NCBI GenBank assembly: GCA_004195635.1 | Contig: PSPT01000016.1 | Coordinates: 1-37,343 of the forward strand | DNA: 37,343 nt | Origin: Methanobacteriota archaeon | GTDB lineage: Archaea > Thermoplasmatota > Poseidoniia > Poseidoniales > Poseidoniaceae | Direction: 5' to 3' | Shown: piece by piece, positions 1 to 37,343 of the stretch | Layout: every line of letters begins with the position of its first letter | How positions within the stretch are numbered: the first letter of the stretch is position 1 | Translations under genes and position numbers: made by a program | Notes under the pieces: model-generated | The model's database searches: none | The model's input: the letters and a program-made list of their open reading frames with translations, nothing else | Told to the model about the DNA's origin: nothing

Positions 1-670
1 CTATGACCGGAGTATCTTCTATGACCGGAGTATCTTCTATGACCGGAGTATCTTCTATGACCGGAGTATCTTCGGCGGTCGGTGTATCTTCGTCCCCTTC
101 GCCGAGAAGAGAAGATTCGCCAGATTCACCAAACTGTCGCATCAATCGTTCTTTCCGGTCCTTCGGCGCCTCATACTCAAATGCTTCAGCATATGCCTCA
201 TCAGATAACTCACTCACTCGCTGCCCAGCAGCATGCAATTTCGCCCCAATTTTCTTCAATTCAGCAATCGCATCCTTTATTGAACGAGATTGGTGGAGGT
301 AGCGGGTCGGAGGCCACCCACAATCAATTATTTCCTCATCGTGAATATTATCCTCGATCCAAGCACCACACATATTGCCCTCACAATGTGCATTGAAATT
401 ATTCAAATCAAACCAAAATGTCTTTCTTTGGCAAACTGGGCAAATCCTATTTGACATACGCAGAATTATTGTTGAGCCTTCATGGCCGATTAAATCAATT
501 TCCCACTTTGTTAGTGCTGCTGCAATCAAATCCATCTGTTCTGTTCTCTTTAGGAAGTCCTTGAGCACTCGCATAGCGATTGGCTCAGACGAAAATACCC
601 CAAGTCCAACAATAGAGCCATCACTCTGTTCCACTGAAGGAACAAAAACCTCAGCAGGTGCATCAGTCAC
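1..670 (-). CDS. Unknown protein with zinc-ribbon-like cysteines and repeated acidic tail (3' end off window)
   Basis: Translating the minus strand gives an uninterrupted frame from 670 to the left edge, with an in-frame TGA just upstream (about 685). The likely start is GTG at 670, giving at least 223 residues. The middle holds CPVC at about residues 72-75, then HC and C six residues later (HCEGNMC), a spacing that could bind zinc. A charged helical stretch rich in Lys, Glu and Ala follows (IKDAIAELKK region). From base 92 to the left edge the protein becomes tandem copies of the hexapeptide E-D-T-P-V-I, preceded by one diverged copy EDTPTA. I do not recognise the family. A cytoplasmic nucleic-acid or protein-binding role is only a guess from the cysteines. 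Start is uncertain because no strong ribosome binding site is present; the stop is outside the window. Confidence 0.7.
   Translation of the reverse strand, partial: MTDAPAEVFVPSVEQSDGSIVGLGVFSSEPIAMRVLKDFLKRTEQMDLIAAALTKWEIDLIGHEGSTIILRMSNRICPVCQRKTFWFDLNNFNAHCEGNMCGAWIEDNIHDEEIIDCGWPPTRYLHQSRSIKDAIAELKKIGAKLHAAGQRVSELSDEAYAEAFEYEAPKDRKERLMRQFGESGESSLLGEGDEDTPTAEDTPVIEDTPVIEDTPVIEDTPVI
3..92. repeat. 18-bp tandem repeat, four perfect copies plus one diverged
   Basis: Unit ATGACCGGAGTATCTTC(T/G) is repeated exactly at 3-20, 21-38, 39-56 and 57-74, with a diverged copy at 75-92. It continues to the window edge, so total copy number is unknown. The unit is a multiple of three and on the minus strand encodes EDTPVI, so copy changes keep the frame of the gene it sits in. 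Confidence 0.95.
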
Positions 671-750
671 ACTTTGCCTGCGACGCAGTCAATGAATGAA
701 GGTTACCCCTAGAATTACTCTCTGAAGTGGCGTTTCAAGAGAGAAATATG

Positions 751-1107
751 TCAGCGAGACCATGTTCTTTCAATTACCGCAAGGCCACCTTTGTGCGGTA
801 ATGGGGCATCTGGTTTCTCAATACGAACTTTTATCGCATCAACTTGAGAATAATTTGCAACACACACCACCAATCTCTCACACAATTCCTCCACTAAGGA
901 AACAGGGGAGCCATCTCTCACTTGCTCATCAATACACTTTTGCAGGACACCATAATCAAGCGTGCACTCCACATCACATGTTAGCGTAATTTCAGAAATA
1001 GTTGCCCAAAGTGATACCACGAAGGGTTGAGGTTGAGTTTTTTCATGTGCGTAGTAGCCGTGGCAGGCTTCCACTCGGTATCCTTCAATACCAATGACCC
1101 AAGACAT
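751..1107 (-). CDS. folB: Dihydroneopterin aldolase (FolB family)
   Basis: 118 residues, normal length for FolB, which cleaves 7,8-dihydroneopterin to 6-hydroxymethyl-dihydropterin and glycolaldehyde in folate/pterin synthesis. The family pattern is visible: G-x-E-G-Y near residue 6, the HG-x(5)-E loop with Glu22, followed by PF and a beta strand, L-D-Y at 50-52, S-x-V-E-E-L at 70-75, and Lys98 in the V-R-I-E-K-P motif, the equivalent of the catalytic lysine. The start at 1107 is preceded by AGGTGTGA, which overlaps the stop of the parvulin gene nine bases upstream, so the two are probably co-transcribed and translationally coupled. The pteridine-reductase-like SDR at 16671-17435 could act on related pterins. 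Archaea usually use the unrelated MptD enzyme, so a bacterial-type FolB suggests past transfer (inference). Confidence 0.87.
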   Translation of the reverse strand: MSWVIGIEGYRVEACHGYYAHEKTQPQPFVVSLWATISEITLTCDVECTLDYGVLQKCIDEQVRDGSPVSLVEELCERLVVCVANYSQVDAIKVRIEKPDAPLPHKGGLAVIERTWSR

Positions 1108-1116
1108 ATTTCACAC

Positions 1117-1431
1117 CTATTCGTCGCGCTCGTGAACCCAAATAAGGTGGTATCCGAATGCAGTTTTTATTGGGTCTGAAACTTCATTTAGGGGCAATTG
1201 CCAAACTGCTTCATCAAACTCCTTTACCATATCTCCTTGCTTGAATGTGCCGAGATCTCCGCCTTTTCTGCTGGATGGGCAGGTTGACATACGCTGCGCA
1301 TATTTTTTGAAATCCTTCAATTTTTTGATATTGCCGTGAATATTTACCGCATCAGCTTTTGCCCTCACAAGGATGTGACTTGCCCGCGCCATCTTCTTCG
1401 CCATGATACAATCGGTGCATCGCTCATTCAT
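1117..1431 (-). CDS. Parvulin-type peptidyl-prolyl isomerase (PpiC/Pin1-like)
   Basis: 104 residues forming a single stand-alone parvulin domain that catalyses cis-trans isomerisation of proline bonds. Visible family motifs: A-S-H-I-L-V at about 17-22, the C-P-S-S-x-x-G-G-D-L-G segment near the middle, M-V-K-E-F-D-E-A, the E-V-S-D-P-I-K-T-x-F-G-Y-H region near the C terminus, and the final active-site histidine in GYHLI. No signal peptide is seen, so it is cytoplasmic. Two starts are possible: ATG 1431, or ATG 1404 (MAKK), which matches the usual family start better; neither has a clear ribosome binding site. It lies nine bases before folB. Stand-alone parvulins are known in only some archaeal lineages. 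Confidence 0.87.
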   Translation of the reverse strand: MNERCTDCIMAKKMARASHILVRAKADAVNIHGNIKKLKDFKKYAQRMSTCPSSRKGGDLGTFKQGDMVKEFDEAVWQLPLNEVSDPIKTAFGYHLIWVHERDE

Positions 1432-1482
1432 GAACTTGACGAGGGAGAAAATACAGACCTAGGCCGAAGTTTTTGAATGAAC

Positions 1483-3330
1483 TCAAAGAGAAGTATAAGC
1501 CAGTTTAGTCAAATATGTACCGTAAATGACAACAGAAACGCCAAGACTTTCTTCATTGAATCGCGTCATGTCATCAGCATAGGTGTGATATTCATATGAG
1601 CCAGAACCATAGCAAACTAGTACGTCTCCGTTACGCTCTTCTAGCCCATAGGCAAATGGGCCATGGTCGGAATTGTATGGCAAGGCATTTGCTTCACCCA
1701 ATTCGCCGGTCTTTGTACTAAATGAGATAGAGTAACGATCTGCAATTTCAGGACGTTCTTTTTGGAATTGCTTGGCTATCGCCTTAATTTGCTTCATATC
1801 TTCAGCATTATTTCCGAATAAACTGAGGCTATTACCGCGCTCACCTAGGTCCTTGTCAGCATGATTCATGTCTAAATTAATGTACAGGCGCAAATCCACT
1901 TCTAGTTCACCTTGATGCTTTTCCACCCATGCAGTTGAGCCATACAGGCCTTCTTCTTCACCGCCCCATGTACAAAATTTGACTGTGCGCTTAGGTTGTC
2001 CCTTTTCTTCAACAATTTGGGCGAATTGTGTTGCTAATTCCAATATTGAGGCGGACCCTGAGGTATCATCAACTGCACCTGGGCCACTATATACTGTGTC
2101 GTGGTGAGCACCGGCCATTACAAGTTCTGTCGTATCGCCATACATCGTCCCGCAAGGCACTCTAATTGTACGCGTATTTGTATTATCGACATCGGTAAAA
2201 ATACGTAGATAGCCACTGCCGTCAACGACATTGTCTTGAATCGCTTGACCAGTATCATTGCTGACCATGATAAAGGGTATGTCGAATGGCATTGAACCGC
2301 CATTTGCTGTTTTTACCTCATCAACGCCGGTACCTTTGAAAATTGGAACGCAATCATCGGCCTCAACTTTTCCACAATTATAAACGCCGTTCCAAGTGAT
2401 TAGCGCTGCGGCATTATTTTCGGCTGCCTTACTGTATAAATTGGTATTTCCGCTAACCCCGACTCCTGAGAGACTAACAAGCACTATCTTGTCAGTCACA
2501 TCATTCCACATTTCATCCTCGGAACCATTACCAATTGATACGACCTCGATTTTATCGCTAAAGACAATATCAGCACTTCCAGAAAACCCTTGAATCACAT
2601 AATCCATTCGGTGATCAAAAGAGATTACCTGCTGATCAGCATCGAGAAATCCACAGGGTTGAGAATTAGAATATAATAGCACTGAACCGGGGAGGCAAAT
2701 TGCCAATTCCGGGTCATCCATTATCTCAAACATTGGCACATCAAATTCTTCCAATGTGGCTTGATAACCCATTGCGGAAAAATTATCCATAATCATTGAA
2801 GCCGCATTTCCTTCTTCTGCGCTACCCGACATCCTTCCCTTGTATTGCGGATGGCCTAAATCAACCAAACTCTGGGCATATCCACGCGCACGGTCTGCAT
2901 CAAACTCAATCAATTCATATTCAATTTCCTCCTCGCCGAATAAATTCATGACGAATTCAGGCTGGATTATTGCAACTAGAATAGTTGACGAAAGCAAAAC
3001 TGCAATTAGAGCCAAGACCGGCACAGGTAGAGCAACAACTTTGGCATAACTACGCCGCAGCCCACCTTCTTCACCTAGACCTCCAAGTGGGCCATCGGAG
3101 TCAGTGGAAACTGAGGGAGGGGTGGTAGTTTTGGCGACGGAAGATGAAGTGGCAGGCGCATCATGAGTGGAGGCAACAGGCGCATCTGATTTCTTGAGCC
3201 GCGCAATCAAATCGGCTTTCTTCCCAGAAACTGGTAAATCACGCTCGTGCAGAGCCTTCTTCAATTCAGGAACGGTTAATATCGCCCAATTCATCATCCC
3301 ACCAAATAATGCGGCACAGGCATCATTCAT
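1483..3330 (-). CDS. Membrane-anchored M28 family zinc peptidase with N-terminal SAP domain
   Basis: About 615 residues. An N-terminal SAP-like helix-turn-helix segment (about 17-51; L-x-x-L-x-x-R-x-L-P-V-x-G-x-K-x-x-L-I-x-R-L pattern) is followed by a Ser/Thr/Pro-rich linker, one hydrophobic helix (about 103-123), a PA-like insert (about 245-385) and an M28 aminopeptidase core. Candidate zinc ligands are all present: H-x-D at AGAHHDT (about 409-412), Asp in GAVDDTSG, the Glu pair in WGGEEEG, Asp in NLDMNH and His in YEYHTY near residue 582. Topology is predicted as N-terminus inside, peptidase outside. TTG at 3333 directly precedes ATG 3330; ATG 3297/3294 (MMNWAIL) is an alternative start just before the SAP domain. 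The job is probably extracellular peptide degradation; the role of the inside SAP domain is unknown. Confidence 0.88.
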   Translation of the reverse strand: MNDACAALFGGMMNWAILTVPELKKALHERDLPVSGKKADLIARLKKSDAPVASTHDAPATSSSVAKTTTPPSVSTDSDGPLGGLGEEGGLRRSYAKVVALPVPVLALIAVLLSSTILVAIIQPEFVMNLFGEEEIEYELIEFDADRARGYAQSLVDLGHPQYKGRMSGSAEEGNAASMIMDNFSAMGYQATLEEFDVPMFEIMDDPELAICLPGSVLLYSNSQPCGFLDADQQVISFDHRMDYVIQGFSGSADIVFSDKIEVVSIGNGSEDEMWNDVTDKIVLVSLSGVGVSGNTNLYSKAAENNAAALITWNGVYNCGKVEADDCVPIFKGTGVDEVKTANGGSMPFDIPFIMVSNDTGQAIQDNVVDGSGYLRIFTDVDNTNTRTIRVPCGTMYGDTTELVMAGAHHDTVYSGPGAVDDTSGSASILELATQFAQIVEEKGQPKRTVKFCTWGGEEEGLYGSTAWVEKHQGELEVDLRLYINLDMNHADKDLGERGNSLSLFGNNAEDMKQIKAIAKQFQKERPEIADRYSISFSTKTGELGEANALPYNSDHGPFAYGLEERNGDVLVCYGSGSYEYHTYADDMTRFNEESLGVSVVIYGTYLTKLAYTSL

Positions 3331-3441
3331 CAACCATTGGGGTTAGTGCTAAAGTTCTAGGGGGAAAAAAGTAGGGAGTATTGACTACAAATATGCCCTC
3401 ACGCACTCAAGTAGGTAAAAACTTACTAAACTAGAACATAT

Positions 3442-4014
3442 CTATTCCAGTTCATCGCCCGACCAACGCTTACCCAAATTATGACTCAACTTTAGATGGT
3501 CAAGAATTCTTGCAACAACAAAATCCACAAGATCATTGATGGTTTCAGGGTGGTTGTAAAAACCGGGACTTGCTGGTAAAACTACGGTATCCCAACTTGA
3601 AAGCTTCGCCATATTTTCCAAGTGAACAGTGGCATATGGTGCCTCCCTTGGTACAATAATTAGCGTTCGGCGCTCTTTCATGGCAACGATAGCAGACCTT
3701 GTGACGAGATTATCGCCAATACCTGCGGCTAATTTGCCGAGAGTAGTTCCGGAACACGGACAAATAACAACTGCATCAATAATAGCAGAGCCGCTGGCTG
3801 AACGGGCAGCAATGTCATCATTATCCTCAAGAATTACCCGTGGAGATTGGGCAAGTTCTTCGGGAGTAATTTTGCATTCATGCATCAATGTGAGCCGCCC
3901 CGCATCGGTTACAATAAGGCGTACTTCCCGCTTCAACTCCGATAGGACCTCAACAAGTCTCTTTCCGTATATTGCCCCAGATGCTCCAGAAATGGCGACG
4001 ACGATTTCACCCAT
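3442..4014 (-). CDS. ubiX: UbiX/Pad1-type flavin prenyltransferase
   Basis: 190 residues from ATG 4014, where the family-typical M-G-E-I-V-V-A-I-S-G-A-S-G-A begins; an upstream in-frame GTG at 4032 adds only six non-conserved residues. The enzyme transfers a dimethylallyl group to reduced FMN, making the prenyl-FMN cofactor of UbiD decarboxylases. Visible motifs: the FMN-binding SGASG loop, C-P-C-S-G-T-T-L-G-K-L-A-A-G-I, D-N-L-V-T-R-x-x, the E-R-R-x-L-I-x-V-P-R-E segment and P-A-S-P-G-F-Y. No ubiD partner is in the window, so the pathway (quinone synthesis or other decarboxylation) cannot be fixed here. It lies 134 bp downstream of the aminotransferase stop, probably with its own promoter. 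Confidence 0.93.
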   Translation of the reverse strand: MGEIVVAISGASGAIYGKRLVEVLSELKREVRLIVTDAGRLTLMHECKITPEELAQSPRVILEDNDDIAARSASGSAIIDAVVICPCSGTTLGKLAAGIGDNLVTRSAIVAMKERRTLIIVPREAPYATVHLENMAKLSSWDTVVLPASPGFYNHPETINDLVDFVVARILDHLKLSHNLGKRWSGDELE

Positions 4015-4086
4015 TATTTGGCTGTAGGGCACTCTGCTTTTGAATAGTGCGCTTTAGAAATAGGAGATATTTGAGTGGCTGAGTCG

Positions 4087-4108
4087 AGCAGATTCGAGAT
4101 TATCTGCT
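4087..4108. other. Inverted repeat upstream of ubiX
   Basis: Seven-base arms AGCAGAT (4087-4093) and ATCTGCT (4102-4108) flank an eight-base loop in the gap between the aminotransferase and ubiX. Next to it, 4110-4140 is purine-rich on the plus strand with repeated GGAGG runs (pyrimidine-rich in the minus-strand transcript). It could be a terminator structure for the aminotransferase or an operator for ubiX. Confidence 0.35.
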
Positions 4109-4148
4109 GTGAGGAGGTTGAGGAGGATGGAGGGGGGTGACGTTTTCA

Positions 4149-5324
4149 TCACTTGGAAATTTCGCTAAGGATTTCATCAAGTACTGAGACTGCTGCTGCA
4201 AACAATTCTGGTTCAATAGACCAAGCGACCCTAAGCCAGTTTTTTAGAGAAGGATCGAACATTTCACCTGGTATTGCGAGGAAATCATGCTCAGCCCCCA
4301 ACGTTTCAACGAGTTCAAAACCGGAAATACCGCCTGGGATCTCAAACGAACCAAAAACCCCAGATGGTGGTCTTTGCCACTCTATGCAATGTTTTTCCAG
4401 CACTCCCTCGAGGAGAGGAAGATTCTTTTCTCTCAAATGGTCGATATGCTGCAGGGGCTTATGGAAATGGGGCCAAATGGCATTAGCCATTGTCACGCCA
4501 GGACTTGAAAGCATTCCATTTGTGTTCAAAAAGACCTTTTTTGCTACCGAGGCGACTTCTTCGCTTGCGATTAGCCAGCCGAAGCGAATCGGCCCGAGAC
4601 CGTGACATTTAGTCAATGAAGAAAGGCTAATACAATGGTCGCCGTATAGGTACATCGGTTTGTATTCGTCGATGGAACGGAGGGTGTGATTATACACTTC
4701 ATCAGATATTACTGCAACATCATATTTGGCGGTGATTTCCGCGAGCCATATCCGGTCCTCTTGTGTCAAATCCCATCCGAGGGGATTTAAAATAGGAGTC
4801 ATTACTAATGCGCCAACAGATGGTAAAATCTCTTCCAATCCGTTTCGGTCAATCAACCAAGGTTTTGTAGTTGCATACCCCTCTTGAGGAAGACGGCTAT
4901 AGGGGATCGTTTCAAGCCCCATCAATCTAGGGCTTTGTGAAATCGGCGCATAGGATGGCATTTCTACTGCTACACGCTTCATCCTTTCATCACCTGCTCT
5001 CGGACTTTTGAGGGCAGCCATCAATGCAATTTGGATTCCATTTGTCACCCCATGCATACATACAATTCTCTCAAGGCTGACCTCCTCCAAATCAGCAACT
5101 AATTGTCGAGGGTCGCCCTTTCCAATCGACCACCATAGATCCAATTCATCAATCTCACCGGCAAGCAACTGAGACCAATCCCAACTATATTGAATTCCAG
5201 AATGCGATAAATCATGTGTGCGCTTTTCCAATAGCATTGGGATATACCAATCAAGGTAAGCCACAGAAGGGATGTCACCACCGGCAACCGCAGGACCATT
5301 TTGTGCCCACAAACCCCCAACCAT
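4149..5324 (-). CDS. PLP-dependent aminotransferase, fold type I (class I/II)
   Basis: 391 residues, the usual length for class I/II aminotransferases. The PLP site is complete: Asn180 in NPLG, Asp208 in ISDEVY, Lys239 in S-S-L-T-K forming the Schiff base, Arg247 in RFGW for the phosphate, and Arg in W-L-R-V-A-W near residue 368, which would bind the substrate carboxylate. G-V-T-N-G at 92-96 is the phosphate-cup loop. The amino donor and acceptor cannot be read from the sequence. The start ATG at 5324 has no ribosome binding site; a ten-base palindrome CTAGCGCTAG lies just upstream (5326-5335). The next gene downstream is ubiX, with no obvious shared function. Confidence 0.88.
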   Translation of the reverse strand: MVGGLWAQNGPAVAGGDIPSVAYLDWYIPMLLEKRTHDLSHSGIQYSWDWSQLLAGEIDELDLWWSIGKGDPRQLVADLEEVSLERIVCMHGVTNGIQIALMAALKSPRAGDERMKRVAVEMPSYAPISQSPRLMGLETIPYSRLPQEGYATTKPWLIDRNGLEEILPSVGALVMTPILNPLGWDLTQEDRIWLAEITAKYDVAVISDEVYNHTLRSIDEYKPMYLYGDHCISLSSLTKCHGLGPIRFGWLIASEEVASVAKKVFLNTNGMLSSPGVTMANAIWPHFHKPLQHIDHLREKNLPLLEGVLEKHCIEWQRPPSGVFGSFEIPGGISGFELVETLGAEHDFLAIPGEMFDPSLKNWLRVAWSIEPELFAAAVSVLDEILSEISK

Positions 5325-5435
5325 GCTAGCGCTAGGAGTTGCCGGTGCTTCAATTCATCGCCACTCGTAAATAATTATCCTTCAAAAATAATGTTCGTTG
5401 TTGCAACGGCTGAGGGCAAAAAAAGCAACCGATAA

Positions 5436-6128
5436 TTAGGAATTATTCATCCAAGAAGCCAAATCAGCCACATGCTCCATCTCGCTAGCATCACGGTCTA
5501 TAGAGGAAATGCTGCTGAATAATGCCGCATGTAAATCATTCTCGCCAATCTCATATCCGAGAGCAGACAGGGAAGTTGTGATCGCCTGGCCGAGTCCGCA
5601 ACCGGATAATTCTTCAACTCGGCCAAGAGGTGTGTCGTAATTTATTGTAAAACCATGCCTTGAAGTCCAATGCAAAAATGATAGCCCAATGCTTGCAACT
5701 TTGTTGTCACCAACCCAAACCCCTTGCATTCGTTCATCGCGACGTCCATTTACGCCCAACGATTCCAAGGCCGAAATAATCCATTCTTCCAATTTCCTAA
5801 TGACTACCGCCACATTCTCCTCTCCTGCCTTTTTCCATTCAATGATAGGATAGCAAATGATTTGTCCTTCTCCATGCCAAGTAATGCTGCCTCCGCGGTC
5901 AACTGGTGCGCTAGCATAACTGGACGGGATTTCAACACCTTCTTTGCGAGCACGCGGGCCAATAGTTACGATTTCAGGATGGGTGACAAATAACACTGTG
6001 TCGCCGATTTCACCTTTGATTCGCATCTTTTGCAAGCGGCGCATTTCTTGGTCAACAATTTCGTGTGGCAAGCAAGGCAGCTTGAGAAATTGAACCGCTT
6101 GCCTAAGTGGTTGCTCATTGTTAGCCAT
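5436..6128 (-). CDS. lipB: Octanoyl-[acyl-carrier]-protein:protein N-octanoyltransferase LipB
   Basis: 230 residues. LipB moves the octanoyl group from a carrier protein to the lipoyl-domain lysine, the first step of lipoate assembly, before LipA inserts sulfur. The signature is clear: D-R-G-G-S-I-T-W-H-G-E-G-Q at 78-89, Lys143 in G-D-N-K-V-A-S-I-G-L, G-F-T-I-N at 159-163 and the catalytic Cys177 in L-S-G-C-G-L. The start at 6128 is supported by AAGGTGAC just upstream. Its probable partners are LipA and the E2 lipoyl domain encoded at 11913-16533. It sits 32 bp from dUTPase in the same direction. LipB is not common in archaea; many lipoylating archaea rely on a ligase instead. Confidence 0.94.
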   Translation of the reverse strand: MANNEQPLRQAVQFLKLPCLPHEIVDQEMRRLQKMRIKGEIGDTVLFVTHPEIVTIGPRARKEGVEIPSSYASAPVDRGGSITWHGEGQIICYPIIEWKKAGEENVAVVIRKLEEWIISALESLGVNGRRDERMQGVWVGDNKVASIGLSFLHWTSRHGFTINYDTPLGRVEELSGCGLGQAITTSLSALGYEIGENDLHAALFSSISSIDRDASEMEHVADLASWMNNS

Positions 6129-6160
6129 AATGTCACCTTATTGAGATAGGGGCTATAGTA

Positions 6161-6619
6161 TCAGTATTTTCCGGTTGAGCCGAATCCACCCTCGCCTCGT
6201 TGAGTTTCACCAAGCTCGTCGACGCTGCCTACTTCTTTCCAAGTTACTTTGGGCACAGGGGCAAACAATATTTGTGCGACTCTTTCGCCCTTTGCAATAT
6301 GAAAACTTTCGCCAGGGCCAATCCAAGTTGCTAAAATCATCAACTCGCCGCGGTAATCGGAATCTATTGTCCCAACACCGTTCGGCAAAATCATTCCTTT
6401 TGCACCTAAACTTGACCGGCACCTAATTTGCCCTTCCCAGCCAGATGGAATTGCTATTGCCAAACCCGTTTTTATTCTTGCAGTTCCTTGCTTTGGAACA
6501 ATGGTATCTTCAAGAGCCCGTAAATCCCATCCAGCGGCTTCGATTGAACCTTGCGTAGGCAGGCTGGCCTCAGAGTCGAGTTTTGTAAATCCGACGCTGA
6601 TGTTGACTCTTTCGGGCAT
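6161..6619 (-). CDS. dut: dUTP diphosphatase (trimeric dUTPase)
   Basis: 152 residues, typical of the trimeric all-beta dUTPase, which hydrolyses dUTP to dUMP and pyrophosphate to keep uracil out of DNA and supply dTMP synthesis. All five family motifs are visible: I A-A-G-W-D-L (Trp where Tyr/Phe is usual), II R-S-S-L-G-A-K-G, III N-G-V-G-T-I-D-S-D-Y-R-G-E-L with the uracil-site residues, IV G-E-R-V-A-Q-I-L-F, and V R-G-E-G-G-F-G-S-T-G at the flexible C terminus. ATG 6619 has no ribosome binding site and may be leaderless. It is divergent from nrdBA across a 295-bp region, so both may respond to the same control. Confidence 0.95.
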   Translation of the reverse strand: MPERVNISVGFTKLDSEASLPTQGSIEAAGWDLRALEDTIVPKQGTARIKTGLAIAIPSGWEGQIRCRSSLGAKGMILPNGVGTIDSDYRGELMILATWIGPGESFHIAKGERVAQILFAPVPKVTWKEVGSVDELGETQRGEGGFGSTGKY

Positions 6620-6914
6620 GTTAGGACGCCCCCACTTGCAGCACTTAGGCTATACGGTTCGACTTTTCTCGTCAACGATGTAAACGGCACACTGCATCCA
6701 TCAACAACCGTTTAGTTTATTGGCCGTTTGGGCCGACCTCAAACTCGCGTCCGCTATGGAACTGCTTGAACCCCCACTTTTAGGGTGGATTTGAGCACCC
6801 CGCAGAGCTAAATAAAAAAGTCCAATATCGAGCACAATAGAACAGTTAAATAAGTGTCGGCAATAATATGGAAAAATGAAGAAGAATGATGCAATAATGA
6901 GGAAGGTGAATAGA
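6620..6914. promoter_or_regulatory. Divergent promoter region between dut and nrdBA
   Basis: No protein gene is seen in these 295 bases. On the plus strand TTAAATA at 6846-6852 is a good TATA-box candidate; initiation about 25 bases later would fall near 6875 and give a leader of roughly 40 bases before the preferred nrdB start at 6915. A further AT-rich segment, CTAAATAAAAAA (about 6808-6819), precedes it, and a short CCAC/GTGG hairpin lies near 6774-6788. For dut, AT-rich sequence near 6705-6720 on the minus strand is too far for a sure promoter call. Confidence 0.45.
6901..6909 (+). promoter_or_regulatory. Ribosome binding site choosing the nrdB start
   Basis: GGAAGGTGA contains AGGTGA, an exact match to the archaeal anti-Shine-Dalgarno, five bases before ATG 6915. 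The earlier in-frame ATG at 6876 has no such site, though it would fall close to the predicted transcription start and could be used leaderless. Confidence 0.6.
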
Positions 6915-7976
6915 ATGTCAGGTGAAGTTGAACATAGCGAAATTGAACGCAACGAAATTGAGCAGGCAAGCATTGACATTGACCTTAGTTCCGAATTTAT
7001 TGAGCCAATGCTCAAGCCTAACCTCGACCGATTCGTTCTATTCCCCATCAAGCATGATGACATTTGGGAAATGTACAAGATGGAACAGGCTAGTTTTTGG
7101 ACTGCCGAGGAAATTGATTTGGCTCAAGACCTGAAGGATTGGAAGACCCTATCGGATGGCGAAAAGCACTTTTTGAAGCATATTCTCGCTTTCTTTGCTG
7201 CTAGTGATGGCATTGTAAATGAAAACCTAATTACAAATTTTGCCGACGAGGTACAATGGGCTGAGGCACGGGCCTTCTATGGATTCCAAATCATGATGGA
7301 AAACGTCCATGCTGAAACATACTCACTTCTTATTGACACATATATTGAGGACCCAAAAGAAAAAGACCACCTCTTTAAAGCACTTGAAACTGTTCCATCG
7401 GTGAAGACAAAGGGCGAATGGGCTCTCCGTTGGCTCTCACGAAAGAAGGGCAACTTTGGAGAGAGGCTAGTGGCTTTTGCAGCAGTAGAAGGAATTTTCT
7501 TTTCAGGTTCATTTTGTGCATTGTTTTGGCTGAAAAAGAGAAATCTAATGCAAGGGCTAACTTTCTCAAACGAGTTGATTTCAAGAGATGAAGGATTGCA
7601 CTGTGACTTTGCTTGCCTCCTGCACTCCAAGTTGAAAAGAGGAGCAGGAGAAAACCGAATCCGGCAAATTATTAGCGAGGCAGTTGAAATTGAAAAGAGT
7701 TTCATTACCGAAGCTTTGCCGGCTTCATTAATCGGAATGAATGACAGTTTGATGTCACAATACATTGAGTTTGTCGCTGATCGATTAATGATATCACTAG
7801 ACTGTGCAAAGATATACAATACTGACAATCCGTTCCCTTGGATGGAGATGATTTCCATGCAAGGAAAAACCAATTTCTTTGAAAAGAGGGTGGCGGAATA
7901 TCAGAAGGCAGGTGTAATGCAAGGTGCAAGTCTTGGAATGGTACAAACTACCTTTTCTATGGAGGAAGACTTCTAA
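6915..7976 (+). CDS. nrdB: Class Ia ribonucleotide reductase, small (R2, radical) subunit
   Basis: 353 residues from ATG 6915, which follows a strong ribosome binding site; an upstream ATG at 6876 would add 13 residues. R2 holds the di-iron centre and tyrosyl radical used to reduce ribonucleotides to deoxyribonucleotides. Candidate iron ligands are complete (numbered from 6876): Asp111 (A-S-D-G-I-V-N-E), Glu142 and His145 (M-E-N-V-H-A-E), Glu205 ([10 protein letters not shown]), Glu239 and His242 (R-D-E-G-L-H). Tyr149 in [13 protein letters not shown] occupies the radical position, and this stretch resembles eukaryotic R2 ([13 protein letters not shown]). It is followed after 57 bp by nrdA. 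The C-terminal tail ends in an acidic/aromatic peptide (FSMEEDF) like those that dock R2 on R1. Confidence 0.95.
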
Positions 7977-8020
7977 ACCTTACGCGCAGCGAAAGGCTTA
8001 CGCACGATACAATATACGAC

Positions 8021-8026
8021 GGAGGT
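8021..8026 (+). promoter_or_regulatory. Ribosome binding site for the TTG start of nrdA
   Basis: GGAGGT lies seven bases before TTG 8034, an ideal spacing, and there is no in-frame ATG near the conserved N terminus. This makes TTG the likely initiator of nrdA. Confidence 0.75.
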
Positions 8027-8033
8027 TGTTATT

Positions 8034-10427
8034 TTGGGACTAAAAGTAGTAAATAGACAGGGCAAAAAGGAAGATGTGCGCTTTGACGCAATCTTGGAGA
8101 AATTGATCCGGCTTTCAGAAGGGTTGAATTCCGACTGGGTTGACCCCGGAATGGTTTCAAAATTGGTAATTGAAGGGCTATATGATGGTGTGACAACTCG
8201 ACAATTAGATCAATTGGCTGCTGAAACTGCAGCCAGCCTAGTGAGTAATCACCCAGATTACAGTTACCTAGCGGCGCGTATTTGCATTGACGACTTGCAT
8301 CGATGTACTATTGGAACTTTCTCAAAAACCGTTGATGCCCTCCATGCCTACATTGACTCCGAGTCGGGAAAGCATGCACCACTGATCTCTGATGAAGTGC
8401 ATGAAATTGTAATGGCCAACGCCGAAGAATTGAATGAATATATTGACTATTCCAGAGACCAAAATTACGACTATTTTGGCATTAAAACCCTTGAGAGAGC
8501 ATACCTCCTAAAGTTGGATGGAGAGATTGCCGAGCGGCCACAAGATATGCTAATGCGCGTTTCTATTGGAATTCACATGGATGACCTGGCCAATGTTAAG
8601 AAGACCTACGACCTGATGTCAGAAGGATGGTTCACCCACGCCACACCTACACTTTTCAACTCCGGCACACCAAAGCCTCAGATGTCCAGTTGCTTCCTCC
8701 TCACAATACAAGATGATTCACTCGAGGGGATTTATGACACACTAAAGCAATGTGCAATGATTTCAAAATCCGCCGGTGGAATTGGAATTTCGGTTCATAA
8801 TATCCGATCAAAGGGTTCCTACATCAAGGGTACAAATGGCACCTCAAATGGACTTGTTCCGATGTTGCGAGTTTTCAATGATACCGCCCGATATGTTGAC
8901 CAAGGCGGAGGCAAGCGTAAAGGCTCAATTGCAGTTTACCTCGAGCCTTGGCACCCTGATGTTTTTGAGTTCCTTGACCTAAAGAAAAACCATGGAAAAG
9001 AGGAAATGAGGGCTCGTGATTTGTTCTACGCACTTTGGACTCCAGACTTATTCATGGAGAGAGTAAAAGAAAATGGCGAGTGGAGTTTGTTCTGTCCAAA
9101 TGAGTGTGCAGACTTACATGACACCTATGGAGATGAATTCCGCGCACTATATGCAAAATATGAATCTGAAGGCAAGGCCCGACGTATCATCAAGGCAAGA
9201 GATTTGTGGGACGCAATTACTCAATCTCAAATTGAGACTGGCACTCCATACATGATGTACAAGGATGCATGCAATGAAAAATCTAATCAGAAAAATTTGG
9301 GGACTATTCGTAGTTCAAATCTATGTACGGAAATAGTAGAATACACTTCTCCTGATGAAGTTTCCGTGTGTAATTTAGCCAGTATAGCACTTCCGAAGTT
9401 TGTCAACATGGATACTAATTCCTTTGATCATCAGAAATTGTTTGATGTTACCTATCACGCTACTGGAAACTTGAACCAAGTAATTGACCGAAACTATTAC
9501 CCCGTTAAAGAAGCAAAAACTTCCAATTTGCGACACCGCCCCATTGGCTTGGGAGTTCAAGGTTTGGCTGATACGTTTGCAATGCTAAGGAAGCCATTTG
9601 ATAGCGATGCGGCAAAACTTCTCAACAAGGAGATTTTTGAAACGATTTACTTTGCAGCATGTACTGCATCTAGGGATGCAGCACTTGTTGATGGTCCGTA
9701 TGAGACCTTCCAAGGTAGTCCGGCAAGCAAGGGCATTTTGCAATTTGACCTTTGGGATATGAATGATCATAGCGGGCGCTGGGATTGGGATTCTTTGAAG
9801 GCAGAAATTGTTGAACACGGAATGCGTAATTCACTATTAGTAGCACCAATGCCAACTGCGTCAACCAGTCAGATTCTTGGAAATAATGAATGTTTTGAGG
9901 CTTTTACTTCCAATCTGTATGTACGAAGAACTCTAAGTGGCGAATTCGTCTGTATCAACAAGCACCTTGTTCGTGATTTGAATGATAGAGATTTGTGGAG
10001 CCTTGACATGAAGAATCAAATTCTAATCCATAAGGGGAGCATTCAGGAAATTGATGGAATCCCCGATGAAGTGAAGGAATTGTATAAAACAACCTGGGAA
10101 ATCAAGCAGCGCCACATCATTGACATGGCTGCAGACCGCGGCGCATACATTGACCAAAGTCAGAGTTTGAATATCCACATGATTGATGCTAATCCGGCAA
10201 AAGTAACTACCATGCACTTCTATGGCTGGGAAAAAGGATTGAAGACAGGAATGTATTATCTTCGAACAAAGGCCGCAGCCGATGCGATTCAATTCACTGT
10301 TGATGCCCAATCTGGAATGGACAAAACCGTTTCAGGCCTTGCCGAAAGGGCAGAAGAAGTTCCTTCAATGGAAGCAATCGCTTGTAGCCTTGATACCCCA
10401 GATGATTGTATGTCGTGTGGAAGCTAA
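8034..10427 (+). CDS. nrdA: Class Ia ribonucleoside-diphosphate reductase, large (R1) subunit
   Basis: 797 residues. N-terminal ATP-cone (about 3-95) for allosteric overall activity, then the R1 barrel. Catalytic residues are in place: Cys220 in S-S-C-F-L-L, the N-L-C-T-E loop at 429-433 with thiyl-radical Cys431, Cys446 in S-V-C-N-L-A-S as partner of Cys220, the G-M-Y-Y-L-R tyrosine pair that relays the radical, [15 protein letters not shown] (about 603-617), and C-M-S-C at the very C terminus as the redox relay. The sequence resembles eukaryotic RRM1 more than E. coli NrdA in the ATP-cone and the active-site strand. TTG start is set by GGAGGT seven bases upstream. Forms an operon with nrdB and converges on lpdA, the stops being 25 bases apart. 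Confidence 0.96.
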
Positions 10428-10452
10428 GTGAGAAATCACAAGGACTTAATCA

Positions 10453-11895
10453 CTAATTGGTTGTGTGAATTGCATGACCTAAAGTTGCTAAAACTCCTTC
10501 ATGGAAAATTTCACTAATCGTTGGATGTGCATGAATTGTACCAGCAATATCTTCCAATACTGCACCCATTTCAAGTGCTAGCGTAAACTCTCCAGATAAT
10601 TCACTTACATGAGTTCCAACACATTGTATTCCGAGGATTTGATGGTTATCTTCTCTCGCCACAACGCGAATAAATCCAGCGGTCTTTTCTGCTTCTTGGG
10701 TGAGAGCACGCCCATTTGCTCCAAGTGGAAATTTACCGACTATAATTGGGTGGCCGGCTTCTTTCGCCTCATCCGGCGAAAGTCCAACTGACACGATTTC
10801 AGGCTCAGTGAATACTATTGCTGGAACGGCAACTGGATCATAGATTCGCTTTTTCCCAGCGATTATTTCTGCAACCAATTCACCCTGGAAACTAGCATCA
10901 TGTGCTAACATTGGACCCATGTTTGAAACATCACCGATTGCCCATACATTTCGCATATTTGTGGCGCAGCGCTCATCGACCTTGACAAACCCCATGTCAT
11001 CAAGAGAAACTCCAGTCGCTTCAATTCCGCATCGCCCAACATTTGGTCTTCGACCAACAGTAACCAGTACCTTATCAGCAACTATCTCCTGAGGTGGGGC
11101 ATCCTTATCAGCATCCTTTGGTGTGAAGAACACCTTGGTTTTCCCTCCTTTGATATCCTCAACGCCTTTTGCGAATACACCAGTGTGAACCTTTACCTTG
11201 TTTTTCTTTAGGTACAATTCAACCGGTCGGCGAATTTCCTTGTCAAAAATTGGCAACACACTGTCCATTGCTTCAAGAATTGTGACTTCGGAACCAAGTA
11301 GTTTGTAAGTAATTCCTAACTCGAGTCCAATGTATCCCCCACCAACGACAACCAAATGCTCAGGGACATTTTGCAATTCCAAAGCACCTTTACTTGAAAT
11401 CACATTATTTTCAAAGGGCATGAAAGGTAATTCAGTAGGTACAGAACCGAGCGCCATTATTACGTGCTCGGCCTCAATTCTAATTTCACCATCGGCTGTT
11501 TTCACAGACACAGTTTTGGCATCAACAAAGGTTGCCCAACCAGTTATCAGTTCAGCCCCATTTGCCTTTATTAGGTGTTCAACACCCTTGTTTAACTTGG
11601 TGACGATATTCTCTTTCCACTCAACCAAACCTTGCATATTTAGTACAGGTGGTGCAGTTACGGAAATTCCCATGTGCCCACCCTCATCCATATGGTCACA
11701 AATATTATGAAGACGGTGTGCGGCATGAATCATCGCTTTTGAAGGAATACAACCGCGAATTAAACAGGTCCCTCCTGCTCTTTGCCCTTCCACTATTACT
11801 GTGTCCATGCCCAATTGGGCGCTTCGGATGGCGGCGACATATCCGCCGGGGCCTGCCCCGACGACGAGAACCTTGCATTTGCGTATTTTACTCAA
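10453..11895 (-). CDS. lpdA: Dihydrolipoamide dehydrogenase (E3)
   Basis: 480 residues from TTG 11895. E3 re-oxidises dihydrolipoyl groups on E2 and passes electrons through a disulfide and FAD to NAD+. Visible: FAD-binding G-A-G-P-G-G near residue 13, the redox pair in G-G-T-C-L-I-R-G-C-I-P-S-K (Cys44, Cys49), NAD-binding G-G-G-Y-I-G-L-E, the second FAD motif A-I-G-D-V, and the C-terminal H-A-H-P-T-I-S-E catalytic dyad. The frame stays open to 11982, but those 29 residues have no family match and overlap the end of E2. GGAGGGGG directly before TTG 11895, and TTG-Ser-Lys then leading into the FAD strand, support the shorter form. Last gene of the oxoacid dehydrogenase operon. Confidence 0.95.
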   Translation of the reverse strand: MSKIRKCKVLVVGAGPGGYVAAIRSAQLGMDTVIVEGQRAGGTCLIRGCIPSKAMIHAAHRLHNICDHMDEGGHMGISVTAPPVLNMQGLVEWKENIVTKLNKGVEHLIKANGAELITGWATFVDAKTVSVKTADGEIRIEAEHVIMALGSVPTELPFMPFENNVISSKGALELQNVPEHLVVVGGGYIGLELGITYKLLGSEVTILEAMDSVLPIFDKEIRRPVELYLKKNKVKVHTGVFAKGVEDIKGGKTKVFFTPKDADKDAPPQEIVADKVLVTVGRRPNVGRCGIEATGVSLDDMGFVKVDERCATNMRNVWAIGDVSNMGPMLAHDASFQGELVAEIIAGKKRIYDPVAVPAIVFTEPEIVSVGLSPDEAKEAGHPIIVGKFPLGANGRALTQEAEKTAGFIRVVAREDNHQILGIQCVGTHVSELSGEFTLALEMGAVLEDIAGTIHAHPTISEIFHEGVLATLGHAIHTTN

Positions 11896-11899
11896 ATTT

Positions 11900-11907
11900 C
11901 CCCCTCC
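11900..11907 (-). promoter_or_regulatory. Ribosome binding site for the TTG start of lpdA
   Basis: Read on the minus strand, GGAGGGGG ends four bases before TTG 11895 and lies five bases after the E2 stop codon. It decides between this start and the longer frame opening at 11982. Confidence 0.75.
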
Positions 11908-11912
11908 AAATT

Positions 11913-13214
11913 TTACATGAAAATGGTTGCTGGATGTTCCAAATACTTTTTCAGAGATTGTACTAACATGGCTCCATCCCATCCATCAACCACTCTATGG
12001 TCCCAACTACTTGAAAGACGCATTATTCGGCGGACTTCGATTCTTCCGTCGATGACAACTGGAGTTTCAACTGCTTTGTGAACTCCCAATATTCCCACTT
12101 CTGGCTTGTTTATTATAGGGGTAGCGCCAAGTCCACCCATTCTTCCAAGGCTGGTGATGGTGAAGGTTGAGCCACTTAAGTCGGCAATGCTTGCAGTTCC
12201 CTTCTTTGCTGCATCGCTAACCCTCATCATTTCGGCAGCTGAAGCCCATACATCCATTGCTTCAACATGCTTGACGACAGGGACATATAATCCGCGTTCG
12301 GTTTGAGTTGCTATACCAAGATGGACGGCCTCATGACGGAACACTTTGCCGGCTTCATCATCATATATTGCATTACAAATTGGATTGTCTGCAAGTGCCT
12401 TTACCAATCCCTGCATAATAAATGGAAGGTAGGTCAACTTAGGTTGGTCTGCAGAACGATTTGCATTTAGATGCTGGCGTAGACTCTCCAACTCGGTAAC
12501 ATCAACTTCTTCAAAGTAGGAGAAGTGAGGAATAGTGGTAACTGATTTAACCATCTGTTCAGCAATTTTTCGTCGCAGACCGATGACCGGTATTTCGGTA
12601 ACTCCGGTCTTAGCGACTTTGGCAACAGAAGAGGTGGATGAAGGGGTTGAAACCGATGAACTAGAAGATGTTGCGGGGGCACTAACATCCGACGATGCTG
12701 AGGCAACAGGATTGGCAATCCAAGCCGCGAGGTCGGCGCGAGTAATTCTTCCAGCTGGTCCACTTCCGACAACTTGATCCAAATCAACTCCGGCTTCCAA
12801 AGCACTTCGGCGAACCGCAGGGCTTGCCATGGCTTTTGTTTCTGGTGCACGATTAGACAAAGGTGCAACTGAGGCAGGAGTATCTTCCACGGCAGGTTCG
12901 GTAACAGGAGCAGGGGCATCATCAGTAGTAGCGGCTTTTGTGCCAGCAGAACTTGCTGAAGCATTTCCATCCCCATCAACTTCAAATTCTATACATACGC
13001 TGCCTACGGCGATTATGTCTCCAACTTTGCCACTAATCATTGTAACCTTGCCCTCAACAGGCGAAGGGATTTCAACGGTTGCTTTATCGGTCATGACGGA
13101 AAGAATTAGGTCATCTTCCTTGAGATCATCTCCAACTGCGACCTTCCATTCAACGACTTCTCCTTCAATGACTCCTTCTCCAATATCTGGTAATTTAAAT
13201 GCGTAGATTCCCAT
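11913..13214 (-). CDS. Lipoyl-dependent acyltransferase E2 of a 2-oxoacid dehydrogenase complex
   Basis: 433 residues with the classical order. Lipoyl domain at 1-80 with the modified Lys44 in M-T-D-K-A-T; an Ala/Pro/Thr-rich linker; E3/E1-binding domain at about 129-167 (S-P-A-V-R-R ... G-P-A-G-R-I-T-R-A-D-L); a Ser/Thr-rich linker; and the catalytic acyltransferase core at about 205-433 with His406 and Asp410 in D-H-R-V-V-D-G. It carries the acyl group from E1 to CoA. A single lipoyl domain is present. The start at 13214 follows AGGAGG placed inside the last codons of E1beta, so the two are translationally coupled. Lys44 should be the substrate of LipB and LipA encoded in this window. Confidence 0.95.
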   Translation of the reverse strand: MGIYAFKLPDIGEGVIEGEVVEWKVAVGDDLKEDDLILSVMTDKATVEIPSPVEGKVTMISGKVGDIIAVGSVCIEFEVDGDGNASASSAGTKAATTDDAPAPVTEPAVEDTPASVAPLSNRAPETKAMASPAVRRSALEAGVDLDQVVGSGPAGRITRADLAAWIANPVASASSDVSAPATSSSSSVSTPSSTSSVAKVAKTGVTEIPVIGLRRKIAEQMVKSVTTIPHFSYFEEVDVTELESLRQHLNANRSADQPKLTYLPFIMQGLVKALADNPICNAIYDDEAGKVFRHEAVHLGIATQTERGLYVPVVKHVEAMDVWASAAEMMRVSDAAKKGTASIADLSGSTFTITSLGRMGGLGATPIINKPEVGILGVHKAVETPVVIDGRIEVRRIMRLSSSWDHRVVDGWDGAMLVQSLKKYLEHPATIFM

Positions 13215-13216
13215 GT

Positions 13217-14230
13217 TTATTCCTCCTGTGTTCGCTTAATTGCATCGGCAATTCTCTGTGGACTTGGCAAGTAATCCCATTCAGTTGAATGGGGGAAGGG
13301 AGTATCCCATCCGGTTACTCTTTCGATTGGTGCTTCTAGATTATAGAAGCATCTCTCTTGAATAGAAGCAGACATTTCAGCACCAAAGCCGCTTGTCTTT
13401 GGTGCTTCATGGACAATCACGCAGCGACCCGTTTTCTTTACCGAATTGACCACGGCATCACGGTCCCAAGGAATTAATGTTTGGAGGTCAATCAATTCAC
13501 AATTTACACCTGAGTCTGTAATTCCTTGCTCGGCAATATGAACCATTGCTCCCCAAGCAATAACGGTACAAGCATCTCCTTTCATTACAATGTCGGCTTG
13601 CTCAAGAGGAATTGTATAGTGCTCATCAGGAACTTCACCCTTAGGGTGGTCTTTCCATGTTGGGACATGGTGGGGGTCACCATAAAATGGGCCTCGGTAG
13701 CAACGCTTTGGTTCAAAGAAAACTACTGGATCATTACTTTCAATAGCGCTTGCAAGTAGCCCTTTTGCATTGTATGGATTGGAACAATATACTACTTTTA
13801 TTCCAGGTGTGTGAGTGAACTGAGCTTCTGGAGATTGACTGTGATGATGGCCACCTTTGATTCCGCCACCTGCGGGCGCTCGAATTGTAACAGGGCAAGA
13901 AAACTCACCGCCGCTACGATGCCTTAGTTTGGCAATTTCGTTTACTATTTGATCATAGGCAGGGAAAATATAGTCTGCAAATTGAATTTCCATAACTGGC
14001 CGAAGCCCATTTAATCCCATTCCCATGGCTACTGCCGCAATTCCACCCTCAGCCAATGGTGCATCAAAAACTCGATGCGCCCCATGTTTTTCTTGGAGCC
14101 CATCAGTAACTCGGAATACTCCTCCGAAATATCCAACGTCAACCCCGAATATCAATACATCATTATCCTTTTGAAGTTGTAAGTCAAGGGCATTGTTTAG
14201 TGCTGCTATCATGTTCATTTTTGTCATCAT
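13217..14230 (-). CDS. 2-oxoacid dehydrogenase E1 component, beta subunit (branched-chain type)
   Basis: About 337 residues. Forms the alpha2beta2 thiamine diphosphate enzyme with the preceding gene; oxidative decarboxylation of a 2-oxoacid and acyl transfer to lipoyl-E2. The segments G-G-V-F-R-V-T-D-G-L, F-D-A-P-L-A-E-G-G-I, E-I-Q-F-A-D-Y-I-F-P-A and G-G-G-I-K-G-G-H-H-H-S-Q-S-P-E-A resemble the beta subunit of branched-chain dehydrogenases more than pyruvate dehydrogenase. The frame is open from GTG 14236, but that codon lies inside the ribosome binding site GAGGTGATT; ATG 14230 or 14227 is the real start. Stop is two bases from the E2 start. Substrate range cannot be proven from sequence. 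Confidence 0.94.
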   Translation of the reverse strand: MMTKMNMIAALNNALDLQLQKDNDVLIFGVDVGYFGGVFRVTDGLQEKHGAHRVFDAPLAEGGIAAVAMGMGLNGLRPVMEIQFADYIFPAYDQIVNEIAKLRHRSGGEFSCPVTIRAPAGGGIKGGHHHSQSPEAQFTHTPGIKVVYCSNPYNAKGLLASAIESNDPVVFFEPKRCYRGPFYGDPHHVPTWKDHPKGEVPDEHYTIPLEQADIVMKGDACTVIAWGAMVHIAEQGITDSGVNCELIDLQTLIPWDRDAVVNSVKKTGRCVIVHEAPKTSGFGAEMSASIQERCFYNLEAPIERVTGWDTPFPHSTEWDYLPSPQRIADAIKRTQEE

Positions 14231-14237
14231 AATCACC

Positions 14238-15479
14238 TCACTTACCTAATTCCTCGCGTTGTTCTTGAATATGCCAAGGGATTTCGTCATACACTTCCTC
14301 AAAAATAGTTGATGCTGGCGGGAAAGGTCCATTCGCCAAATCTCCATATGTGACTGCTTCTTTGTAAGCTGCCATGACTTCAGCATCAATACGTTCTTCC
14401 ATTGCAACCTGCTCTTCTTCACTCCAAGCGCCAGTTTGGATTAAATGATCCTTTAGGCGCTCAATTGGGTCGCCGCCAGGCCAGAATTCCTGTTCATCAC
14501 TAGGTCGGTAACGACTAGGGTCATCACTGCTACTATGTGCTCCTGCGCGATACGTGTAAACTTCAATATGAGTGGCGCCAGCACCGCTGGCGGCTCGGTC
14601 ACGAGCCCATTTTGTAACAGCATAGAGAGCGAGAAAATCATTTCCATCAACACGGATTGAAGGCAAACCGTAGCCCAATCCACGTGCAGCGAAAGTCTGC
14701 GCTCCACTTGCAATGTTTTGATGCGTTGAGATGGCCCATTGATTATTTACCACATTGAGAATAACAGGTGGCTTAAACACACTAGCAAAATTGAGTGCGT
14801 AGTGATAATCACCCTGAGCAGTTGTTCCTTCTCCTAGCCAAGAAATTGTCACTTGGTCATCACCCTTGTATGCACTCGCCATAGCAACACCAACTGCCTG
14901 ACTAAACTGAGTCCCAACTGGGCTTGAAATAGAGATGAAGTGTCCTTCTCTATAGGAATAGTGAACCGGCATCTGACGGCCACCTATATTGTCCTTTGAG
15001 TTGCCAATACAATGACAAATCATGCTGACCATATCTCTCCCACGAACAAATTGTGCGCCTGGTTGTCGATATGAGGGGAAAAGCCAATCCTTTTCCTCGA
15101 GAGCCATAGTTTGGGCGATTGCGACTGCTTCTTCACCGAGTGAACGCATATAGAAAGAAAGTTTGCCAGTTCTCTGCATCTTCATCATTCTATCGTCAAA
15201 AATACGCAAGCGCGCCATGTATTCCAAACCAGCTTTGAGGGTTTCAGCATCCAATTTGGGATCCCATTCACCACTCGCGGTATTATCGTAATTTAGCACA
15301 CGCACAAGACCAACTGCATGCTCCTTTGTTGCAGAGAAATCACAGGTCACAGGGTCCGGACGAGGAAGGTCTTCAGGCAGATGAGTCCACTCTCCGCCGA
15401 AGTCGGCTTGATCACCCGGACGAAACGGGGGAGTTGGTACTGCGCAGGGGCTGGTTACGTCACTATCCTTCTCGCTCAT
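14238..15479 (-). CDS. 2-oxoacid dehydrogenase E1 component, alpha subunit (branched-chain type)
   Basis: 413 residues. Carries the thiamine diphosphate motif from G-E-G (216-218) to N-N-Q-W (245-248), the A-G-A-H-S-S-S-D-D-P-S-R-Y phospho-loop-like segment near 317-329, and M-R-S-L-G-E-E-A around 111-118. The long N-terminal lead of about 55 residues with P-x-P-P-F-R-P-G resembles that of branched-chain E1alpha. GAGGTGA lies just before ATG 15479, and the gene begins 25 bases after the lipA stop, so both are in one transcript. With E1beta it should oxidise valine, leucine and isoleucine-derived 2-oxoacids, and possibly pyruvate. Confidence 0.94.
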   Translation of the reverse strand: MSEKDSDVTSPCAVPTPPFRPGDQADFGGEWTHLPEDLPRPDPVTCDFSATKEHAVGLVRVLNYDNTASGEWDPKLDAETLKAGLEYMARLRIFDDRMMKMQRTGKLSFYMRSLGEEAVAIAQTMALEEKDWLFPSYRQPGAQFVRGRDMVSMICHCIGNSKDNIGGRQMPVHYSYREGHFISISSPVGTQFSQAVGVAMASAYKGDDQVTISWLGEGTTAQGDYHYALNFASVFKPPVILNVVNNQWAISTHQNIASGAQTFAARGLGYGLPSIRVDGNDFLALYAVTKWARDRAASGAGATHIEVYTYRAGAHSSSDDPSRYRPSDEQEFWPGGDPIERLKDHLIQTGAWSEEEQVAMEERIDAEVMAAYKEAVTYGDLANGPFPPASTIFEEVYDEIPWHIQEQREELGK

Positions 15480-15504
15480 ATTTTCACCTCATCTTCTGTA
15501 GTTT

Positions 15505-16533
15505 CTAAGCATTGTCGCGCTTTTTCACAGCGTTAATATTCCTTGCCTTGGCTAATAACTGCCCCGCTTTGTACGAAGAACGCACCAGTGGGCCGCTGGC
15601 AACGCCAAGGAAGCCAATTTTATTAGCGACATTTTCCCATTTGCTGAATTGTTCGGGAGTGGGGAAGCGGTCAATAGGAAAATGCTTTCTTGATGGAGCC
15701 AAATATTGACCAATAGTGATTAGTTCAACACCGGCATCATATAGCATTTGCATTGCCTCATTGACCTCCTCATCGGTCTCACCGAGACCAACCATTATTG
15801 AGGATTTTGTCAGAATATCGGGACGAAGAATTTTCGCTTGACGTAGAATTGCAAGAGATTGGGAAAAACTAGCCCGATTATCTCTCACAAGTTTGTCAAG
15901 ACGCGGGACGCATTCAACATTGTGAGCGAATACATCGAGGTACAAATCGCTGAGAAGATGGGCGAGAGCAGTGTGGTCACCGGCAAGGTCAGAACACAGA
16001 AGTTCGAGAGTAACATCTGGTGATTTTTCATGAATGGCAATGAGGCATTGCTTGTAATGGCCGGCACCTGAATCCTCTAAGTCATCACGATTTACCACCG
16101 TAATAACTGCATGACGCAACATCATTAGACCAACTGCATCACTTAATTCCGCAGGTTCATTTTGATCCAAGGGCAAGGGAGTTTTGATTGTGCCAACTGC
16201 ACAGAAACGACAACTACGAGTGCATTCCTGTCCGGCAATCATGAATGTTGCATCCCCCGAACTCCAGCATTCATGGATGTTAGGGCAGCGCGCTTCTTGG
16301 CAAACCGTATTCAGGGCATGCTCCTTGACAGTTTCACTGGTTTTATTGAATCTTGCGAGAGTTTCCCCACTTGGTAAACGGGTACGAAACCACTCAGGGA
16401 GGCGCTTTCTCTCTTGACTTGTGCGGCTAGAAGCAAGAGACGGGTGAGTTGCAATAGACGAAGATTCCTGAGCGGAATTTGGCGGAGTGTTTGATGAAGT
16501 TTTCTCAATCATCGGCAACCGTTGACCTGTCAT
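15505..16533 (-). CDS. lipA: Lipoyl synthase LipA (radical SAM)
   Basis: 342 residues from ATG 16533. Inserts two sulfur atoms into the octanoyl chain on the lipoyl domain. Both iron-sulfur clusters are supported: auxiliary Cys78, Cys83 and Cys89 (C-x4-C-x5-C) and radical-SAM Cys104, Cys108 and Cys111 (C-x3-C-x2-C in C-T-R-S-C-R-F-C). V-N-R-D-D-L follows, and R-S-S-Y near residue 318 gives the serine ligand of the auxiliary cluster. The frame is open to 16614, but GGGGGAG five bases before ATG 16533 favours that start; the first 40 or so residues are Ser/Thr-rich and not conserved. First gene of the operon with E1alpha, E1beta, E2 and E3. Confidence 0.94.
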   Translation of the reverse strand: MTGQRLPMIEKTSSNTPPNSAQESSSIATHPSLASSRTSQERKRLPEWFRTRLPSGETLARFNKTSETVKEHALNTVCQEARCPNIHECWSSGDATFMIAGQECTRSCRFCAVGTIKTPLPLDQNEPAELSDAVGLMMLRHAVITVVNRDDLEDSGAGHYKQCLIAIHEKSPDVTLELLCSDLAGDHTALAHLLSDLYLDVFAHNVECVPRLDKLVRDNRASFSQSLAILRQAKILRPDILTKSSIMVGLGETDEEVNEAMQMLYDAGVELITIGQYLAPSRKHFPIDRFPTPEQFSKWENVANKIGFLGVASGPLVRSSYKAGQLLAKARNINAVKKRDNA

Positions 16534-16537
16534 ACAA

Positions 16538-16555
16538 ACTCCCCCTTCGGGGGAG
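16538..16555 (-). promoter_or_regulatory. Hairpin covering the lipA ribosome binding site
   Basis: On the minus strand CTCCCCC, GAA and GGGGGAG form a perfect seven-base stem with a tight loop, and the right arm is itself the ribosome binding site of lipA. If it folds in the mRNA it would reduce translation of lipA, and through coupling perhaps the operon. Confidence 0.5.
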
Positions 16556-16670
16556 GCGACGAGTGGGGGTTTCATGAAGGTTGGCAACTTCACAAACTGT
16601 GCACAAAAAGGCAAATTTGACTTCTTTCGCCCTTTGGATTGAAAAAGATGAACTAAGTGAGGGAATGTAG

Positions 16671-17435
16671 GTGAGGCTTATTTCTAATGCACATACACTC
16701 GACGGGAAGGTAGTTTTTGTTACAGGTTCTGGACGGAGAATTGGCGCTCAAATCGCCAGAGATTTAGCCGCGGCTGGTGCGGCCGTATTGGTGCATGTTA
16801 ATTCCTCTATAGAACAGGGTAGAGCGGTTGTTTCTGAAATTATAAAGGAAGGGGGAATTGCGTCCTTAATCATCGGAGATTTATCAACAGTCGAAGGTTG
16901 TGAAGAAATCGTAAATGCGGTATTTGCCGATTTGATGGTTGAGGAGTTTGGCGGCATTGATTTACTCGTCAATAATGCCTCGGTTTTTGTCGAACAAAGA
17001 TTGGAAAATATGAATCATGAGTTATTACAAAAAATGTTTGCAATACACGCACAAGCCCCCGCATTATTGACCAAGGGATTGCTCCCTTCACTTCGAATGA
17101 GAAAGGGCTCAGTTGTCAATATGGTCGATAATTCCTATGACCGACCTTGGTCGGGCTATTCAGGCTACTGCGCAAGTAAGGCGGCACTGGTCAACCTCAC
17201 CAAATCTCTTTCACTTGAATTAGCACCAAATGTAAGAATTAATGCAATTGCTCCAGGAGCGATATTACCGGCAGTCCATGAGGAAGAAATAATGGATGAA
17301 ATTGCGGCTCAAATCCCCCTTAAAAAATGGGGTAGGCCAAGCGACATTTCCGAGGCAGTCATATTTTTGGCATCTGCGAATTACATTACTGGGCAAATTA
17401 TTACAGTTGATGGCGGTTGGAGTTTGACCCGCTGA
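16671..17435 (+). CDS. Short-chain dehydrogenase, pteridine-reductase-like
   Basis: 254 residues from GTG 16671. NAD(P)H-binding T-G-S-G-R-R-I-G at 18-25 has the Arg-containing loop of pteridine reductases. The usual catalytic serine is replaced: the strand reads N-M-V-D, with Asp153, Tyr166 and Lys170 spaced as Asp181, Tyr194 and Lys198 in the Leishmania pteridine reductase PTR1, and R-P-W-S-G-Y matches the PTR1 Q-P-L-x-G-Y. This points to reduction of a pterin or dihydropterin (FolM/PTR1 type) rather than a generic FabG step, and fits the folB gene in the same window. Gene is transcribed away from lipA across 137 bp. GAGGG upstream offers a modest ribosome binding site. Substrate is inferred. 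Confidence 0.8.
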   Translation: MRLISNAHTLDGKVVFVTGSGRRIGAQIARDLAAAGAAVLVHVNSSIEQGRAVVSEIIKEGGIASLIIGDLSTVEGCEEIVNAVFADLMVEEFGGIDLLVNNASVFVEQRLENMNHELLQKMFAIHAQAPALLTKGLLPSLRMRKGSVVNMVDNSYDRPWSGYSGYCASKAALVNLTKSLSLELAPNVRINAIAPGAILPAVHEEEIMDEIAAQIPLKKWGRPSDISEAVIFLASANYITGQIITVDGGWSLTR

Positions 17436-17462
17436 ATGTCATTCAAACATCTAACGTTTTCA

Positions 17463-17475
17463 AGTTGATTCAACT
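17463..17475 (+). terminator. Possible terminator after the SDR gene
   Basis: AGTTGA and TCAACT form a perfect six-base inverted repeat around a single T, followed by CTCTTTCTTT. A second hairpin with arms TGCACC (17505-17510) and GGTGCA (17524-17529) lies between the convergent SDR and desulfurase-like genes. Either could end transcription; archaeal termination depends mainly on the T-rich stretch. Confidence 0.35.
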
Positions 17476-17560
17476 CTTTCTTTGCCTTCGCACCCTTGCC
17501 AATCTGCACCATCTCGGTGAATCGGTGCAAACAGTAGCGAAGTGCCTAATGACGAGGGTT

Positions 17561-18682
17561 TTAGGCAGTGATTTTACCGATTGCGTCCGAGATCACATCA
17601 CAAGCAAGTGAAATTTCTTCCAATTCATATCCGTGTGTTAGGCTAATACGAATTGTTTGAATGGCATCATTTTCAGATATCCCCATCGCACTTAATACAT
17701 GAGAAGGGCCACCTGTGGAGGCGGTACAGCCTGAACTTGGAGATAGGAGGACCCCTGCTAAACCACATTCCAAAACCAAAGCATCAGCACCGACTGGTAA
17801 TCTAATACTGATAATCCCGGGGGCGCAATATTTGGGCTTTATTGTCCACTGTAAACTCAACAACTTTTCGCTAATTATTCTCTCTACTTCCGTATTTACT
17901 TCACTTGGTAATTCAATTATTCCACCATATGCAGCACCCATCCCTGCCGCCAAAGCGGTTGAAAGATTACCTGGCCTCATGCCGCCTTCTTCTGCACCTC
18001 CATGCAAAATAGAGTTGATACGTATGTTATCCTTCAATAATAATGCGCCAATTCCAGAGGGGCCGCCGGCGCATTGTGAATCAATGGAAAGAGAATCTAA
18101 ACCCAGCCAATCCAAGTTAAAATGAAGGCGGTTGACCGCAGCCCTTGCAGAGGAATGAATATGGGCATGTGGCGATTTTTCCCGCACTAGTTCAACTACT
18201 TCAGCAACTGGCTGAATAACCCCTGTTTCCTCGTTTACCAGATGGCAACTGACGAAAGTAGTATTGACTTTGAGCATTTTGGCAAGTGCAACTAAGTCGA
18301 TAATGCCTTTTGAGTCAACAGGTACTGACTCAACGGACCAACCCTGCTTTGACAAAGATTTTGCGGCCTGAATTACCGAGAGGGGGTCGGCTTGGCAAAC
18401 GAGGATATGCTTGCCCTTTCGCTTGCCTTTTTGAGATGCACCGATTACTGCCAAATTATCCGACTCACCGGCACCACTGGTGAAAATTACTCTAGTATTT
18501 TTTCCTCCCAATGCTGACCTAATCTGGTCTCTCCCTACTTCCACCGCCTCTGCGGCTGCCTCGCCCAAAATGTGGAGGGATGATGGGCTGGCATTCGTGC
18601 CAAGCCATTGCGACATTGCCTTGCCGGCAGCCTCGCTGAGGTTCGATACGCCGAGGGCATCGAGGTTGACTAGACTTGTCAT
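17561..18682 (-). CDS. Cysteine-desulfurase-fold protein lacking the PLP lysine (probable pseudoenzyme)
   Basis: 373 residues from ATG 18682, aligned end to end with the NifS/IscS family: N-terminal S-P-S-S-L-H, F-T-S-G-A-G-E-S-D-N-L-A near 67-78, H-G-G-A-E-E-G-G-M-R-P-G-N near 227-239 and S-S-G-C-T ... P-S-H-V-L near 316-330, where Cys319 falls at the persulfide cysteine. The cofactor pocket is changed: the S-x-H-K motif reads S-I-D-S-Q-C, so the Schiff-base lysine is Cys204 and its histidine is Gln203. The His that stacks on PLP is Asp99, and the Asp of H-V-D is Ser178. The reading frame is intact and well kept, so it is not a decayed copy. True desulfurase activity is unlikely; a scaffold, regulator or sulfur-carrier role is possible. 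Confidence 0.85.
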   Translation of the reverse strand: MTSLVNLDALGVSNLSEAAGKAMSQWLGTNASPSSLHILGEAAAEAVEVGRDQIRSALGGKNTRVIFTSGAGESDNLAVIGASQKGKRKGKHILVCQADPLSVIQAAKSLSKQGWSVESVPVDSKGIIDLVALAKMLKVNTTFVSCHLVNEETGVIQPVAEVVELVREKSPHAHIHSSARAAVNRLHFNLDWLGLDSLSIDSQCAGGPSGIGALLLKDNIRINSILHGGAEEGGMRPGNLSTALAAGMGAAYGGIIELPSEVNTEVERIISEKLLSLQWTIKPKYCAPGIISIRLPVGADALVLECGLAGVLLSPSSGCTASTGGPSHVLSAMGISENDAIQTIRISLTHGYELEEISLACDVISDAIGKITA

Positions 18683-18843
18683 CAACTGTTTGCGGAATGT
18701 TATCTTTCTTGAGGGTTATTGATGTGAATGAAGTGAATTGCGTGTTGTAGTGCCTCAAATTCTTGAATATTTGGCACTAAAAAATGACTCTTTACCAAAG
18801 ATCATAATCCAAATCCCATCTCAGCACGCCTCTAAATTAATAT

Positions 18844-18928
18844 TGGTGCAGGGGATGGGATTTGAACCCACGAACTCATTGAGACCGGAGCTTAAGTCCG
18901 GCGCCTTTGACCGCTCAGCCACCCCTGC
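18844..18928 (-). tRNA. tRNA-Leu (anticodon TAA), 3' CCA encoded
   Basis: Minus-strand cloverleaf: acceptor GCAGGGG (18928-18922) pairs with CCCCTGC before discriminator A at 18847, and CCA follows at 18846-18844. The D arm contains GGCTGAGCGGT. The anticodon stem CCGGA/TCCGG encloses loop CTTAAGC with anticodon TAA. A long variable arm (TCTCAATGAGTTC) marks a class II tRNA, and the T arm is GTGGG-TTCAAAT-CCCAT. TAA with the long variable arm identifies leucine. No intron is seen. Confidence 0.96.
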
Positions 18929-18975
18929 AAGCCGCCCAAACGCACATGCTTGATGAATGTTCGGCTTAGATATTT

Positions 18976-18990
18976 TCACAAATATTGTGA
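18976..18990. other. Inverted repeat upstream of tRNA-Leu
   Basis: TCACAA (18976-18981), ATA, TTGTGA (18985-18990) form a perfect dyad about 48 bases upstream of the tRNA 5' end on its strand. Next to it, AT-rich GAAAATATCTAA on the minus strand could be the TATA element. The dyad could be a binding site or chance. Confidence 0.3.
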
Positions 18991-19182
18991 TTCCTCGCGG
19001 TTGAGCACTTGTGAAAGGAATTACAAAGGCTGGAATCGGACCCGGATTTTTTGTCCAAATCATCTCTTTTGTCAGCACTTTTGCGAGAAAAAATTGCCTT
19101 CATTATTGACGCATAGCACTTCCTAAAGGGGCAAACCGTTTAACACCCCGGCGGCAGGGTCAAGGTGAGGCCGGTGGTAACC

Positions 19183-22077
19183 ATGTCGCAACACAGCAGC
19201 AATTTCAAAAGAATTACTCTGTCGGTAATGCTCATCACATTGATGTTGCTAAGTACAATGCCAGTATCAAATGACACCATATTGGAAAGTTATCCACCAT
19301 CTTCTTCAGCAAGTGAGGCAGATATGGTAGACTACGAGTTGTATGTCTCTGGACCTAATTCATCGGCAGGTGGCGACGGATTCATCACAACAGAGCGCCC
19401 GGACACCGGTGGCCAAGAAGATGCAAGTGCAATAGAAGGCATTGAATTCCGAAGCGGCGAAATGATTTCCGACATGCTAGTTAAGGGCACTAGTGTTTCT
19501 GGTAATGAAATTTGGATCTATTACTTCCTGCAATTTGTCGGCCAAGAAGGTAGTACTGCAGATGTAACTTTTGCATTAGAAGCAGGTGGAACTCAAATTG
19601 CTTCTAAGACAGTTAGTATTGACGATCCTTGCCAAAGTGGTGGTTTGGGACAAAGTTGTGCTTACCATGGAAGAGATATTGTATTTGACACAATTCCTGT
19701 TGATGGATTCACCGTTGGATCTGGAAAACAACTTGTATTGACAATCGATGGTTCGGCTACATGTGAAGGCGGTAGTGGTGGATTCCCAGGTAGTAATGAC
19801 TGTGATGTTCGCGTTGCATTTGATAATGTAGACAATGCAGATGGTTTCACCCGTATTGAAGTTCGTGCTAATGCAATGGCAAATAGCCAAGTTAGAATTC
19901 ATCGACCAGGTGGCTCATGGAATGATGCAGAAGTAGTAGAATGGGCACCAAACCACTTCCCCGAGTTCCGCGAAATGCAATTCAGCATTGATGTGCGTAA
20001 TTCCTTTGGCCGTTACGACATACAACAAGTGAAACTAGTAATGGAAAGCCCAGGAGGCACCTCATATCCCTTTGAGAAAATATTCTCCGACAATGAATTA
20101 AAACTAGACAATGACGGCCTCGTCGGCAACTTTTCATGGACCTATAACGCAGGAATAGTAAGTGGAGATTATGGACTTACTCTTGAGATTACTGACCTTC
20201 AAGGACATCTTGTCATTGTTGATCACGCAGGCATTGAGATGGTAGATGTTAGCATTTATCTCGACATGGGCCCCGACCAATCCGACTCAATTCTTGTCGC
20301 CCCCGGGATGACTTCAACTGCTGAATTTAGACTTGACCACGTTGGTTCAAATGGAATTGGCATGCAGGTTGAAATGTCACCACAACGTAGTTTTGGAGAT
20401 GATTGGGTTGTTGAGTTTGACCAACCCGCAGGATACGAATTAACAGGAGGGGGGGCTTTTGCCAGACCAATTCTTTCAATTACCGCACCTGAAGATGACC
20501 TTAGCAATGCGCCTGATGTAATCGATATCATCGCCCGGGCATATGCAGATGAAGATGGAGATGGCACCGAAGAAGAAGTTCAAGTCATTACAATTTCCCT
20601 TGATATTGAAGAAGTTGGAATCTTTGCTTACCCACGCATAAACATCTATGAGGATGAAGACCACCAAATGGAAATTGCAGATAGTGCTCGCCCAGAGGCA
20701 TATGATGAAGGCGTTTCTCACTTTGTTGATTCAGACCTAACTGGAAGGTTTTGGTTAGACTTGCAAAATGCGGGCTTTGACCAAGATACTTTCCGAATAA
20801 AAGTCAAGGATATTCCTGACCAATGGGATGTTAGTTTCTTTGACAACCTAACAAATTCGGAATTGGAAAAACAACAGGGTGCTTGGGTTACCCCTTCACT
20901 TGGCAGCCACAGTGTTGAAACTTTCATGCTGGAAGTATATCCACCTGCTGGAAGAGATGGAGAGGATTTGGGGATTTTGGAAATTGAGGTTACATCAAGT
21001 GGAGACAGTGAATTGCAATCTACCGTCCGCTTCACCCTGCACCGAACTTTTGGTGTTTATGCTGAAGTAATTTATGACCCATTTGGCGCACCTGATGGCC
21101 ACATTGGTCCCTTTGAAACAACTTGTGAAAGTATTAGCACATCATGCCAACTGGATCTGACTGTACGTATCACTGCTCAAGATGGAAATGGAAGTGCAGA
21201 AGTTTCTTCTTGGCAAATCCGCGACCCAGCATCCCTTGAGAAAAACTTAGAAGTTGAAAATGGGGCCTATTCTCGCTGGGAATGGGGAATTACTTTTTCT
21301 GGAAATGGTTCTATTGCAAACAGAGTTTCCTTAGGCCAAGGCACAAGTTCAGATATTAATTTACAGGTGTCATATACCCGAGGGTTGAAGGCAGGTAACC
21401 ATACAATGTATCTACGTATTATTGAGGAAGGTGCTGGAGCAGATGCCCGCTACTTTGACCTTCCTTTGACTTTTGAAATCGAAGTAGATATGCCTGATGA
21501 CATTCAGATTACCCAAAAAAGCGAACCTGCCGCATTCTATGCCGGAGATTCTCGTGAAATGTCTTTCAAAGTTTACAATGGAAACAATGTTGATTTGACC
21601 CTCCTCTTTGATGTTGATATTGAAGGTGACTGGGGCGCTGATATCAAAGGCAACCAAGTCCTTTCTGTACCAGCATTTAGTGAGGCTAATTTTTCACTCC
21701 TTATCCTAGCACCTGATGCACTTCGTCACGGCGATGTTTCAATGTTAACAATTGCCGCTAGGCCTCTTGATTCTGAGATTTCTTATGATGATGAATTTAC
21801 CGTTAGAAAGAAGATTAATTTGCAGGGTGAAGCGACTGGAATAGACCGTATTATGGGCGAGATTACCCAGCCGCGTGTACCGACAATTATTGCTTTTGTC
21901 GCCCTTGTATTCCTTGCAGGAATGGCCTTTAACCGACGCAATAAGGATGTTGAAATTATTGAAGAATGGATTGATGATGATGATGAATTATTTGATGATG
22001 TAAAGTCAGATTTACCTGAACCAATATTAGTGGATGATGATCTCGAATTGTTAGATGAAGATTTAGAAGACCTCTGA
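19183..22077 (+). CDS. Large secreted surface protein with C-terminal membrane anchor and acidic tail
   Basis: 964 residues from ATG 19183, with GGTGG five bases upstream; the frame is also open from GTG 19165. N terminus: Lys/Arg then a hydrophobic stretch (I-T-L-S-V-M-L-I-T-L-M-L-L) typical of a Sec signal peptide, followed by a Ser/Pro/Glu-rich region. The body is beta-rich with many Asp and Gly residues, several NEW3/CARDB-like segments, e.g. near 790-880 (F-Y-A-G-D-S-R-E-M-S-F-K-V-Y-N-G-N-N), and scattered N-x-S/T sites. One membrane helix near 899-917 (I-I-A-F-V-A-L-V-F-L-A-G-M-A-F) is followed by Arg residues and an acidic tail of about 45 residues. No catalytic motif is seen. It precedes the giant transglutaminase-like gene by about 120 bp, and the two probably act together at the cell surface. 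Confidence 0.83.
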   Translation: MSQHSSNFKRITLSVMLITLMLLSTMPVSNDTILESYPPSSSASEADMVDYELYVSGPNSSAGGDGFITTERPDTGGQEDASAIEGIEFRSGEMISDMLVKGTSVSGNEIWIYYFLQFVGQEGSTADVTFALEAGGTQIASKTVSIDDPCQSGGLGQSCAYHGRDIVFDTIPVDGFTVGSGKQLVLTIDGSATCEGGSGGFPGSNDCDVRVAFDNVDNADGFTRIEVRANAMANSQVRIHRPGGSWNDAEVVEWAPNHFPEFREMQFSIDVRNSFGRYDIQQVKLVMESPGGTSYPFEKIFSDNELKLDNDGLVGNFSWTYNAGIVSGDYGLTLEITDLQGHLVIVDHAGIEMVDVSIYLDMGPDQSDSILVAPGMTSTAEFRLDHVGSNGIGMQVEMSPQRSFGDDWVVEFDQPAGYELTGGGAFARPILSITAPEDDLSNAPDVIDIIARAYADEDGDGTEEEVQVITISLDIEEVGIFAYPRINIYEDEDHQMEIADSARPEAYDEGVSHFVDSDLTGRFWLDLQNAGFDQDTFRIKVKDIPDQWDVSFFDNLTNSELEKQQGAWVTPSLGSHSVETFMLEVYPPAGRDGEDLGILEIEVTSSGDSELQSTVRFTLHRTFGVYAEVIYDPFGAPDGHIGPFETTCESISTSCQLDLTVRITAQDGNGSAEVSSWQIRDPASLEKNLEVENGAYSRWEWGITFSGNGSIANRVSLGQGTSSDINLQVSYTRGLKAGNHTMYLRIIEEGAGADARYFDLPLTFEIEVDMPDDIQITQKSEPAAFYAGDSREMSFKVYNGNNVDLTLLFDVDIEGDWGADIKGNQVLSVPAFSEANFSLLILAPDALRHGDVSMLTIAARPLDSEISYDDEFTVRKKINLQGEATGIDRIMGEITQPRVPTIIAFVALVFLAGMAFNRRNKDVEIIEEWIDDDDELFDDVKSDLPEPILVDDDLELLDEDLEDL

Positions 22078-22118
22078 CCTTGTAACCCTATTATTACGTT
22101 TTTGGCGGCTCTGAAAAC

Positions 22119-22133
22119 CACCCCTAAGGGGTG
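22119..22133 (+). terminator. Hairpin between the two surface-protein genes
   Basis: CACCCC-TAA-GGGGTG forms a perfect six-base stem with a three-base loop, 42 bases after the first gene's stop. No T-tract follows directly, so it may instead be an mRNA processing or stability element. Confidence 0.35.
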
Positions 22134-22197
22134 AGTCGTCCGAACATTGCTCCAAGCCCATTATATGGGTTGGATTGGCGGTTAAGTTTTGATAGCC

Positions 22198-25100
22198 ATG
22201 ATAAGCCGCCCCGATTCTGTTTCCAAAATCATTCCTTTGCGCTTTCAAAGACACCGTGCATTGGGCCTTGTTTCCTTGATGATATTATCATCCTTAGCTG
22301 GAATTGAGTTCGCGTCATGGGAAGCCATTGCAATTAGTGATGCAGATGGAGATGGGCTTTCATACGGCCTTGAGTACTTGATTAACACTCAGCCTCAAAA
22401 TCCAGATAGCGATGGTGATGGGCTCCCCGATGGTTGGGAATGGATGTATGGATTGAACCCAAATGATGGATCTTCCATCGGCGGAGATGGAGCCACCGGC
22501 GACCCAGATGGCGATGGTATGACCAATTTGCAAGAATACAACTATTTGCAGCCCAATAATTGGGATATTGCTTCAACTAGCCAAGTACTTGACAATGGAG
22601 TTTGGTGGAATGGTACCGTGCCAGTACGAAACTGGAATGAAGAAAATGCAATGCAATATAGTCGGCCTGCATGTGGTGATCCAGGGACAGATGGAACTGG
22701 AAGCATTATTTTGTGTGACGAGGACCCAGTTGGAAATATTTGTACCGACGGAATTGATAATGACCGAGATGGCCAAGTTGATTCTAATGATAACGATTAT
22801 GATGGAGATGCTGACTGTTCAAGCGACGATGATGACGGCGATGGTATTGATGATGAGGATGTAGATGGCTGGGATACCGATGGCGATGGATTACCTGATG
22901 GTTGGGAAGCAGCGAATGGACTCAATGCAACATCACCTTCCAATAATGACGGATATTATGGCGACCCCGATGGAGATGGGCTAATCAATATTTATGAATA
23001 TATTAATCCTAGTTGGACCACCCAATGTTCCGGTGTTGATTGTTGGCGCCCTGGGCCAAGTACTGCGGCGATGACTGAAACAGTATCTCCTTGTGATCCA
23101 GTCAGGGGCATAGGACCAAATGGTTGTGCAACCATGACTGCGGAAGTTGATGGAATAATGAGCACTGACCCGCAAAACCCAGATACTGATGGCGATGGAT
23201 TAAATGACAGTTATGAAGCACTTACCCTCCTAACCGACCCCACCTCTAGAGATACCGATGGTGATGGTGTAGATGATGGAGTTGAGGTTTCAGGATCCTA
23301 CGGAAACCCACCTCAAGCAAGCGACCCTCGGAATAACAATACTGACGGTGATGCTTTTACAGATGGTGAAGAAGATATCAATGGAAATGGAGTCATTGAC
23401 GTCAATGAAACCGACCCAACACGCCGAGAAGATTCCGACGACTTTGATAATGACGGTATTCAAAACTGGGCAGAAAACATGAGTTGCACTCTTTGGAATG
23501 TTGCAGACACCGATGGTGGGGGAGTAAACGATGGGGATGAACGAAATACGACTCACAACACCGACCCATGCGATTCAATGATAAATTGGATTGAGACAAA
23601 TTTTACCTTCAACGGCGGCACATCCCGTTTGACTGTTGGAAATGGAAGTGGTTTTAACCCAGCAGGGGGAGTCGGATATTACAATGATTCTTCCGGAGCA
23701 CTTACCTCCTTTGCCTATTCTACGGTAGTGAATAATGTGATTTATGGAGTTAGCAACGGGCCAGCAGCAGGCACCGTCTCCGTAGAACATTCAAGTAACT
23801 CATGGTGCCATACCTCTGCTGTTGCTGATGGTTCAATTTTTACTTGGCGCGATTTCTGTGACGATGATTATGAAGATACTGATGGCGATGGTTTAGCAGA
23901 TTGGCAGGAACTTCTCGGCACATTTGGCTTCTTTTCAAATCCGTTTTTGGTCGATAGCGATTTAGATGGTGTAAGCGATTATGATGAAGTAATGAATAAT
24001 ACAGACCCCACTGAGCCATGTTGGAATAATCTCGATAGCGATGGTGATGGAATAAATGATTACTTTGAAACTTCAACTGGTTGTGATTTAGTATTCATCG
24101 GAATATTAAATGGTTCAACTGATGGATTCACAACGAATCCGCAAGCATTTGATACTGACCAAGGTGGAATCGATGACCGTCAAGAATACTTTGATGGCAC
24201 AAATCCCGAAGCAGACCCAACTGATGATCTCCACCTTATGGATACAGACGGAGATGGAATCCCAGATGAGGTTGAGAACAATACGGGCACTGATTGGAGA
24301 AATCCAGACACAGATGGTGGAGGCGTAATTGATGGTGTTGAATGCCCTCGGCCATTTTGGTTTACAAATTGTGTTGGCTCCCCAACCGATCCGCTTGACC
24401 CTACAGATGACATTACTGAAAACCAAGTTGTTTTCTGGGCTAACAATACAACTGGGCAAATAGACCTTGGTCAACCTCATTATTGGCGCCTTATTACTGG
24501 TGACAATTATACTGGCTCGGCTTACGCATCTTTACCTGCGGCTCATAGCTCAAATGAAATTTTCGTGCCTTACGCTGACTTAGTTCACTTGCCAGATTCT
24601 TCCTTTGCCAATGATTCAGTAACTTGGCAAGTCAATTTTAACAATGGAGTATTGACTGGTGCTTTCCCGATGCCCGCTCTTTCAAGTAACATCACATTCT
24701 GGTTTGACTCTGTAGTTCAAGTTTCCCGAACAAATGAGACCCACTCCTACGAAGTTATTGCTGGAGTTCTGTCAGAATATTGGTCTGTTCAATCTGAATA
24801 TTGGTATGACACCACTGCTCAAGCGAATGCTTTAGTAAATTCGAGCTCCATATACGAACTCGATTTACCTGATTACTTTACAGACATGACGACCCCTGAA
24901 TCCGAAGTATACAATATTACAAATGGTGTGATTACCGATTCAGGTGCAACAACCCCTTGGGAAAAGGCATCTGCACTTGCTGATTACCTAATCAACGGAA
25001 ATGCAACTACCGAATTCAAAATAAATTTCAATGGTTCACAAGTTCCAGATGGCGTAGATATTTCACAACATATGCTCATTCTAACTCAGGAAGGAACTTG

Positions 25101-28100
25101 TTCTGAATTCACTACTCTATACACTACAATGGCTCGGCTTGCAGGACTTCCTACTCGCAAAGTTTCTGGATACAAGGATGGTTTCTGGCAGGAAACTGGC
25201 TTTGAAATATGGAGTCAGCACTTCACCCACTGGGCTGAAGTTAACTTTGTTTCAACCCCAGGAACTGGTAGTCTTGACATGGGATGGGTTCCTTTCGAGG
25301 CCTGTCCACCTGCTGCTACAATGGAAGTTGTCAACCTAACTGCATCTCCGTTGACTTGGGATCGTGATGGTTCGTCTCAATTCAATGTCACCGGACAACT
25401 TCGCTTTGTGGATAATCAAACCATTGCTATTGGTGAAACAATTGAGGCTTTCTTGCAGCCATATGCATCTGCATCTGCACCAACTTGGGAAAATAGTTTT
25501 GGTGCCGCTTCGACCGATGCAAATGGTACGTTCACAATTACAGGAATCCCTTCTGAGGCCATGCTTCCCGGATTTGGTGTGCTTGTGTTTAGGCCTTTTG
25601 AAAACGGCTATGTAGCCGAATCCGCTATTGTTACAGCGGCAATTGTCAATGTGACAGATGATGTAAATATTTCTCACTTACTTCCCGCCGTGGTCAATAA
25701 CCCCGTGGTTGGAGCCGGTGCTACGACCACAGTAAATGGCCTAATAATGTTTGAAAATGTTCCAGAAAATGGTGTTGGCACTTTAGCCAACTTGACCATG
25801 TACCTTGAATATTCTAGTTCTATCCAAGGAACGGTAAATCTTTCGACCCAGATCTCTCCTGAAGGTTTTTGGTCCTTTGACCTCTCACTAGATTCAACTG
25901 AACCTCTTGGCAACCTTTCCTCATCAATTTGGTTCCCTGGATGGACGGACACGAGTATGGTAGTTGCAGGAAGCCCTGCTTACAACCTGCGCCCACTTGC
26001 CTTCCCACTAATGCTTAATGTTTCAGAGGCACCGAATTTGTCTGCTACACTTGAAGGGCCAGGCGCTAATAATAGCATAATTATCGTTGATGATTTATTC
26101 TATATCAATGGCTCAGCAATTAGCCGAGGACCTTCACCTGTGCCAATGGAAGGAATGCTTGAATTTTCAATCCGTCAAAATGGGACTGGTGGATTATATA
26201 ATGTAGTTCTAAATCAAAGTGTAAACGGCACCTTCAGTGTTTCGGCAAATATGTCTGCCCTTTTGGCAGTAATTCCGGCTGGATTAATGGATGTTCGCTT
26301 GCGTTTCTACCCAACTCTGCTTGAGGCCACAGATGATGCAAATATGTCTGGGTCTGCTTGGTGGCTAAAGGGATTCATACGTATTGAGTTCCAATCTAAT
26401 CCGGCTATGCGCGGCGGTCAAACATCAGTAATCCTTGACTTCTATGACCACCGTGATTCTAACATTGACCTCAACCTCACCGGAGATTTCTCTTCGAGTT
26501 TCAATGGTACTTGGTTCAACACTAGTACCAACCCTGCAGGCACTTTGAATTTGATTTGGAATACATCAGCAAGTCTTGCTGCTGGCGATTATCCATTTGA
26601 AACAATATTCAATGGTAGCGAGTATTTCGCACCGGTAACCAATTCAACGTTGATTCGTATTCAAGCAGATGTCAGTATCACTGCTGGACCCGGTGTTGAT
26701 TGGGTTCATATTGGAGATATTGGTTGGATAAATGGAAGTTTCGTCGATGCCCAACTCTTAACACCCGTCCTCAACAACAATAGCGGAATAACCGTGATAA
26801 TTCTCCATCCAACAGATGGGCCATACGAGGTTGGCAGTACCCTCCTCAACACTTCCACAGGCAACTTTAGTGTAAATTTCACCATGCCAAATATCGCAGC
26901 AGGAGTCTATACTGTAGAATTATTTGTTGATTTCCAGAATGGTGCACCCCCTGGTGGGCCCTTTTACAATTATATTGGCGAGTTCCTTCCAAGTACTCAA
27001 ATTGGTGTTGAATCGGAAGCAATTCTATCTATTGCAGATGTACCTCCGCGACTACAAATCAATGATACGGCAGATTTGATTATTCATGTCGTTGATGGTG
27101 CTGACAATTCAAATGTTTCGGGAGCGGTTATCAATTATGTCTTCGACTTTGGAAATACCAATACCAGTATTGGACAAGCAACCTCTGATCCTGACGGAAA
27201 TGCAACTCTAACTTGGCTTGCAACTGGATTTGACCCCGGAAGTTATGTCGTCCGATTCTGGATGGCGAACGACACCACTGATAGCATTTCTACCCCCGAT
27301 GCTGCACGTTACTTAGGTAATGAAACAAGTATGACGATGATTCTACAAGCACCGACTATTGTTAATATTCTCAGTATCCCTACCAATATCACTGCTGGAA
27401 TGGCATTCAATGTTTCCGGCGTAATCATGGATAATGATAATTTAAGCCGCCCACTTTCTGAAGCGGTAAATATTGACATCTATTGGGCAGATAACCCTGA
27501 GGAGAAGTTAATCAATAACCGTCCTACCACGCCTAATGGAACTTTCTCTTTCTCCGTACCGACGGACTCTAGTGGGAATGGCACAACACGGGGAAACCAC
27601 GACTTAATTATTGAAGTTGTCAACAATAGTAGCCCTTACTACATGACTGCCAATACCTCTCATTCAATGTTGATTTTCGGAGTAACTGACTTTGAGGGAA
27701 TGCAACCGCTAAATGCAGTAATCGTTAACCGTGGCGACTCTACGAATATTTCGACTATTCTCGTTGAATCTTCAGACCAATTCACCGCCCTTGACAACTT
27801 TACCGTGGCCATGAAGTTTGATGAAACTTGGATGTCTGCAGAGGAGATGACCGATGGAAATGGAAGAGTCACTTTCAACTATTCAATTCCATTTGATCAA
27901 CCGCTTGGCTTAATTAACGCAACATTCTTCTTCAACGGTAGTGTTGACCTCTTGAGTAAAAATAAGTCCTTAACCAGTATTACAGTTCGTTCACTTACCT
28001 TCATGGTAGTTGACCCAATTACTGCAAACCCAGTTGCTGGGACTTCATTCAATGTTAGTGGAAGTATCCAAAGCGATAATGGAACTGCACTGATGTCGAG

Positions 28101-31059
28101 AGATGGAACTCCGCTCATTGCAAATGTTCTTTTCAAGATTAATGACCAACTCGGCAACTTTGTGGTTGCTAACGGAACCATACTGGCCAATGGGAATTGG
28201 ACTGCAATGATTACTCTGAATTCTGATTTCGCAGCAGGCAGCAATAATCTCAGCGCTTCATATGTACCCACAGTAAACTTCTATCAAGGTTCAGAAGCAA
28301 ATACTACCTTTGATAGCAGAGGATATTCCACTCTCTCTTTCATCTTCCCTGCTCTTGATCAATTTGGCAATCCTTCCTTGAATTCAAGAACAAATCGCGG
28401 TGATTCAATAGATGTCTATGTTCTTCTTGTTGACAATACGCTGGCGCCAATAGATAATGCAACCATCAACCTCACATTTGACGGTCTCGCCACTCCGGTT
28501 AGTGGAACAACTTGGGCAAATGGCTCAGCATTGATTAGCCTATTAATTCCAGCAAATGCCACACCGGGTTTCCTTGATATCTCAGTAACATTTGATGGGA
28601 CGCCTGGCACAACTGGAATACTCGGTTCAAGTCAAAATACTACAATGGTGGTCATAGCAAATACAACTACCAACATTACCACTATTACTGAATCAACCGT
28701 GGTTGGTGACACTATTTCTATCAACGGAACACTCCTCGATGACCTTGGAATGCCACTTGTGTATGAAGGCGAACCTGCATCAGGAATAATGCACCTATTG
28801 GTTGACGGAGTTGAAGTAATGTCAACTATGAGCAATGCAACTACTGGCCAATGGACATTCACCTACCAAGTCCCACTTGCAAGCGGTGCGGGAGTACATA
28901 ATGTGCAAGTAACCTACAATTCTGACTCGGTTTGGGGCAATCCTGGTTCAGTAGACGCAGACCAAATGAATCCACCGTTTTACCAACCTAGTGAAAGCAA
29001 TGGAATGTTCAATGTAAGTGTACCAACAGAGGTGCGCTTGGCTATCGCCGGAGGAGAGGTTGACCGCGAGGATATGCTTGTGGTAAACGGAAGTTTGGTG
29101 GATATTGTCGGCCTACCTTTGGATAATCGAACAATTGAAGTTTGGCTTGGAGGGGTATTATTGACTAATGTTACTACTGACGCTAATGGGGCTTTCTCTG
29201 TTATTTATCCAGTTCCCGCAGATTCCATGCTGGGCCCAAATACTCTTGTGTTTGAATTTAGAGGTGCTACTTGGTGGTTACCGAGCAATACTTCTGGAAC
29301 TTGGAATATTTATTCCCAGACCGGACTAACAGTTTCAACTCAGGCAACCGCTGCTATCGGCGATGTTGTAGCGATTAATGGCACTGTCACTGACAATCAA
29401 TTGATTCCGGTTTCGAACCATCTAGTTGAGATTTATGTTGATGGTATTCTAATCGGCCAAGTTATTAGTGACGAGAGCGGTATGTATTCTCTTGATTGGT
29501 CTATTCAATCAAGCTTTGACTTTGGTGAGCATACGATTTTCGCTACCGCTGCTCAACAAGGTTGGTATCGCGAAGGACAAGCAAATACAACAATTTGGAT
29601 AGCCCACCGCACTGGATTAATCATCAACTTCGTTGATACACCGGATGCTACACGTGGAGAACTTTGGCAATTGACTGGGCAATTATATGATGATGATTCG
29701 CCAAGCGATGAAGGGATTTCAGGCCAATTATTGACAATATTCTATGATGGAGATGAAGTCGGAACAGCCTTAACTACTGGCGGAGGAAGTTGGGAGTACA
29801 CCATCCAAGTACCAATGGATGCAAGCCGTGGAGAACACTCTTTTACTGTTGAATTTGAAGGCGACACCGCATATCTTGGCAGTAGCGGAGAAATTACCGG
29901 ACGGGCATGGGCAAATGTTGTCTTTGAAATTGATGTTATTTCACCTCAGGCAACAAGATCCTCTAATGCTGACTTAATCACCATGAGTGGACGCTTGCGC
30001 GAAGTCGGTGGAAATCAGGAATTGTTAAACAATGTAACACTATACCTAGGCGAAGGAACTCAGTGTGAATCTAATTCGGAAGTGCGATGTATTTTCATCT
30101 CAACTGCAAACTGGAATAACGGTGGATTCACATTGGCAGCAACTGCGCCCATTTGGATGGAAGGAGGAATAAACTGGATCACCCTACAATATTTGGGAGA
30201 TAGTAATGAATATTTCAACGGAGTTAGCTCAAACAATAGTGTGGCAATTGTGATCGATGCAACCTTTGACCTTTCAATGGAAACGATTGTAGTTGGTGAT
30301 TCTGAAAAAGAAAATGTGAGAGGACTCCTAATAATTACTGCCGATGATACAAATGCACCTCTTCCGGGAATTCGTGTGTGGGTTGAGTTGATTGTTCCTA
30401 ATGGCAGTGATAGACTCGAAGAAAAGACATCAGACGACCTCGGTGCAGTTCTAATTGCCTTTGATTCCGACCCTGCCTATGCTGATATTGATCAATGGGG
30501 CAGGGTACAATTACACATCTATTCAGATGACAATGTTCTTTCAGAATCATCTCGCGCTCAATTGGAAGCACTATATGCGGGAGAGGAATTAGATTACAAT
30601 CTCGGTGCAAGTGAAGAATCAACTTCAATTTGGACTTGGATCTTCCTTATGCTTGTTGCTGCCGCAATTGCCGGTGGAGTCATTTATGCCCGCAAGAGGA
30701 AGATGGATGCACTCAGTGAAATTGATGACGTATTTACCTATACTGCAGAATTACTCGCCGCAGGAGATGCAATACGCGAGGCGATTTTCCAATGTTATGA
30801 GGGATTGTGCCAAGTATTACAGAGTCATGGATTCTTGCGTCACGATTTCGAGACAGTGAGGGAATTCGAAATTGCCATTCGTTCAGCAGTGCCAATCCGC
30901 GAGGATGCCCTACTTGCACTTGACCAAGTCTTTGAGGTTGCTCGATATAGCCGCAGAGAAATGGGAGAGGCACACAAGGTTCAAGCGCAACAGGCTCTAC
31001 AAGCCTGTCAATCAGAAGTTGAGCGAATCAGCAATATGCAAGAGATTCCAAACCGCTGA
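22198..31059 (+). CDS. Giant cell-surface protein: TSP3-like repeats, transglutaminase-like domain, Ig-like stalk, TM, DUF4129-like tail
   Basis: 2953 residues from ATG 22198 (TTG 22189 is also in frame). Signal peptide near 13-40; about residues 47-740 are calcium-binding D-x-D-x-D-G repeats of thrombospondin type 3 kind (many D-T-D-G-D-G-L-P-D-G copies). A transglutaminase-like domain lies at about 890-1050 with the triad Cys968 (G-T-C-S-E-F), His1011 (T-H-W-A-E-V) and Asp1027 (D-M-G-W), spaced as in active members. About 1055-2800 is a series of Ig-like/Big-type beta domains of about 100 residues, very rich in N-x-S/T sites. One membrane helix lies at about 2809-2830. The cytoplasmic tail (about 2831-2953) matches the DUF4129 pattern seen with TgpA-type transglutaminases (C-Y-E-G-L ... 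T-V-R-E-F ... V-F-E-V-A-R-Y-S). Exact substrates (crosslinking or peptide cleavage) are unknown. Confidence 0.92.
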   Translation: MISRPDSVSKIIPLRFQRHRALGLVSLMILSSLAGIEFASWEAIAISDADGDGLSYGLEYLINTQPQNPDSDGDGLPDGWEWMYGLNPNDGSSIGGDGATGDPDGDGMTNLQEYNYLQPNNWDIASTSQVLDNGVWWNGTVPVRNWNEENAMQYSRPACGDPGTDGTGSIILCDEDPVGNICTDGIDNDRDGQVDSNDNDYDGDADCSSDDDDGDGIDDEDVDGWDTDGDGLPDGWEAANGLNATSPSNNDGYYGDPDGDGLINIYEYINPSWTTQCSGVDCWRPGPSTAAMTETVSPCDPVRGIGPNGCATMTAEVDGIMSTDPQNPDTDGDGLNDSYEALTLLTDPTSRDTDGDGVDDGVEVSGSYGNPPQASDPRNNNTDGDAFTDGEEDINGNGVIDVNETDPTRREDSDDFDNDGIQNWAENMSCTLWNVADTDGGGVNDGDERNTTHNTDPCDSMINWIETNFTFNGGTSRLTVGNGSGFNPAGGVGYYNDSSGALTSFAYSTVVNNVIYGVSNGPAAGTVSVEHSSNSWCHTSAVADGSIFTWRDFCDDDYEDTDGDGLADWQELLGTFGFFSNPFLVDSDLDGVSDYDEVMNNTDPTEPCWNNLDSDGDGINDYFETSTGCDLVFIGILNGSTDGFTTNPQAFDTDQGGIDDRQEYFDGTNPEADPTDDLHLMDTDGDGIPDEVENNTGTDWRNPDTDGGGVIDGVECPRPFWFTNCVGSPTDPLDPTDDITENQVVFWANNTTGQIDLGQPHYWRLITGDNYTGSAYASLPAAHSSNEIFVPYADLVHLPDSSFANDSVTWQVNFNNGVLTGAFPMPALSSNITFWFDSVVQVSRTNETHSYEVIAGVLSEYWSVQSEYWYDTTAQANALVNSSSIYELDLPDYFTDMTTPESEVYNITNGVITDSGATTPWEKASALADYLINGNATTEFKINFNGSQVPDGVDISQHMLILTQEGTCSEFTTLYTTMARLAGLPTRKVSGYKDGFWQETGFEIWSQHFTHWAEVNFVSTPGTGSLDMGWVPFEACPPAATMEVVNLTASPLTWDRDGSSQFNVTGQLRFVDNQTIAIGETIEAFLQPYASASAPTWENSFGAASTDANGTFTITGIPSEAMLPGFGVLVFRPFENGYVAESAIVTAAIVNVTDDVNISHLLPAVVNNPVVGAGATTTVNGLIMFENVPENGVGTLANLTMYLEYSSSIQGTVNLSTQISPEGFWSFDLSLDSTEPLGNLSSSIWFPGWTDTSMVVAGSPAYNLRPLAFPLMLNVSEAPNLSATLEGPGANNSIIIVDDLFYINGSAISRGPSPVPMEGMLEFSIRQNGTGGLYNVVLNQSVNGTFSVSANMSALLAVIPAGLMDVRLRFYPTLLEATDDANMSGSAWWLKGFIRIEFQSNPAMRGGQTSVILDFYDHRDSNIDLNLTGDFSSSFNGTWFNTSTNPAGTLNLIWNTSASLAAGDYPFETIFNGSEYFAPVTNSTLIRIQADVSITAGPGVDWVHIGDIGWINGSFVDAQLLTPVLNNNSGITVIILHPTDGPYEVGSTLLNTSTGNFSVNFTMPNIAAGVYTVELFVDFQNGAPPGGPFYNYIGEFLPSTQIGVESEAILSIADVPPRLQINDTADLIIHVVDGADNSNVSGAVINYVFDFGNTNTSIGQATSDPDGNATLTWLATGFDPGSYVVRFWMANDTTDSISTPDAARYLGNETSMTMILQAPTIVNILSIPTNITAGMAFNVSGVIMDNDNLSRPLSEAVNIDIYWADNPEEKLINNRPTTPNGTFSFSVPTDSSGNGTTRGNHDLIIEVVNNSSPYYMTANTSHSMLIFGVTDFEGMQPLNAVIVNRGDSTNISTILVESSDQFTALDNFTVAMKFDETWMSAEEMTDGNGRVTFNYSIPFDQPLGLINATFFFNGSVDLLSKNKSLTSITVRSLTFMVVDPITANPVAGTSFNVSGSIQSDNGTALMSRDGTPLIANVLFKINDQLGNFVVANGTILANGNWTAMITLNSDFAAGSNNLSASYVPTVNFYQGSEANTTFDSRGYSTLSFIFPALDQFGNPSLNSRTNRGDSIDVYVLLVDNTLAPIDNATINLTFDGLATPVSGTTWANGSALISLLIPANATPGFLDISVTFDGTPGTTGILGSSQNTTMVVIANTTTNITTITESTVVGDTISINGTLLDDLGMPLVYEGEPASGIMHLLVDGVEVMSTMSNATTGQWTFTYQVPLASGAGVHNVQVTYNSDSVWGNPGSVDADQMNPPFYQPSESNGMFNVSVPTEVRLAIAGGEVDREDMLVVNGSLVDIVGLPLDNRTIEVWLGGVLLTNVTTDANGAFSVIYPVPADSMLGPNTLVFEFRGATWWLPSNTSGTWNIYSQTGLTVSTQATAAIGDVVAINGTVTDNQLIPVSNHLVEIYVDGILIGQVISDESGMYSLDWSIQSSFDFGEHTIFATAAQQGWYREGQANTTIWIAHRTGLIINFVDTPDATRGELWQLTGQLYDDDSPSDEGISGQLLTIFYDGDEVGTALTTGGGSWEYTIQVPMDASRGEHSFTVEFEGDTAYLGSSGEITGRAWANVVFEIDVISPQATRSSNADLITMSGRLREVGGNQELLNNVTLYLGEGTQCESNSEVRCIFISTANWNNGGFTLAATAPIWMEGGINWITLQYLGDSNEYFNGVSSNNSVAIVIDATFDLSMETIVVGDSEKENVRGLLIITADDTNAPLPGIRVWVELIVPNGSDRLEEKTSDDLGAVLIAFDSDPAYADIDQWGRVQLHIYSDDNVLSESSRAQLEALYAGEELDYNLGASEESTSIWTWIFLMLVAAAIAGGVIYARKRKMDALSEIDDVFTYTAELLAAGDAIREAIFQCYEGLCQVLQSHGFLRHDFETVREFEIAIRSAVPIREDALLALDQVFEVARYSRREMGEAHKVQAQQALQACQSEVERISNMQEIPNR

Positions 31060-31120
31060 TGGCGCACTGAGTCAATGCTTAGGATGAGTCTGCCAATTAG
31101 CAGAGTTACGCCCGTGCAAG

Positions 31121-31678
31121 TTATTGCCAATTTAGGTGCAGATGACCATTATCCCAAGTAGCAGAGACATTTTCCGCATTCTTTGGTAAGGGAATTGTGC
31201 GAGTCAATTCTGCATCGAGTAGATTTAATTTGAGGGCCGGGTGGCCATGAAGTATGCCCTTTGTTAATTCAATCCTACCAAGCGTCGTTCCCAATAGAGA
31301 TAGGGAGAAACCAGATTGGCGGACTATCCCGCCGAGGGCTTCAACCGCCCAAGCCATTTTTCGCTCGGGCACAATATTGGCAAGATGGGCTTCGGGTAAC
31401 TCGCCAGCAGCATAGAGCATTTTTGTATGCAAATCTTGGACCTCAGAGAGGTGAACGGCATCACTTAGGTGTGCACTTTGCAAAATACTTGGATGTGAAT
31501 CAAAACCAGAACTTACAGGTAATTCGGTATTGGAAGTGGAAGTGGAAGTGGAAGTGGAAGTGGAAGTGGAAGTGTTTTCCGGGGGTCTGGATGATTTATT
31601 TGCACTGAAGTCCTGCGAATAATGACTCAAACTCGTCTCGGCCTCTTTGATAGAAACCGGTAGCCATGCATCTCCCAT
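31121..31678 (-). CDS. Small protein with TS-repeat linker and Hsp20-like C terminus
   Basis: 185 residues from ATG 31678. A longer frame opens at 31831, but its first 51 residues come from the 12-bp repeat and the end of the helicase gene and look non-coding. Residues about 36-49 are seven Thr-Ser pairs from the hexamer repeat, forming a flexible linker. The C-terminal half (about 110-185) is predicted beta-rich and ends R-T-I-P-L-P-K-N-A-E-N-V-S-A-T-W-D-N-G-H-L-H-L-N-W, which resembles the last strands of the alpha-crystallin/CS fold (LP ... v-x-A-x-x-x-N-G-x-L-x-I). The Hsp20-like call rests on that short stretch and is tentative. The gene converges on the giant surface gene, 61 bases apart. 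Confidence 0.6.
   Translation of the reverse strand: MGDAWLPVSIKEAETSLSHYSQDFSANKSSRPPENTSTSTSTSTSTSTSNTELPVSSGFDSHPSILQSAHLSDAVHLSEVQDLHTKMLYAAGELPEAHLANIVPERKMAWAVEALGGIVRQSGFSLSLLGTTLGRIELTKGILHGHPALKLNLLDAELTRTIPLPKNAENVSATWDNGHLHLNWQ
31531..31572. repeat. Hexamer tandem repeat (TGGAAG x7)
   Basis: Seven perfect TGGAAG copies. On the minus strand they encode a (Thr-Ser)n linker in the small Hsp20-like gene. The six-base unit keeps the frame when copies are gained or lost, so the linker can vary in length between strains. Confidence 0.95.
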
Positions 31679-31735
31679 ATACCGCCCTACGGTCGGTGGC
31701 TCAAGAACCCTACGCGTGGAAAAGTTGCTTCTTGT

Positions 31736-31771
31736 GAGGGAAATGATGAGGGAAATGATGAGGGAAATGGC
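31736..31771. repeat. 12-bp tandem repeat (GAGGGAAATGAT x3)
   Basis: Two perfect copies at 31736-31747 and 31748-31759 and a third at 31760-31771 with GC instead of AT at its end. It lies in the 121-base gap between the helicase stop (31800) and the start of the Hsp20-like gene (31678). Confidence 0.92.
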
Positions 31772-31799
31772 CGGGAAAGAACATGAAAGAAAAGGCCCT

Positions 31800-33896
31800 T
31801 CATTTGGAATTGTTAGAAGGAGTCTTGTCAAAGAATCGTTTGGCGATTGTCCCTGCAGTTTCGGGGCTATGAGTAATTATTGGTTGAATCCCAGATGGTA
31901 AGCAAGATTTGTATGGATTCCTATCGTGCCTATTATCGAGCAATAATATAAAGGCTCGGTCGCCGAAACTTCTTATTGGTCGACCAACGGCTTGCAGAAC
32001 TGAATTAATTGCCGGCTGAACTGCACCCCATTGAAATCCCTTGCCCTTGCCAAATTTATCCTGTAGATACTTTTGCAAGGCTTTGCTTTCAACCGAAGGT
32101 GGAGCCATCGGAATTCCGATGCAAACGGCGGCATCAAGGAGGTTATTGTGATAGTCAATTCCTTCTGCTAACTTCCCACCAAAAACACCACCAAGAAGCA
32201 CTCTGGTTCCGCGTTGCCTAGCTTCCTCCAAATCCTGTAGTAAGCGATCAGTTCGTTGCTTATTCCAATCTCGTTCTTCCAATAGTAAGCGAGTGCCTGG
32301 CCACTGACGCGAATCAAGAATTTCATTTAGCATGTAATACGAGGGCGCGAAAACCGCAACATGCCCGGGTGTAGCCTGCACTATTGCCTCAACATAGGAC
32401 TGGATTTTGGCAGTCATTGATGGACCTCTTTGAGCATATAGTGTGGTAGCATCACCGGTAATTGCAATAGGGCGGCGTTTGTCAAGGAAGGGGGAAGGAA
32501 GAGCAATCGTCCGGGTACTTTCGGAAGTCAGGCCGAGCATGTTAGCATACATTTCGGGAGGGTAGAGGGTACCGGACATGAGGAGAGAACCTGCTACTTT
32601 GTCAAAAACTGGCTTCGCAACAAGACTGGGGTCTAACAGATGGCTGACGAGAGTTCCATGAGTTCCACTGGTTTCAAAAACCAATGCCAATGCACTGCTT
32701 TCACCATAGCGAATAACTGCATCAAGTAATTCGGCAAGGCGGTGTGCTGCGAGGTCTCGAGGGTCATCATTATCCTGTTCAGCTTGAACTAATTTCAATA
32801 GATTACAGAGCGCGCCCATACGGTGTGCTTTTTCAGGTCCACGTATTTTTGTTGTTGCTTTACCAAGAGTAGTTTGTAGGGCTTCACTGGCAATTGCGTC
32901 AAATGCTTCGTTCAGAACGGCAAAAAATTCACTCATTGGAACTTCAACTTGCTTATTTTCACGACGCTTGGTGTCAGCCTTTTCGGCCTTTGAAAATAAT
33001 TCCCTAAACCACGAATTAAATGATTTGCGCAAACGACCCAATACATCCAGAGCCCAACGCAGATTATCCAACTCACCTGGCTCAAGTAAACCACTTCCAT
33101 TAAAGGCAACCATGGTCTCAAGATACTCTTCAAACTCATAACTAGCATTTCGTACCATTTCAGGAGTGATTCTTCGCTCCAGACCACCTCGGATGCGGTC
33201 TGGCAAATTATGGGCCTCGTCAACAATCACTATGATATTCTCAAGCCCAAGTCCCATGCCTGTGAGCGATGCTTCTCTAATATTGTCATGAAAAAGGTGG
33301 TTGTAATCAGCAACTACAATATCCACCTTAGAGGCATTTTCTCGGGCGGTTTTCCATGCACAAACAGGTGCTAGAAAGCCTTCATTATGATTTCCCTTAG
33401 CGTATTCAACTAATTCGTGGACATGCATGGGGTGCTTGAGTATGGCCGCTGTAACATTATCATTTTCTTCAATAAACGGCTTACATGTACGCTTGCTTCT
33501 CGCCTCGGAACACAGATTATTAAACAAAGCCGGGTGCTCAGCTGAAATGGGCAAAACGCACATTTTTTGTGTGCTGATCATGTCAACAAGAGTGACAGGG
33601 CTCTCACCATCACCAAGGCGGAGATTGATATCCTTAACAGTTTCAACAATGATTCTGTGCTGGCTTTGACGACCAGTTAGAAACATGATTGTTTTGCCCT
33701 CACCAACATTTTTGCCAATCTCTAAAGCGGCAGCTAAAGCGGCAGCGGTTTTGCCAATTCCAGTGGGTGCTGCAGCAATTAATGAACCACCTGAATTCAG
33801 TGCCACAAGGGCCTCTTCAATCATTTGATCTTGAAATGGACGCAGGGATTCGTGGGCCTGATATTTGAAGGATTTACCCTCGGCCACCTGCTTCAT
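31800..33896 (-). CDS. XPD/Rad3-like (DinG family) iron-sulfur helicase
   Basis: 698 residues from ATG 33896 (TTG 33905 is also in frame). Superfamily 2 5'-3' DNA helicase. Motif I A-P-T-G-I-G-K-T with Lys49, motif II D-E-A-H at 226-229, motif III-like M-S-G-T-L, motif V-VI regions G-G-K-L-A-E-G-I-D and Q-A-V-G-R-P-I-R. Between motifs Ia and II, Cys113, Cys129, Cys138 and Cys179 have the layout of the four 4Fe-4S ligands of XPD, so a cluster is likely. The enzyme is expected to unwind DNA in repair. No other repair gene is adjacent. It starts upstream of the RNA-like region and reads away from it. Confidence 0.94.
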   Translation of the reverse strand: MKQVAEGKSFKYQAHESLRPFQDQMIEEALVALNSGGSLIAAAPTGIGKTAAALAAALEIGKNVGEGKTIMFLTGRQSQHRIIVETVKDINLRLGDGESPVTLVDMISTQKMCVLPISAEHPALFNNLCSEARSKRTCKPFIEENDNVTAAILKHPMHVHELVEYAKGNHNEGFLAPVCAWKTARENASKVDIVVADYNHLFHDNIREASLTGMGLGLENIIVIVDEAHNLPDRIRGGLERRITPEMVRNASYEFEEYLETMVAFNGSGLLEPGELDNLRWALDVLGRLRKSFNSWFRELFSKAEKADTKRRENKQVEVPMSEFFAVLNEAFDAIASEALQTTLGKATTKIRGPEKAHRMGALCNLLKLVQAEQDNDDPRDLAAHRLAELLDAVIRYGESSALALVFETSGTHGTLVSHLLDPSLVAKPVFDKVAGSLLMSGTLYPPEMYANMLGLTSESTRTIALPSPFLDKRRPIAITGDATTLYAQRGPSMTAKIQSYVEAIVQATPGHVAVFAPSYYMLNEILDSRQWPGTRLLLEERDWNKQRTDRLLQDLEEARQRGTRVLLGGVFGGKLAEGIDYHNNLLDAAVCIGIPMAPPSVESKALQKYLQDKFGKGKGFQWGAVQPAINSVLQAVGRPIRSFGDRAFILLLDNRHDRNPYKSCLPSGIQPIITHSPETAGTIAKRFFDKTPSNNSK

Positions 33897-33991
33897 AGAT
33901 ACCAACCCATGACCGACCCCTCAAAAGCATTGACATTGTTACTTATGGTAAAATGGTAAAAAATATTCATCTCACCGTTTTGATTATAATA

Positions 33992-33998
33992 TTTAAAA
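33992..33998 (+). promoter_or_regulatory. TATA box upstream of the candidate RNA
   Basis: TTTAAAA within ATAATATTTAAAACAT is a consensus archaeal TATA box. Initiation about 25 bases downstream falls near 34018-34024, exactly where the GC-rich hairpin-rich stretch begins. The same AT-rich segment could also help drive the helicase gene on the other strand. Confidence 0.5.
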
Positions 33999-34019
33999 CA
34001 TGCTGACTCTATGTCAAAT

Positions 34020-34260
34020 TAAGTTTGCCCCCATCGTGGGGATGAGGGCAAGGTGTGATGATTCAGCATGCTGAATCAGGAAAGTCCGTTCCCCCCGAGA
34101 AGAAATCTTCCCGGGAGGGGTGTGGTGGTTGGCCTGATTTTGCAATACGTGCTCGTATGCGTAAAGCCGCCATCCCTAGTTCAGGCCGAACTATGGGTGG
34201 CAGAGAGGTGTGTTCAAACGGTGTGGGGTTTCCGTTGTCGCACATTTTCCCATCCCCTCT
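34020..34260 (+). ncRNA. Candidate structured non-coding RNA (family not identified)
   Basis: A GC-rich block in a 390-base gap (33897-34286) without a convincing protein gene, preceded by a TATA box at the right distance. Predicted helices: closing pairing GGGGATG (34038-34044) with CATCCCC (34251-34257); a 20-base perfect palindrome at 34059-34078; GAAG/CTTC within 34091-34120; GC(A)ATACG/CGTATGC at 34142-34160; and a 13-bp stem with two single bulges at 34169-34201. The loop of the last, TCAGGCC (34181-34187), is complementary to GGCCTGA (34131-34137), a possible pseudoknot. AGGAAAGTCC follows the palindrome directly, resembling conserved region I of RNase P RNA, and CCGTT (34086-34090) can pair with AACGG (34217-34221). 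The other RNase P signature (ACAGAA..CGGCTTA) is absent, so I do not call it RNase P. Confidence 0.45.
34059..34078. repeat. 20-bp perfect palindrome
   Basis: TGATTCAGCA is followed immediately by its reverse complement TGCTGAATCA. It is either a hairpin in the candidate RNA or a dyad operator; the ribbon-helix-helix regulator encoded just beyond binds such dyads as a dimer. Confidence 0.9.
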
Positions 34261-34286
34261 TCGTTTATTATTGGCTCTCACTGTAT

Positions 34287-34664
34287 TTACTCAGTGTACT
34301 CCTGCCGAGGCAGGATCTCCGCCCTCTTCTCTTCGAGACGGGCAAGGAGTAGGTCATCAACTTCAGACAATTCATTTGCAATTGCCTTGTCAATGTATTC
34401 AAGCATACCCTGTAGGGCAGCATTTTCAGGAGTGATTCCTCGTAACTCATAGAGTTTAGCGAGTCGGGACTTTACAGCACTTCCAACTTCAATTGTTAGT
34501 GTGTCCATTGAAGCAAGAGTTGGTTGCTGTTGTAAGTAAACTCGCACCGCTTCGCGGATAACATCAGATCTGTTTCGCATACCGTCAAAGCCAACCTTCT
34601 GGTCAAGTGCAAATGTAAGGTCCTCGGGCAGTCTAAAGGTTACCATATTGCTTGGGGCGGTCAT
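34287..34664 (-). CDS. Ribbon-helix-helix (CopG/NikR-type) DNA-binding regulator
   Basis: 125 residues. The N terminus is a ribbon-helix-helix domain: strand V-T-F-R-L-P (8-13), helix P-E-D-L-T-F-A-L-D-Q-K-V, turn, then R-S-D-V-I-R-E-A-V-R-V-Y-L. Such proteins bind DNA as dimers with the strand in the major groove. The C-terminal 75 residues are helical and charged, with no metal-binding histidines of the NikR type. The target and signal are unknown. ATG 34664 has GGAG eight bases upstream. It is divergent from the winged-helix gene at 34982, so the two may share or cross-regulate the region between them. Confidence 0.85.
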   Translation of the reverse strand: MTAPSNMVTFRLPEDLTFALDQKVGFDGMRNRSDVIREAVRVYLQQQPTLASMDTLTIEVGSAVKSRLAKLYELRGITPENAALQGMLEYIDKAIANELSEVDDLLLARLEEKRAEILPRQEYTE

Positions 34665-34981
34665 GCTTATTTCTCCATCGGTTGTAGTTGTGGCTGAGCG
34701 TCTCGGCTATTAAGCGTATTGCATTTGCCTTACACTCTGTATTTCATTTGAAGTACACAGATTATTGCGCAATCTCTCCAAAAAACGCATTGCTGCGAAG
34801 CCATGCTGACAAAGGAAAATATTATCCCCACATTATTTTCCCTCAAACTTCCCAATCAGCGGCATTATTGTAATTCACTCTGTAATACATCATCCTGGCT
34901 CATTAGGGAGGGCGGATATCAGCAATATTTCGAATTGATTTGAAGGGCAAGCCTCATCGGCCTTGAACAATAGGAGAGGGC
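34665..34981. promoter_or_regulatory. 317-base divergent regulatory region
   Basis: No protein or RNA gene is seen. It separates two small regulators read outward. The notable element is an eight-base inverted repeat, GGAAAATA (34814-34821) and TATTTTCC (34834-34841), around a 12-base loop, a candidate operator. AGGAGAGG near 34972-34979 is the ribosome binding site of the plus-strand regulator. Several AT-rich stretches could be TATA boxes, but none stands out. Confidence 0.45.
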
Positions 34982-35350
34982 GTGTCAAAGTCCGGAGGTG
35001 AGCAGATTGAGTGCGGGAAACTCACCGAATTATTGGAAGAAATTGGTATCAAAAAAACTCCATCTGCGATTCTCTCCGCCATAATCTGCCACGAAAAATT
35101 ATCAATTGCCGATCTTATTAGAATAACCGGATTAACCAAGGGTTGTGTGGCAAGTGGGCTGCAACATTGGCATCACAAGGGATGGATAAAATCAGTAGAA
35201 GGAGACTCTGGTGGAAAGGGGAGAGCGGCACATGTGTGGAATTTGGCGTTTTCTCAGGAGGAGGCCTTTCACCGAATCGCCACCCAAATAGTGGAAAAAA
35301 AACTCATTCTGCAAAAAACAATCCGCAGTATTGAGCGACTGATTGAATAG
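34982..35350 (+). CDS. Winged helix-turn-helix transcriptional regulator
   Basis: 122 residues from GTG 34982, which follows GGAG by five bases. Residues about 25-80 form a winged helix: S-A-I-L-S-A-I-I-C helix, recognition region L-S-I-A-D-L-I-R-I-T-G-L-T-K-G-C-V-A-S-G-L-Q-x-W, then a wing with K-S-V-E-G-D-S-G-G-K-G-R. The closing stretch I-V-E-K-K-L-I-L-Q-K-T-I-R-S-I-E-R-L-I looks like a dimerisation coiled coil. MarR, TrmB and GbsR families share this plan; I cannot choose between them. No ligand-binding domain is present. It is divergent from the ribbon-helix-helix gene. Confidence 0.8.
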   Translation: MSKSGGEQIECGKLTELLEEIGIKKTPSAILSAIICHEKLSIADLIRITGLTKGCVASGLQHWHHKGWIKSVEGDSGGKGRAAHVWNLAFSQEEAFHRIATQIVEKKLILQKTIRSIERLIE

Positions 35351-35482
35351 GTTGCTGGAGTCTTGGCATAGCAAATTCTCATCAAACTTGGCTCCATGCA
35401 GATTTCGTAAATGCCAAAGGGACGAAGAAATAACAATGCCGTTGGAGCGAATGTGAAATAAGACGACTCCTTGGGATGGGGT

Positions 35483-35959
35483 ATGAGCATAGACGACGCA
35501 CCAACTACTTTCCAGCCACCTGAGCCATCTAGAGGCCTACATCTTTATCTAAAAACCCTTGAAGTTGCTCTAAATGATGAGAGGATTACTCTTGATGAGG
35601 CAATCATACTTTCACTTGTTTCAAGAAGTCTCAACATCCCCTCAGACCCTGAGACAATTGAATATTGTTTGTCGGTAGCTAGGAGTCAACGCGCATCTCC
35701 TTTTGATGAGGATGAGGTTGAATCTTGGGACAGTCGCCAACAAGGAGATTTAGCGATGTACCAAGCCGCATTAATCGCTGCATTAGATGACGATGTAATC
35801 AGTACTGATGAAATGGCAATAATTGAGGCATTACAAGAAGCACTCGGCGTACAAAGGCACGAACATGCTTTGATTGAAGAGGCGATTCGGGCAACTGCTA
35901 CTGAAGATGAACAGGGTCGGCGCCGTGTTGACAGGCTCAATGCCTTCATTACCGGCTAA
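35483..35959 (+). CDS. TerB-like protein with two repeated helical units
   Basis: 158 residues from ATG 35483 (TTG 35471 is in frame). Two units share a pattern of L-x(2)-A-L-(N/D)-D-(E/D)-x-I-(T/S)-x-(D/E)-E-x-x-I-(L/I): residues about 27-62 and 90-125. The acidic loop after the first helix, followed by an E-x-x-I-L helix and a hydrophobic L-G/L-N turn, is the signature of the TerB/DjlA helical fold, which is found in proteins tied to stress responses and membrane surveillance and can bind metal ions through acidic residues. No membrane segment. Upstream and downstream genes do not suggest a pathway, so the function is unknown. Confidence 0.62.
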   Translation: MSIDDAPTTFQPPEPSRGLHLYLKTLEVALNDERITLDEAIILSLVSRSLNIPSDPETIEYCLSVARSQRASPFDEDEVESWDSRQQGDLAMYQAALIAALDDDVISTDEMAIIEALQEALGVQRHEHALIEEAIRATATEDEQGRRRVDRLNAFITG

Positions 35960-36156
35960 TCAGCAATTGTTATTTTCTTTTCCTCATTATCATTGGACTC
36001 ACTTTTCTTGCACAAAGCACCTCGCTAATCTCATTTAGAGAGTGGTGCCGCAGAAGTATGTGTTGATTTCAAAATTAAACCAATAATTTTCTCAATGTCT
36101 TTGACATAAGGCCTTTTTAATCGCTTTTTTGTTGGCCGTTCATTGGTAATGCTTAG

Positions 36157-37343
<1,187 letters not shown>

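Follow-up and report, generated by a model that had tools for sequence, protein, structure and literature searches.

A giant surface protein of Poseidoniales with a TgpA-like transglutaminase module that lacks the catalytic histidine

Does a giant archaeal protein with a transglutaminase-like domain act as an enzyme at the cell surface, or has the domain been kept for something else? The question arises from a locus of the Poseidoniales, an order without cultured representatives that has been described as the most abundant archaeal group in surface seawater (PMC6461757). The stretch of DNA analyzed here, called the window throughout, comprises 37,343 nucleotides of a Poseidoniaceae genome (contig PSPT01000016.1 of assembly GCA_004195635.1) and encodes a chain of almost 3,000 residues that carries a transglutaminase-like domain and ends in a DUF4129 domain. 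An initial annotation, made from the sequence by itself, proposed a crosslinking or peptide-processing machine with a Cys-His-Asp triad in the correct order. We examined the architecture, the active-site residues, the relatives and the genomic neighborhood of this protein.

Architecture and neighborhood of the giant protein

The giant protein has 2,953 aa and is encoded by a single uninterrupted reading frame on the + strand, from the ATG at 22198 to the stop at 31059. Its full-length orthologues are 37-49% identical over about 3,000 residues, and because orthologues of the same size are found across genera, we could rule out chance or an assembly artefact as the origin of this frame. Only two hydrophobic segments in the whole chain rise above the hydropathy threshold, a signal-type segment at residues ~21-40 and a second one at ~2808-2831. 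The first forms the peak of the N terminus (residues 1-47, 22198..22338), which was delimited by hydropathy and alignment.

Behind it lies a region of calcium-type, TSP3-like DxDxDG repeats (residues 48-709, 22339..24324) that is kept in orthologues. We counted 19 such motifs in tandem within residues 1-740, compared with 1.0 in shuffled sequence, and none in later residues; the TSP3_bac model of Pfam matches six stretches with a summed score of 24.4 bits, just below its curated cut-off of 25. The repeats are predicted to bind Ca2+. They are followed by a beta domain with a conserved YWR-type motif (residues ~745-900, 24430..24897), delimited by an AlphaFold2 model, Foldseek and profile comparison, and by the transglutaminase-like core (residues 915-1035, 24940..25302), which Pfam identifies as Transglut_core (PF01841) with E=3.8e-12 and 46.9 bits against a cut-off of 23.

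The Ig-like stalk occupies residues 1062-2795 (25381..30582) and includes four stretches that match Big_3_5. It is rich in N-glycosylation sequons, with 73 in residues ~1062-2800 compared with 25.4 +/- 4.3 in shuffles and zero in the cytoplasmic tail, a distribution that fits an exported, N-glycosylated chain. The membrane helix predicted by hydropathy (residues 2812-2831, 30631..30690) is followed by a basic stretch, RKRK, and shortly afterwards, on the cytoplasmic side, by the DUF4129 domain (PF13559; residues 2866-2935, 30793..31002; E=4.7e-6, 27 bits against a cut-off of 24.8, profile positions 1-69 of 69). Within the whole chain, conservation is highest in residues 2851-2900, a block that overlaps this domain and averages 0.83 across 17 sequences; across 28 sequences, the block has many invariant columns. 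The giant chain, its place at the cell surface, the calcium-type repeats, the Ig-like stalk and the DUF4129-like tail had all been proposed in the initial annotation, and all of them are borne out.

The gene directly upstream (19183..22077, + strand, from the ATG at 19183 in the list of reading frames) encodes a 964-aa protein with a signal sequence, an all-beta Ig-like ectodomain, a C-terminal TM and an acidic cytoplasmic tail. In 27 of the 27 loci with room for it on the contig, it immediately precedes the giant gene in the same orientation; in L106, about 1.7 kb separates the two genes. Full-length copies are confined to the order, and elsewhere we found just short, fragmentary matches. In the last 45 residues there are 22 D/E and 2 K/R, and the endings are often of the type DDDIELV or DDDLELL. 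The model of this protein is a chain of beta domains with a mean pLDDT of 83 and a pTM of 0.48; many all-beta multi-domain proteins match it, with TM-scores of just 0.1-0.17, so we claim no specific structural relative. The earlier suggestion that this neighbor is a partner of the giant protein thus holds as far as conserved adjacency goes, and the two may also assemble together.

The remaining genes of the window include a 2-oxoacid dehydrogenase cluster (E1 alpha, E1 beta, E2 and E3) adjoining a lipoyl-synthase-like radical SAM gene (10453-16614), a lipoyl ligase-like gene (5436-6128), adjacent small and large subunits of ribonucleotide reductase (6876-10427) with a dUTPase-like gene nearby (6161-6619), and an XPD/DEAD_2-type helicase (31800-33905). 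Just downstream of the giant gene, many loci have an open reading frame of ~650-740 aa on the opposite strand. Its presence there would fit conservation of the XPD/DEAD_2-type helicase gene.

A TgpA-like module without the catalytic histidine

The transglutaminase-like domain is genuine both by sequence and by predicted fold. Among solved structures, the closest match to a profile built from 27 orthologues is TgpA of Pseudomonas aeruginosa (E=1.2e-9), with a second, weak stretch of similarity to TgpA in the region of the beta domain ahead of the core. The AlphaFold2 model of residues 735-1062 has a pLDDT of 88 and a pTM of 0.86, and Foldseek aligns it to the periplasmic domain of TgpA over ~300 columns (E=6.3e-13, TM-scores 0.58/0.65); a match of this length implies that the beta domain is TgpA-like as well. 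In two relatives from the same phylum (L148 and L160), Pfam matches TgpA_N in the corresponding region. Foldseek also returned a weak fold match of the module to the inactive animal transglutaminase EPB42 (7tvz_E).

In TgpA, the periplasmic domain is followed by a TM and then by a cytoplasmic C-terminal domain. The giant protein shares this plan with TgpA (PDB 6g49, 6g4h), having the beta domain and the core outside, then the TM, then the cytoplasmic domain. The initial annotation described the domain pair as rearranged, and this is not the case, since the beta domain, core, helix and DUF4129 stand in TgpA order. What differs is that a ~1,730-residue Ig-like stalk, which TgpA lacks, has been inserted between core and TM, and that calcium repeats stand in the place of the N-terminal membrane bundle, so the parts are colinear with those of TgpA. 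In TgpA itself, several TMs form an N-terminal bundle (DUF3488), the catalytic triad is conserved and activity has been measured (PMC3507681). The giant protein probably descends from a TgpA-type membrane transglutaminase.

Unlike TgpA, however, the giant protein lacks the catalytic His. In the conserved H-x-W-x-E motif this residue stands two positions before the Trp, and the profile alignment pairs DAHAWVE of TgpA with DLTTWAE of the giant protein, which places Thr1010 (25225..25227, + strand) in the catalytic His column. The register is also set by phylum relatives that have HAW in the same column. Across 159 distinct Poseidoniales domains, this column holds T72, A30, S29, R18, G4, N4, E1 and D1, and His in 0/159. 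No other column has a conserved His across the order, the best reaching 56/104. Two His residues of the window protein lie close by, His1011, which is off by one, and His1008, which is two residues too early; an active triad that uses either of them as a conserved feature is ruled out by the register and by the 159 domains. Misalignment can be rejected as the cause of the missing His because the relatives' HxW falls in the same column and because control transglutaminase-like proteins of ~530 aa from the same genomes, read directly, keep HAW or HGW. That these controls keep the motif indicates that the loss is specific to the module of the giant protein.

We observed the following in the smaller proteins. 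In five loci (L115, L095, L098, L101 and L102), transglutaminase-like proteins of ~530-560 aa carry a zinc-ribbon-like CxxC motif at the N terminus and probably contain a membrane segment, and HAW or HGW is intact in proteins of this type. Most matches of that size are from the family of the window.

The other catalytic positions are kept in part. Cys968 (25099..25101, + strand) is in the column of the catalytic Cys and is invariant in 159/159 domains, as are Trp1012 and Glu1014. The column of the catalytic Asp holds Glu1034 (25297..25299, + strand) in the window protein and D102/E46/Q5/N4/F1/K1 among the 159; Glu in this third position is also frequent in intact-looking relatives, so Glu1034 by itself is not decisive. 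A second Cys, Cys1036 (25303..25305, + strand), is likewise invariant in the 159 domains and is present in 104/104 of a sequence set assembled without selection on it, while our record scan of the best matches used a pattern that contains Cys1036 and is not independent evidence for it. These two are the only Cys residues in the module of the window protein. From their invariance, a Cys968-Cys1036 disulfide may have replaced or closed the old active site.

The triad described in the initial annotation is therefore not there: its His position is taken by Thr1010 and its Asp position by Glu1034. That the protein is an active transglutaminase, cross-linking or processing peptides at the surface, has become a very improbable reading. 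It would account for the score above the Pfam cut-off, the good TgpA-like model, the invariance of Cys968, Trp1012 and Glu1014, and the Asp or Glu found at the third position in 148/159, but it is at odds with a His column that is T/A/S/R/G/N/E/D in 159/159, with the lack of a substitute His column across the order, with a new invariant Cys beside the active-site strand, and with the H-x-W kept by the control proteins of the same genomes. With both the triad and the rearrangement gone, the crosslinking or peptide-processing interpretation is left unsupported, and we have strong confidence that the giant protein is not a conventional transglutaminase.

A non-canonical thiol enzyme is a different matter. 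In it, Glu1014, the acidic residue at 1034, or the D, H or N that fills column 1008 in 157/159 domains would assist Cys968 in place of the usual His. The catalytic His is known to have moved in some papain-like enzymes, which counts against our best explanation; in GP42 the His has moved, and Bacillus transglutaminase pairs Cys with Glu (PMC10318531). The invariance of Cys968 and Glu1014 would also agree with such an enzyme. Against it, most intact relatives also have D, H or N in column 1008, so that this is nothing new, Q/N/F/K occur in column 1034, and the equal invariance of Cys1036 is better fitted by a disulfide than by a free nucleophile. We consider this kind of enzyme unlikely.

Distribution and relatives in the phylum

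DUF4129 was detected in 239/244 genomes of the order, typically twice per genome, and where contigs are long enough the open frames are ~2,950-3,030 and ~2,600-2,800 aa. A profile of the transglutaminase module matched 228/244 genomes, with a single copy in most; three of the 16/244 genomes without a match are at least 90% complete. The best-matching records are mostly labelled Candidatus Poseidoniales / Poseidoniaceae or marine Euryarchaeota, including the MG-II chromosome CM001443, and one comes from a bin labelled Rhodobiaceae that is probably mis-binned. In the module tree, the Poseidoniales sequences form a single clade (support 100/99) with a long stem. Given this clade, and given that phylum relatives of the same plan keep HxW, one loss of the His at the base of the order is the simplest explanation. 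The tree of the DUF4129 tail was poorly resolved and was not used.

The shorter of the two frames is a second giant of ~2,650 aa, present in most Poseidoniales genomes. Like the first, it has calcium-type repeats, Ig-like domains, a TM and a DUF4129 tail; unlike the first, it lacks the transglutaminase domain and does not adjoin the 964-aa neighbor. Neither Pfam nor an iterated transglutaminase profile matched it, so we rejected the idea of a hidden module. In the loci L048-L062, the second giant appears as reading frames of 2,627-2,798 aa with DHDNDG-type repeats and Ig-like domains. The genome that hosts the window is 80% complete, and in it the longer giant is present and the shorter one was not seen.

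Outside the order, DUF4129 was detected in 98/194 genomes sampled across the phylum, and we read forty places among these matches. Giant DUF4129-tailed proteins of other lineages follow the same plan, with a transglutaminase domain and a DUF4129 tail in one chain. Three of them (L147, L148 and L160) keep both the Cys and the H-x-W, with Glu in third position, whereas the Poseidoniales protein keeps the Cys without the His. Six others (L145, L151, L162, L169, L170 and L178) are the opposite of the Poseidoniales protein, with the H-x-W and the Glu kept and Ser in place of Cys. All nine lack an equivalent of Cys1036. TSP3-type repeats were detected by Pfam in all four relatives that were scanned (L145, L147, L148 and L160), and a further group in the phylum has just a short Cys-containing remnant. 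The simplest history that we infer from these residues would be an active ancestor followed by separate losses of different catalytic residues. The Ser-His-Glu group could be inactive or could have a serine-based active site.

Searches of titles and abstracts pairing the order or the phylum with transglutaminase, and of titles for DUF4129 in archaea, with most subscription journals lying outside the search, returned no description of the giant protein and nothing on DUF4129 in archaea, respectively.

Proposed role at the cell surface

We favor a reading of the giant protein as a calcium- and glycan-rich, membrane-anchored and probably N-glycosylated surface fiber with a repurposed pseudo-transglutaminase, serving in adhesion or in the cell coat, and we put its probability at roughly 0.6; our confidence in what the protein does in place of catalysis is moderate. 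Ca2+ bound from seawater by the N-terminal repeats would make the outer tip stiff, while the transglutaminase module, its active site probably shut by the Cys968-Cys1036 disulfide, would form a folded head with a binding or structural function. This head would be held far from the membrane by the glycosylated stalk, and the Ig-like 964-aa neighbor would be co-expressed and assemble beside the giant protein. The DUF4129 tail would dock a cytosolic partner, with MoxR-DUF58 as a candidate, for assembly or anchoring. The outcome would be adhesion to particles or cells, or a component of the cell coat. The adhesion role is proposed by analogy, and it fits a published survey that linked the widespread thrombospondin genes of Poseidoniales to adhesion (PMC6461757). 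Retention of the transglutaminase fold for a non-catalytic role is known from EPB42 (protein 4.2), an inactive animal transglutaminase (PMC10318531), whose architecture and location are unrelated to those of the giant protein.

If the giant protein and its 964-aa neighbor instead formed the outer coat itself, as subunits of an S-layer-like lattice in which the transglutaminase remnant is just structural, one would expect the near-universal, mostly single-copy occurrence, the Ig-like, glycosylation-rich chain and the constant neighbor of Ig-like fold that we observe. However, a projecting fiber would explain a chain of ~3000 aa with its long stalk equally well, and most genomes have a second DUF4129 giant without the transglutaminase domain. 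We regard a lattice-forming subunit as a minority possibility.

The cytoplasmic side raises another option. Because conservation along the chain peaks in a block of the tail, a role as an inner docking or signalling module is plausible. Extended to the entire protein, this would give a transmembrane receptor, in which ligand binding at the pseudo-transglutaminase head would alter the DUF4129 tail and so send a signal inward; the conserved head without catalytic His would agree with such a receptor, and the acidic tail of the 964-aa neighbor could act together with the DUF4129 tail. Yet a single TM behind ~1,750 stalk residues would be a poor transmitter of conformational change, and the window has no linked signalling gene, so a receptor seems improbable. 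A search for relatives of the tail among solved structures gave nothing convincing.

That the tail docks to MoxR-DUF58 is a guess by analogy with bacteria, in which MoxR, DUF58 and transglutaminase genes are often neighbors (PMC6803598). Two DUF58 genes are present in each of the 21 genomes that we searched, among them the host. In the host they are on other contigs, where one adjoins a MoxR ATPase and both adjoin a DUF4350-type gene (L193, 3436-8642, and L192, 2096-6265, unlinked to the giant gene); the giant protein is the only DUF4129 match of that genome. We found neither MoxR nor DUF58 genes in the window, and neither is linked to the giant gene. The PFNA cluster of Bifidobacterium (fn3, MoxR ATPase, duf58, transglutaminase; PMC6803598) likewise combines MoxR and DUF58 with a membrane transglutaminase and a surface protein of FN3 type. 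It differs in consisting of separate genes of one operon with a polytopic transglutaminase, whereas the giant protein has transglutaminase domain and stalk in one chain, and in having MoxR-DUF58 linked.

A bolder version of our favored reading is that the ancestral surface enzyme became, a single time and at the root of the order, a disulfide-locked binding head. This head would sit on a glycosylated adhesin-receptor stiffened by calcium, with the DUF4129 tail coupled to MoxR-DUF58, giving an adhesion device that links outside to inside and is made from a dead transglutaminase; Cys would have been lost to Ser in parallel elsewhere in the phylum. Taken in full, this version is speculative and we hold it doubtful.

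For annotation, these results are a warning that giant proteins of this type should not be labelled as transglutaminases. The apparent loss of the His in one lineage, and of the Cys in others, within one conserved architecture offers a natural experiment on the conversion of an enzyme into a structural component. In this phylum, giant surface proteins recurrently end in DUF4129. How the surface of Poseidoniales contacts particles and cells is poorly known; as the core of this surface, a near-universal, mostly single-copy giant protein with a constant neighbor is a clear candidate.
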